This document shows positions 1 through 64,000 of a DNA stretch of 64,000 nt, piece by piece (the first letter of the stretch is position 1; each line of letters opens with the position of its first letter). The notes under the pieces were generated by a model, which saw only the letters and a list, made by a program, of their open reading frames with translations, did not search any database and had not been told where the DNA came from. Origin of the DNA: Tetraselmis striata. Lineage: Eukaryota; Chlorophyta; Chlorodendrophyceae; Chlorodendrales; Chlorodendraceae. Made by a program: the position numbers and the translations under genes. The stretch lies in NCBI GenBank assembly GCA_006384855.1, contig VCJN01002417.1, forward strand, positions 185,036 to 249,035, in the 5' to 3' direction.

Positions 1-2821
1 AATATCAGGCATTAGCCCTACTGCCTTGTAGTCCGTATAGTATCGTCAAGCCGGTGCGTGTTCACATCCCTTTCATGCCATGCAGCCCCGCATACTCATA
101 AATGGTTTGCAGCCATCTAGACAATTGAAGCATGCCTTAAGGCAGCATCTGCGGTGCAGCGCTGCAGCAATCTGCGGCGTGCCGCCAGCAAATATCAGGC
201 ATTAGCCCTACTGCCTTGCAATCTGCATAGTATCGTCAAGTAGGTGCGTGCTCATATCCCTTCTATGCCATACAGCCCCGCATACTAATAAATGATTTGC
301 AGCCATCCAGTCAATTAAAACATGCCTTAAGGCAGCATTTGCGGTGCAGCGCTTCAGCAATCTGCGGCGTGCCGCCAGCAAATATCAGGCATTAGTTAGC
401 CCTACTGCCTTGCAGTCCGTATAGTATCGTCAAGCCGGTGCGTGTTCATATCCCTTCTATGCCATGCAGCCCCGCATACTAATAAATGGTTTGCAGCCAT
501 CCAGGCAATTGAAGCATGCCTTAAAGCAGCATCTGCGGTGCAGCGCTGCAGCAATCTGCGGCGTGCCGCCAGCAAATATAACGTATTAGCCCTACTGCCT
601 TGCAGTCCGTATAGTATCGTCAAGTAGGTGCGTGTTCATATCCCTTTCATGCCATACAGCCCCGCATACTAATAAATGGTTTGCAGCCATCCAGTCAATT
701 AAAACATGCCTTAAGGCAGCATCTGCGGTGCAGCGCTGCAGCAATCTGCGGCGTGCCGCGAGCAAATATCAGGCATTAGCCCTACTGCCTTGCAATCTGC
801 ATAGTATCGTCAAGCCGGTGCGTGCTCATATCCCTTTCATGCCATACAGCCCCGCATACTAATAAATGATTTGCAGCCATCCAGTCAATTAAAACATGCC
901 TTAAGGCAGCATCTGCGGTGCAGCGCTTCAGCAATCTGCGGCGTGCCGCCAGCAAATATCAGGCATTAGCCCTACTGCCTTGCAGTCCGTATAGTATCGT
1001 CAAGCCGGTGCGTTTTCATATCCGTTTCATGCCATGCAGCCCCGCATACGAAATGGTTTGCAGCCATGTAGGTAAATGGCTGCAGCAATCTGCGGCGTGC
1101 CGCCAGCAAATATAACGTATTAGCCCTACGGCCTTGCAGTCCGTATAGTATCGTCAAGCCGGTGCGTGTTCATATCCCTTTCATGCCATGCAGCCCCGCA
1201 TACTAATAAATGGTTTGCAGCCATCTAGACAATTGAAGCATGCCTTAAGGCAGCATCTGCGGTGCAGCGCTGCAGCAATCTGCGGCGTGCCGCCAGCAAA
1301 TAACAGGCATTAGCCCTACTGCCTTGTAGTCCGTATAGTATCGTCAAGCCGGTGCGTGTTCACATCCCTTTCATGCCATGCAGCCCCGCATACTAATAAA
1401 TGGTTTGCAGCCATCTAGACAATTGAAGCATGCCTTAAGGCAGCATCTGCGGTGCAGCGCTGCAGCAATCTGCGGCGTGCCGCGAGCAAATATCAGGCAT
1501 TAGCCCTACTGCCTTGCAATCTGCATAGTATCGTCAAGTAGGTGCGTGCTCATATCCCTTCTATGCCATACAGCCCCGCATACTAATAAATGATTTGCAG
1601 CCATCCAGTCAATTAAAACATGCCTTAAGGCAGCATCTGCGGTGCAGCGCTTCAGCAATCTGCGGCGTGCCGCCAGCAAATATCAGGCATTAGCCCTACT
1701 GCCTTGCAGTCCGTATAGTATCGTCAAGCCGGTGCGTGTTCATATCCCTTTCATGCCATGCAGCCCCGCATACTAATAAATGGTTTGCAGCCATCCAGGC
1801 AATTGAAGCATGCCTTAAGGCAGCATCTGCGGTGCAGCGCTGCAGCAATCTGCGGCGTGCCGCCAGCAAATATAACGTATTAGCCCTACTGCCTTGCAGT
1901 CCGTATAGTATCGTCAAGTAGGTGCGTGTTCATATCCCTTTCATGCCATACAGCCCCGCATACTAATAAATGGTTTGCAGCCATCCAGTTAATTAAAACA
2001 TGCCTTAAGGCAGCATCTGCGGTGCAGCGCTGCAGCAATCTGCGGCGTGCCGCCAGCAAATATCAGGCATTAGCCCTACTGCCTTGCAATCTGCATAGTA
2101 TCGTCAAGCCGGTGCGTGCTCATATCCCTTCTATGCCATACAGCCCCGCATACTAATAAATGATTTGCAGCCATCCAGTCAATTAAAACATGCCTTAAGG
2201 CAGCATCTGCGGTGCAGCGCTTCAGCAATCTGCGGCGTGCCGCCAGCAAATATCAGGCATTAGCCCTACTGCCTTGCAGTCCGTATAGTATCGTCAAGCC
2301 GGTGCGTGTTCATATCCGTTTTATGCCATGCAGCCCCGCATACGAAATGGTTTGCAGCCATGTAGGCAAATGGCTGCAGCAATCTGCGGCGTGCCGCCAG
2401 CAAATATGAGGTATTAGCCCTACGGCCTTGCAGTCCGTATAGTATCGTCAAGCCGGTGCGTGTTCACATCCCTTCTATGCCATGCAGCCCCGCATACTAA
2501 TAAATGGTTTGCAGCCATCTAGACAATTGAAGCATGCCTTAAGGCAGCATCTGCGGTGCAGCGCTGCAGCAATCTGCGGCGTGCCGCCAGCAAATATCAG
2601 GCATTAGCCCTACTGCCTTGCAATCTGCATAGTATCGTCAAGTAGGTGCGTGTTCACATCCCTTCTATGCCATGCAGCCCCGCATACGAAATGGTTTGCA
2701 GCCATCTAGGCAATAGAAGCATGCCTTAAGGCAGCATCTGCGGTGCAGCGCTGCAGCAATCTGCGGCGTGCCGCGAGCAAATATCAGGCATTAGTGGTAC
2801 TGCCTTGCAATCTGTATAGTA
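1..2821 (+). repeat. ~190-bp satellite array, plus orientation
   Basis: Tandem monomers of about 190 bp, with some short ~150-bp variants that lack a ~38-bp block (for example near 1050-1100). Landmarks recur once per monomer: GTATCGTCAAG, ATGCCATGCAGCCCCGCATAC, GGTTTGCAGCCAT, TGCCTTAAGGCA and TGCAGCGCTGCA; the last two are perfect palindromes. A higher-order period of about 1294 bp is visible (442 equals 1736, 632 equals 1926). The open frames in this array are repeat shadows, not genes. Confidence 0.95.
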
Positions 2822-3011
2822 TTGTAAAGCATATGGGCAATTAAATCCCCTTTTTCGTCATAAAAATCCTCATACTGGAAGGTTGCCGAGCCGGCTCTTT
2901 ACCTTCCACCGTCTTGGTCGACGACCGCTACTACCAGGTCGTAGCGGCGCCGCGTCAGGCTGGCGGGTCCTCTAAGCCCGCATCTCAACCACCGCCACCG
3001 GGGTCCGGCGG

Positions 3012-3803
3012 AGATGGCTCCCAAAACGGCGCTGCAGCAGGTCTCTTGATCGAGCTTCGAGCAGCTCCGTCCCTCCCCCGAGCAGGCTTGGTCCCTTGGA
3101 GACTGCCAAGCCGCCGAGTGAGCCTCAGCCTTCGAGTGCGACGAAGCGCCCGCACGGTGCGTTGAGCACGGCAGGCAAGACCAGCTTGTCGCCCATTAAG
3201 CTGCGCAAAAAGCATTCCAAGAAGCGCGGGCCGAGTCCTCCTTCAAGATGGCGAAAAAGTTGGAGGACAACGACCCCTTCCATGCGCCTAAGCCGAAACG
3301 CGAAGCCACGTCAAGCCGTCAGGCGCCTTCGGGTGCCGCTGGTGGGAGTCGCAGGGCCACATCTTCCCGTGGCGGTGCCGCATCTCCGCCTCCCCGACCC
3401 GCATCTCCGCCTATTGAGGCAAGAGCAGCAGCTTGTCGCCCATTAAGCTGCGCAAGAAGCATTCCAAGAAGCGTGGGCCGACTCCTCCTTTAAGATGGCG
3501 AAAGAGTTGGAGGACGACGACCCCTTCCATGCGCCTAAGCCGAAACGCGAAGCCCCGTCAAGCCGTCAGGCGCCTTCGGGTGCCGCTGGTGGGAGTCGCA
3601 GGGCCACATCTGCACGTGGCGGTGCCGCATCTCCGCCTCCCCGACCCGCATCTCCGCCTAAGGAGCCCTCATCTCGGGACGCGAAGCCCGCACCGCCGCC
3701 TGCGCCGACATCTCGCCCCAACGCCGCGTCGCTGTCAGCAGGGTTCAGAGGTAGCATCTCGTTGCGACGAACACAATCTCTGAGGTCGGCGATAGACTCG
3801 TAG
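3012..3803 (+). pseudogene. Low-complexity Lys/Ser/Pro-rich gene remnant (copy L)
   Basis: I do not recognise the protein. Open segments encode a Lys/Arg-rich piece (KLRKKHSKKRG) and two versions of an acidic start followed by a basic, Ser/Pro-rich tail (MAKKLEDNDPFHAPKPKREA at 3248, MAKELEDDDPF at 3495). The second version reads on to 3803. The useful frames are not continuous: an in-frame TAA precedes the first acidic start in both orientations of the repeat, so splicing or decay is required. The composition suggests a nuclear or nucleic-acid-binding tail, but that is only inference. It lies in the ~1.2-kb non-satellite arm of the giant element, so it may be the element's cargo or a remnant of its own gene. 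Confidence 0.3.
3184..3680 (+). repeat. Two tandem ~247-bp repeats in the element arm
   Basis: The segment starting at the motif SPIKLRKKHSKKRG and running through a Lys-Arg-Ala and Gly-Gly-Ser-Arg stretch occurs twice in tandem (methionine landmarks at 3248 and 3495, 247 bp apart). The same pair occurs inverted at about 5935-6420. Confidence 0.8.
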
Positions 3804-4029
3804 GCCCGGGGCGTCTTCTCTGCGCGAGTGAGGCTCGATTTCCAGGTTTGAAAAGCTTGAAACGCAGTCGCCATGCCCTCGCGTCCGCAATCTTCCAAGG
3901 TGAGGCGGATAGTACTTTACGCGACTGAGGGCGCGAAGAGGACACGCCGATGTGCCATTTCTAATACTCTCGTATAGTATTGCATTGCACCTGAAATGTG
4001 ACCGAAAAATGGGTACATATCCCAGCCTA

Positions 4030-4101
4030 AGCGATCACGTGGGGGGCACATTTTTGAGTCCAAGAATTGGACCGTTTTGACTCAAAAATGTGCCCTGTAC
4101 C
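4030..4101. repeat. Terminal hairpin of giant element copy L
   Basis: GGGCACATTTTTGAGTC and its exact reverse complement GACTCAAAAATGTGCCC are separated by 18 bp. The element therefore ends in a 17-bp perfect stem, followed by TGTACC at 4096-4101. Confidence 0.85.
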
Positions 4102-4121
4102 CCATCCACGCACCCTCCATC

Positions 4122-5512
4122 ATGGCCACCTACGCCACGCTAATTCCAGGCACCCCCTACGGCAAAGCTGTGAGGCCTGAGGGCATGACCATACCACTCG
4201 GTGCTATGTGCAACACGGGCCGCATCGTTGAGGACGTGCGGCATGCACTTTTCCGCGGCCATGCGACCAACGGCCATATCCGCGTTCACCCAGAGCAACC
4301 CCATGGCGAGGACGCGTTCGGCTATGCTTTCGCAGACATACTGAACAACAGCGCTGAGCCAAAGCAGTACGACGCAGCCGGCAAGAAGCACATGCTTGAG
4401 GCAGGTTTTCAAGTGTCCGATTCGGGTGTCGTCACGCTGTATTTTACCTCGTGCGTACCCGACGCGATGCGTGCCCAGATCTCAAACCCAGCACCCGAGG
4501 CGGCGCCAACCCCCGACCCCACGGGATCTGACACGGGCACCGGCGTTAAAACGCCCCCGTCGACGTTCCATCCCTTGTTGTCAGTACGATCCGGGGGCGG
4601 GCGTCCACCCTGAAAGATACACTGAGTCGGCGGGTGGCTGACATGAGTGCGTGGAGGATTTGAATTTCACAGGCGTTGACCGCCCCGTGCCGCGTTTTTG
4701 CCGTTGCTCCTGCAGCTGAGGACAAGGCGGTGCTGTTGGATGTCTTCAACGAATGCTGGCCGCGCGACACTCAGACGGGGACCCCTTACCCTCCGAAGAA
4801 GACGCATAGGTTTCACATCGCCGCGCCCCCGTACATCGAGCGGACATGCTACACTACCTTCAACTACCGTACTGGCTACACAGCCGACAACCACGTCTAC
4901 GCCAAGGAGACCGTCATGGCCGCGTTCCGAGAGTACACCCCTCCCCCTTCCTCCCAACCCCACTGCGAACATCCTTGTGGGTTGTGCTGACGGAGCACCG
5001 CGTGATGTACAAGAAGGAGGGGAATGTGAGGGGCTACCTCGTCCGGCACTACTTCCAGGATGAGGGCAAGGACGGCCAAGGAGGTAGGAAGAAGGGACCA
5101 GACCATTGCCAAGCGCGGACCGACTCGCGAAGACCCTCGACCTTGCAGAGGCATGGCACCAGAGCAAGCTGGGGAGGTACTACCAAGCCGGCAAGTGCCC
5201 CCTTGCTGACGTGACGTTCAAGGGCGAGGAGGAGGTCTCCGAGGTGACGCCGCACAGGGAAGCCGCAGGTGAGTCGCGTTTGTTCCCGCACTTGTTCGAT
5301 TACACAGCCATCGCCGCCGCGACAAGCAATCAACACGCATATCGACATTCGTTGACCCCCGCCATGTTCACACGTTCGGCGGTAAGCCGATCGTATCGAC
5401 TGTTCAGCGCAACAAGATCGTGTCGCTGCCGCTAGCGGGCACCGCTGAGTCACCAAAGCTCCACAGCTTGGTGGTCGTGCTGGCGCAGCAGCATAAGAGG
5501 GCGCGCGGGCGG
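4122..5512 (+). pseudogene. Unrecognised multi-exon gene, 5' part, interrupted by giant element
   Basis: The ATG at 4122 opens a frame to 4613 starting MATYATLIPGTPYGKAV. Later pieces follow in other frames. One, from an acceptor near 4670 (ATTTCACAG), encodes a segment with NYRTGYTADNHVYAKE; others encode HRVMYKKEGNVRGYLVRHYF and SKLGRYYQAG; the last, around 5385, encodes GGKPIVST. A GTGAGT donor near 5270 supports splicing. The homologous copy at 61028-62688 keeps the same order, so this was one gene. I cannot assign a function. The reading stops at 5512, where the giant element begins, and the rest resumes at 19428. Frame changes within the piece suggest it was already decaying. Confidence 0.5.
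5502..5512. repeat. 11-bp target-site duplication, left copy
   Basis: CGCGCGGGCGG immediately precedes the element terminus GGTACAGGGC. The same 11 bp follow the right terminus at 19428-19438. The uninterrupted homologue near 62430 has one related GGGCGGGCGG at this place. Confidence 0.65.
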
Positions 5513-5650
5513 GGTACAGGGCACATTTTTGAATCAAAACGGTCCAATTCATGGACTTAAAAAGGTGCCCCCCACGTGATCGCTTAGACTGGGATACGTA
5601 CCCATTTTTCGGTCACATTTCAGGTGCAATGCAAAACTATACGAGAATAC
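5513..5650 (+). repeat. Left terminal inverted repeat of giant element copy R
   Basis: Includes the terminal hairpin (GGGCACATTTTTGA ... TGCCCCCC) and the subterminal block with ACTATACGAGAATACTAT. It matches the minus strand of 4101-3960 closely and the minus strand of 19427-19290 more loosely. Confidence 0.7.
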
Positions 5651-5933
5651 TATAAATGGCACATCGGCGTGTCCTCTTCCCGCCCTCAGTCGCGTAAAGT
5701 ACTATCCGCCTCACTTTGGAAGATTGCGGACGCGAGGGCGTGGCGAATGGCGTTTCGAGCAGGAAATCGAGCCTCACTCCCGCAGAGAAGACGCCCCGGG
5801 CCTACGAGTATATCGCCGACCTCAGAGATTGTGTTCGTCGCAACGAGATGCTACCTCTGAACCCCGCTGACAGCGACGCGGCGTTGGGGCGAGATGTGGG
5901 CGCAGGCGGCGGTGCGGGCTTCGCGTCCAGAGG

Positions 5934-5947
5934 TTTAGGGTTTAGGG
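5934..5947 (+). repeat. Interstitial telomere-like tract (TTTAGGG)2
   Basis: Two exact TTTAGGG units replace a short stretch that reads differently in the matching place of copy L (around 3665-3680). TTTAGGG is the usual plant and green-algal telomere unit. Confidence 0.7.
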
Positions 5948-6430
5948 CTCCTTCGGCGGAGATGCGGGTCGGGGAGGCGGAGATGCGGCACGGCCACGTG
6001 AAGATGTGGCCCTGCGACTCCCACCAGCGGCACCCGAAGGCGCCTGACGGCTTGACGTGGCTTCGCGTTTCGGCTTAGGCGCCTGAAAGGGGTCGTTGTC
6101 CTCCAACACTTTCGCCATCTTAAAGGAGGACTCGGCCCACGCTTCTTGGAATGCTTCTTGCGCAGCTTATTGGGCGACAAGCTGCTGCTGATCTTGCCTC
6201 CATAGGCGGAGATGCGGGTCGGGGAGGCGGATAGGCGGCACCGCCACGGGAAGATGTGGCCCTGAGACTCCCACCAGCGGCACCCGAAGGCGCCTGGCGG
6301 CTTGACGTGGCTTCGCGTTTCGGCTTAGGCGCCTGGAAGGGTCGGCGTCCTCCAACTCTATCACAGTCTTGAAGGAGGACTCGGCCCGAGCTTCTTGGAA
6401 TGCTTCTTGCGCAGCTTATTGGGTGACAAG
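5935..6430 (-). pseudogene. Low-complexity Lys/Ser/Pro-rich gene remnant (copy R)
   Basis: This is the inverted counterpart of 3184-3803, again with the basic KLRKKHSKKRG segment and the Pro/Ser-rich tail, in two tandem ~247-bp units. Methionine starts and frames differ between the units, and an in-frame TAA lies upstream of the acidic start, as in copy L. The product is not recognised, and the piece is probably non-functional. Confidence 0.3.
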
Positions 6431-6789
6431 CTGCTCTTGCCTCCCGTGCTCAACGCACCGTGCGAGCGCTTTGTCGCACTCGAAGGTTGAGGCGGCTTGG
6501 CAGTCTCCGAGGGACCAAGCCTGCTTGCGGGAGGGGCGGAGCTGCTCGAAGCTCTATCAAGAGACCTGCTGCAGCCGCCGTTTTGGGAGACATATCCGCC
6601 AGACCCCGGTGGCGGTGGTTGAGATGCGGGCTTGGAGGACCCGCCAGCCTAACGCGGCGCTGCTACGACGTGGTTGTAGCGGTTGTCGACGAAGACGGTG
6701 GGGGGGTAAAAAGCTGGCTCGGCAACCTTCCAGTATTAGGATTTACATGACAAAAAGGGGATTTTTTCGCATATTGCAAGGCAATACCA

Positions 6790-9700
6790 CTAATGCCCGA
6801 TATTTGCTCGCGGCACACGGCAGATTGCTGCACCGCTGCACCGCAAATACTGCCTTAAGGCATGCTTTAATTGCCTAGATGGCTGCAAACCATTTAGGAT
6901 GCGGGGCTGCATGGCATAGAAGGGATGTGAACACGCATTGGCTTGACGATACTATGCAGTTTGCAAGGCAGTAGGGCTAATGCCTGATATTTCCTGGCGG
7001 CACACCGTAGATTGCTGCGGCGCTGCACCGCAGATGCTGCCTTAAGGCATGCTTTAATTGCCTGGATGGCTGCAAACCATTTAGTATGCGGGGTTGCATG
7101 GCATAAAAGGGATGTGAACACGCATCGGCTTGACGATACTATACTGATTGCAAGGCAGTACCGCCAATACCTAATATTTCCTGGCGGCACACCGCAGATT
7201 GCTGCACACATTTGCCTAGATGGCTGCAAACCATTTATTAGCATGCGGGGCTGCATTGCATGAAAAGGATGTGAACACGCACCGGCTTGACGATACTATG
7301 CAGTTTGCAAGGCAGTAGGGCTAGTGCCTGATATTTCCTGGCGGCACACCGCAGATTGCTGCAGCGCTGCACCGCAGATGCTGCCTTAAGGCATGCTTTA
7401 ATTGCCTAGATGGCGGCAAACCATTTATAAGTATGCGGGGTGCATTGCATGAAAGGGATGTGAACACACACCGGCTTGACGATACTATACGGACTGCAAG
7501 GCAGTACGGCTAATACTTGATATTTGCTGGCGGCACGCCGCAGATTACTGCAGCGCTGCACCGCAGATGCTGTCTTTAAGCATGTTTTGATTGCCTAGAT
7601 AGCTGCAAACCATTTAATATGCGGGGCTGCATGGCATAGAAGGGATATGAACACGCACCTGCTTGACGATACCATACAGATTGAGGGGCAGTAGGGCTAA
7701 TACCTGATATGTGCTGGCGGCACGCCGCAGATTGATGCAGCGCTGCACCGCAGATGCTGCCTTAAGGCATGCTTTAATTGCCTGGATGGCTGCAAACTGT
7801 TTATGAGTATGCAGGGCTGCATGGCATAGAAGGTATATGAACACGACCGGCTTGACGATACCATACAGATTGCAAGGCAGTAGGGCTAGTACCTGATATT
7901 TGCTGGCGGCACGCCGCAGATTACTGCAGCGCTGCACCGCAGATGCCGCCTTTAAGCCTGTTTTGATTGCCTAGATAGCTGCAAACCATTTAGTATGCGG
8001 GGCTGCATGGCATAGAAGGGATATGAACACGCACCTGCTTGACGACACCATACAGATTGCAGGGCAGTAGGGCTAATACCTGATATTTGCTGGCGGCACG
8101 CCGCAGAGTGATGCAGCGCTGCACCGCAGATGCTGCCTTAAGGCATGCTTTAATTGCCTGGATGGCTGCAAACTATTTATGAGTATGCAGGGCTGCATAG
8201 CATAGAAGGTATATGAACACGACCGGGCAGATACCATACATATTGCAGGGCAGTAGGGATAATATTTTATATTTCCTGGCGGCACACCGCAGATTGCTGC
8301 AGCGCTGCACCGCAGATGCTGCCTTTAAGCATGTTTTGATTGCCTAGATGGCTGCAAACCATTTAGTATGCGGGGCTGCATGGCATAGAAGGGATATGAA
8401 CACGCACGTGCTTGACGACACCATAAAGATTGCAGGGCAGTAGGGCTAATACCTGATTTTTGCTGGCGCCACGCCGCAGATTGCTGCAGCGCTGCACCGC
8501 AGATGATTCCTTAAGGCATGCTTGAATTACGTAGATGGCTGCAAACCATTTAGTATGCGGGGTGCATGGCATAAAAGGGATGTGAACCCGCACCTGCTTG
8601 ACGATACCATACAGATTGCAGGGCAGTACGGCTAATGCCTGATATTTCCTGGCGGCACACCGTAGATTGCTGCGGACATTTGCCTAGATGGCTGCAAACC
8701 ATTTATTAGTACGCGCGGCTGCATTGCATGAAAAGGAAGTGAACACGCACCGGCTTGACGATACTATGCAGTTTGCAAGGCAGTAGGGCCAGTGCATGAT
8801 ATTTGCTCGCGGCACACCGCAGATTGCTGCAGCGCTGCACCGCAGATGCTGCCTTAAGGCATGCCTTAATTGCCTGGATGGCTGCAAACCATTTAGTATG
8901 CGGGGTTGCATGGCATAAAAGGGATGTGAACACGCATCGGCTTGACGATACTATACAGATTGCAAGGCAGTACCGCCAATACTTGATATTTCCTGGCGGC
9001 ACACCGCAGGTTGCTGCAAACATATGCCTAGATGGCTGCAAACCATTTATTAGCATGCGGGACTGCACTGCATGAAAAGGATGTGAACTAGCACCGGCTT
9101 GACGATACTATGCAGTTTGCAAGGCAGCAGGGCTAGTGCTTGATATTTGCTCGCGGCACACCGCAGATTGCTGCAGCGCTGCACCGCAGATGCTGCCTTA
9201 AGGCATGCCTTAATTGCCTGGATGGCGGCAAACCATTTATTAGTACGCGGGGTGCATTGCATGAAAGGGATGTGAACACACACCTGCTTGACGATACTAT
9301 ACAGACTGCAAGGCAGTACGGCTTATACTTCATATTTGCTGGCGGCACGCCGCAGATTACTGCAGCGCTGCACCGCAGATGCTGCCTTTAAGCATGTTTT
9401 GATTGCCTAGATGGCTGCAAACCATTTAGTATGCGGGGCTGCATGGCAGAGAAGGGATATGAACACGCACCTGCTTGATGACACCATAAAGGCTGATAAC
9501 CATTTAGTATGCGGGGTTGCATGGCATAAAAGGGATGTGAACCCGCACCTACTTGACGATACCATATAGATTGCAGGGCAGTACGGCTAATGCCTGATAT
9601 TTCCTGGCGGCACACCGTAGATTGCTGCAGACATTTGCCTAGATGGCTGCAAACCATTTATTAGTATGCGCGGCTGCATCGTATGAATAGGATGTGAACA

Positions 9701-12700
9701 CGCACCGGCTTGACGATACTATGCAGTTTGCAAGGCAGTAGGGCCAGTGCATGATATTTGCTCGCGGCACACCGCAGATTGCTGCAGCGCTGCACCGCAG
9801 ATGCTGCCTTAAGGCATGCCTTAATTGCCTGGATGGCTGCAAACCATTCAGTATGCGGGGTTGCATGGCATAAAAGGGATGTGAACACGCATCGGCTTGA
9901 CGATACTATACAGATTGCAGGGCAGTAGGGATAATACCTGATATTTCCTGGCGGCACACCCCAGGTTGCTGCAAACATATGCCTAGATGGCTGCAAACCA
10001 TTTATTAGTATGCGGGGCTGCATTGCATGAAAAGGATGTGAACTAGCACCGCTTGACGATACTATGCAGTTTGCAAGGCAGCATAGCTAGTGCTTGATAT
10101 TTGCTCGCGGCACACCGCAGATTGCTGCAGCGCTGCACCGCAGATGCTGCCTTAAGGCATGCTTTAATTACCTAGATGGCTGCAAACCATTTAGTATGCG
10201 GGGCTGCATGGCATGAAAGGGATGTGAACACGCACCTGCTTGACGATACTATACAGACTGCAAGGCAGTACGGCTAACACTTCATATTTGCTGGCGGCAC
10301 GACGCAGATTACTGCAGCGCTGCACCGCAGATGCTGCCTTTAAGCATGTTTTAATTGCCTAGATGGCTGCAAACCATTTAGTATGCGGGGTTGCATGGCA
10401 TAAAAGGGATGTGAACCCGCACCTACTTGACGATACCATACAGATTGCAGGGCAGTACGGCTAATGCCGGATATTTCCTGGCGGCACACTGTAGATTGCT
10501 GCAGACATTTGCCTAGATGGCTGCAAACCATTTATTAGTACGCGCGGCTGCATTGCATGAAAAGGATGTGAACACGCACCGGCTTGACGATACTATGCAG
10601 TTTGCAAGGCAGCAGGGCTAGTGCTTGATATTTGCTCGCGGCACACCGCAGATTGCTGCAGCGCTGCACCGCAGATGCTGCCTTAAGGCATGCTTTAATT
10701 ACCTAGATGGCGGCAAACCATTTATTAGTACGCGGGGTGCATTGCATGAAAGGGATGTGAACACACACCTGCTTGACGATACTATACAGACTGCAAGGCA
10801 GTACGGCTTATACTTCATATTTGCTGGCGGCACGCCGCAGATTACTGCAGCGCTGCACCGCAGATGCTGCCTTTAAGCATGCCTTAATTGCCTGGATGGC
10901 TGCAAACCATTTAGTATGCGGGGTTGCATGGCATAAAAGGGATGTGAACACGCATCGGCTTGACGATACTATACAGATTGCAAGGCAGTACCGCCAATAC
11001 CTGATATTTCCTGGCGGCACACCGCAGGTTGCTGCAAACATATGCCTAGATGGCTGCAAACCATTTATTAGCATGCGGGACTGCACTGCATGAAAAGGAT
11101 GTGAACTAGCACCGGCTTGACGATACTATGCAGTTTGCAAGGCAGCAGGGCTAGTGCTTGATATTTGCTCGCGGCACACCGCAGATTGCTGCAGCGCTGC
11201 ACCGCAGATGCTGCCTTAAGGCATGCTTTAATTACCTAGATGGCGGCAAACCATTTATTAGTACGCGGGGTGCATTGCATGAAAGGGATGTGAACACACA
11301 CCTGCTTGACGATACTATACAGACTGCAAGGCAGTACGGCTTATACTTCATATTTGCTGGCGGCACGCCGCAGATTACTGCAGCGCTGCACCGCAGATGC
11401 TGCCTTTAAGCATGTTTTGATTGCCTAGATGGCTGCAAACCATTTAGTATGCGGGGCTGCATGGCAGAGAAGGGATATGAACACGCACCTGCTTGATGAC
11501 ACCATAAAGGCTGATAACCATTTAGTATGCGGGGTTGCATGGCATAAAAGGGATGTGAACCCGCACCTACTTGACGATACCATATAGATTGCAGGGCAGT
11601 ACGGCTAATGCCTGATATTTCCTGGCGGCACACCGTAGATTGCTGCAGACATTTGCCTAGATGGCTGCAAACCATTTATTAGTATGCGCGGCTGCATCGT
11701 ATGAATAGGATGTGAACACGCACCGGCTTGACGATACTATGCAGTTTGCAAGGCAGTAGGGCCAGTGCATGATATTTGCTCGCGGCACACCGCAGATTGC
11801 TGCAGCGCTGCACCGCAGATGCTGCCTTAAGGCATGCCTTAATTGCCTGGATGGCTGCAAACCATTCAGTATGCGGGGTTGCATGGCATAAAAGGGATGT
11901 GAACACGCATCGGCTTGACGATACTATACAGATTGCAGGGCAGTAGGGATAATACCTGATATTTCCTGGCGGCACACCCCAGGTTGCTGCAAACATATGC
12001 CTAGATGGCTGCAAACCATTTATTAGTATGCGGGGCTGCATTGCATGAAAAGGATGTGAACACGCACCGCTTGACGATACTATGCAGTTTGCAAGGCAGC
12101 ATAGCTAGTGCTTGATATTTGCTCGCGGCACACCGCAGATTGCTGCAGCGCTGCACCGCAGATGCTGCCTTAAGGCATGCTTTAATTACCTAGATGGCTG
12201 CAAACCATTAAGTATGCGGGGCTGCATGGCATGAAAGGGATGTGAACACGCACCTGCTTGACGATACTATACAGACTGCAAGGCAGTACGGCTAACACTT
12301 CATATTTGCTGGCGGCACGCCGCAGATTACTGCAGCGCTGCACCGCAGATGCTGCCTTTAAGCATGTTTTGATTGCCTAGATGGCTGCAAACCATTTAGT
12401 ATGCGGGGTTGCATGGCATAAAAGGGATGTGAACCCGCACCTACTTGACGATACCATACAGATTGCAGGGCAGTACGGCTAATGCCGGATATTTCCTGGC
12501 GGCACACTGTAGATTGCTGCACACATTTGCCTAGATGGCTGCAAACCATTTATTAGCATGCGGGACTGCACTGCATGAAAAGGATGTGAACTAGCACCGG
12601 CTTGACGATACTATGCAGTTTGCAAGGCAGCAGGGCTAGTGCTTGATATTTGCTCGCGGCACACCGCAGATTGCTGCAGCGCTGCACCGCAGATGCTGCC

Positions 12701-15700
12701 TTAAGGCATGCTTTAATTACCTAGATGGCGGCAAACCATTTATTAGTACGCGGGGTGCATTGCATGAAAGGGATGTGAACACACACCTGCTTGACGATAC
12801 TATACAGACTGCAAGGCAGTACGGCTTATACTTCATATTTGCTGGCGGCACGCCGCAGATTACTGCAGCGCTGCACCGCAGATGCTGCCTTTAAGCATGT
12901 TTTAATTGCCTGGATGGCTGCAAACCATTTAGTATGCGGGGTTGCATGGCATAAAAGGGATGTGAACACGCATCGGCTTGACGATACTATACAGATTGCA
13001 AGGCAGTACCGCCAATACCTGATATTTCCTGGCGGCACACCGCAGGTTGCTGCAAACATATGCCTAGATGGCTGCAAACCATTTATTAGCATGCGGGACT
13101 GCACTGCATGAAAAGGATGTGAACTAGCACCGGCTTGACGATACTATGCAGTTTGCAAGGCAGCAGGGCTAGTGCTTGATATTTGCTCGCGGCACACCGC
13201 AGATTGCTGCAGCGCTGCACCGCAGATGCTGCCTTAAGGCATGCTTTAATTACCTAGATGGCGGCAAACCATTTATTAGTACGCGGGGTGCATTGCATGA
13301 AAAGGATGTGAACACACACCTGCTTGACGATACTATACAGACTGCAAGGCAGTACGGCTTATACTTCATATTTGCTGGCGGCACGCCGCAGATTACTGCA
13401 GCGCTGCACCGCAGATGCTGCCTTTAAGCATGTTTTGATTGCCTAGATGGCTGCAAACCATTTAGTATGCGGGGCTGCATGGCAGAGAAGGGATATGAAC
13501 ACGCACCTGCTTGACGACACCATACAGATTGCAAGGCAGTAGGGCTAATACCTGATATTTGCTGGCGGCACGCCGCAGATTGCTGCAGCGCTGCACCGCA
13601 GATGCTGCCTTAAGGCATGCTTTAATTGCCTGGATGGCTGCAAACAATTTAGTATGCGGGGCTGCATGGCATAGAAGGTATATGAACACGTCCGGCTTGA
13701 CGATACCATACATATTGCAGGGCAGTAGGGCTAATACCTGATATGTGCTGGCGGCACACCGCAGATTACTGCAGCGCTGCACCGCAGATGCTGCCTTAAG
13801 GCATGCTTTAATTGCCTGGATGGCTGCAAACTATTTATGAGTATGCAGGGCTGCATGGCATAGAAGGTATATGAACACAACCGGCTTGACGATACCATAC
13901 AGATTGCAAGGCAGTAGGGCTAATATTTTATATTTCCTTGCGGCACACCGCAGATTACTGCAGCGCTGCACCGCAGATGCTGCCTTAAGGCATGCTTTAA
14001 TTGCCTGGATGGCTGCAAACTATTTATGAGTATGCGGGGCTGCGTGGCATAGAAGGGATATGAACACGCACCTGCTTGGCGATACCATACAGATTGCAGG
14101 GCAGTAGGGCTAATACCTGATTTTTGCTGGCGGCACGCCGCAGATTGACGCAGCGCTGCACCGCAGATGCTGCCTTTAAGCATGTTTTGATTGCCTAGAT
14201 GGCTGCAAACCATTTAGTATGCGGGGCTGCATGGCAGAGAAGGGATATGAACACGCACCTGCTTGATGACACCATAAAGGCTGATAACCATTTAGTATGC
14301 GGGGTTGCATGGCATAAAAGGGATGTGAACCCGCACCTACTTGACGATACCATATAGATTGCAGGGCAGTACGGCTAATGCCTGATATTTCCTGGCGGCA
14401 CACCGTAGATTGCTGCAGACATTTGCCTAGATGGCTGCAAACCATTTATTAGTATGCGCGGCTGCATCGTATGAATAGGATGTGAACACGCACCGGCTTG
14501 ACGATACTATGCAGTTTGCAAGGCAGTAGGGCCAGTGCATGATATTTGCTCGCGGCACACCGCAGATTGGTGCAGCGCTGCACCGCAGATGCTGCCTTAA
14601 GGCATGCCTTAATTGCCTGGATGGCTGCAAACCATTCAGTATGCGGGGTTGCATGGCATAAAAGGGATGTGAACACGCATCGGCTTGACGATACTATACA
14701 GATTGCAGGGCAGTAGGGATAATACCTGATATTTCCTGGCGGCACACCCCAGGTTGCTGCAAACATATGCCTAGATGGCTGCAAACCATTTATTAGTATG
14801 CGGGGCTGCATTGCATGAAAAGGATGTGAACACGCACCGCTTGACGATACTATGCAGTTTGCAAGGCAGCATAGCTAGTGCTTGATATTTGCTCGCGGCA
14901 CACCGCAGATTGCTGCAGCGCTGCACCGCAGATGCTGCCTTAAGGCATGCTTTAATTACCTAGATGGCTGCAAACCATTTAGTATGCGGGGCTGCATGGC
15001 ATGAAAGGGATGTGAACACGCACCTGCTTGACGATACTATACAGACTGCAAGGCAGTACGGCTAACACTTCATATTTGCTGGCGGCACGCCGCAGATTAC
15101 TGCAGCGCTGCACCGCAGATGCTGCCTTTAAGCATGTTTTAATTGCCTAGATGGCTGCAAACCATTTAGTATGCGGGGTTGCATGGCATAAAAGGGATGT
15201 GAACCCGCACCTACTTGACGATACCATACAGATTGCAGGGCAGTACGGCTAATGCCGGATATTTCCTGGCGGCACACTGTAGATTGCTGCAGACATTTGC
15301 CTAGATGGCTGCAAACCATTTATTAGTACGCGCGGCTGCATTGCATGAAAAGGATGTGAACACGCACCGGCTTGACGATACTATGCAGTTTGCAAGGCAG
15401 TAGGGCCAGTGCATGATATTTGCTCGCGGCACACCGCAGATTGCTGCAGCGCTGCACCGCAGATGCTGCCTTAAGGCATGCCTTAATTGCCTGGATGGCT
15501 GCAAACCATTTAGTATGCGGGGTTGCATGGCATAAAAGTGATGTGAACACGCATCGGCTTGACGATACTATACAGATTGCAAGGCAGTACCGCCAATACC
15601 TGATATTTCCTGGCGGCACACCGCAGGTTGCTGCAAACATATGCCTAGATGGCTGCAAACCATTTATTAGTATGAGGGGCTGCATTGCATGAAAAGGATG

Positions 15701-16600
15701 TGAACACGCACCGGCTTGACGATACTATGCAGTTTGCAAGGCAGCAGGGCTAGTGCTTGATATTTGCTCGCGGCACACCGCAGATTGCTGCAGCGCTGCA
15801 CCGCAGATGCTGCCTTTAAGCATGTTTTGATTGCCTAGATGGCTGCAAACCATTTAGTATGCGGGGCTGCATGGCAGAGAAGGGATATGAACACGCACCT
15901 GCTTGACGACACCATACAGATTGCAAGGCAGTAGGGCTAATACCTGATATTTGCTGGCGGCACGCCGCAGATTGCTGCAGCGCTGCACCGCAGATGCTGC
16001 CTTAAGGCATGCTTTAATTGCCTGGATGGCTGCAAACAATTTAGTATGCGGGGCTGCATGGCATAGAAGGTATATGAACACGTCCGGCTTGACGATACCA
16101 TACATATTGCAGGGCAGTAGGGCTAATACCTGATATGTGCTGGCGGCACACCGCAGATTACTGCAGCGCTGCACCGCAGATGCTGCCTTAAGGCATGCTT
16201 TAATTGCCTGGATGGCTGCAAACTATTTATGAGTATGCAGGGCTGCATGGCATAGAAGGTATATGAACACAACCGGCTTGACGATACCATACAGATTGCA
16301 AGGCAGTAGGGCTAATATTTTATATTTCCTTGCGGCACACCGCAGATTACTGCAGCGCTGCACCGCAGATGCTGCCTTAAGGCATGCTTTAATTGCCTGG
16401 ATGGCTGCAAACTATTTATGAGTATGCGGGGCTGCGTGGCATAGAAGGGATATGAACACGCACCTGCTTGGCGATACCATACAGATTGCAGGGCAGTAGG
16501 GCTAATACCTGATTTTTGCTGGCGGCACGCCGCAGATTGATGCAGCGCTGCACCGCAGATGCTGCCTTTAATCATGCTTTAATTGCCTTGATGGCTGCAA
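6790..16600 (-). repeat. ~190-bp satellite array, minus orientation, with higher-order repeats
   Basis: This is the reverse complement of the satellite at 1-2821. Monomers of ~190 bp alternate with ~155-bp variants that lack the block containing the CTGCACCGCAG and TGCCTTAAGGCA motifs. Higher-order repeats are evident: 9388-11405 and 11406-13423 are near-identical 2018-bp units, most of the unit recurs at 14176-15800, and a block at 13424-14175 recurs at about 15806-16567. Nucleosome-scale monomers with multi-monomer repeats resemble centromeric or heterochromatic satellites. That role is inference only. Reading frames inside are shadows. Confidence 0.95.
9388..13423 (-). repeat. Two tandem 2018-bp higher-order repeat units
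   Basis: Several landmarks recur exactly 2018 bp apart: 9388 and 11406, 10340 and 12358, 10625 and 12643. The two units differ by only scattered substitutions, so this expansion is recent compared with the divergence between monomers. Confidence 0.85.
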
Positions 16601-16624
16601 ACCATTTAGTATGCGCGGTTGCAT

Positions 16625-16770
16625 GAATCACCAACCTGCGCCGGCTGCCGCGCGTTGGCGCCGCGCTGCGCCGGCCGCGCTGCCCCGGCCGCGGCGCGTT
16701 GGCGCCGCCCTGCCCCGCTGCCCCGGCCGCGGCGCGTTGGCGCCCCGCTGCCCCGGCCGCGCTAGCAAAG
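16625..16770 (+). repeat. GC-rich minisatellite (CTGCCCCGGCCGCG...TTGGCGCC)
   Basis: Imperfect ~25-35-bp units of Ala/Arg/Pro-coding GC-rich sequence. The block plus the following GCTAGCAAAGGAA...GTTTGTGAAATCGACGGAAA is homologous to 60436-60575, and a reverse-complement version of the unit occurs at 34005-34140. This shows a dispersed repeat family. Confidence 0.75.
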
Positions 16771-16929
16771 GAAGTGCGGTTTGTGAAATCGACGGAAAGG
16801 AGTCGATTCAAACGCTTATCTGCGGTCGAGAATGATTTGTTATGATCGTTGATTATGATTAATGAGGTATTGCGCAGGGAGCTATGGCAGCGAGTTTCAA
16901 GCTGCATGAATCCCTTGTCACGTACCATA

Positions 16930-18150
16930 CAGGAACCCACGTTGCTTGCCGAGATGCTCCGAGAGATGCGCCCTTAAAGTCGCCGAATCTCTTCCGACGA
17001 CCAACCACAACGCGACCGTTGGTGTCGGGGTTTCTTGGGTGCTTTGACGCGATGATAAGTGCACGACCCGCTGTCAACAGATTGTGGAGGTAGTCCATTT
17101 GCGGGAGGGCGGGCCCTTGCGTCAAGTAGGTTCTCGGAATCTGCACGCGATAGATTTCCGCCTTGGAGGCCGCCAGCAGCTATAGGAGCAAATTCAGGTG
17201 AGTGAACCAAGGCGACATGACAACGACAAAGGGCTCCTTGCCTAGGGCAGCGTTACAAGAGCTAGGGGAGACAGTACACGGGTTTGTACACGAGAGATGC
17301 GGGCGTTCACCTGCCCCCACTGCGGAGATGCGGGTAATCCCACCCTTTACGGTCAATCCGATCTCTCCACCCTCCGCATCTCTTGCTGCTTTGACGTCCG
17401 CGAGGACGTACCCGTCGTCCCCAATGGTGGCCTCCGGGCTGCAGTGCCGCATCTCTTTCGCCGCCGCCGCCGCTGTGGTTCGCTGTCACGCATACACGAA
17501 CCCACGTTGCTTGCCGAGGTGCTCCGAGAGATGCGCCCTTGAAGTCGCCGAATCTCGTCCGACGACCAACCACAATGCGCGTCTGTTGGTGTCGGGGTTT
17601 CTTGGGTGCTTTGACGCGATGAGAAGTGTACGACCCGCTTTCAACAGACTGTGGATGTAGTTCATTCGCGGGAGGGGTCCTTGCGTCAAGTAGGTGCTCA
17701 AAATCTGCACGCGATAGATTTACGCCTTGTAGGCCGCCACCAGCGGTTGGGGCAAATTCAGGTGAGTGAACCAAGGCGACGTGACAACTACAAAGGGATC
17801 CTTGCACATAGCGTTACAAGAGCTAGGAGCGACAGTACACGGGTTTGTACGCGAGAGATGCGAGCGCTCATATGCCCCCACTGCGGAGATGCAGGTAATC
17901 CCACCCTCTACCTTTTAATTCTCTCCACCCTCCGCATCTCTTGCTCGTCAGTCGTGCCAGCGGTGGCCTCAGCTTTGACGTCCGCGAGGACGTACCCGTC
18001 GTCCCCAATGGTGGCCTCCGGGTTCCAGTGCCGCATCTCTCGCCGCCGCCATGGTTCTCGCTGTCTCGCATACACGAACCCACGTTGCTTGCCAAGGTGC
18101 TCCGAGAGTTGCGCCCTTGAAGTCGCCGAATCTCGTCCGACGACCAGCTT
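16930..18150. repeat. ~570-bp tandem repeat, about 2.2 copies, coding status unknown
   Basis: The landmark GTTGCTTGCCGAG[AG]TGCTCCGAGAG occurs at about 16940, 17504 and 18083 (spacings ~564 and ~579). Each unit also carries GTCGGGGTTTCTTGGGTGC and an AATTCAGGTGAGTGAACC segment. Both strands have moderately long open frames (for example minus 17307-17807), but none is recognisable and none survives in all copies. Confidence 0.7.
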
Positions 18151-19290
18151 CAAGGCGTCGACAATTGTCACATCTCGCCCCCTCCTGACGGCAGTGAGTG
18201 GCGCGCAGCAATTGAAAAAGGTGATGAGGAGCAACCCCCCCCCCCCCCCCCCCCGCCACGCCGTCGACATGGGCATGACCCGAGCTGCAGTCCGGGTCTG
18301 CCATGACGAGGGCTTTTGCCGGGCCATTTTACCAAGGGACGAGATTCGCATCTGCCGGTGAGCTTCTTAAACATACTCGTTGCAAATCCCCCGCAGCTCG
18401 TAGTACACAAGCCGGTGGTCTTCACATGCCAAGAAGGCCCGCATGTTCACTGCGCTCTCGTCCCTGCCCCTCCCTTGCAGTCTGAGGTCATGGTACTGCG
18501 GATCGTGCATGAGGTGTTAGAGGTCGTTGGCAGACATGGAGGAAAACACGAAACGGGTGGGAAACGGGGCGGGTGTCACCACTCATGTCGAGATGCGCGA
18601 CGGTGAGATGCGCTTAACGCAGGCCACGGCGCCATGATGAGAGATGCAAGCGAAAATGCGAGTCCGCGTACCGTTGGAGTCGCTCCTGGGAGAGGGACAA
18701 AAGGTGGCACACCGTGAGGCTTGGGGGTCAGGCTGAGGCTCGCGGTGAGACGAAGGCTGCGAATCTCCGGCCCCGGGCCATAGCGATCCGCTTCCATGTT
18801 GCCCACCGCCCGGCTGCATGGGCCTCATGGGCTGAGTCGTGGGTATTGGCGCCTGAGACGCCCTCCTGCCGGAACGCAAGTGAATCTGCGGAGAATCTTG
18901 CGCCATGGGGGTCACTAGCAGTGTGAAGAGAGCCCTGCTCGTTGGGTCAAAGCCAAGTGCAGCCGCAGATGTCCCCGCCACGCACAGGACTCTGCAAGCG
19001 GGAAGATGTGCGTTTTGCTCTGCCATGACGGTATGCCATGCTTTTGTGCACCGAAGAAGAGTTAAGATGCCTCAAAGAATACAAGCGCGAGGGAGCTTGC
19101 GAGGGGTAGATGAGTGGGAAGATCAGTGGCGGCGTAGTTTTCGAGGCCAGAAAAAACGGTTAGCATGGAAGGGTAGCGACGCATCTCGTCAAAGGGCGGT
19201 GGACAGGCGTGAAGTGCGTAGTGCATGTTCATTTCACTGAATAGTACCTCGTACAGTACTGGCAAGAAAAGGAATGTGTCAAAGGCCAGT
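18150..19290. other. Unassigned interior of giant element
   Basis: No recognised gene. A poly(C) run lies at about 18236-18254. Open frames on both strands (minus 18583-19026, plus 18905-19240) are Pro/Ser/Arg-rich without a recognisable domain. Confidence 0.5.
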
Positions 19291-19427
19291 TTCACAGTAC
19301 ATTCGTACAGTATTAGGCGTAACTAAAATTTGCAACCCCCAAAAGGGGTACAATATTGAGTTAAGGGGGGTGCAATTTTGAGTCCATAAATGTGCCCATT
19401 TTGACTCAATAATCGCCCTTATTTTAC
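19290..19427 (-). repeat. Right terminal inverted repeat of giant element copy R
   Basis: Contains TGCAATTTTGAGTCC and GACTCAATAATCGCCC in inverted relation. Further inside are GGGGTAC and GTACAGTACTGG/GTACAGTATTAGG, which correspond to the subterminal TACTATACGAG block at the left end. It ends at ATTTTAC (19427) before the 11-bp duplication. Confidence 0.65.
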
Positions 19428-20005
19428 CGCGCGGGCGGCATCATCAAGCACAACACCAACGCGGTCAAGAACTTGGCCGCCACGCAAGCCGTTTCCGGCG
19501 ACAACGTCGACGAGTGCAGTAGCCCGGAGCCCCCGGCCAAGAAGGCCATGCAACCCGCCAAGCCGGCGGCTGGAGGGCTCGCCCGGGGCCATGGTGGTGC
19601 TGGGGCCATGGCGGGCGGTGGGGCGCTCGGGTCGAGGGCCAGCCGCCGGGCCGCCGTAGCCGCTGCAGCCACCCGCGAGCAGCAGGCCGGCCGCCGAGGC
19701 GGTCCCGGTCAAAACCAGATGTAAAGAATTTATTCCGCCCGCCCACGGCCGCGCGCTCACTGGCTGTGACGCGCGCGCTATCACGGATTAGGCCAGAGCA
19801 CAGCGAGAATGTCGGGCTTCCAAGGGCAGATGCAAGAGTAGTCCGCTAGGGATGATCCGTCGTGATGATGAGTGATATGCGCCTGATGCAGTTTATTACG
19901 AGTATGTCACGGAATGACTACAGACGAGTGTCATACTACTGGTAAGATTACGGGATAAATACAGGGTAATACCGTATAATTACGAAGTCACGCGGGAGCC
20001 TAGTG
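19428..20005 (+). pseudogene. Unrecognised gene, 3' part (continuation of 4122-5512) and 3' flank
   Basis: The frame starting GGIIKHNTNAVKNLAA runs to a stop at 19724, with an Ala/Arg/Gly-rich tail (AAVAAAATREQQAG). It matches 62436-62688 of the second copy almost codon for codon, and the following non-coding 280 bp match 62689-62983. Similarity to the second copy ends at 20005 with GGGAGCCTAGTG. The reverse complement of that end begins CACTAGGCTCCCG, a CACTA-type terminus. The 11-bp duplication at its start marks the rejoining point with the 5' part. Confidence 0.55.
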
Positions 20006-20199
20006 ACATGTACCGTGAAATCAAACGAACGAATATCGAACGTATGACGGTTCATTCACGAAGACGCAGCACGCGAGGACGGAGGAGGAGGACAGACGGA
20101 CATTTCGGATTTCGGAACGAAACCGCGGCGCTACCGGTATCAACAGTAATGCAACCTATTTTGCCCCGAGGCACGCGGTGCATTGTGGTTAGGTCTAAA

Positions 20200-20480
20200 T
20201 TAGGGTTTGGGGGCAGCAGTGGGATTGCAAGCTAATATGAATGCCGGTTGGTTCATTTTGTGCCAAGTCGGGGAAACCAATTCCGTCCAAGCAGGGACAA
20301 ATCAAAAGAGTGAAGGAAACGGGATGGTTACAAGAAGTTTGCGCCATCGGGGGCTGAAACTCTGTCCAAACTGGGACAAAAAAAGTGCGGGGGCCGTGAT
20401 GGCTACAAGTAGTTTGTGCCGTCCGGGGCTGAAACTCTGTCAAAGCCGGGACAAAACATATGAGCGGCTAATTTTGCGGA
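20200..20480. repeat. ~75-bp tandem repeat with GTCC...GGGACAAA dyads
   Basis: Two to three imperfect copies of GATGGCTACAAG...GGGGCTGAAACTCTGTCC...GGGACAAAA. Each ends in a small dyad of the type TTTGTCC/GGGACAAA that reappears in the intron at 56240-56375 and downstream at 56968-56993. Confidence 0.65.
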
Positions 20481-20486
20481 ATTGTA

Positions 20487-21720
20487 CTACATATCATCAT
20501 CTTCGATAACATAATCCCCTCGGCGCTCTGCCGCCTCTTGCCTCCTCTTCTCCGCCGCAAGACGCTCTGCGAACTCCTCTGACACGGTCATTGGATTGGG
20601 TAGACCCGGCCACTTCTCGAAGTCATTTGGACGCAGTCTTTGAGTCTCGTCCCATGGCTTCTCTTTGAACCATGAGGTCATCCTGGACTTCATCCCAACG
20701 ATTTGCGTCTTCTGGTTGTCAATGAGGATCGTCTTCAAGTTCATGTGTGTGAACGAATAGCTATGATCCATATGGTCCCACCACACGGAAAAGGCTGCAG
20801 CGACCTAGAAAGGCGTGGCAAACCGCACAAGGCGTTAATTTTTTTATGCTGATCCCATTAAGACACTCACCCGGGTTGCACCCCTCACGCACCGCGGTTG
20901 TCCCGGTTCCGGCTGGACGTCGACGATTGTTGTCCCGTCTATTGCCGCCATCTTAAGGTGCTTGGCGAAGAGAGCGATAGGCTTTTGGTACTTGTTCACC
21001 GTCTGTCTGTTCTCGTCCTTCAATTTCGAACTGTCTTTGAAGTGACCCAACATGATGGATGTAGAGAACCTGGAAAGGCAAAACCGGCTTAGCGAGTAAA
21101 TAAATACAGACCGGCTATTTTCCACGGATCAAATCTCACCTTCGGGGATCATCGAAACGGATGTTGTCAGCTATGATGCTTGGCGGGGGCTTCTCTACGA
21201 CGTAGAGATAGTACTCAGTGTCGTGACGCAGAGAGCTGCCCATCTTCATCCCGCAATCCTTGGCCCAAGTCAGGACGTGATAGATGAGGTCCTCAGCTTG
21301 TTTTTGAACGGCTGTGATTGCGGATCCAAGTTGCTGGTCCGAGAGGTGAATGAAGAAATGGCACCCATCGAGAGCAGTGTGGACGTCAAAAGATCCAGTC
21401 AGGATATTCAACTGCCTGCGCGGGGGAAAAATCGGGAATGAGATAAATGAAAGCACAGTCATCTACGCACCGGGGTTGTGGGGGTTGTCTTGCCTGGCGA
21501 AAGCAAACACGTCGTTGAAGTCGTCCGTGCCCCACGCAGCATCCTTCGAGTCCCGTGTGTGCGAACCAGCTCCGAAAAGCGCGTCGGCAATGAAGACTGT
21601 TGCCTTTCTGGCACGAACTGCCGACATGGCGTCCGCGACGAATTGTTTTGTCGCGGGAGCCTAGAAGTTCCCCTCCACAATGAAAGTCTTGCAAAGCTCC
21701 GTGTTTAACCACACCTTGTC
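20487..21720 (-). CDS. C-terminal exons: degenerate SAM-dependent DNA methyltransferase-like fold
   Basis: Read in order, the exons give [16 protein letters not shown], in the place where N4/N6 methyltransferases have DPPY/DPPW. A segment on the pattern GCHFFIHL...YYLYVVEKP follows, then [25 protein letters not shown] in the position of the SAM-binding FxGxG strand, and [19 protein letters not shown], which resembles the closing strand with acidic residue. The last junction is clear: ATR ends at GTGAGTG (about 20868) and resumes after CTTTCTAG as [16 protein letters not shown]. The signature residues are replaced, so catalysis is doubtful. The assignment rests on the order of motifs, not on a close match. 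An Ala/Glu/Arg-rich tail ends EDDDM. Confidence 0.45.
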
Positions 21721-24700
21721 ATCCTTGTCGACCCCTTCTCCCTTGGGCATCACCGGAAGTTCCTCGGCCTGTGCGTATTAGAAAACAGATTCGGGTTAAT
21801 AGCTCACAACGAAAATTCAGAAGAGCATTTGTGGTTGCACAAGATCTTAGTTACCTTCATCGATTTCCACAGCTCATTAGAAACATTCGGAGCGGAAACC
21901 GCGATAAGCTCCGGCGCACATGCCAGAAGAGCAAACTATGTGAAGAAGGAGATGACCAAGTCCGGAATCTGATTCTTGATGCGATACGCCTCACTCCTTA
22001 TGGTGGTGTTGGTGGCCGCGATATGCTCTCGAACCGGTAGTGGTGTGAGACAATCGGCGGATTTCATGTCCCCCCATCTGGCAGGAGGGGTCAGCAAGAC
22101 CATCAACGGACCGGAGCGATGAGCACCTTTGAACAAATCCTGGAACTTTCTGGGGAAGCCTGTTGGGCCGAGGTCATTAACCTTGGCTCGGAACTTGGTG
22201 ATGGCGTCAAGGCGAGCGGCCGCTTGCTCTTCCGACACATCGTCATCCACATCCATTTCGATGATGTGGTCCGAGAGATATTTCCCCCAGTTCCTGGCCG
22301 GTTCGTCCGGCGTCAGCAGTTGGAGTTCCTGTCCGTGTCCCTTTGCCGTGCCAATAGCATTCATGAGCTTGATGCTTGCCAGAAGAGCAAACTATGTGAA
22401 GAAGGAGATGACCAAGTCCGGAATCTGATTCTTGATGCGATACGCCTCACTCCTTATGGTGGTGTTGGTGGCCGCGATATGCTCTCGAACCGGTAGTGGT
22501 GTGAGACAATCGGCGGATTTCATGTCCCCCCATCTGGCAGGAGGGGTCAGCAAGACCATCAACGGACCGGAGCGATGAGCACCTTTGAACAAATCCTGGA
22601 ACTTTCTGGGGAAGCCTGTTGGGCCGAGGTCATCAACCTTGGCTCGGAACTTGGTGATGGCGTCAAGGCGAGCGGCCGCTTGCTCTTCCGACACATCGTC
22701 ATCCACATCCATTTCGATGATGTGGTCCGAGAGATATTTCCCCCAGTTCCTGGCCGGTTCGTCCGGCGTCAGCAGTTGGAGTTCCTGTCCGTGTCCCTTT
22801 GCCGTGCCAATAGCATTCATGAGCTTGATGCTTGCTCGACGCAAGAGATCGCGAAACCTCCAGGTCTCACTCCGCGTTGGTGTGCGTAACAGCCATGGGG
22901 CCATTGTCGCCGGCATGCTTAATGTCATCCACCAGCTCGTAGAGGCTCGGGGTCACACTGCGCTCGCCTTGGATGAGCAGTCCAACCACCAGGTACATCT
23001 GGCCCACAGGGAGATCCGCGCTGTCGCTATGCTTGGCAAGAGGCGGCTCGTCTAGCCAGGGCGCATGGGGTCCAAAGCCGACATCCTGGGTCGGAAAAAA
23101 GAATCAATGATAGTATTCCATATGATCAAGACACTGGGGTCGGTCACAACTTACCTCCATGAGGGCGACTCGGAAGTGAGCTCTGTCTTTCCCGAAGCCG
23201 TACTTCTTGTTATCGAGGATTGTATTGATAGGCTTCCGAATTGCTTCGTAAACCTTCCTCACTTCCTTCTGGGTGAGTTGCCTGCCGTAATTGAGACGCT
23301 CGATTCTATCGAGTTCTTGCTGGTAGTACACAAATAGGTCTCCGAGTTTGGTTCTGCATTCGTCCCATCCTCGAACCCCGAGGTCCACATGCCGGTAGGC
23401 TTCAAAAATCTGCTCAAGGGGCTCAAAAACACTGCGCAAATCATTTGTCAGAATCTAGCAGCATTCACAACACGATAAATTTTCATCATGTACGCAGCTA
23501 ACCGTTGGGGGCGCGAGCAGAGGTCAATCAAATTTGAGAACTCGCTGCTCTTCTCATCTTTGATGCCGATCTTCTCAAGTTCAACTTGAAGAACTTCAGA
23601 CTTCTTGAACTCCTTAACTACCTGATTCGCGGAAGTGCCCTAAAGCCGGGGCGATTTGCATCATGTTCTGCACACCAGCTCTCGAAACATCTGCGAAGGT
23701 TCTGCAGAAACAATTGCACCGATTTCAAAATTCCGAACGATTGTACCTCGATGACAAACCGTTTCGTCCCGCTGATGACATAACGTTTCGTCCCACTAAT
23801 GACAGAACGTTTCGTCTCACTAATGACAGACCGTTTCGTCCCACTGATGACATACCGTTTCGTCCCGCTGATGACAAACCGTTTCGTCCCACTGATGACA
23901 AACCGTTTCGTCCCACTGATGACAGAGCGTTTCGTCCCACAAATGACAGACCGTTGAGTCCCACTGATGACAGACCGTTGAGTCCCACTGATGACAGACC
24001 GTTTCGTCCCACTGATGACAAACCGTTTCGTCCCGCTGATGACAAACCGTTTCGTCCCACTGTCACATATTTTTAACCCGCTAACGACAAAACGACTTTT
24101 GTAACACTTTACGCCTATTTGCTGCCACGGTCAGCTTTATAATAGTTTGGGAGAATGGGTCACTCACCAGGAGTTTGTGCATCGACGTGTCTCTCACGAC
24201 GGTGTGACCCGCCTCGTTGAGCTTCATAGACATGTAGCGGCAGACTTCCGGCGAGAGGCCGATGTACATCTGAGGTGGATGCCTTTGTACGTGAGGTGGA
24301 TGCCCTTGTTGGCTTTGTAGATTTCCGGGTAATTTTCTTTCACCATGCGCTTCGCCTCCCGTCTGCTGGCTGCCGTCGATGTTGGCTTGAAGCGCGCCGT
24401 AGGCGCTAAGAAACTCGATGATGACGTCGATCTCTGGCTTGTAGGAACTTGAATCCGCCAACCTCGGGTTCTCCCCGCCTTCGAATGCTGCGACTAGCTC
24501 CTTGAAGTTGGCCATGGTCAGAGCGAGGGGCTCGTACTCTTTGGAGAAACAATCGCGGTTCTTGTGGACTACTGGAAAGGACACCGAGAAATTCTCGGCG
24601 GACATGGAAGGATTCCTCTGAATAACAAATGCAAGAAATGGATGTCAGTAAGTTGCATTGTGTATTGATTTATATTTGTCTACACATATCTGATCCGGTA

Positions 24701-27700
24701 CAACAGGTCGCGATAAGCTTTTACCTTGTAGCTTTGCGCCACCATATTGCAGTCTTGCAGCTTTCGGGAACGGAATTCAAATTCCGGCGGCGGAGCGACG
24801 AACTTATCGGATATGAAGCTGAAAATGTGAGGCAGCCCCGTATCCTTGTCGACGACGAGGTTGACTCTGTCGGCGTATAACGTGTTGATGTCGCCACCGT
24901 GAGATGTCTTCACCTCTGGATTAGCAATCTCGACTCTGAGGTGGCCGTAAGAGATCCAGTCGACGGCACCGGTGTTGTGGAAGCCATTCAAGGCCGGCGG
25001 GACGGCCAACGTGTTGACGTATGGAAGCGCGTTCTTAAAATCCTTGTCAATGTTGGCCAAGTCATCGATGTCAATCTCACCGGACGCGAAACCTCTCAGC
25101 GCCTGCGACAACACATTGCGCTCGACCAAAGTCCATGCGTAGTAAGACTGGAACCGCGGTTGGAAGCAGAGTGGCGGTTGGATCGCGTGGAGTAGCAGCC
25201 TCTCAAAGCTGACATCGATCCTGAACTCCTTGTGCACTATCAAGCGATAAGGTTCAAGACAGATCTGCGGTAACAAGCATAAGAATATTAATACTTATTG
25301 AAACACGACATCGACACAAATTCAGACATTATACAAGCTTCACTCACCCCGTAGTTTCCGGCCGAGTCCAGCTCGACGTCCTTGATCTTTCCGATACACG
25401 CGAGAAATGGCCCCTTCGGATCATCGAAAAAGTCCTTGCCAGTCAGCAGGCTCGCCTTGTGCAATTCGATGTACAAATAGATCTGTACCTCAGCACTTGT
25501 GTTCTTGAACCAGTGGATAGTCCAGCTCCTTGAGGTAAAGTCGCTGTAGGAGTCATGTTCTTGGGATCCGTCCCTCTCGTCAAAGAAGTCGTCGTAAGAG
25601 GCGACTGTCATCAGCTTCGTCTTCCTCTCGGGTCCGGGAGTGCCGGTGATGTCGAGAGCTTGCTTACGCTTCTCTGCCGCCCGTTGCCTCTGTTCTTCCT
25701 CTGTGCCGAAGACCTCTTCATCCGTTCACATACTGAGGAATTCAGGAACCCTTCTCGGAGCCTCGGCAATAGGGGCTCGAGAACCAGAGGCTCCAGAACC
25801 GGATGATTGCCCGGTAGTCGGCGCTGGAGTCTCGAGTTCGGCCTATGGCTCCGGGTCAAGCCGAGTGGGCTCGGGCTCCGGCTCGGGCTCCGGCTCAGGC
25901 TCCATCTGAGTTGGCTCAGTTTCAGGCTCATGCCGAGGCTCTGGCTCGGGCTCATTGGGCTCTGTTTTAGGCTCCGGCTCGGGCTCCGGCTCCGGCTCAG
26001 TGTGCTCTATTTCAGGCTCAGGCTCTGTTTCCGGTACTTGATATGGGCATTTAGACAAAGAAGAGCCTTGATTCGGGGAACCTGTAAAGAATGAGTAGAG
26101 AGTACTCAACACACCTGCAGTGGGCGTCACGATTAACTATTGAAGGGTATCGCCATACACCATCAAAGCCAAGCGCGATTTTTCTTACCTGGGGATCCCG
26201 ATTTACCAGCTGCTTCCGACGCGGTTGCCTACACCAATTTACCTGTTGGAACGTCAGATAACTCATTGACGAGAAAGTAATCGAAGGGAGTGAGAAGGCA
26301 GGGATTGATACTTTCAGTCACAATTACCTGGAGTCACAATCGTCTCTGAAACCTTTTCTTTTCCCTTGGATTCCTTTGAAGCTTGAGTCGCTACTGGCTC
26401 ATTTGCGCGTCCTTTCGAACCTGTCAACACACATGATTTCAAACAATGTAAATATGACACAGTGCACTCACAAAGGCAGGGATTGATACTTTCAGTCACA
26501 ATTACCTGGAATCACAATCGTCTCTGAAACCTTTTTTTTCCCTTGGATTCCTCTGAAGCTTGAGTCGCTACTGGCTCATTTGCGCGTCCTTTCGAACATG
26601 TCAACACACATGATTTCAAACAATGTAAATATGACACAGTGCACTCACAAAGGCAGGGATTGATACTTTCAGTCACAATTACCTGGAATCACAATCGTCT
26701 CTGAAACCTTTTTTTTCCCTTGGATTCCTCTGAAGCTTGAGTCGCTACTGGCTCATTTGCGCGTCCTTTCGAACCTGTCAACACACATGATTTCAAACAA
26801 TATCAATATGACACAGTGCACTCACAAAAATCATATGATTGGAGAGGCAAGGACCTGATTGATAGTAAGCTTGCACGAGCTTTTCGTAATCGATTAGCCT
26901 TCGCGCTGTCTGCATTTGAGCATCTGAGAGGACATGGCCGCTCTTGATTCGGGCCCTCAAAAGCAAGGCGGCCGATCTTTCTCCTTGCGAGTGCATGCCG
27001 TAAGCCGGCACCCTACCTCCTAAAAGGCTCGGTTTCCAGGGGTTACCTGATGCCTCAGCGCCCGCTCTAGCTGCAGAAGCTGAGGCTGCACGGCTCTTCT
27101 TCGCCGCCGGCTGCTCGGGCACAGAAGATGACGCCTTGTATTTTCTCCCTACTAGCGCTCCGATCGCATCGAATTCTTTTGCTTTCTCGGTAGGTTTTGA
27201 TGTCCGCTTGGACCTCCGACCTATAGATATCATATCCTGTCAGACCGTTTCGTCCCACTGATGACAAACCGTTTCGTCCCACTGATGACAAACCGTTTCG
27301 TCCCACTGATGACAAACCGTTTTGTCCCACTGATGACAAACCGTTTCGTCCCGCTGATGACAAACCGTTTCGTCCCAATGATGACATACCGTTTCGTCCC
27401 GCTGATGACAGAACGCTGGGACGAAACCGTTTCGTCCCACTGATGACAGAACGTTTCGTCCCACTGAGGACAGAACGTTTCGTCCCACTGATGACAAACC
27501 GTTTCGTCTCATTGATGACAGACCGTTGAGTCCCAGTGATGACAGAACGTTTCGTCCCACTGATGACAAACCGTTTCGTCCCACTGATGACAAACCTATT
27601 CGTCCCACTACTGACAAACCGTTTCGTCCCACTACTGACATACCGTTTCGTCCCACTCACGACATATCGTTTCGCCCCACTGATGACTAACCGTTTCGTC

Positions 27701-28540
27701 CCACTGCTGACAAACCGTTTTGTCCCACTGATGACAAACCGTTTCGTCCCACCGATGACAAACCGTTTCGTCCCACTGATGACAAACCGTTTCGTCCCAC
27801 TGATGACATACCGTTTCGTCCCGCTGATGACGGACCGTTTCGTCCCGCTGATGACTAACCGTTTCGTCCCACTGATGACAAACCGTTTCGTCCCGCTGAT
27901 GACAAACCGTTTCGTCCCGCTGATGACGGACCGTTTCGTCCCGCTGATGACAAACCGTTTCGTCCCACTGATGACAAACCTATTTTCAATACATTATGTA
28001 CTGCGGTTTAATAATGTAATGTCTTTAAGCACTGCGCTTCACACTAATATTAAACCACTCCTTACGGCGGAGTACATGCAAAGGTTCCCCCTGGCCGCTC
28101 TTCACCTCCACCCCCTCCCACCACCAATTAGCATCCTTACTGAACTTGCCGCAGCTGCCTCGACGGGACGTAATACTACCCTGCAGGACCATGATGCCGC
28201 TCGTCTCGTTTGGGTTTCTATTCCCCCTCGTCTGCCTACACCTCGAGCGGTCCTAGATTACACCGCTTCTACAGGGAACCCTAACCGAACTCGCTAGATC
28301 TGGCCGCATCACGCGTCGAGCAGGCAGGCGGCTACTGTACGCTCCCCTGCCTCGTCTGCCTACACCTCGAGTGGTCCTAGATTACACCGCTTCTACAGGG
28401 AACCCTAACCGAACTCGCTAGATCTGGCCGTATCACGCGTCGAGCAGGCAGGCAGCTACTGTACGCGCGCGCAACTCACCTGGGATGGCGTCTTCCTTGT
28501 CTTCCTTGTCCTTGGCAGGCTCGTTCTTCTTCGGCGCCAT
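20487..28540 (-). CDS. Large multi-exon nuclear-type protein with methyltransferase-like C-terminus (possibly decaying)
   Basis: Exon 1 (28540-28480) encodes [20 protein letters not shown] and ends CCA-G before GTGAGT. Exon 2 (27220-27047) follows TATCTATAG in matching phase 1 and gives [16 protein letters not shown] and a basic, Ala-rich stretch. Next come triplicated exons (26299-26829) and a Glu-Pro repeat exon (about 26085-25610). Exons with no recognised fold follow at about 25611-25340, 25266-24725, 24613-24170, 23740-23500, 23430-23155 and 23090-22840, then the duplicated 457-bp segment (22834-21921). The C-terminal exons are at 21720-20487. Defects: in-frame stops in the Glu-Pro exon (LDPEP-stop, EFLSM-stop), a TAG in both 457-bp copies, and a frame change near 23625. 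A spliced, expressed form is possible, but a pseudogene is equally so. It is divergent from the gene starting near 29.0 kb. Confidence 0.5.
21921..22834 (-). repeat. Tandem 457-bp exon-containing duplication
   Basis: 21921-22377 and 22378-22834 are nearly identical (one visible difference, GTCATTAACC versus GTCATCAACC). Each encodes the same ~145-residue segment containing [19 protein letters not shown] and [19 protein letters not shown]. Each ends in the same TAG, preceded by a pyrimidine-rich CTTCTTCACATAG that could alternatively be a splice acceptor. Confidence 0.9.
23740..24076 (+). repeat. 24-bp minisatellite, intron array 1
   Basis: About 13 tandem units with core TTTCGTCCC(A/G)CTGATGACA followed by AACCG/TACCG. 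It lies between coding exons of the minus-strand gene (donor CTCCTG-GTGAGTG near 24170, acceptor TGTTTCTGCAG near 23707). Confidence 0.95.
25850..26030 (-). repeat. Glu-Pro dipeptide repeat
   Basis: GAGCCGGAGCCCGAG-type hexamers encode EPEPEP runs inside a long exon that begins [20 protein letters not shown] after CTTTACAG. The incoming phase is 1, like the other exons of the gene. Confidence 0.85.
26299..26829 (-). repeat. Triplicated 177-bp unit carrying a symmetric phase-1 exon
   Basis: Three tandem units (starts about 26299, 26476 and 26652). Each holds an 84-bp exon ([20 protein letters not shown]...) between GTTGACAG and a donor CCAG-GTAATTG. In the middle unit the acceptor AG is changed (GACAT instead of GACAG). 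In the second and third units the T-run that codes the Lys-rich part is changed in length. Confidence 0.85.
27240..27990 (+). repeat. 24-bp minisatellite, intron array 2
   Basis: About 31 tandem units of the same core as array 1, inside intron 1 (28479-27221) of the minus-strand gene. The orientation relative to the genome is the same as in the other arrays. Confidence 0.95.
28228..28478. repeat. 124-bp tandem duplication in intron 1
   Basis: TCTGCCTACACCTCGAG...GAACTCGCTAGATCTGGCCG...GAGCAGGCAGG occurs at 28231 and again at 28355. It adjoins the exon-1 donor. Confidence 0.85.
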
Positions 28541-28955
28541 TCTGGCGGTAGGTAGGTTGACGCGGTAGATGAGCGGATTTCTTGGTGGGAAGCGGTGAGG
28601 GAGAGGTGGAAATGACGTGGTTTTTGTCTGCCGCCGCTCGGACCCCTGCTGGACCAACGGCGCGCGTGCGCACACTATAGTGTACCTCGTCGTTGTCATC
28701 AAGTTCATGTATTTTGCACCGCGACGAATATACAAGGCTAACTACTGCGACTATATATTACTATTACTGGAAGATAAAACATTCCCTACTCGAGAGTCAT
28801 AACGGTACGAGAGTACAGTGGCGTGGCAATAATATTCCTTCATAGGATGATATATATATTCCTTGGATTGGATTCCGATGTACTTACTAGTATAGAACTA
28901 TTTCCGACATACGAAAGAAACACGAAATAACACGGTACTTGAGTCATCAATTATT
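28541..28955. promoter_or_regulatory. Divergent intergenic region between the two large genes
   Basis: The interval separates the minus-strand ATG at 28540 from the first plus-strand open frame at 28956. It holds AT-rich stretches (ACTATATATTACTATTACTGG near 28750, GATATATATATTCC near 28850) that could serve as core promoters. No defined motif can be proven. Confidence 0.35.
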
Positions 28956-29906
28956 TTGACCCGTAGCTGGATATTATGCCCCCCGGTCAACGGCCCGTCC
29001 GAGAACGGTCATCGGCCGTCACTCTTCCTCACCACAGATCACAGTCCTTCACCCCCCCCCCCCCCCCACTCACCCCGCGCTACATGGCGGCGGTCGAAAG
29101 CATGGCCTCTTCTCCAGCCAGGATCCGGCGCGTCGGACACTACAGTGACATTACCGCTGTGTTCGTGCCGCAGCGGGTACTCGTGTGATTGCGACGCGCG
29201 TGCGAGTGTTCGTAAGGAGCCTGAGAAAAGGAAGTACACGTGGGGCAAGGGCTCTGATGAGGTCGCCGAAAGCGATAATGGCAAGGTCTCGTCTCTGATC
29301 AGCAAGCGCACCTCTCGCGATTGTATCCGCCTCATGCTCGCCAAGGAGGCTAGCGAGCAGTCGCCATGCTGTTCGCGCAAGTGCGTGCTATACACACAGT
29401 GCGGAGAGGCCCTCGTTGATGCCATGTTGGACCGTGCGTTGACCGTATACTCAGGCAATCAGAACCGCTCCTTTGACCGGCTCGCTCAGGTTCTCAGGGG
29501 TGGCTACGAGTCGGCATCCGACAGGTTCGATTACATGTTTGATCACGGTGGCTACTTGCGCTCTTTCGACCATCGGGGCCCCATCTACACGTGTGGGCGT
29601 GCGTGGGAGGCCTTGCATCAGGTCTCGAAACACAGACGTCTCGTGATCCAGCGGTCGGTGGTGGATAACGAACCCACGTACATCAGGCAGCGCAAGCAAT
29701 ACGAGAGCAGGCAAAACGGACCGAGGGAGCATGTGCACAGCTTCTCGAGCACTTCTTCTCGGATGACCTCGGTCACGTCGAGATCATGTCTTTTCATGAC
29801 GGAAACAGCGAGACCTTCAAGAAGCACCTACCTCCCTGGACGACCAAGATTTGCGTCTACTACTACTACAAGTCGTGGGCCGAGGACGACAACGCCATTC
29901 TCCGTG
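28956..29906 (+). CDS. DUF7869-type protein, exon group a (N-terminal)
   Basis: A frame from 28956 carries the family-like N-terminal region: Cys motif CCSRKC near 29375, then SDRFDYMFDHGGYL, and TCGRAWEALHQVSKHRRL, which resembles the conserved VC..F..l.gvSk.r block. A change of frame between about 29730 and 29785 (one or two bases) is needed to continue into EHFFSDDLGHVEIM and KICVYYYYKSWAEDDNAIL. The exon ends CGT-G at 29906 before GTGAGG. The true start is unclear: the poly(C) run at 29047-29064 and the Pro-rich stretch suggest the real ATG is further down. The minus-strand gene lies head to head. Confidence 0.5.
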
Positions 29907-29914
29907 GTGAGGCC

Positions 29915-31430
29915 CATTTTGTCCCACAGATGACATACCGTTTCGTCCCGCTGACGACAGACCGTTTCGTCCCGCTGATGACAAACCGTTTCGTCCCACT
30001 GAGGACAAACCGTTTCGTCCCGCTTATGACAGACCGTTTTGTCCCGCTGATGACAAACCGTTTCGTCCCGCTAATTACATACCGTTTTTGTCCCGCTGAT
30101 GACAAACCGTTTCGTCCCACTGATGACAAACCGTTTCGTCCCGCTGATGACAGACCGTTTGGTCCCGCTGATGACAGGCCGTTTCGTCCCACTGATGACA
30201 TACCGTTTGGTCCCGCTGATGACAGACCGTTTTGTCCCGCTGATGACAGACCGTTTCGTCCCGCTCATTACATACCGTTTTTGTCCCGCTGATTACAAAC
30301 CGTTTCGTCCCACTGATGACAGACCGTTTCGTCCCGCTGATGACATACCGTTTCGTCCCGCTGATGACAAACCGTTTCGTCCCGCTATCGCTAGAACGTT
30401 TTGTCCCGCTGATGACAAACCGTTTCGTCCCACTGATGACAAACCGTTTCCTCCCACTGATGACAAACCGTTTCGTCCCACTGATGACAAACCGTTTCGT
30501 CCCACTGATGACAAACCGTTTCGTCCCACTGATGACATGCCGTTTTGTCCCACTGATGACAAACCGTTTTGTCCCGCTGATGACGGACCGTTTCGTCCCA
30601 CTGATGACAAACCGTTTTGTCCCGCTGATGACAGACCGTTTTGTCCAGCTGATGACAAACCGTTTCGTCCCGCTATCGCCGGAACGTTTTGTCCCGCTGA
30701 TGACAAACCGTTTCGTCCCACTGATGTTAAACCGTTTCGTCCCGCTGATGACAGGCCGTTTTGTCCCGCTGATGACATACCGTTTCGTCCCGCTAATTAC
30801 ATACCGTTTTTGTCCCGCTGACGACAAACCGTTTCGTCCCACTGATGAAAGACCGTTTCGTCCCGCTGATGACATACCGTTTCGTTCCGCTGATGACGGA
30901 CCGTTTCGTCCCGCTATCGCTAGAACGTTTTGTCCCGCTGATGACTAACCGTTTCGTCCCACTGATGACAAACCGTTTCGTCCCACTGATGACAAACCGT
31001 TTCGTCCCACTGATGACAAACCGTTTCGTCGCACTGATGACATGCCGTTTTGTCCCACTGATGACAAACCGTTTTGCCCCGCTGATGACAAACCGTTTCG
31101 TCCCACTGATGACAAACCGTTTTGTCCCGCTGATGACAGACCGTTTTGTCCCGCTGATGACAAACCGTTTCGTCCCGCTATCGTCAGAACGTTTAGTCCA
31201 ACCGACGCCGGACCGATTTCGTCCCACTGATGACAGAACGTTTCGCACCGCTCATGGCATACCGTTTCGTCCCACCGACCACAAAAGTATTTGTCCCACA
31301 TTATTAGCCGATATCGTCCCACTGCAGAGAGAACGTCTTGTCCCACTGCTGAGAGACGGTTTTGTCCCACTACTGACATACCGTTTCGTCACACTGATGA
31401 CAGATTGTTTCGCCATGCTGATTACATAAT
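29915..31430 (+). repeat. 24-bp minisatellite, intron array 3 (largest)
   Basis: About 60 tandem units of the TTTCGTCCC(A/G)CTGATGACA core, with occasional variants (TATCGCTAGAACG, AATTACATACCG). It fills the intron 29907-31543 of the DUF7869 gene. The donor CGTG-GTGAGG and the acceptor CCCCTTTGTAG leave phase 1 on both sides and join to Asp-Leu-Ala. Since 24 bp equals eight codons, many frames are open ([24 protein letters not shown]); none is a protein. Confidence 0.95.
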
Positions 31431-31543
31431 TATTGACCCACTACCAATATAATTATTTCAACCCACTTTAGACCGAACTTTTCTGTCTCGCATTATGAGA
31501 CCTTATTTGTATACCGACCTATCACGCCCCTGCCCCTTTGTAG

Positions 31544-31918
31544 ATTTGGCTACCGAGAGCGAAGTGAAGCTCGCATCGTTCGACACGTTCCGCCGGACTT
31601 GGAAGGAAGACTTCCCGGATGTCACCACGCCGAAGGTGAAGCGATTCAGCCACTGTCCCATATGCGCGGCGGGCAAAGCACTCAGAGACCAAGCTCGCGA
31701 AATTTGCACAAAGGACATGACTCCAGAGGAACGTCAAGTGCACCGTCAACATCAGCAGCTGGTGAGGCGTCAGGTCAGAGCTGAGCAGAAGGTACACCTC
31801 GAGAGAGTGCGCCAGGAACGAAGGGATCTGAACAACGCCGTCTTTCTAGTCGCGCCTTGGCCATGGAAACTTCTTCTTCTTCGAAATTGATAGCATGGAC
31901 TCCGCGAAGACCCTCACT
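31544..31918 (+). CDS. DUF7869-type protein, exon b
   Basis: Encodes the block SFDTFRRTWKEDFPD, then RFSHCPICAAGKALRD with a CxxC pair, and a His/Arg-rich helix (HRQHQQLVRRQVRAEQKVHL), as in DUF7869-family proteins upstream of their core. Near 31850 one extra base shifts the frame. After it GHGNFFFFEIDSMDSAKT reads on, which matches the family's DG-MDQ-KT-type strand. The exon ends at 31918 before GTGAGA. It should splice to LPHWVRIPK of exon c, which completes the family pattern KT-LPH. Confidence 0.6.
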
Positions 31919-32515
31919 GTGAGATTCAGATGTGACGTAAATGTGCCCTACTGGTGACTAACGACGACATACGGGGACGATACGGGACGGACGAGGGACG
32001 TGGATTTCATACCCAGTAGCGACGACTATCGCGCGCGACCTGTAAAGTACTATATGAATTTCTCGTTTCCATAATTTCATCAAATTGATATGCGCACGCG
32101 GGCTCGCGTGTCGCCCGCCGACGCGGAGCACCCGGGCTAAGTACAGACGGATGTACGCACTCACTGCACATCGCCGCACATCGCTGACCCGGCGGTGTGC
32201 GGCGTTGTGCGGCACGACGGGCGGAGGTGTGGGCGGATGTAGGTGGTACGGTAGGTGGTAGGCGGTAGGTGGTGTTCGTAGGTGCGCGTTTTAATGCAGC
32301 CGCCCTAACTGCTGATGATTGTGTAACGCCCCAGCACGCGCATGAAGTACGGGGTCGCCTCACGGTCACCGCCGCTCACCGCTGAATCAAGCGCGGACAG
32401 CCGCGCACTCGCATATGTGTTGCCTGCCGGTGGTGGGTTACATCCACCCCAACTCTCAACCCCCCCCCCCCCCCCCCCCCGCCCCGCTCCCCCCGCCCCC
32501 CGCGCGCGGCAGCAG
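31919..32515. other. Start of the large DUF7869 intron
   Basis: No gene recognised. It contains a G/T-rich GGTAGGTGG repeat tract (32242-32282) and ends in a poly(C)/C-rich run (32460-32510) just before the ATG at 32518. Confidence 0.5.
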
Positions 32516-32517
32516 GC

Positions 32518-33990
32518 ATGCCGGCAAAGGGATGGATAGCGAGTGTGTCGAAGGATGGCGTGTACTCATGCAAGCACTGCCGGGGCAACGTGACGGGCAC
32601 ATGTGATAAGATGGCGCGAGAGCGGCACTTCCTAAAATTCCCGAACTGTAGCCACTCGTTGAAGCGTGCGGCTAAGTTGCGCCGCAAGGCCGCCTTATCT
32701 GCAAGCAGCACCAGCAGGGGCGGCAGCAGCAGCAGCAACAACAACAGGGGCGGCAACATGAGTAGCTGCAGCCGTCGGAAACGGCCCGCCGGCGCCGGTC
32801 TCGGACGACGGCGGCTCGAAGGTGGACGATGTGATGGGCGTGGGGGAGGACCCCGTTGGCGAAGACGGTATGGACATCGACGCGCCTCATGGCCGCCGGC
32901 GGGCGTGGAACCCGCGATGAGGGCGTGATACGGGAAGGCGATCCCGGCGACTTCTACATGAAGGTCATCGCCAAGAAGTTCCGGGGAGTATGGCACTACG
33001 GCGTGATAATCAGCGTCGTTACCGAGTGGGTGTTGGAGATCTACGGCGGGGCGACCCAGTGGCGCGCTGTTTTCGAGGACGGTGACATTGTGGACCTTCT
33101 GCGTTCAGAGGTGAGTGGGCCCGGCCTGCGTGCTGGTGGCACCACTCAACTGCGGTTGTATGGAATCACACGCACCCGTCTGGTCGGCAGGTTGTGGAGG
33201 CTATGGCGGCTGCCCTAGGAGCACCCCCCTGTTGATGCGGACGGGGATTCTCGCTTGGTAACCGTCCATGAAGGCGATGACTTGTCCAGTGAATCACGCA
33301 CCTTGCCCGGCGTGCGTTCAACACAACCCGGCTGGCGGAGGCCAAGCAGAACACTGGCTGCCATGGCGTGTGCCATGTGCATGTGGTCCTGGGCTATGTC
33401 AGCATGGTCAACCTCTTCCCCCTCGCGCCGTTCCACCTGTTTTTTTTTGGCTTGGGAAGTGACTTATGGAGGAAATTTGTCACCGTGCAGGGCCACATTG
33501 GATTCCGAGCTATGAAGCAGGAAGACCGGCGCCAGGCTTTAGTCCCGATACCCAGCAACTTTGAACGCGGGTTGCGCCCTTCGTTTGCAGTGTCCAAGAA
33601 TCGAAAGGTAACCCCCCCCCCCCCCCCGGGCGTGGGCGTGGGCGTGGGCGTGGGCGTGACGGCATTCCCCTCCATGACTGCAGGGTCAGGCAAGGTGACG
33701 GTGCAGCCCGGCTGGGTCATGGAGGACTGCTTGCACCACATGGAAACGTTTTCCATTCTTAACGCCGGTCCGCTGTTCGAGGAGGCCCGGGTGAAGGCGA
33801 GCATGCCCGAGAAGGAGCTCGCGTCCCCAGCGGTGGTGCGTTCGGTGTCGCGACTGGCGGTGCTTGGGCACATGTACAAGCGCCTGCAAGGAGCTGCGGG
33901 GTTCGTCACGCGGTGGGGGTTGCAGAATGTGGTGACGGAGGAGGACGGCCCCGAGCGCAAGGCGCAGGTGGACGCGCTCACTAGGGAGGG
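32518..33990 (+). CDS. Transposon-like gene with BED-like finger, Tudor domain and transposase-like exon
   Basis: The ATG at 32518 follows a poly(C) tract. The first ~55 residues contain YSCKHCRGNVTGTCDKMARE followed by a His and Cys, as in BED-type zinc fingers. At 32935-33115 another frame gives KVIAKKFRGVWHYGVIISV...RAVFEDGDIVDLL, the pattern of PTM/DIR17-type Tudor domains, ending near a GTGAGTG donor. After CGGCAG at about 33190 and a poly(C) frame change there is a segment FNTTRLAEAKQN...LAPFHLFFFGLGSDLW, then PGWVMEDCLHHMETFS with a following helical stretch. The last parts resemble algal transposase cores I know only loosely. Several frame changes are needed, so it may be broken. It is nested in the DUF7869 intron. 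Confidence 0.4.
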
Positions 33991-34004
33991 GAGGACTCGA
34001 TACC

Positions 34005-34140
34005 TAGCGCGGCGCCAAGGCGCGGCGGCCGGGGCATCGCGGCGCCAAGGCGCGGCGGCCGGGGCAGCGCGGCGCCAAGGCGCGGCGGCCGGGGCAGCGC
34101 GGCGCCATGGCGCGGCGGCCGGGGCAGCGCGGCGCCAACG
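34005..34140 (+). repeat. 30-bp GC-rich minisatellite
   Basis: About 4.5 units of GCGGCGCCAAGGCGCGGCGG-CCGGGGCA. The reverse complement relates to the GC-rich blocks at 16625-16770 and 60436-60530. Confidence 0.9.
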
Positions 34141-34680
34141 CGAGTGGGATGGGCGGGGCAGCGGTTGCTACCGAGTGAGGCGTAGCATCGTTTGCAGTAG
34201 CAACGCAGCCTTTCCGGTGTGACGCCGCCTGGATGTAACCCAGCAGTACGCGCAAAGTGCAAGTGCAAGCTGCTGATGGCGGGGATCCCGCGCGGGGGGG
34301 TGGGGGGGGGGGGGGGGGGGGGGGGGGCAGCGGCTGTGGGATAGGCGCGGCAGCGGTTGCTACAGAGTGAGGCGTCGCATCGTTTGCAGTAGCAACGTCG
34401 CCTTTCCGGTTGCATAGTGTGACGCAGCCTGGATGTAACCCATCAGTACGCGCAAAGTGCAAGTGCAAGCTGCTAGTGGCGGGGATCCACGCGAGGTCGG
34501 AGGACGGTGCGCGGGGGGGGGGGGGGGGGGGGCAGCGGCTGTGGGATAGGCGGGGCAGCGGTTGCTACCGAGTGAGGCGTAGCATCGTTTGCAGTAGCAA
34601 CGCAGCCTTTCCGGTTGCATAGTGTGACACCGCTTGGATGTAACCCAGCAGTACGCGCAAAGTGCAAGTGTTACACGTCC
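34140..34680 (+). repeat. ~195-bp repeat, three copies separated by poly(G)
   Basis: GGCAGCGGTTGCTACCGAGTG...GTTTGCAGTAGCAACG...GGATGTAACCCAGCAGTACG...AAGTGCAAGTG occurs from about 34155, 34350 and 34550. Poly(G) runs lie at about 34297-34327 and 34515-34532. Confidence 0.85.
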
Positions 34681-34712
34681 GTGTGCCCCACCCAATGACA
34701 TTGCGCCCGACC

Positions 34713-35612
34713 TCACTGACGGCATGTCTCGCTCTCCTTCAGCTCCTGGGCCGTCCGCCGCCTCACCCTGCGCACCCTACCAGCCGCGCGTGCCTTCTCG
34801 GAAGCCTCACACACGGCGGCGCGAGTCGCGTCGTGGAACGCGTCCCTGACATGGCGGAACTCCGCCCTCACCGTGGCCGTGGTCGGGCAGAGGACTGCCC
34901 GCTGATGGGTCGCCATGCATGGGTACTTGGGGCCGCACAAAGCCGGGGTGCCGTCGCAGCAACACTCCCAGTCCGTCCGTTGGCCGCAGTCCACGCATGA
35001 CGGGCGTCCGGCCAGGACACGCACATGATAGTGCATGTGGCCGCCTCCCGCCACTGCTCGTAGTGCTCCGGTCAACATGGCGACGAGCAAGTCGGCATGT
35101 CCCGCAGGTGGCTGCGGGGCGGGTGGCGCGAGCGCAGCCTCGCTCGCCTCGACAACCCCCTCAGCCCGATCAGTCGCCTCGACCACGGCCTCCTCCGCCT
35201 CCTGACGCGGCGCACCATGCGCATCATCGTCGCCTGGCAGGGCGCCCCCCCCCCCCCCCCCGCAACGGCGCCGTCGGCGGTGGCCGACGCCGTCGTGGCG
35301 GGGTGTTGTGAGGAGGTGGCCCTGGACATAGGTGGGGCCGGCACCGCCATGTGTTGCTCCACATGCGGTGCGGTTCCTGACGCGACAGCTCCGTCGCACC
35401 AGTACCGGCGCCGGCACCCCACGCCTGCTGGGCTTACCACCAACCGGCATGTTTCCTTTGGGAGGCGGTTCATCCGCGTCGGAGGTGAGCGGCGGTGCCT
35501 GTGTGGGTGTGGATACTGCCCGGCCATTAGGGCTCCCGCCGCCTGCCGCTCCGCCGACCCACGCCGCGGCGTGTGCTGCGCCCCGCATAGTCGCCTCGAA
35601 TATATTATACAT
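34713..35612 (-). CDS. Cys-rich ORF, possible PiggyBac-type C-terminal finger
   Basis: A 299-codon open frame. Near residues 207-245 it has a dense Cys/His cluster: GRPSCVDCGQRTDWECC, then ALCGPKYPCMATH. The CxxC...C...LC...C...H order recalls the cysteine-rich tail of PiggyBac-like transposases. The N-terminal half is Gly/Pro/Arg-rich and includes a poly-Gly run from a homopolymer, so only the C-terminal third looks like protein-coding sequence. No DDE core is visible nearby, so this would be an isolated domain. It could also be chance coding in GC-rich DNA. Confidence 0.3.
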   Translation of the reverse strand: MYNIFEATMRGAAHAAAWVGGAAGGGSPNGRAVSTPTQAPPLTSDADEPPPKGNMPVGGKPSRRGVPAPVLVRRSCRVRNRTACGATHGGAGPTYVQGHLLTTPRHDGVGHRRRRRCGGGGGGALPGDDDAHGAPRQEAEEAVVEATDRAEGVVEASEAALAPPAPQPPAGHADLLVAMLTGALRAVAGGGHMHYHVRVLAGRPSCVDCGQRTDWECCCDGTPALCGPKYPCMATHQRAVLCPTTATVRAEFRHVRDAFHDATRAAVCEASEKARAAGRVRRVRRRTAQELKESETCRQ

Positions 35613-36328
35613 AACGCGGGGACGGGGGGGGGGGGGGGGGGATTCGTGCGTTTCGTATGTCGGAACGGCGTGCGAAGCTGCGGCTGGCGAAGGTGGTGGA
35701 AGTAAGCGTGGCGGCGTCGGCGGCGTATTACCGTGCGTGCATGCGTGCGCAACCCCGCGGCAGCAAGCGCCGGACTCGGCGTGTGCCGGCGGCAGAGCTG
35801 CGAAGCCATGGACACGGTACGGGATGCCAAGTCTGGCTAAGCAACTGCCGAGGCTGGCGGCTTAACCCCCATGTCCGGCGGTTGAGGGACGGAAAGTGCG
35901 TAGAAGTTGATCGGCAAAGCGGGCATATAAGCCTGGCTGTGTAAGGTTCCTATTAAGTAATGGCGGTTTGTGCAAAGTAATTCGTAGGGGTAGACCATGC
36001 AGCGCAGGTAGGGGGCGGTATAAATGAGGCCGGGCACATATACTGCTCCACGAAACGACACTGTCGCACGTGTAGTTGAATAGACGCACCCCCCCCCCCC
36101 CCCCCCCGCCCCCGCCGGGTCGGCCCGCCGACCCGCCACGGCATGTAATATCTGTCATGCATCGCCGGGGTATGTGTGAGTGGATGCCCCGCCGCCACAT
36201 CCCCCCCCCACCCCCCCCCCCCCATTTACACTTGTGCACTCATTAAGTTTGGGCTGGTTTCGGAGCAGTACATGTACGTATGTATATACATACAATGGAA
36301 CGTAGGACATGCGCGGAAAGAGGCGGGG

Positions 36329-37500
36329 CTGGCGGAGTGCGTTGGGGGTGCGTAGAGTAGCGTGTTGGTGAGATTCGGGGTGCATCGGACGCCGGATGCC
36401 CATCCACCCAGCGTAAAAGGCGCGTACGTAATATTCACACTATATATATTCACACGCAAATGTGTGAAAACCGGACATTCCGTGCCGGATGGGTGGGAAT
36501 ACGGCGTCCGATGCAGCCAAAACTCCAGCAACACGCTATCTATGCACCGCCAATGCACTCCGCCAGCACCGCCTCATTCTCTGTCGATTTCGAAAACGCC
36601 TTCATTCACATTATCCACCGCTAATTGCAATTGCCACCGTGTAATGTTGTCACGATGTGCGCACACAACAACACTTACTACCGGTCCCGACGCGGATGGA
36701 CGCGAGGCTTGCGGAGTGCGTTGGGGGTGCGTAGAGTAGCGTGCTGCAAATAATTGGGGTGCATCGGACGCCGGATGCCCATCCACCCGGCGTACAAGAC
36801 GCGTAATGTTCACACTATATTAACACACAAATGTGTGAAAACCGGACATTCCGTGCCGGATGGGTGGGAATACGGCGTCCGAGGCAGCCAAAACCCCAGC
36901 AACACGCTATTCTATGCACCGCCAATGCACTCCGCCAGCACCGCCTCATTCTCTGTCGATTTCGAAAACGCCTTCATTCACATTATCCACCGCTAATAAT
37001 TGCAATTGCCACCGTGTAATGTTGTCACGATGTGCGCACACAACATAACAACACTTACTACCGGTTCCGACGCGGATGGAGGCGAGGCTTGCGGAGCGAG
37101 TGCGTTGGGGGTGCGTGGAGTAGCGTGCTGCAAATAATTGGGGTGCATCGGACGCCGGATGCCCATCCACCCGGCGTACAAGACGCGTAATATTCACACT
37201 TTATTAACACACAAATGTGTGAAAACCGGACATTCCGTGCCGGATGGGTGGGAATACGGCGTCCGAGGCAGCCAAAACCCCAGCAACACGCTATTCTATG
37301 CACCGCCAATGCACTCCGCCAGCACCGCCTCATTCTCTGTCGATTTCGAAAACGCCTTCATTCACATTATCCACCGCTAATAATTGCAATTTCCACCGTG
37401 TAATGTTGTCACGATGAACGCACACAACAACACTTACTACCGGTTCCGACGCGGATGGAGGCGAGGCTTGCGGAGTGCACTGGCGGTGCACAGACTAGCG
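36329..37500. repeat. Foldback repeat array in unit 1 (3 copies, ~384 bp)
   Basis: Each copy is a long imperfect palindrome. The left arm is CTTGCGGAGTGCGTTGGGGG...GGTGCATCGGACGCCG...CCATCCACCCGGC. The right arm is GCCGGATGGGTGG...CGGCGTCCGA...CACGCTATTCTATGCACCG...GCACTCCGCCAGC. A ~75-bp AT-richer loop contains ATTCACACT...ATTAACACACAAATGTGTGAAAACCGG. The copies lie head to tail, with landmarks at 36375, 36754 and 37138. The structure is MITE/foldback-like. Confidence 0.85.
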
Positions 37501-37777
37501 GGAGACTAGATCCATTGTCGCTTATTTACAAGCACGGGCGGTGCTGCCAGACATGATCGTCTACGGCCGATACAATATTCACACTATATTAACATCAGTG
37601 CACACCGCCGCACAACGCTGCGCGCGCACATTCGTCGCGCACATATACGCGCGCCCTACCGCACATATTATCCCGGATTCACTCGCCGTATCCATTACGC
37701 CGTGCTACTTCAACAATTAACATTGCGAAATTACACCGACACAATGCCGCACCGACTAGCTCTTGACAATACGTGCA

Positions 37778-37785
37778 TATAAATA
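37778..37785 (+). promoter_or_regulatory. TATA box of the small basic-protein gene, unit 1
   Basis: TATAAATA, 127 bp upstream of the ATG at 37912 and conserved in all three units (48909-48916, 53606-53613). Confidence 0.5.
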
Positions 37786-37911
37786 GTAGTGGCGCGCTGC
37801 TCCTCGCCTCCGATGTGTCGTTGACTTCTGCGGAAGGCGGTCGTCGACTGGGTGTCAGTTTCTCCACCTCGCCCCCCCCCCCCCCCCCCCCCCTTCACCG
37901 CTCACAGCGCC

Positions 37912-38473
37912 ATGGCAGACCTCGCCCCCCCGGGCAAAAGTGGGCGGCGAGCCTTGTTGTCCGCGCCGCCGGCATCGAGGAGGACGAGAAAGACATGAGG
38001 AAACGCGTGACAAGGTTGGCGCGCAACAAAACACTCCATCCTCCACATTAGCACGCACCCACTCGTGGCTAAATTGTGCCGCGCGCAGGTTCGTCCGGGA
38101 GCGCCGTAAGGCCCACCTCAACGCCAAGGCTTCCACAGTGCCAGCGGCGCAACTCGCGGTGGCCGAGGAGGCCGCATCCTCAGCCGCTTAAAGGCGAAAC
38201 GATTGTGGCTGGTTGTGGGCGTGTGGGCACAGGGGGCGTCCCGACGCCAAGGTAAGGAAGCTCATGGCGGCGTCGTCGACGGCACAGCCTCCCGGGGTGG
38301 TGAAGACACTGACGGATGACAAGAAGCGGAAGAGGCCAGTGAAGAAGCGCCGAGGTAAGAAACTGGCGGTCGCGGAGTCGGAGGCGCAGGCGGAGGCGGA
38401 GGCGGAGGCGGAGGCAGCGAGATCGTCGAAGCGGAGGGTCCCCCGGGCACGCAAGAACAAGAACAAGCAGTAG
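37912..38473 (+). CDS. Small basic nuclear-type protein gene, unit 1
   Basis: A TATA box and poly(C) run precede the ATG at 37912 (MADLAPPG). A seven-C run then appears to need one base of correction to enter the frame WAASLVVRAAGIEEDEKD. That frame splices in phase from GTGACAAG-GTTGGC to CGCGCAG-GTTCGTCC, giving RVTRFVRERRKAHLNAK and stopping at the TAA near 38190. A further open piece at 38264-38473 begins MAASSTAQPPGVVKT and has a clear bipartite-type basic motif, KKRKRPVKKRRGKK, an Ala-Glu repeat and a KNKNKQ end. Whether both pieces belong to one transcript is unknown. No family is recognised. Confidence 0.35.
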
Positions 38474-38591
38474 CCCCCGCCCCCTTACCCCCCTCCCCTC
38501 ACTCCCCCGGCGGGAGCGGCGGGCGGCGGCGGGCGGCGGGGGGGGGGGGTGGGGGGACCACGCCCGCCCGCCTCCCCCCCCCCCCCCCCTC

Positions 38592-39003
38592 TGCTATACT
38601 CCATTTCCCTATAGCCATAATGTTCTGCTATACTAGCAGGTATAACTCCCCGCAAAGGTAGTACGACTACGCATCCGCGGAGTCGCTGTACATATTAGTA
38701 TTGCGGGCGTAAATATTAGTAGTATAAGGCCGAAGACTGTTCTGGAATTCTCTAGAGTTCTCTGACTCAAGCCTTACGTGGCTAACACAGCACGGGTATT
38801 CCATGACACCCGGCTAACATAGCACAGGTATGACTATGACCTCGGCGGGTATAAATACCGACCCGGACTAGTCTACTAAGAGAATTCAGAGACAGAACTA
38901 TAACCCAGGAACCCCTGTAACCAGAAGAGATTGGCCATACTTTCTAAATCCTTCCGCTGCATCCTAAAGGGCCTAAAGAACAGGCTTAAACTAGAGCTTA
39001 ACA
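38592..39003 (+). repeat. 5' LTR
   Basis: 412 bp from TGCTATACTCC to GAGCTTAACA. TATAAATA at 38850-38857 suggests transcription starts near 38880, leaving about 120 bp of R-U5. Confidence 0.95.
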
Positions 39004-39005
39004 CT

Positions 39006-39017
39006 TGGTTTCGGAGC
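39006..39017 (+). promoter_or_regulatory. Primer-binding site
   Basis: TGGTTTCGGAGC, two bases after the LTR. It resembles the initiator-tRNA-Met complementary site TGGTATCAGAGC with two differences. Confidence 0.7.
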
Positions 39018-39042
39018 TTAGACAGCGGTAAGCGACGTAAAG

Positions 39043-40203
39043 ATGGCTACACCAGGAGAGACACCACCTGAGGACAGCGGAAGCTTTCCGGTAGCGGCCA
39101 CTGCCGGCGAAGCACAGCCGATTCCGCTCGAAGGAGGTCAAGAGGGCACGCAACCGACCCTCGCAACCATGATGAGCATGCTTCAACGACTAGCCGACCG
39201 AGTCGAGACTATGTCGACGGAGCAAGCGAGGATGCAAGATGTAGCGCAAGCTACAACGGCGGCAACGGCGGAGATTCGCCGCTTGGACGAGTACGTGCGA
39301 CAAGGCTTCAGTCATTTCGACGACCGAGTGAACCGGAGCCGAGTTGTAGAGCAGCAGATGCGAGACCAGCTTCGTTCTGCCCGGACCAACGACATGCCTG
39401 GGCTCATGCCGAGCGATGTGAAACCAGCGAAGATCGAGAAGCTATCGACTACGAATATCGACGAGCTACGGAACTGGTTTCGTCATGCACGGGGTTACCT
39501 GAAATATCACAACGTAAACCCGGAGGAACCTCGTAGCGTGTACTGGGCATCTGGCTATTTTCACGGACCCGTATCCAAGTGGTGGTACGCGCAAGTGGCG
39601 AGTACGCACGACGAAATTGGCGGCGGTTTTACCGGTATTACGCACATGGAGGCGGCACTAATCACCGAATTCTGTGGACGTACACCGGCGAAGCAAGCTC
39701 GTATCAATCTGGATCGCGCGACACAGCGGACTACAGTACAGAAGTACGCGAATTATTTCCGCGAGCAACTACTGGAGTTACCACATCGCCACGAGGAAGA
39801 TAATGTACATGACTTCCAGCGCGGACTGAAACCCCATATTCGAAAGGAAGTTGCCCTGAAAAACCCTAAGACCCTGGCAGAAGCTGTACAGGCAGCTCTG
39901 GCTGTTGAAGCTGCGGAGCGGGAGACAGATGTGCACCGCGAGATCCGTCGCGAGCGCCTAAACATCATGGACGACGATGGCGACGACGACGAGCAGTATT
40001 ACAGCAGTGCTGAGGGTGAGGCTACAGAACAAGAAGACGACCTGTTGATGGCGCGGCGATTGACCGAGGAGGAGTTTGAGAGATTTAAGAAGGAAGGTCG
40101 CTGCTTTATCTGCAGGGCGAAAGGTCATGTTGCGTCCGCGTGCCCGAGCAAGAAGAAGAAGATTTCTGAATATCGACCCAGAAAGACCCGGCCGGGAAAC
40201 TAA
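39043..40203 (+). CDS. gag: Gag polyprotein
   Basis: 386 residues. The N-terminal third is Glu/Gln-rich with coiled-coil character (MMSMLQRLADRVETM). The central part (about residues 140-270) fits the Retrotrans_gag capsid domain, including the Trp-rich segment YFHGPVSKWWYAQV. A single zinc knuckle CFICRAKGHVASAC (CX2CX4HX4C) lies near residue 360, followed by a Lys-rich tail. The frame ends at UAA 40201-40203, directly after a slippery heptamer. The role is capsid assembly and RNA packaging in the cytoplasm. This frame has no breaks. Confidence 0.93.
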   Translation: MATPGETPPEDSGSFPVAATAGEAQPIPLEGGQEGTQPTLATMMSMLQRLADRVETMSTEQARMQDVAQATTAATAEIRRLDEYVRQGFSHFDDRVNRSRVVEQQMRDQLRSARTNDMPGLMPSDVKPAKIEKLSTTNIDELRNWFRHARGYLKYHNVNPEEPRSVYWASGYFHGPVSKWWYAQVASTHDEIGGGFTGITHMEAALITEFCGRTPAKQARINLDRATQRTTVQKYANYFREQLLELPHRHEEDNVHDFQRGLKPHIRKEVALKNPKTLAEAVQAALAVEAAERETDVHREIRRERLNIMDDDGDDDEQYYSSAEGEATEQEDDLLMARRLTEEEFERFKKEGRCFICRAKGHVASACPSKKKKISEYRPRKTRPGN

Positions 40204-40240
40204 GACGTGAGTCGGCCGCGCGCGGCGCGCGACAGGGTGA
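40194..40240 (+). promoter_or_regulatory. -1 ribosomal frameshift signal between gag and pol
   Basis: GGGAAAC at 40194-40200 reads G-GGA-AAC in the gag frame, a textbook X-XXY-YYZ heptamer, and is followed at once by the gag UAA. The pol frame is exactly the -1 frame (CTA at 40200) and is open from there. Ten bases further on, GTCGGCCGCGCGCGGC...GCGAC can form a very GC-rich stem-loop. Confidence 0.75.
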
Positions 40241-43200
40241 AGGACTGTCCCCTAAAACGGCTCGCGAGACTACAGAAGTACAGCCCTCGTATCCTCGAAC
40301 GACACTGAGGCCTGATTTCCTCCACAAGGATTTCAGCGACTGGATGGTACATCGCGAATTATTTCACGAGTACACGAAGAAATACGGACCCTGCGACCTG
40401 GACGGAGCTTGCGATAATGACGGCCTGAATTCTCAAGTTTCTGGTAGTTTTTGCTGTCCGACGCGCCCATTTCAGGAACAGGATCTCGGAGAATATCGGC
40501 GTATTTGGCTAAATGCCCCGTATGACCGAATTGAAGAATTTTTGGGCCACTACCTTCGACAGAAGTTATTGCATCCGCATCTACGAGCAATTATTGTGGT
40601 CCCAAAATGGTCGCGTAAGCCGTGGTTTCGACTACTTAGAAATTTTCGTCTGGTGGATGAGTTGCCAGCGGAGACTTCTGTGTTTACGTGCCCAACGAAC
40701 GATGGCATAGAAGGTGCGAGACAAGATGTTGGCCCCACTCGATGGGCAACACAGATCTACGCTGACGATGGCGCCGGCGTACGGTTTCTACCGCAGCACC
40801 TGAGAACCCCACCGAAGCCTGAGTGGACGCACTCGAAGGTTCTAGTAACCGATGGAAGGCGAGTGCTTCTGACTGTAGAAGACAGCGGACTGATTTGGTT
40901 TCCGGAAGGCAAGCGCGGCAACACGGACGCGACGCCGGAGACAACAGCAGTACGACGATTACTCGAGCAAACTGGGTACCGGGTACAGGAGAGCAATCTA
41001 CGGTACCTCGGCACTCAGCGGACGGGAGACAACCGGTGTCCCGTATACCTGTATCGCGTTCGTCGTAATACTGTACCTACGAAGACCCCTTTGAACCGTG
41101 CATTATGGACAACCTGGAAGAAATTATTGGAGGCACGAAGTACGGGTTATCTGGAGACGGAGACAGTACGCTACCCACTACGGTACGAAAGCTTCGGCGA
41201 ACAAATTGATGAATATGTCAACCGTAACGTCCGACTACCTGGCGAAGACTCCACATCGCGTTTGTGCAACGTATCTTCACCGAGTGGTACCCGACTGCTG
41301 ACTATTACTGGCGAATTGCGAGGACGACACTGTAAAATACTGGTGGACTCTGGTGCAACCGAAAATTTTGCGAGTACCGAATGGGTGCAATTGCATCAGT
41401 GCCCTACAGTATCCGGAGGAAAACACCGTATAAAACTGGCGAACGGCAGTATGAGTACCAGTACCAAACGGCTGAGGAGCGAAGTACTTACCGTAGGAGC
41501 TTTCGACTATAAATTGGACGCTATAGTTACAGACCTGGAGAAATTCGACATTATTCTCGGACAACCTTGGCTGGAAACAGTTAATCCTGACATCGACTGG
41601 ACTGCTAAAATTATCAAACACCGGAAGACTGGACAACGCATTGCTACAGCGGAACAGTATACAGTACCTACGACGGTTTACCATCTGGACGCGGCTAAGA
41701 TGGCGAAGGAGCTGAGGAAGAGTCGCGGCGAGGAACCGTTTGGTGTTGCGGTACGCGAGGTGTTCGATGCGGTAGCTGAGCTGCGCACGGACCAGTCGAC
41801 CGAGTGGACCGAGGAGCTCAAGGAGTCCCTTATGGAGTTTGCAGACATCATCGCGGAGCCTACTGACCTGCCACCGGAGCGCGAGTTCGACTTTGAGATC
41901 AACCTGGAGAGTGATGAACCCCCCAAAGAACGAACGTACCGTATGTCACCAGCGGAGTTGCAGGAGGTACGGTCACAACTGGAGGAATTGTTGGCAAAAG
42001 GGTGGATTCGTCCGTCCAAGTCAAACTACGGCGCCCCAATTTTATTTGTGCGTAAGAAAGACGGCACTCTGCGTATGTGTGTGGACTACCGTAAATTGAA
42101 TGACCTTACGAAGAAAGACCGGACCCCGCTTCCTCGTATCGACGAATTATTGGACTCATTGCATGGTGCGACTATTTTCAGTACTCTGGACCTGTACAAA
42201 GGCTACCATCAAGTACGAATTAAACCGGAAGACATCCACAAAACAGCGTTCCGGACACACTATGGACTCTACGAGTACTGTGTGTTACCTTTCGGCTTGA
42301 CAAACGCCCCAGCTGGATTCCAGACTATGATGAACCGTGTTTTGAGCCCATATCTCGGCAAATTCTGCGTGGTATACCTGGACGACGTGCTGATCTACAG
42401 CAAGACAGCTCAAGAGCATCTCGAGCACATCAGATTGGTGCTACGGGAGTTGCAACGACACCACTTGCATATCAAGCTGTCGAAGTGTTCGTTCGGCCGT
42501 ACTAGCGTGGAGTTTTTGGGCCATATCGTCGAAGCAGGACAGATCAAGATGGACCCCCGGAAGGTGGAAGCAGTTCAACAGTGGCCCGTGCCGAAGACAG
42601 TAAAGGACGTACGAGGTTTTCTCGGCCTTGCTGGCTATTACCGCAAGTTCATCCATAACTTCGCGGCTATTGCGGCGCCACTACATGACCTGACGAAGAA
42701 TCAACCGGAGTTTGTGTGGACGCCTCGTGCTGATGCGGCGTTTCGTGCATTAAAGGACGCAATGGTACGAGCACCTGTACTGAGTATACCGGACACATCT
42801 GCGGACGCCCGTTACACATTGTATACAGATGCTTCTGGATTTGCAGTGGGAGCTGTGCTGCTGCAAGATCAAGGCTCAGGACTTCGACCTGTCGCGTACC
42901 ATGCACGCAAGATGAACAAACACGAAGTTCACTACCCGGTACATGAGCAAGAGTTGTTAGCGGTTCGTGATGCACTCATCAAGTTCCGATGCTACCTTGA
43001 TGGAGCGGCGGGCTTTACGGTCATCACCGACCATGACACACTACGGCACTTCTTTCGCCAACGCGATTTGTCGACGCGGCAAGTACGATGGCTGCAAGTG
43101 TTTGCGCCTTACCAACGACATATGGACATCGTCTACAAGCGAGGAGCTGCCAATCATGCGGACGCCCTCTCTCGGCGACCCGACTTGAAGGATGCGCTAC

Positions 43201-43307
43201 AGAAGAGATTGGCCATACTTTCTAAATCCTTCCGCTGCATCCTAAAGGGCCTAAAGAACAGGCTTAAGCTAGAGCCTAACACTTGGTTTCGGAGCAACAG
43301 AAGCTAG
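40200..43307 (+). CDS. pol: Pol polyprotein, first part (Dam-like, Nudix-like, protease, RT, RNase H)
   Basis: Entered by -1 frameshift; the first internal Met is at 40344 (numbering from there). Residues 14-115 form a module like the Dam/DIRS-type adenine methyltransferase (CDLDGACDNDG, then WLNAPYDRIEEF with NAPY in the NPPY position, then IIVVPKW). Residues 164-240 look Nudix-like, with a box GKRGNTDATPETTAVRRLLE that keeps R and one E but lacks other catalytic acids. An aspartic protease carries VDSGATENF (335). RT has LDLYKGYHQV and the catalytic VVYLDDVLIYS (near 677), and RNase H has LYTDASG (near 827) and ADALSR. After ADALSRRPDLKDALQ the frame enters a 98-bp U5/PBS fragment and stops at 43307, losing integrase. 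Confidence 0.93.
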   Translation, partial: LRRESAARGARQGEGLSPKTARETTEVQPSYPRTTLRPDFLHKDFSDWMVHRELFHEYTKKYGPCDLDGACDNDGLNSQVSGSFCCPTRPFQEQDLGEYRRIWLNAPYDRIEEFLGHYLRQKLLHPHLRAIIVVPKWSRKPWFRLLRNFRLVDELPAETSVFTCPTNDGIEGARQDVGPTRWATQIYADDGAGVRFLPQHLRTPPKPEWTHSKVLVTDGRRVLLTVEDSGLIWFPEGKRGNTDATPETTAVRRLLEQTGYRVQESNLRYLGTQRTGDNRCPVYLYRVRRNTVPTKTPLNRALWTTWKKLLEARSTGYLETETVRYPLRYESFGEQIDEYVNRNVRLPGEDSTSRLCNVSSPSGTRLLTITGELRGRHCKILVDSGATENFASTEWVQLHQCPTVSGGKHRIKLANGSMSTSTKRLRSEVLTVGAFDYKLDAIVTDLEKFDIILGQPWLETVNPDIDWTAKIIKHRKTGQRIATAEQYTVPTTVYHLDAAKMAKELRKSRGEEPFGVAVREVFDAVAELRTDQSTEWTEELKESLMEFADIIAEPTDLPPEREFDFEINLESDEPPKERTYRMSPAELQEVRSQLEELLAKGWIRPSKSNYGAPILFVRKKDGTLRMCVDYRKLNDLTKKDRTPLPRIDELLDSLHGATIFSTLDLYKGYHQVRIKPEDIHKTAFRTHYGLYEYCVLPFGLTNAPAGFQTMMNRVLSPYLGKFCVVYLDDVLIYSKTAQEHLEHIRLVLRELQRHHLHIKLSKCSFGRTSVEFLGHIVEAGQIKMDPRKVEAVQQWPVPKTVKDVRGFLGLAGYYRKFIHNFAAIAAPLHDLTKNQPEFVWTPRADAAFRALKDAMVRAPVLSIPDTSADARYTLYTDASGFAVGAVLLQDQGSGLRPVAYHARKMNKHEVHYPVHEQELLAVRDALIKFRCYLDGAAGFTVITDHDTLRHFFRQRDLSTRQVRWLQVFAPYQRHMDIVYKRGAANHADALSRRPDLKDALQKRLAILSKSFRCILKGLKNRLKLEPNTWFRSNRS
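43199..43303 (+). repeat. 98-bp internal U5-PBS fragment with ACAGAAG direct repeats
   Basis: The 76 bp from AGATTGGCCATAC to the LTR end, plus CTTGGTTTCGGAGC (primer-binding site), are copied here. Flanking ACAGAAG repeats lie at 43199-43205 and 43297-43303. The last 90 bp of shared sequence correspond to 38928-39017. The 98-bp length shifts the frame; without it RNase H and integrase are in the same frame. Confidence 0.9.
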
Positions 43308-44887
43308 ATCTGCTGAACAACTGGTCAGAAGACGAGGCTGACTGCGAAATAAATTCAGTTTTATTTGCTATGGAGTCGCGACTACAAGCGGACAACAAAT
43401 TTTACGACGAAATCAAGACCGCATATGACTCCGACGAGTACCTGAAATCGCGGAAAGCTTTACCATCCTGGCTAGTACGTCACAGTAATGGTCTACTGTA
43501 CGCCTACGGCTCACGACTTTACGTACCAAATGTGGCGGACCTGCGACAACGAGCACTGTACGAACTACATGACGCGCCTACTGCTGGACACCCAGGAGGA
43601 CGACGACTACTGGCGCGTACTGTGGAACTGTACTGGTGGCCCCGTATGAAACAGACTGTCACTAACTACGTGCGACGCTGCCCTACCTGTCAACGTACTA
43701 AGGCGGCCCGGCATAAGCCATACGGCTTACTTCAGCCCCATGACGTACCGTCACGACCATTTGAGGTAATATCCCTGGATTTAATCACAGATCTTCCGGA
43801 GTGCCAGGGGTATGACTCAGTAGTGGTTTTCGTATGTCTACTGTCAAAGCGAGTAATTGTTGAGCCAACTACGAAGACAGTTACTGCTGAAGGCCTGGCG
43901 GAGATTATGCATCGCTCAGTTTTTCGTCATTTCGGCCTACCGGCTAAACTCATCTCTGACCGAGACCCCAGATTTATGTCGGAATTCTGGCAAGATATGT
44001 TCAAGACCATGGGTACTAAGCTGAACATCTCTACAGCTTTTCATCCAGCAACCGATGGCCAGACGGAACGCACAAACCAAACTTGGGAGCAAGTGCTACG
44101 CTGCTACGTGCACCCCCTGCACGATGATTGGGTCAACCACCTCACCAACGTGGAGTTTGCGATCAACGCTGCTCAGTCGACTTCGACTACTATGTCCCCT
44201 TTCAAGGCGACTTTGGGATTCGAGCCGACTACACCTGCTACTACTCAACTCGCAACCGAGCCGACTCGAGCTCTTCCGGAACACGTCAAGTATGTACAGG
44301 AGCTTCATCGCTTCGCGCATGATTGCGTACTGGAGGCTCAAACTCGTATGCAGACTGCAGCTAATCGTAAACGACTACCCGTACCATTCAAGACCGGCGA
44401 CAGAGTTAAGCTGAAAGCGTCTCATCTGAAGTTTATTCAGCAACCCTATGCTAAGCTACGCGATCGCTACGTGGGCCCCTTCGTCATTACAGAGCAGATC
44501 TCGCCAGTTGCTTTCCGATTGCAACTACCTGCGGGCGTACGAGTCCACGACGTGGTGCACGCGAGTATGCTGGAAAAGTGGTATGACGACCTTGACCAAC
44601 CGGCGAAGTCTGAACGAGTACCGATTGTCCACGACGCAAACCGATTCCATGTTCAGGACATACTCGATGTTGCCTTCAACAACAATGGCACTGGACTACT
44701 GTTTCGAGTGCGATGGGCGTTCCCGTACAACGTACCAAGCGAAGACACCTGGGAGCCCCTACGCGGAGTCAAGCACCTGGACATTTTCCGGTCGTTCTTA
44801 CTGTCTAAACCATACCGACAGTTTACTGAGAGCCCAGACTTCATTCGGTTCCGGAATCGCTACCCAAGCCGAGTACCTTCCGCCTAA
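43297..44887 (+). CDS. pol: Pol polyprotein, second part (integrase and chromodomain)
   Basis: Open from before the end of the internal fragment to a stop at 44887. The HHCC zinc-binding domain is visible (ELHDAPTAGHPGG ... CPTCQRTK), then the integrase core with the three acidic positions in SLDLITDL, ISDRDPRF and DGQTERTNQ. A C-terminal chromodomain follows: FHVQDILDVAF, LLFRVRWAFP and TWEPLRG, with the expected aromatic residues. Chromodomains in this position target chromoviruses to chromatin marks in other lineages. It has no start codon of its own. In this copy it could be made only if the 98-bp insert is bypassed. Confidence 0.92.
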
Positions 44888-44954
44888 ACTTCAAAATCAA
44901 GACTGTAGTTTCCTGTAGTTCTGTGACACCTGCACAGCGAGGACGCTTGTGCTT

Positions 44955-44967
44955 AAGGGGGAGAGAG
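44955..44967 (+). promoter_or_regulatory. Polypurine tract
   Basis: AAGGGGGAGAGAG immediately before the 3' LTR TG; it would prime plus-strand synthesis. Confidence 0.9.
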
Positions 44968-45379
44968 TGCTATACTCCATTTCCCTATAGCCATAATGTT
45001 CTGCTATACTAGCAGGTATAACTCCCCGCAAAGGTAGTACGACTACGCATCCGCGGAGTCGCTGTACATATTAGTATTGCGGGCGTCAATATTAGTAGTA
45101 TAAGGCCGAAGACTGTTCTGGAATTCTCTAGAGTTCTCTGACTCAAGCCTTACGTGGCTAACACAGCACGGGTATTCCATGACACCCGGCTAACATAGCA
45201 CAGGTATGACTATGACCTCGGCGGGTATAAATACCGCCTCGGACTAGTCTACTAAGAGAATTCAGAGACAGAACTATAACCCAGGAACCCCTGTAACCAG
45301 AAGAGATTGGCCATACTTTCTAAATCCTTCCGCTGCATCCTAAAGGGCCTAAAGAACAGGCTTAAGCTAGAGCTTAACA
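44968..45379 (+). repeat. 3' LTR
   Basis: 412 bp, with about four differences from the 5' LTR (positions equivalent to 38711, 38861, 38863 and 38990). Confidence 0.95.
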
Positions 45380-45958
45380 CCCCCCCCCCCCCCGGGGGCC
45401 ACATTCCCCGATGGCAGCTGTCGCGAACATTGTAATTCAAACATTCTTCGGCAAACCGCTGCCTGCCCCCGCCATCCCCCTGTAAATATTTATGTAACGT
45501 GAGCACTCTTTGGCAAAAACATGGCAGCCAAACCGCCCGTCTGATGACCTTTGATCGGACGGCGGGCAGGCCCCTAGCCGAATAGTACGGCTGCGATTTG
45601 CGCTCCCATGTACTAATAGTCGTAGTTATCCACATGACTCGTCATCGCGCCCGGGTTCGTACTAGATACCCGGTACCGGCTTAATAAATATATCGCGTAC
45701 TACCCGGTACCACCCGGTACTACCCGGTACTACACGGACAACCTCGCACCTTATACTTCAGTGCCATGTAACACATCACACGTCATGTACGACTACCTCA
45801 ATGATTACAAAAAGGATTTATCGCCCGCCGGCAATAACGCCGGATGTACTCGCACGTACCTGCATGGACATGCCGCCACCAGCAGCAGCTTTCACGGATA
45901 ATAGTGGTACCGGTACGGTAGTGCTTCGTCACCCGTATGTGACATCTGAATCTCACAG
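45380..45958. other. Intron sequence upstream of exon c, unit 1
   Basis: No gene seen. It contains the remaining poly(C) half-site and a short repeat of ACCCGGTACTACC near 45667-45736. Equivalent stretches are 49714-50278 and 54425-54988. Confidence 0.6.
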
Positions 45959-46138
45959 TGCATGCTGCCTCACTGGGTTCGCATCCCCAAGACTGTGAAG
46001 CCCGACATGCTCCTCAAGTACCACCTCACCTGTGTGAAGTACGACGGATACCGCCCGGACGACATCTACTACTACACCAACACCATCCCCCACGATTCGT
46101 CCACGACGTGCACTCTAGTATGGATCACGATCATAAAG
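45959..46138 (+). CDS. DUF7869-type protein, exon c, unit 1
   Basis: 60 codons between acceptor TCTCACAG and donor AAAG-GTGAGC, phase 0 at both ends. LPHWVRIPKTVKPDMLLKYH joins to the KT of exon b as in family members (KT-LPH), and TIPHDSSTTCT corresponds to the PHDSNLT block. Confidence 0.75.
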
Positions 46139-46217
46139 GTGAGCTCGTTAGCCTCCCGATAGGTTCGCCGTGGTTGTCCGGTAGCCATGGACTGATGAAA
46201 TCTGATCTGCGATGCAG

Positions 46218-47174
46218 GAAATTCAACACCGTGGTAGAAAGATTCCGTACATCAGAATCCAGATGGACAACACCGTCAGGGAGAGCAAGAATAGGAACGT
46301 GGCGGCCCTCTGCAATTGGCTTGTGTCTATCGGCATCTGCGACGTCATTCATTTGGTCTTCTTGCCTGTCGGGCACACTCACGAACGGGTTGACCAGATC
46401 TTCAGCCGCATCAGTCTTGCGCTATCTCGCAGCCCCGCCTACACAATCGAGGCCTTTCTTGACTTGGTGGCGAAGGCATTCTCGCCCACTCCGGAGATTG
46501 CTGAGCTCTCATTCTCCCTCGACTTCTCTGAGTGGTTAAGGCCCCATTTCCAAGACCACATTCAGGACATCAGCAAGCCGCACAAATTCGAGTTCACCCG
46601 TGACGACGCCGCCGCGTCTGGCGGCTCGTTGCGCACCGCCTTGTGGTCCAACACACCGCTTTCTGAGCCCGTGCAGATCTTGAAGAGCGCGCCAACTGGG
46701 ACGCCCGAGATTCGTGCGGACCGGCCCCTTTTGTACGCTCTCTGCGACAAAAAGAAGCCCGACACGGTGAAGGTCCAGAGGTACTTGGATGATTTCAAGA
46801 AGGGCAGGTCGTACATCACGGACATGGCGGTCCAGTGGCACTTCTCCCAAGTCGAGCGCGAGAGCTGGAAGAATCTGCTCGACGACTTGGATGAGATGCA
46901 AACTGCTCCTTCGGCAGCTTTCTCCGGGTTCTGGCCGCAACGGAAAGAGGAAGTTGACGACTTCTTGCGCGAGCACGGGCAGACCGCGCCTGCTGAGGCA
47001 CGTCACACGATGGCTACCAACGCAGACCTCAACAATGCCGAAGCCGCTCGCGTTGAAGCCGAGGTTCGTGCTCAAGTGCTTCAAGATGACCATGCAGCGC
47101 AGGTAGGGGGCGGTATAAATGAGGCCGGGCACATATACTGCTCCACGAAACGACACTGTCGCACGTGTAGTTGA
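46218..47174 (+). CDS. DUF7869-type protein, exon d, unit 1 (3' end replaced by duplication junction)
   Basis: A 79-bp intron (46139-46217) separates it from exon c. The frame EIQHRGRKIPYIRIQMDNT...FLPVGHTHERVDQIFSRIS carries the family's hallmark acidic and His residues (QMDNT, GHTH, VDQ). The fold resembles DDE/RNase-H-like nucleases of transposons, and function is unproven. In this unit exon c to d is in frame. Family sequence ends at the duplication junction (47090), and a short foreign tail runs to the stop at 47174. The C-terminal region present at 56123-56843 is therefore missing. Confidence 0.75.
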   Translation, partial: EIQHRGRKIPYIRIQMDNTVRESKNRNVAALCNWLVSIGICDVIHLVFLPVGHTHERVDQIFSRISLALSRSPAYTIEAFLDLVAKAFSPTPEIAELSFSLDFSEWLRPHFQDHIQDISKPHKFEFTRDDAAASGGSLRTALWSNTPLSEPVQILKSAPTGTPEIRADRPLLYALCDKKKPDTVKVQRYLDDFKKGRSYITDMAVQWHFSQVERESWKNLLDDLDEMQTAPSAAFSGFWPQRKEEVDDFLREHGQTAPAEARHTMATNADLNNAEAARVEAEVRAQVLQDDHAAQVGGGINEAGHIYCSTKRHCRTCS

Positions 47175-47430
47175 ATAGACGCCCCCCCCCCCCCCCCCCC
47201 CCCCACCCGCCCCCGCCGGGTCGGCCCGCCGACCCGCCACGGCATGTAATATCTGTCATGCATCGCCGGGGTATGTGTGAGTGGATGCCCCGCCGCCACA
47301 TCCCCCCCCCACCCCCCCCCCCCCCATTTACACTTATGCACTCATTAAGTTTGGGCTGGTTTCGGAGCAGTACATGTACGTATGTATATACATACAATGG
47401 AACGTAGGACCTGCGCGGAAAGAGGCGGGG

Positions 47431-48601
47431 CTGGCGGAGTGCGTTGGGGGTGCGTAGAGTAGCGTGTTGGTGAGATTCGGGGTGCATCGGACGCCGGATG
47501 CCCATCCACCCAGCGTAAAAGGCGCGTACGTAATATTCACACTATATATATTCACACGCAAATGTGTGAAAACCGGACATTCCGTGCCGGATGGGTGGGA
47601 ATACGGCGTCCGATGCAGCCAAAACTCCAGCAACACGCTATCTATGCACCGCCAATGCACTCCGCCAGCACCGCCTCATTCTCTGTCGATTTCGAAAACG
47701 CCTTCACATTATCCACCGCTAATTGCAATTGCCACCGTGTAATGTTGTCACGATGTGCACACACAACAACACTTACTACCGGTCCCGACGCGGATGGACG
47801 CGAGGCTTGCGGAGTGCGTTGGGGGTGCGTAGAGTAGCGTGCTGCAAATAATTGGGGTGCATCGGACGCCGGATGCCCATCCACCCGGCGTACAAGACGC
47901 GTAATGCTCACACTATATTAACACACAAATGTGTGAAAACCGGACATTCCGTGCCGGATGGGTGGGAATACGGCGTCCGAGGCAGCCAAAACCCCAGCAA
48001 CACGCTATTCTATGCACCGCCAATGCACTCCGCCAGCACCGCCTCATTCTCTGTCGATTTCGAAAACGCCTTCATTCACATTATCCACCGCTAATAATTG
48101 CAATTGCCACCGTGTAATGTTGTCACGATGTGCGCACACAACATAACAACACTTACTACCGGTTCCGACGCGGATGGAGGCGAGGCTTGCGGAGCGAGTG
48201 CGTTGGGGGTGCGTGGAGTAGCGTGCTGCAAATAATTGGGGTGCATCGGACGCCGGATGCCCATCCACCCGGCGTACAAGACGCGTAATATTCACACTTT
48301 ATTAACACACAAATGTGTGAAAACCGGACATTCCGTGCCGGATGGGTGGGAATACGGCGTCCGAGGCAGCCAAAACCCCAGCAACACGCTATTCTATGCA
48401 CCGCCAATGCACTCCGCCAGCACCGCCTCATTCTCTGTCGATTTCGAAAACGCCTTCATTCACATTATCCACCGCTAATAATTGCAATTTCCACCGTGTA
48501 ATGTTGTCACGATGAACGCACACAACAACACTTACTACCGGTTCCGACGCGGATGGAGGCGAGGCTTGCGGAGTGCACTGGCGGTGCACAGACTAGCGGG
48601 A
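47431..48601. repeat. Foldback repeat array in unit 2 (3 copies)
   Basis: Same as the unit 1 array, with landmarks at 47477, 47852 and 48236. Confidence 0.85.
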
Positions 48602-49040
48602 GACTAGATCCATTGTCGCTTATTTACAAGCACGGGCGGTGCTGCCAGACATGATCGTCTACGGCCGATACAATATTCACACTATATTAACATCGGTGCA
48701 CACCGCCGCACAACGCTGCGGCGGTGTGCACATATACGTGCGCACATTATACGTGTGCACATTCGTCGCGCACATATACGCGCGCCCTACCGCACATATT
48801 ATCCCGGATTCACTCGCCGTATCCATTACGCCGTGCTACTTCAACAATTAACATTGCGAAATTACACCGACACAATGCCGCACCGACTAGCTCTTGACAA
48901 TACGTGCATATAAATAGTAGTGGCGCGCTGCTCCTCGCCTCCGATGTGTCGTTGACTTCTGCGGAAGGCGGTCGTCGACTGGGTGTCAGTTTCTCCACCT
49001 CGCCCCCCCCCCCCCCCCCCCCTTCACCGCTCACAGCGCC

Positions 49041-49602
49041 ATGGCAGACCTCGCCCCCCCGGGCAAAAGTGGGCGGCGAGCCTTGTTGTCCGCGCCGCCG
49101 GCATCGAGGAGGACGAGAAAGACATGAGGAAACGCGTGACAAGGTTGGCGCGCAACAAAACACTCCATCCTCCACATTAGCACGCACCCACTCGTGGCTA
49201 ACTTGTGCCGCGCGCAGGTTCGTCCGGGAGCGCCGTAAGGCCCACCTCAACGCCAAGGCTTCCACAGTGCCAGCGGCGCAACTCGCGGTGGCCGAGGAGG
49301 CCGCATCCTCAGCCGCTTAAAGGCGAAACGATTGTGGCTGGTTGTGGGCGTCTGGGCACAGGGGGCGTCCCGACGCCAAGGTAAGGAAGCTCATGGCGGC
49401 GTCGTCGACGGCACAGCCTCCCGGGGTGGTGAAGACACTGACGGATGACAAGAAGCGGAAGAGGCCAGTGAAGAAGCGCCGAGGTAAGAAACTGGCGGTC
49501 GCGGAGTCGGAGGCGGAGGCGGAGGCGGAGGCGGAGGCGGAGGCAGCGAGATCGTCGAAGCGGAGGGTCCCCCGGGCACGCAAGAACAAGAACAAGCAGT
49601 AG
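49041..49602 (+). CDS. Small basic nuclear-type protein gene, unit 2
   Basis: Same organisation as unit 1: TATAAATA at 48909, ATG at 49041, intron GTTGGC...CGCGCAG, and a Lys-rich C-terminal piece at 49393-49602. The Ala-Glu repeat has a Glu where units 1 and 3 have Gln. The seven-C frame problem is shared, so it pre-dates the duplication. Confidence 0.35.
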
Positions 49603-50278
49603 CCCCCGCCCCCTTACCCCCCTCCCCTCACTCCCCCGGCGGGAGCGGCGGGCGGCGGGGGGGGGGGGTGGGGGGACCACGCCCGCCCGCCTCCCCCCCC
49701 CCCCCCCCCCCCCGGGGGGCCACATTCCCCGATGGCAGCTGTCGCGAACATTGTAATTCAAACATTCTTCGGCAAACCGCTGCCTGCCCCCGCCATCCCC
49801 CTGTAAATATTTATGTAACGTGAGCACTCTTTGGCAAAACATGGCAGCCAAACCGCCCGTCTGATGACCTTTGATCGGACGGCGGGCAGGCCCCTAGCCG
49901 AATAGTACGGCTGCGATTTGCGCTCCCATGTACAAATAGTCGTAGTTATCCACATGACTCGTCATTGCGCCCGGGTTCGTACTAGATACCCGGTACCGGC
50001 TTAATAAATATATCGCGTACTACCCGGTACCACCCGGTACTACCCGGTACTACACGGACAACCTCGCACCTTATACTTCAGTGCCATGTAACACATCACA
50101 CGTCATGTACGACTACCTCAATGATTACAAAAAGGATTTATCGCCCGCCGGCAATAACGCCGGATGTACTCGCACGTACCTGCATGGACATGCCGCCACC
50201 AGCAGCAGCTTTCACGGATAATAGTGGTACCGGTACGGTAGTGCTTCGTCACCCGTATGTGACATCTGAATCTCACAG

Positions 50279-50458
50279 TGCCTGCTGCCTCACTGGGTTC
50301 GCATCCCCAAGACTGTGAAGCCCGACATGCTCCTCAAGTACCACCTCACCTGTGTGAAGTACGACGGATACCGCCCGGACGACATCTACTACTACACCAA
50401 CACCATCCCCCACGATTCGTCCACGACGTGCACTCTAGTATGGATCACGATCATAAAG
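50279..50458 (+). CDS. DUF7869-type protein, exon c, unit 2
   Basis: Identical in structure to unit 1. One change at the start (CTG instead of ATG) gives CLLPHW in place of CMLPHW. Confidence 0.75.
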
Positions 50459-50537
50459 GTGAGCTCGTTAGCCTCCCGATAGGTTCGCCGTGGTTGTCCG
50501 GTAGCCATGGACTGATGAAATCTGATCTGCGATGCAG

Positions 50538-51495
50538 GAAAATTCAACACCGTGGTAGAAAGATTCCGTACATCAGAATCCAGATGGACAACACCGTCAG
50601 GGAGAGCAAGAATAGGAACATGGCGGCCCTCTGCAATTGGCTTGTGTCTATCGGCATCTGCGACGTCATTCATTTGGTCTTCTTGCCTGTCGGGCACACT
50701 CACGAACGGGTTGACCAGATCTTCAGCCGCATCAGTCTTGCGCTATCTCGCAGCCCCGCCTACACAATCGAGGCCTTTCTTGACTTGGTGGCGAAGGCAT
50801 TCTCGCCCACTCCGGAGATTGCCGAGCTCTCATTCTCCCTCGACTTCTCTGAGTGGGTAAGGCCCCATTTCCAAGACCACATTCAGGACATCAGCAAGCC
50901 GCACAAATTCGAGTTCACCCGTGACGACGCCGCCGCATCTGGCGGCTCGTTGCGCACCGCCTTGTGGTCCAACACACCGCTTTCTGAGCCCGTGCAGATC
51001 TTGAAGAGCGCGCCAACTGGGACGCCCGAGATTCGTGCGGACCGGCCCCTTTTGTACGCTCTCTGCGACAAAAAGAAGCCCGACACGGTGAAGGTCCAGA
51101 GGTACTTGGATGATTTCAAGAAGGGCAGGTCGTACATCACGGACATGGCGGTCCAGTGGCACTTCTCCCAAGTCGAGCGCGAGAGCTGGAAGAATCTGCT
51201 CGACGACTTGGATGAGATGCAAACTGCTCCTTCGGCAGCTTTCTCCGGGTTCTGGCCGCAACGGAAAGAGGAAGTTGACGACTTCTTGCGCGAGCACGGG
51301 CAGACCGCGCCTGCTGAGGCACGTCACACGATGGCTACCAACGCAGACCTCAACAATGCCGAAGCCGCTCGCGTTGAAGCCGAGGTTCGTGCTCAAGTGC
51401 TTCAAGATGACCATGCAGCGCAGGTAGGGGGCGGTATAAATGAGGCCGGGCACATATACTGCTCCACGAAACGACACTGTCGCACGTGTAGTTGA
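50538..51495 (+). pseudogene. DUF7869-type protein, exon d, unit 2 (frameshifted at the splice junction)
   Basis: The run after the acceptor is GAAAATTC, one A longer than unit 1, so the exon c frame is lost within a few codons. The core frame (QMDNT, GHTH, DQ) is otherwise open to 51495 and can be read only from sequence that runs through the intron. The family sequence again stops at the duplication junction (51411). Confidence 0.65.
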
Positions 51496-51748
51496 ATAGA
51501 CGCCCCCCCCCCCCCCCCCCCCCCGCCCCCGCCGGGTCGGCCCGCCGACCCGCCACGGCATGTAATATCTGTCATGCATCGCCGGGGTATGTGTGAGTGG
51601 ATGCCCCGCCGCCACATCCCCCCCCCCACCCCCCCCCCCCCCATTTACACTTATGCACTCATTAAGTTTGGGCTGGTTTCGGAGCAGTACATGTACGTAT
51701 GTATATACATACAATGGAACGTAGGACCTGCGCGGAAAGAGGCGGGGC

Positions 51749-53296
51749 TGGCGGAGTGCGTTGGGGGTGCGTAGAATAGCGTGTTGGTGAGATTCGGGGT
51801 GCATCGGACGCCGGATGCCCATCCACCCAGCGTAAAAGGCGCGTACGTAATATTCACACTATATATATTCACACGCAAATGTGTGAAAACCGGACATTCC
51901 GTGCCGGATGGGTGGGAATACGGCGTCCGATGCAGCCAAAACTCCAGCAACACGCTATCTATGCACCGCCAATGCACTCCGCCAGCACCGCCTCATTCTC
52001 TGTCGATTTCGAAAACGCCTTCACATTATCCACCGCTAATTGCAATTGCCACCGTGTAATGTTGTCAGGATGTGCACACACAACAACACTTACTACCGGT
52101 CCCGACGCGGATGGACGCGAGGCTTGCGGAGTGCGTTGGGGGTGCGTAGAGTAGCGTGCTGCAAATAATTGGGGTGCATCGGACGCCGGATGCCCATCCA
52201 CCCGGCGTACAAGACGCGTAATGTTCACACTATATTAACACACAAATGTGTGAAAACCGGACATTCCGTGCCGGATGGGTGGGAATACGGCGTCCGAGGC
52301 AGCCAAAACCCCAGCAACACGCTATTCTATGCACCGCCAATGCACTCCGCCAGCACCGCCTCATTCTCTGTCGATTTCGAAAACGCCTTCATTCACATTA
52401 TCCACCGCTAATAATTGCAATTGCCACCGTGTAATGTTGTCACGATGTGCGCACACAACATAACAACACTTACTACCGGTCCCGACGCGGATGGACGCGA
52501 GGCTTGCGGAGTGCGTTGGGGGTGCGTAGAGTAGCGTGCTGCAAATAATTGGGGTGCATCGGACGCCGGATGCCCATCCACCCGGCGTACAAGACGCGTA
52601 ATGTTCACACTATATTAACACACCAATGTGTGAAAACCGGACATTCCGTGCCGGATGGGTGGGAATACGGCGTCCGAGGCAGCCAAAACCCCAGCAACAC
52701 GCTATTCTATGCACCGCCAATGCACTCCGCCAGCACCGCCTCATTCTCTGTCGATTTCGAAAACGCCTTCATTCACATTATCCACCGCTAATAATTGCAA
52801 TTGCCACCGTGTAATGTTGTCACGATGTGCGCACACAACATAACAACACTTACTACCGGTTCCGACGCGGATGGAGGCGAGGCTTGCGGAGCGAGTGCGT
52901 TGGGGGTGCGTGGAGTAGCGTGCTGCAAATAATTGGGGTGCATCGGACGCCGGATGCCCATCCACCCGGCGTACAAGACGCGTAATATTCACACTTTATT
53001 AACACACAAATGTGTGAAAACCGGACATTCCGTGCCGGATGGGTGGGAATACGGCGTCCGAGGCAGCCAAAACCCCAGCAACACGCTATTCTATGCACCG
53101 CCAATGCACTCCGCCAGCACCGCCTCATTCTCTGTCGATTTCGAAAACGCCTTCATTCACATTATCCACCGCTAATAATTGCAATTTCCACCGTGTAATG
53201 TTGTCACGATGAACGCACACAACAACACTTACTACCGGTTCCGACGCGGATGGAGGCGAGGCTTGCGGAGTGCACTGGCGGTGCACAGACTAGCGG
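51749..53296. repeat. Foldback repeat array in unit 3 (4 copies)
   Basis: Landmarks lie at 51794, 52169, 52549 and 52933. The second and third copies are nearly identical and account for the extra length of this unit. Confidence 0.85.
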
Positions 53297-53741
53297 GAGA
53301 CTAGATCCATTGTCGCTTATTTACAAGCACGGGCGGTGCTGCCAGACATGATCGTCTACGGCCGATACAATATTCACACTATATTAACATCGGTGCACAC
53401 CGCCGCACAACGCTGCGGCGGTGTGCACATATACGTGCGCACATTATACGTGTGCACATTCGTCGCGCACATATACGCGCGCCCTACCGCACATATTATC
53501 CCGGATTCACTCGCCGTATCCATTACGCCGTGCTACTTCAACAATTAACATTGCGAAATTACACCGACACAATGCCGCACCGACTAGCTCTTGACCATAC
53601 GTGCATATAAATAGTAGTGGCGCGCTGCTCCTCGCCTCCGATGTGTCGTTGACTTCTGCGGAAGGCGGTCGTCGACTGGGTGTCAGTTTCTCCACCTCGC
53701 CCCCCCCCCCCCCCCCCCCCCCCTTCACCGCTCACAGCGCC

Positions 53742-54303
53742 ATGGCAGACCTCGCCCCCCCGGGCAAAAGTGGGCGGCGAGCCTTGTTGTCCGCGCCGCC
53801 GGCATCGAGGAGGACGAGAAAGACATGAGGAAACGCGTGACAAGGTTGGCGCGCAACAAAACACTCCATCCTCCACATTAGCACGCACCCACTCGTGGCT
53901 AACTTGTGCCGCGCGCAGGTTCGTCCGGGAGCGCCGTAAGGCCCACCTCAACGCCAAGGCTTCCACAGTGCCAGCGGCGCAACTCGCGGTGGCCGAGGAG
54001 GCCGCATCCTCAGCCGCTTAAAGGCGAAACGATTGTGGCTGGTTGTGGGCGTCTGGGCACAGGGGGCGTCCCGACGCCAAGGTAAGGAAGCTCATGGCGG
54101 CGTCGTCGACGGCACAGCCTCCCGGGGTGGTGAAGACACTGACGGATGACAAGAAGCGGAAGAGGCCAGTGAAGAAGCGCCGAGGTAAGAAACTGGCGGT
54201 CGCGGAGTCGGAGGCGCAGGCGGAGGCGGAGGCGGAGGCGGAGGCAGCGAGATCGTCGAAGCGGAGGGTCCCCCGGGCACGCAAGAACAAGAACAAGCAG
54301 TAG
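53742..54303 (+). CDS. Small basic nuclear-type protein gene, unit 3
   Basis: Same organisation: TATAAATA at 53606, ATG at 53742, Lys-rich piece at 54094-54303. The poly(C) run upstream differs in length from the other units, which changes upstream frames but not this one. Confidence 0.35.
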
Positions 54304-54988
54304 CCCCCGCCCCCTTACCCCCCTCCCCTCACTCCCCCGGCGGGAGCGGCGGGCGGCGGGGGGGGGGGGGGGGGGGGGGTGGGGGACCACGCCCGCCCGC
54401 CTCCCCCCCCCCCCCCCCCCCCCCGGGGGCCACATTCCCCGATGGCAGCTGTCGCGAACATTGTAATTCAAACATTCTTCGGCAAACCGCTGCCTGCCCC
54501 CGCCATCCCCCTGTAAATATTTATGTAACGTGAGCACTCTTTGGCAAAACATGGCAGCCAAACCGCCCGTCTGATGACCTTTGATCGGACGGCGGGCAGG
54601 CCCCTAGCCGAATAGTACGGCTGCGATTTGCGCTCCCATGTACTAATAGTCGTAGTTATCCACATGACTCGTCATCGCGCCCGGGTTCGTACTAGATACC
54701 CGGTACCGGCTTAATAAATATATCGCGTACTACCCGGTACCACCCGGTACTACCCGGTACTACACGGACAACCTCGCACCTTATACTTCAGTGCCATGTA
54801 ACACATCACACGTCATGTACGACTACCTCAATGATTACAAAAAGGATTTATCGCCCGCCGGCAATAACGCCGGATGTACTCGCACGTACCTGCATGGACA
54901 TGCCGCCACCAGCAGCAGCTTTCACGGATAATAGTGGTACCGGTACGGTAGTGCTTCGTCACCCGTATGTGACATCTGAATCTCACAG

Positions 54989-55168
54989 TGCCTGCTGCCT
55001 CACTGGGTTCGCATCCCCAAGACTGTGAAGCCCGACATGCTCCTCAAGTACCACCTCACCTGTGTGAAGTACGACGGATACCGCCCGGACGACATCTACT
55101 ACTACACCAACACCATCCCCCACGATTCGTCCACGACGTGCACTCTAGTATGGATCACGATCATAAAG
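54989..55168 (+). CDS. DUF7869-type protein, exon c, unit 3
   Basis: Same as unit 2 (CLLPHW start), with donor AAAG-GTGAGC retained. Confidence 0.75.
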
Positions 55169-55247
55169 GTGAGCTCGTTAGCCTCCCGATAGGTTCGCCG
55201 TGGTTGTCCGGTAGCCATGGACTGATGAAATCTGATCTGCGATGCAG

Positions 55248-56239
55248 GAAAATTCAACACCGTGGTAGAAAGATTCCGTACATCAGAATCCAGATGGACA
55301 ACACCGTCAGGGAGAGCAAGAATAGGAACATGGCGGCCCTCTGCAATTGGCTTGTGTCTATCGGCATCTGCGACGTCATTCATTTGGTCTTCTTGCCTGT
55401 CGGGCACACTCACGAACGGGTTGACCAGATCTTCAGCCGCATCAGTCTTGCGCTATCTCGCAGCCCCGCCTACACAATCGAGGCCTTTCTTGACTTGGTG
55501 GCGAAGGCATTCTCGCCCCACTCCGGAGATTGCTGAGCTCTCATTCTCCCTCGACTTCTCTGAGTGGGTAAGGCCCCATTTCCAAGACCACATTCAGGAC
55601 ATCAGCAAGCCGCACAAATTCGAGTTCACCCGTGACGACGCCGCCGCATCTGGCGGCTCGTTGCGCACCGCCTTGTGGTCCAACACACCGCTTTCTGAGC
55701 CCGTGCAGATCTTGAAGAGCGCGCCAACTGGGACGCCCGAGATTCGTGCGGACCGGCCCCTTTTGTACGCTCTCTGCGACAAAAAGAAGCCCGACACGGT
55801 GAAGGTCCAGAGGTACTTGGATGATTTCAAGAAGGGCAGGTCGTACATCACGGACATGGCGGTCCAGTGGCACTTCTCCCCAGTCGAGCGCGAGAGCTGG
55901 AAGAATCTGCTCGACGACTTGGATGAGATGCAAACTGCTCCTTCGGCAGCTTTCTCCGGGTTCTGGCCGCAACGGAAAGAGGAAGTTGACGACTTCTTGC
56001 GCGAGCACGGGCAGACCGCGCCTGCTGAGGCACGTCACACGATGGCTACCAACGCAGACCTCAACAATGCCGAAGCCGCTCGCGTTGAAGCCGAGGTTCG
56101 TGCTCAAGTGCTTCAAGATGACAGCGCCTTCCGGGGAGTTCACGCCGGCGCCAAGGAGAGGCTTCATGACAACACAGTGCCCAGCGATGCAAAGGGCTCG
56201 AACCTCGTTGTCATCGACGTCTCCGATGCGAGTCCCATT
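55248..56239 (+). pseudogene. DUF7869-type protein, exon d, unit 3 (natural 3' end, two frameshifts)
   Basis: It has the extra A of unit 2 and an extra C at about 55519 (GCCCCACTCC versus GCCCACTCC). This is the only unit that continues past 56122 with the original gene sequence (HAGAKERLHDN, then NLVVIDVSDASPI). The phase-0 donor ATT-GTTTGT at 56240 leads to exon e. The copy with the correct C-terminus is therefore frameshifted, while the copy with an open core lacks the C-terminus. Confidence 0.65.
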
Positions 56240-56375
56240 GTTTGTCATTTTTGTCCTTTACGGGACAAAACAATTTGGTTCATCTACCTTGCTTGTTATT
56301 TTGTCCCTACTGGGACAAAAATGGCGTGGCGTCTCGCTCGGGACTAACATAGCTCATGGTCTTGGTCATCGTTAG
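56240..56375. repeat. Intron with two TTTTGTCC/GGACAAAA hairpins
   Basis: The 136-bp intron contains TTTTGTCC-tttacg-GGACAAAA and TTTTGTCCC-tact-GGGACAAAA. A third related dyad lies 3' of the gene (CTTGTCC...GGACAAAATG, 56969-56993). Confidence 0.8.
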
Positions 56376-56843
56376 GTGCTTGAGGAAGACAAGTGTCTTG
56401 AAACTCTTGGTGATTGGGAGTCGAGATTCGTCATCGGGCTTGTGAAGTCGCGCGAGACTACCGAAGACACGTTGACCGTGGCCGTATACGAGCCCTTCCA
56501 TGCCGATGCAAAGGGCAAACCCCTCATGCCCCTATGGTTGTACGCGCAGACAAAAGGAGGGAAGAAGCCAGTTGACACAAGCTGGGAGAAGTGCCTGACG
56601 CTTCCTTGGAAGCTTGTTGAAGCCGTCCCCCTATCGTACGCGAAGGCCATCCACGACGCGTCGGGAAGTCGAGAGGTGTTCAACGAGGACGGCACCATGG
56701 CCAAAAAGAAGTGGTACGGTAAAAGCGTCCAAGTCGTGGAGACATATGCGCAAACTGGGTGGCAAATCAGCCAGCCACGAAACAATTGCGTCCACGTCAT
56801 GTCAACCACCCCAGCGCAACGCAAACCCGGCGGAGTCGTCTAG
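56376..56843 (+). CDS. DUF7869-type protein, exon e (C-terminus)
   Basis: After the acceptor CATCGTTAG the frame VLEEDKCLETLGDWESRF runs 155 codons to TAG. It includes FVIGLVKSRETTEDTLTVAV and MPLWLYAQTKG, and a tail with Trp/Lys-rich blocks. A strand-rich segment of this kind (fwvG.V......l.V.wy) is common at the C-terminus of such transposon proteins, but I cannot name the domain. Phase 0 agrees with the exon d donor. No break is seen. Confidence 0.6.
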   Translation: MLEEDKCLETLGDWESRFVIGLVKSRETTEDTLTVAVYEPFHADAKGKPLMPLWLYAQTKGGKKPVDTSWEKCLTLPWKLVEAVPLSYAKAIHDASGSREVFNEDGTMAKKKWYGKSVQVVETYAQTGWQISQPRNNCVHVMSTTPAQRKPGGVV

Positions 56844-57690
56844 TTTAACGCAGCCACGAAGAAGGACTTGCTTGAGTTGGGGATGCTCAACGAATAAACT
56901 ATGAGCAACGTCTTGTGGCTAGCTAGCCGCTGGATATAATAATCATAATAAATATTGATTTCATTGCCTCATCTTGTCCCATTTTGGACAAAATGCTCCA
57001 AAACCAACATTGGATATGCGTCGCGGCTGGCCTGCACGCTGATGAATGTTGCACTGCACCCAAGGTCTACAAACCCAAGCTACATCACCAGTGAGTCTTA
57101 AGTACTGATAGTAGACCCGGGAACTAGGGTATAAACAAACCCTACGGTGCAAAAAATTCCACGGTGCAAAATAGGTTAAATTACTTTTTATCGCTTCGCT
57201 CACAATGCGGGCGATTTCGGACCGCTCCTCCTTTTTTCTCCACTCAACCCAAGAGGTAGGGGAACTATCATCCATATACCTCCTAACCCTCGTCAGCCAA
57301 GCATAAATGAAGTTTCAAGTTGAGTATGGTTTTGCCAAAAAAGTCGCGCAAGCTGTTTTACACGGACAAGAGCCTAAATTGGCAAGAAGGTTTAGTGAAA
57401 GCGTGGAGGGAAAACGGAGTCGGGGGGGGGCGCTGCGTGTAACGCAGCGAAAACTGGAAGATGGCATGCTCAACTGTTTCGGCTGATTTTAAGTCCACTC
57501 GAGCTTCTCCCAAAAAGGGCGCAACAACAGGTGCCTAGTAACCTGTACCAATGACCAGCACGGTAGATGAAAAAGCGTATGAGGGAAGGTACGAAACCCT
57601 ATAAACTAGTTTAGATCATTTCAAGTTGAGTCTGGTTTTGCCTGTCCGTAGCGAACACAGAGAGCGGTTGATTGCGGAGAAGGGGTAGCG
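56844..57690. other. Intergenic, no gene seen
   Basis: AT-rich downstream of the stop (AATAAATATTG near 56948 could serve in polyadenylation). A 24-bp sequence TTTCAAGTTGAGT(A/C)TGG... occurs twice (57310 and 57618). Confidence 0.5.
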
Positions 57691-57695
57691 CCAGG

Positions 57696-58430
57696 TCATG
57701 CAGGGGTTACCGGGAAGGCCACCGCTGCGGAGTCTTGTTGGACTTGGAAGTGGCGGAGGGGTGCGATGTGGCCAAAGAAGAACCACGCGCCAGGCGAAGG
57801 AAGGACGTTGGGGTCGATGTAGTCCAGAACGACATCGGAGTTAGTGGCCCACCCGCCTTGATGGCAAATGCGGGACAGGGGGACCCCGATGGCGTTAGCG
57901 GCGGATGCTGCTCCCTTGCGAAGGCTATGCGAGCTCCAGGAAGTGCCGGAGGGGGGGGGGGGGGGGGGGGGGCAGACAAGTCGAACGGCCGTAGAAAGCC
58001 AATCCGACATTGTAGCGGCACTCCAAGATTTGGACTGCTCGATTTGGGTGACCGCCCAGAAGTTGGTGTCGGCCAAACCAACCTGGGGCAGGGGGACAAA
58101 TTGTAAGTGGTCGATGAAGTGGCGCAGGAGACGCGCCACGCGGAGGTACTCTGTCACGGGAAGAAGCAGCACATGTAAGTCGTCGAGGCCGCGTCGACCG
58201 GCGCGGCCTTTCTCGCGGTACACTGCTTGTAGGGTAATGTTGTAGTCGTCGACATGCACATCCCGCACTCGGCATGACACGCCAGTAACTCCCCCTACAA
58301 AGAACAAGAAGTTGACAACCGAGGCCATGAGAGCTCGGATGTCGTACTGGTAATTTGGGAAGGGAGCAAACACAATGTCCTCGGCCCGCTGGACGAAGCG
58401 GTCACTAGCCTCCCAGCATGTCTCGTAATT
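57696..58430 (-). pseudogene. Tyrosine recombinase, catalytic part
   Basis: Minus-strand frame resuming at 58430 with NYETCWEASDRFVQRAE. It contains a core helix region DIRALMASVVNFLFFVGGVTG, a strand-K block REKGRAG, and the signature box II HSLRKGAASAANAIG (HxxR), then HQGGWAT and the presumptive nucleophile in VLDYIDP. The place where the family carries the first catalytic Arg reads VGGVTG, so Arg I seems lost. A 22-base G run (57951-57972 on the plus strand) puts poly-Pro just before box II. The N-terminal part lies 4.5 kb away at 62987-63538. Relatives mobilise Crypton- and DIRS-type elements. Confidence 0.65.
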
Positions 58431-58439
58431 ACACTGCAA

Positions 58440-60420
58440 TGGCCCGTATTCGCGATGTTTCCCACGGAATGGGCATGTAATCGCTGTATATACCGTGTAA
58501 TCGCAACTTTTCTGCTAGGCTCGGTAGTCGCAATGAAGTCCCCGCCGGCCTGCATTCCGTAATATTGCTACCAGTACATGTCGTGCCGTCCCCATAGTAC
58601 ATTGGGCCCAATCGCACCTCGCGTGCCTACCCGTATTCTTTGGGACTTCCGCCATGCTGTACTTTAACGCCTCACAATAAGCTCCGTGACGACTCGCAAC
58701 GGCCAACGCCCAACGGCATCGTAGGGCTCAATCCTTAGTTTTAACAGCAAGTGCGTGGGGGGGCAGTTAACCATCGCAACAGCGCCAGTGAGTTAGCTCC
58801 TACCCACCCCCACACGCTGCGAGCCGCCGGCGCCAAGTACTGGTGTGCCATCGGGCGTCGCATCTCCAAGCGCCATATTCGTGAGGGGAACGAGGGCTGG
58901 ACGCCCGCCCACGGCTAGCTGTAGGGTACCGGTATGGCACATTAGTAGCCCTCGATCGCCGCCGCCCGCATAAATGTATGCTTACGCGACGCGCCGGAAC
59001 ATTCAGTTGGCCATCACCACCCTGCCCACGCCCGCCGCTCGTGGGGCGACCATACACGGTTCGGTCACCCAAGGCCCGGCACAACGTCTCGAGGACAGTA
59101 AAGCATGCCACCACGGTGGTTTTCGCCATCATCCAAGCGGAGCACGGCCGAAGCTTGTCAGGTGAGCGCGGGCGAGTCACAATGCGCACTCGACTTTCTG
59201 CCTAACCGCGACCCTCCTCCCCTCGCTGTCAAAGTGATCCCTGGACAAGATCCGGCACCCGCCCTAGTCAAACTTCAGAATCCGGCAGTATAGAACCATA
59301 TCAAAGTTTCTGCCCGTCAGAATATGTGTCGACCCCCTGTGTGATCTGTGGTGTGTGCATATATCTTGTTGTGTGCAGATGCATTATGTCTGGTTCTTGG
59401 TGATGCGTGCGCTGCGCCGCTGAGCGACTCAACGACGTACCCCCCGCGCACGGCCGATGCACGGCATGCGACGCCCCCCTGAGTGTCCGGACCGTTTTGA
59501 GCGACGAGCGGGCGTGCCACGCGGAGCTTGCCTACGTGTCTCACCGGAAGATGAGGCCGCCGAGGGGTTGGGAGTGACGCGCCTGACGGTGCCCATGCTC
59601 TACTCCTTCCACCATACCTTCGCAGAGGACTCTAGGTGGAAGCACTTCCCTACACGGAAGATTCCAGGTAATAGGCGCGCTGCCATCTGGACTGAGGATT
59701 TTTCAGCTGTAGAGGACCTGTGCCAGTTCCAAGGGTAATGGGGGGGAGGGCAAGCCACCAGCTTGGTGGAATATACAATGCTTCCCTACGGGTATCCGTG
59801 ACCCGCCAGCGAAGTTAATCAGTGTTGAACGGCGACTGGGTGGTGTGGGTGAGCATGTTGCGATGTGGGTTAGGCGGGAAGTTATCTTCATGCTCTGTGT
59901 TGTCTCTCTGTATGAAGTATGAGGTGCAAAGATAGAGCTTATGCATGTTTGCCCTGCTGTGGACGACAAGACGCGCTGGCGTGAAACACCAACATGCGCG
60001 AATGCAAGAGACAACCATTTCATTGCACCATGTGCAGCAAAGGTCAGGAATGTGAGAGGACATTGACGGTTAACTAGTTTTTCACCGTTCTGTAGACATG
60101 GCTTGTGCCGCGGCACATGACTAGACTGGCGTGTAATTTATTTGCTTTACATCTGATCGCTCGCTCTCGGGACTGCATCGCTGCAATGTTGTGTGCGGCA
60201 CTATGCATTGTGCAGTATGGAATGGGATCATGTTTGAATTACATGGATGAGCTGCAAACTTGAATTGACTATAGATCTAGCTGTCTGGTTGCTTACGCCG
60301 GTGTGCTATGTGCTTTGCTGCCGAATCTGTGCCAACCCAAAGAACATCAACATGCGCGACTGCGATAGAATCACCATTTCGTGCACCATGTGCAGCAAAG
60401 GATCAGGAATGTGAGAGACA
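58440..60420. other. Unassigned DNA within the insertion
   Basis: Open frames (minus 58800-59189, plus 59457-59738) have no recognised domain. The latter region includes CTACDAPLSV and a Cys/His-poor tail, insufficient for assignment. Confidence 0.4.
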
Positions 60421-60433
60421 TTGACGGTCAACG
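59986..60433 (+). repeat. ~87-bp direct repeat, two copies
   Basis: AACA(C/T)CAACATGCGCGA...CACCATGTGCAGCAAAGG...GGAATGTGAGAG...CATTGACGGT occurs at 59986-60072 and 60346-60433. Confidence 0.85.
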
Positions 60434-60435
60434 GC

Positions 60436-60575
60436 CCCGCTGGCGCCCCGCTGCCCCGGTCGCGGCACGCTCATGCCCCGCTGCCCCGGCCGCGGCGCGC
60501 TGGCGCCCGCCCTGCCCCCGGCCTCGTTAGCAAGGAAATGTGGTTTGTGAAATCGACGGAAATGAGTCGATTATA
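60436..60575 (+). repeat. GC-rich dispersed repeat, second copy
   Basis: CTGCCCCGG...CGGCGCGCTGGCGCC units followed by GTTAGCAAGGAAATGTGGTTTG and AAATCGACGGAAA, homologous to 16625-16800. Confidence 0.8.
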
Positions 60576-61027
60576 TTTAACTCTTATATGCATCCATCGC
60601 GCGCAGTTGGGGCAGTACGACTTGTGTTGGTATGACCTACCCACCGTTTGGCAGTAGCCCTGACGTATAATCAGCCGCTTGTATGACTGTCAAGGCTTGT
60701 GCAGACGCGTACAATCGATTTAAAAGAGGAATACGCCAGATTCCGCGACCATTGCCCGTTAAGGGTAGCTACGGCCGAAGTACGGTTTTTGTCGCAAGTG
60801 TGTGTCAAATGTGTCCTCATGGAATAAACGCGAAATGCGGGATAGATACGGTACATTACGCGGTGGTTACGCAGCAAGCCAGAGTGCGCTAACATCGGAG
60901 CGCGATGAGAAGTCGTCTCGGCGCGCGTTTTCTTGGAATAAAGCAGCATATGCGCCCACCTGGCGCACACTCGCCACCCGATATAGACAATACCGTACTT
61001 GCTCATCCCCAGCACGCACCCTCCATC

Positions 61028-62688
61028 ATGGCCACCTACGCCACGCTAATTTTAGGCACCCCTACGGCAAAGCTGTGAGGCCTGAGGGCATGACCATACC
61101 ACTTCGTTGCTATGTGCAACACGGGCCGCATCGTTGAGGACGTGCGGCAGGCACTGTTCCGCGGCCATGCGACCGAGATCCATATCCGCGTTCACCCAGA
61201 GCAACCCCAGGGCGACGACGCGTTCGGCTATGCTTTCGCGGACATGCTGAACAACTGCGCTGAGCCAAAGCAGTACGACGCAGCCGGCAAGAAGCACCGT
61301 GCGTGAGGCACGTTTTCAAGTGTCCGATTCGGGTGTCGTCATGCTGTATTTACCTCGTGCGTACCCGACGCGATGCGTGCCCAGATCTTGAACCCAGCAC
61401 CCGAGGCGGCGCCAAACCCCCGACCCCACGGATCTGACACGGGGCACCGGCGTTAAGAACGCCCCCGTCGACGTTCGACGTTCCATCCCTTGCTGTCAGT
61501 ACGATCCAGGGGCGGGCGTCCACCCCGAAAGGTACACTGAGTCGGCGGGTGGCTGACATGACTGCTGGGAGGATTTGAATTTCACAGGCGTTGACCCGCC
61601 CCGTGCCGCGCTTTTGCCGTTGCCCTGCAGCTGAGGACAAGGTGGTGTTGTTGATGTCTTTGACGGATGTCTGGCCGCGCGACACTCAGACGGGATCCCC
61701 TTACCCTCTGAAGAAGACGCAGAGGTTTCCCATCGCCGCGCCCCGTACATCGAGCGGATATGCTAACACTACCTTCAACTACCGTGCTGGCTACACAAGC
61801 CGACAACCCACGTCTACGCCAAGGAGACCGCCATGGCCGCGTTCCGAGAGTACACCCCCTCCCCCTTCTCCCAACCCCACTCCGACCATCCTTGTGCGGT
61901 TGTGCCGACGGTGCACCGCGTGATGTACAAGAAGCAGGGGAAACGTGAGGAACTACCTCGTCCGGCACTACTTCAAGGATTGAGGGCATGACGGCCAAGG
62001 TAGGAAGAGGTAGGAAGAAGGGACCCTTGCCGAGCGCGGACCGACTCGCGAAGGCCCTCGACCTTGCAAAGAGAGGCATGCACCAGAGCAAGTTGGGGAG
62101 GTACTACCAAGCCGGTAAGTTCCCCCCTGCTGACGTGATGTTCAAGGGCGAGGAGGAGGTATGCCGAGATGACGCCGCACTAGGAAGCCGCAGGTGAGTC
62201 GCGTTTGTTTCCCTCACTTGTTCGATTACACAGCCACCGCCGCCGCGACAAGGCAATCAACACGCATACCGACTTTCGCAGTTGCTGTGTGCAGACCCCC
62301 GCTCTGTCCCTACGTTCGGCGGTAAGCCGATCGTATCGACTGCTCAGCGCAACAAGATCGTGTCGCAGCCGCTAGCGGGCACCGCTGAGGCACCAAAGCT
62401 CCACAGCTTGGTGGGTGTGCTGGCGGGAAGAGGGCGGGCGGCATCATCAAGCCCAACACCAACGCGGTCAAGAGCTTGGCCGCCAGGCAAGCCGTCCCCG
62501 GCGACAACGTCGACGAGGGCAGTAGTCCGGAGCCCCCCCAAGAAGGCCAAGCAACCCGCCTAGCCGGGGCAAGGGCGGGCGGTGGGGCGCTCGGGTCGCG
62601 GGCCGGCCGCCGGGCCGCCGTAGCCGCTGCCGCCACCCGCGAGCAGCAAGCCGGCCGCCAAGGCGGTCCCGGTCAAAACCGGATGTAA
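61028..62688 (+). pseudogene. Unrecognised multi-exon gene, second (uninterrupted) copy
   Basis: Collinear with 4122-5512 plus 19428-19724 but full of small indels. One base is lost after the start (GGCACCCCTACGG versus GGCACCCCCTACGG), which ends the first frame early. An out-of-frame piece follows from 61112 (MCNTGRIVEDVRQALFRGHA), then SKLGRYYQAGKFPPADV near 62090. After a GTGAGTC donor come GGKPIVSTAQRNKIVSQPLA near 62320 and GGIIKPNTNAVKSLAA to a stop at 62688. It shows the pre-insertion order of the gene. The protein has a conserved N-terminal half, a Gly/Ala/Arg tail, and no recognisable domain. Confidence 0.55.
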
Positions 62689-62986
62689 AGAATTTATTCC
62701 GCCTGCCCACTGCCGCGCCGCCCACTGCCGCGCGCTCACTGGTTGCGACGCGCGCGCTGTCACGGATTAGGCTAGAGCACAACGAGATTGTCGGGCTTCT
62801 AGAGGCAGACCCCGGATAGTCCGCTGGGGAGAATCCGTCGTGATGATGAGTGATATGCGCCTGATGCAGTTTATTACGAGTATGTCACGGAATGACTACA
62901 TACGAGTGTCATACTACTTAGAAGATAACGGGATAAGTACATGGTATTACAGTATTAATACGAAGTCACACGGGAGCCTCGTGTTA

Positions 62987-63538
62987 GGCCACATCATGAG
63001 GCAAAGGGACCCGCAGAGGGGTAGCTTCCAAGCGGCGTTGCCTTAGCAGCAGGCCACGACGGGCCGCATTGAGGTGCATGATATCCTTAGCGATCGGGTC
63101 GAGGTTGTGCAGCTCAAAGAAGGTGTTGATAGCTGACAGGTAGGGTTGCAACGACTTAGCACCAATGAGCCCTCGCTCACCAATCCAGGCAACATACCGA
63201 ACGATTGTAGCAGTGGTCGCCTCCAGCGGGCTGATGTTCTCGGTTTCATGGCAGAATTCGGCAAACTGCGACAGTTTGCCGGCGTAGCTTCTTAGCATTT
63301 GAACAGAGAGGCAGCTAGAGAGGACGTCGAGGGCTCGCTGACCCAGCTCGACTGAAACAAACGCCTCCTGCAGGCGAGACCGGAGTGAAGCAGCCCATGG
63401 GGCGACGGCCTCCGGCTGGTCAATTACGTAAGTACGGGGCCTGGCCAATAACGGAGTAACATGAGGTTGGTTAATCTGAGCAATATAGTCCGCGGTAGCA
63501 GTCAGGTTTTCGGCGGCCGGTAGTTGCTGGAGCCGCAT
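62987..63538 (-). pseudogene. Tyrosine recombinase, N-terminal core-binding part
   Basis: The ATG at 63538 (MRLQQLPAAENL) opens a frame that ends abruptly in PLRVPLPHDVA at the insertion border, followed at once by TAA. The segment VQMLRSYAGKLSQFAEFC, TIVRYVAWIGERG and LQPYLSAINTFFELHNL fits the SAM-like core-binding domain of tyrosine recombinases, and RRGLLLRQRRLEATPLRVPL the linker to the catalytic domain. The catalytic half resumes at 58430. Upstream (63540-64000) I see no certain extension; the true start could be further out. Confidence 0.6.
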
Positions 63539-63539
63539 C

Positions 63540-64000
63540 AGTACGGTTTGCGGGGCCGAGTTCAGGTAGGAGGGCCGCCCCGCGCCCCTTCGCGCTCGTA
63601 GCGCATGTCACGCGCGTAACGTACACGCGCAAAAGTTGGTCGTTGCGAACCGGTTGTAATACGCAGTGTAACAACCGATGGATGCGGCGGTATTTGAGAG
63701 GCGGATGGTTGAGCCGCCATGTGCATGTGTGCGGATGGTTGAGCCGCACTCGGTTGTAGCTGTAAGAAGCGCTGCGCCGAGGAAGGTCTGAATGAAGTCT
63801 GTAAGGTGGGAGGGGGGTCGGTCCGGACACAGGGCGCTCATCTCGCCGTTGGGCTGCCAAGGTTCGCCGTGCGGCGGTCACCGAAAGGTGATCTCGCAAA
63901 GCGCCCGCAGCTCCGACGAAAGGCGCCCCACACCGTCACTCGTGCTCACCCTCGCGGCCGCGGCCGCGACCGCCTCCTCGCCCACGTCCACGCCCGCGTC
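63540..64000. other. No gene identified
   Basis: Contains a short direct repeat GGATGGTTGAGCCGC (63704 and 63735) and a GC-rich end. Minus-strand open frames here have no recognisable features. Confidence 0.4.

Follow-up and report, generated by a model that had tools for sequence, protein, structure and literature searches.

The 64,000-nucleotide stretch analyzed here (the window; C1950:185036-249035, within a 224-Mb assembly of 2,903 contigs) contains an element that is very likely one copy of a non-autonomous transposon family, a family that plants short satellite arrays at its insertion sites, and whose array in this copy probably grew later. A protein encoded in the window matches many gene models labelled Tetstr1/TSEL, some with 97% identity over a portion of their length, a label that points to the green alga Tetraselmis striata as the probable source. 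From sequence comparisons the family appears to comprise a few hundred DNA transposons with the satellite as a built-in part. The relevant features of the window are given in Table 1.

Table 1. Coordinates of the element, its parts and its surroundings in the window
Feature	Position	Strand	Basis
Whole element, 13.9 kb, non-autonomous, probably Mutator-like	5513..19428	+	inverted ends, 10-bp duplication, family comparison
5' terminal inverted repeat	5513..5573	+	end alignment, hairpin analysis
3' terminal inverted repeat	19364..19428	+	end alignment
5' unique region	5513..5947	+	family comparison
~250-bp tandem repeat, 2 copies	5948..6444	+	window comparison; family
~187-190-bp satellite array, ~9.85 kb	6773..16625	+	repeat analysis, family
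Higher-order repeats within array (lags 2018, 2770, 4788; 97.8-98.6%)	8720..15512	+	self-comparison
GC-rich 30-bp repeats, in the window copy a short, degenerate array	16636..16763	+	family comparison
~595-bp tandem repeat, about 2 copies	16916..18157	+	window comparison; family
3' unique region	18161..19428	+	family comparison
Left copy of 10-bp target-site duplication, GCGCGGGCGG	5503..5512	.	script comparison
Right copy of 10-bp target-site duplication, GCGCGGGCGG	19429..19438	.	script comparison
Left part of interrupted repeated sequence	4107..5485	+	window self-comparison
Right part of interrupted repeated sequence	19431..20005	+	window self-comparison
Uninterrupted paralogue of insertion site, frames broken	61013..62983	+	window self-comparison, frame check, junction alignment
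Second family member, 5' end at 4101, extends left of window	1..4101	-	self-comparison, tip and satellite matches

The window element and its insertion site

An earlier note, made from the letters of the window alone, described a 13.9-kb element with related inverted termini and, within it, a ~190-bp satellite with 2-kb higher-order repeats. Both descriptions were borne out. The two ends of the element form imperfect inverted repeats that align over about 56 bp. Their alignment score is 40, in a range of 40-55 across 19 elements, and the top score among 380 random interior controls was 18. A 17-bp hairpin is possible at the 5' tip of a typical copy, L035 (z -5.8); the corresponding hairpin of the window copy is weaker and partly eroded (z -3.4), and the 3' tip has the weakest of the three (z -2.4; 5/200 shuffles equally good). 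The satellite makes up about 71% of the element, in units mostly of 153-190 bp. Comparison of the array with itself gives a repeat of 2,787 bp at lag 2018 (98.6% identity) and repeats of 1,460 bp at lags 2770 (97.8%) and 4788 (98.3%); the segment 13525-14052 lies outside the higher-order repeats.

The flanking duplication seen earlier is present, but its length, given then as 11 bp, is better stated as 10 bp, which is the rule in the family; in the window the 11th base is also shared. Duplications were compared by script in 19 two-ended elements, namely the window copy and 18 of the fetched loci described below. A perfect 10-bp duplication was found in 16 of them, one of which (L030) lies within poly-C and is uninformative. 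L032 matched at 9/10 positions. The 3' end of L017 is shorter by three bases, and its script score was therefore only 2/10, against 10/10 by eye; in L033 no duplication was found at the element ends by script comparison. Among 342 mismatched pairings used as a control, none reached 10 and one reached 9.

The insertion was previously thought to split a gene with an uninterrupted homologue at 61.0-62.7 kb. A paralogue indeed matches both flanks, the left one at 90% (61013-62425) and the right one at 83% (62434-62983), and the joined flanks align through it. At the junction the paralogue has gaps of 7 and 4 bases, and the empty site is therefore imperfect. An intact gene was rejected, as the frames are broken in both copies; given this and a further partial match in L033 (about 410 bp, 75%), we regard the interrupted "gene" as a repeated sequence that has partly degenerated. 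To the left, separated from the first insertion by 1.4 kb, lies a second family member that went unnoticed in the first reading. It is 8,058 bp long, with its 3' tip at C1950:181079 and a satellite of ~3.3 kb (C1950:184547-187865), and its 5' region is on average 98% identical to other copies.

A dispersed family with the satellite as a built-in part

Genome matches to the 141-bp 5' end and to the 3' end were taken as the best 40, those scored, of 430 and of 568 candidates, respectively. A pattern search allowing up to two mismatches found 229 5' tips and 277 3' tips genome-wide, and the reversed control pattern had no match in the genome. Twenty loci were fetched from the best 40 of the 430 5' matches. 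Both ends were found in 18 of them (L025, which holds a 1.6-kb insert, and L028 were without a 3' end). The satellite was present in 19 of the 20 loci and in 17 of the 18 two-ended ones, the exception, L031, being a 1.4-kb deletion derivative. As far as the loci were read, the order of parts is constant: 5' region, ~250-bp repeat, ~187-bp satellite, 30-bp GC-rich repeat, ~595-bp repeat and 3' region, with individual arrays sometimes reduced to one or two units. The main satellite arrays of the fetched loci span 0.55-1.85 kb. The search that the earlier note proposed, for other loci that combine these termini with satellite and duplications, thus had a positive outcome, and the note's proposal that satellite arrays can be moved or seeded by a transposable element in this genome is supported by satellite-bearing two-ended elements, most of them with 10-bp duplications. 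The ~10-kb length of the array is a property of the window copy but not of the typical element, and the family carries four different tandem arrays rather than one.

The sizes of family members were estimated by pairing tips from the first 100 entries of the 5' list with those from the first 100 of the 3' list; 78 of these 100 5' tips are on contigs within the range of the 3' list. Among the tips listed there were 43 correctly ordered pairs, 736 to 9,417 bp long (median 6,122), and five pairs in the reversed-order control. Since 40 of the 43 listed pairs span 3.9-9.4 kb, the 13.9-kb window copy is an expanded outlier. Longer arrays were also found elsewhere: among the best 39 of 427 candidates, arrays reach 7.3 kb in C914, 6.5 kb in C1284 and ~3.5 kb in C2579, and an array of at least 5.7 kb in C179 reaches the contig end. 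C914 and C1284 each have a 3' tip in fitting order among the tips listed, and the 5' region of the element is present in the sequence read for C179.

A satellite 18-mer has 2,043 exact matches in the genome. Five arrays away from any listed 5' tip were sampled from 100 of these 2,043 places; in this small sample all five lay inside element sequence and none was free of it. The elements around them were partly truncated or rearranged, with the modules differently arranged in L040 and L041.

Probable growth of the array and alternative origins of the satellite

Growth of the window array probably followed insertion, to judge by the divergence of its repeats: the higher-order copies differ from each other by 1.4-2.2%, as against a private change of about 5% in the 5' region of the same element. 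The latter figure comes from a tree of 24 5' regions, which depicts a star-like family with no well-supported inner branch and gives the window copy a private branch of 0.053-0.054. The apparent youth of the internal repeats could also stem from gene conversion. For 44 of the 46 window monomers, all nearest relatives lie within the window array itself, although such a count favors large arrays; the corresponding numbers are 28/29 in C179, 10/14 in the left neighbor and 6/70 in the other 17 arrays together. Mean monomer identity does not exceed in the window array (0.876) what is found to other arrays (0.881), unlike in C179, where it is 0.978 internally versus 0.910 to other arrays.

The following sequence of events is the most likely explanation of these observations. 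The tips would be recognized by a transposase supplied in trans, and insertion would proceed with a 10-bp stagger. As the inserted element bears satellite, a short array would thus be placed at each new site, and arrays would then change in length where they lie. In the old window copy the satellite would have expanded in this way to ~9.85 kb and acquired its higher-order repeats. Unequal exchange or repair-associated slippage is the probable cause, and the data do not separate the two.

Other origins of the arrangement were considered. Satellite-like sequence is plentiful, as the 18-mer count attests, and the published model for the Xenopus element miDNA4 is one of capture of an earlier tandem repeat (PMC12628747). 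Transposon ends might similarly have been placed into or around a free genomic satellite; such capture is improbable, as the satellite of all 19 loci (of 20) that carry it is oriented alike and has the same neighbors, and the five sampled arrays all lay within element sequence. A variant with one capture event before the family spread could still hold. It is somewhat less improbable, while still unlikely, that a large array was already present in the jumping copy, so that 10-kb arrays themselves move. The whole window array is framed by intact ends and an intact duplication, and the long arrays of C914, C1284 and C179 might be read in the same way. Against this, the longest of the 43 listed exact pairs (C771) is 9.4 kb and shows no satellite in the part read, window monomers are nearest to each other in nearly all cases, and the higher-order copies differ less than the private change of the element that carries them. 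That repeat collapse or a misjoin produced the array or the ends is the least credible reading: long tandem arrays are prone to assembly error, and the C179 array does stop at a contig end, but the same architecture recurs at different flanks with matching 10-bp duplications. The exact length of the window array may nevertheless be wrong in the assembly.

The preferred reading, insertion of a short array followed by growth, can be extended to a stronger and more doubtful one, in which the satellite exists only within this one transposon family, as a mobile cassette of four arrays made from pieces of parental genes, the arrays growing after each jump. We regard this as a possibility worth keeping in mind rather than a probable account. 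If it is true, the tandem arrays may help the element, for example as repair templates or chromatin marks.

Larger relatives and comparison with known transposons

The earlier note called for an autonomous partner with a transposase, and a probable candidate with identical tips was found. The two longest tip pairs, C771 (9,417 bp) and C626 (9,158 bp), both have exact tips; 4.4 of 9.4 kb of the former and 2.1 of 9.2 kb of the latter were read, in overlapping parts that together amount to about half the element length. On the plus strand of C771 there are two open pieces (L052:395-1408 and 1438-2298), the putative transposase pieces, and both match Tetstr1 gene models that carry no Pfam domain. 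The second piece has 143 genome matches, six of them at 97-100% identity. Two of these six close copies, those of C771 and C626, are inside exact tip pairs; the C778 copy has an exact 5' tip at nearly equal distance (1,788 versus 1,792 bp) and the C1696 copy is followed by an exact 3' tip, whereas the C720 copy lies ~9.7 kb from the nearest listed tip and the C2592 copy falls beyond the range of the listed tips. Nine further copies share one score, at 94%.

Several parts of the smaller elements match the interior of these larger relatives. Positions 5718-5887 of the window copy are 87.7% identical to the C771 transposase coding DNA, and the 5' region of a typical copy is 86% identical to it. 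The ~250-bp repeat with the adjoining stretch behind it matches the larger relatives at 89-92%; in the stretch read of one of them (L048) this repeat is single and lies within minus-strand open frames. Up to 274 bp of the ~595-bp repeat match at 87-89%, and the 30-bp array is present in both C771 and C626. These matches suggest that the family is a non-autonomous derivative produced by rearrangement, the element having been put together from pieces of a parent with two genes and some segments having turned tandem. The satellite was not found in the parts of C771 and C626 that were read (about half of the element), and since both were read in part it may sit in an unread portion. MuDR of maize has a transposase gene and a second gene on the opposite strand. 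The open frames of C771 and C626 likewise suggest two opposite-strand genes, the putative second gene being a set of open frames with no Pfam family match; the family in this alga differs from MuDR in its short tips and tandem arrays.

The family is probably Mutator-like, an assignment based on the length of the duplication and on four weak PF10551 neighbors. Mutator-like elements (MULEs) make target-site duplications of 8-11 bp, a range that includes the 10 bp found here, and the end alignments described above give the family terminal inverted repeats, with every score far above the control maximum. Motifs that we take to be D, D, E and CxC..CxH can be read in the candidate transposase. Among 61 distant relatives of the second C771 piece, at 45% or less identity, those in C354, C2453, C2764 and C2395 (31-33%) begin 136-147 bp downstream of, and on the same strand as, a PF10551 match; this arrangement occurs in all four contigs that hold both a relative and a PF10551 match, although these matches are weak (30.3-32.1 bits, cut-off 27.6). 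The placement is given only as probable because no transposase piece or gene model tested had a Pfam match above cut-off, the candidate had no clear match to four fetched MULEs (best E 0.003), and the PF10551 matches are weak. Profile comparisons with two MULEs gave values too weak to count (E 0.24 and 0.021), and an unrelated control, a Ty3-like pol, gave 0.46. None of ten ORFs of a typical element exceeded the Pfam cut-off, a PDB sequence search gave no match, and the predicted structure of a gene model has a pLDDT of 30. The family tips were absent from four fetched MULE loci (L042-L045, four of 45 PF10551 matches).

Membership in another cut-and-paste superfamily would agree with the missing direct Pfam match and with the 57 of 61 distant relatives that have no PF10551 match on the same contig; the 10-bp duplications and the PF10551 matches adjoining the relatives on four contigs, weak as these matches are, make it rather unlikely. 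Foldback elements (Tetris, Galileo) were rejected because the ends align over so short a distance and the arrays are internal, and Helitrons or Helentrons because target-site duplications are present. MITEs are short elements, under about 600-800 bp; membership in this class was rejected on the median of 6.1 kb over the 43 listed pairs, of which one is 736 bp.

Transposons that spread and then grow satellite DNA are known from animals and land plants. Tetris, a foldback element of Drosophila virilis, holds repeats inside long terminal inverted repeats, and makes 8-10-bp duplications; of its three complete elements, two have repeats that cluster according to the copy they come from (PMC4079207). 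The source of its transposase was not found (PMC4079207). For the family described here there is a candidate partner that shares the tips; the ends of this family are short, and its arrays are internal and of four kinds. The Tc1/mariner MITE miDNA4 of Xenopus contains, like the elements described here, a tandem repeat whose copy number varies, and this repeat is modeled to grow into satellite; it belongs to another superfamily and has one type of repeat (PMC12628747, PMC9659126). In Lathyrus sativus, Ogre LTR retrotransposons hold many short arrays in dispersed elements, few of which are expanded (up to 174 kb for one of the derived satellites). This distribution resembles that in the alga, but Ogre elements are retrotransposons and their arrays expand mainly at primary constrictions (PMC7004042). 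A non-autonomous Helitron/Helentron element of Crassostrea gigas spreads short central satellite arrays, and several array types are possible in one element, as in the alga; these elements are rolling-circle transposons without target-site duplication, whereas the family in the alga has 10-bp duplications and inverted ends (PMC8268682, PMC12628747).

Seeding of satellites by DNA elements with internal repeats is thus documented for Tetris, miDNA4 and Helentrons, and expanding arrays for Ogre. No report of a four-array transposon family in a green alga was found among the titles and abstracts of the open-access papers listed. New here are the four arrays in one element, the green-alga family with 10-bp duplications, and the candidate partner with identical tips, which extend transposon-borne satellites to a four-array family in a green alga. 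In this genome one satellite is present in many insertions that can be compared, every one of them having recognizable ends and its own present array length, so that the growth of short arrays into satellites can be measured copy by copy.

Elements elsewhere in the genome

Nine transposase copies elsewhere in the assembly (contigs C2640, C2246, C2337, C2461, C2869, C155, C192, C552 and C426) share one identical score, at 94% to C771, the larger relative of the main element that holds transposase pieces; these nine form a second set, apparently a young one. At L042, one of the four MULE (PF10551) loci retrieved, matches recur at a spacing of 178 bp downstream of the transposase frame, which suggests that a tandem array is present there as well. 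In the satellite arrays L040 and L041, modules of the element are otherwise arranged, in part resembling the type seen in C771 and its fellow relative C626.

Recombinase-like pieces and short repeats

Two possible tyrosine recombinase pieces matched Phage_int_SAM_1 (E 9.8e-6) and, below the cut-off, Phage_integrase (E 0.04). In gene model P0046, found through protein matches to the window, DUF7869 is fused to integrase SAM-like domains.

Repeats and coding pieces in the window
Feature	Position	Strand	Remark
24-bp repeat	23750-24062, 27244-27980, 29917-31426		single repeat, arrayed at three sites
Similar to 30-bp GC-rich repeat	34006-34142, 60434-60572		outside the main element, which also carries it
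384-bp tandem repeats	36334-56347		three sets
Ty3-like gag-pol	39022-44887		from reading of frames
Possible tyrosine recombinase pieces	57699-58514, 62984-63607	-	adjoin uninterrupted paralogue of the split sequence

The 384-bp repeat region

The sets of 384-bp repeats are interspersed with open frames. One frame between sets encodes DUF7869 (E 2.8e-36); another gave only a weak match. Internal tandem arrays may be common in elements of the T. striata genome.
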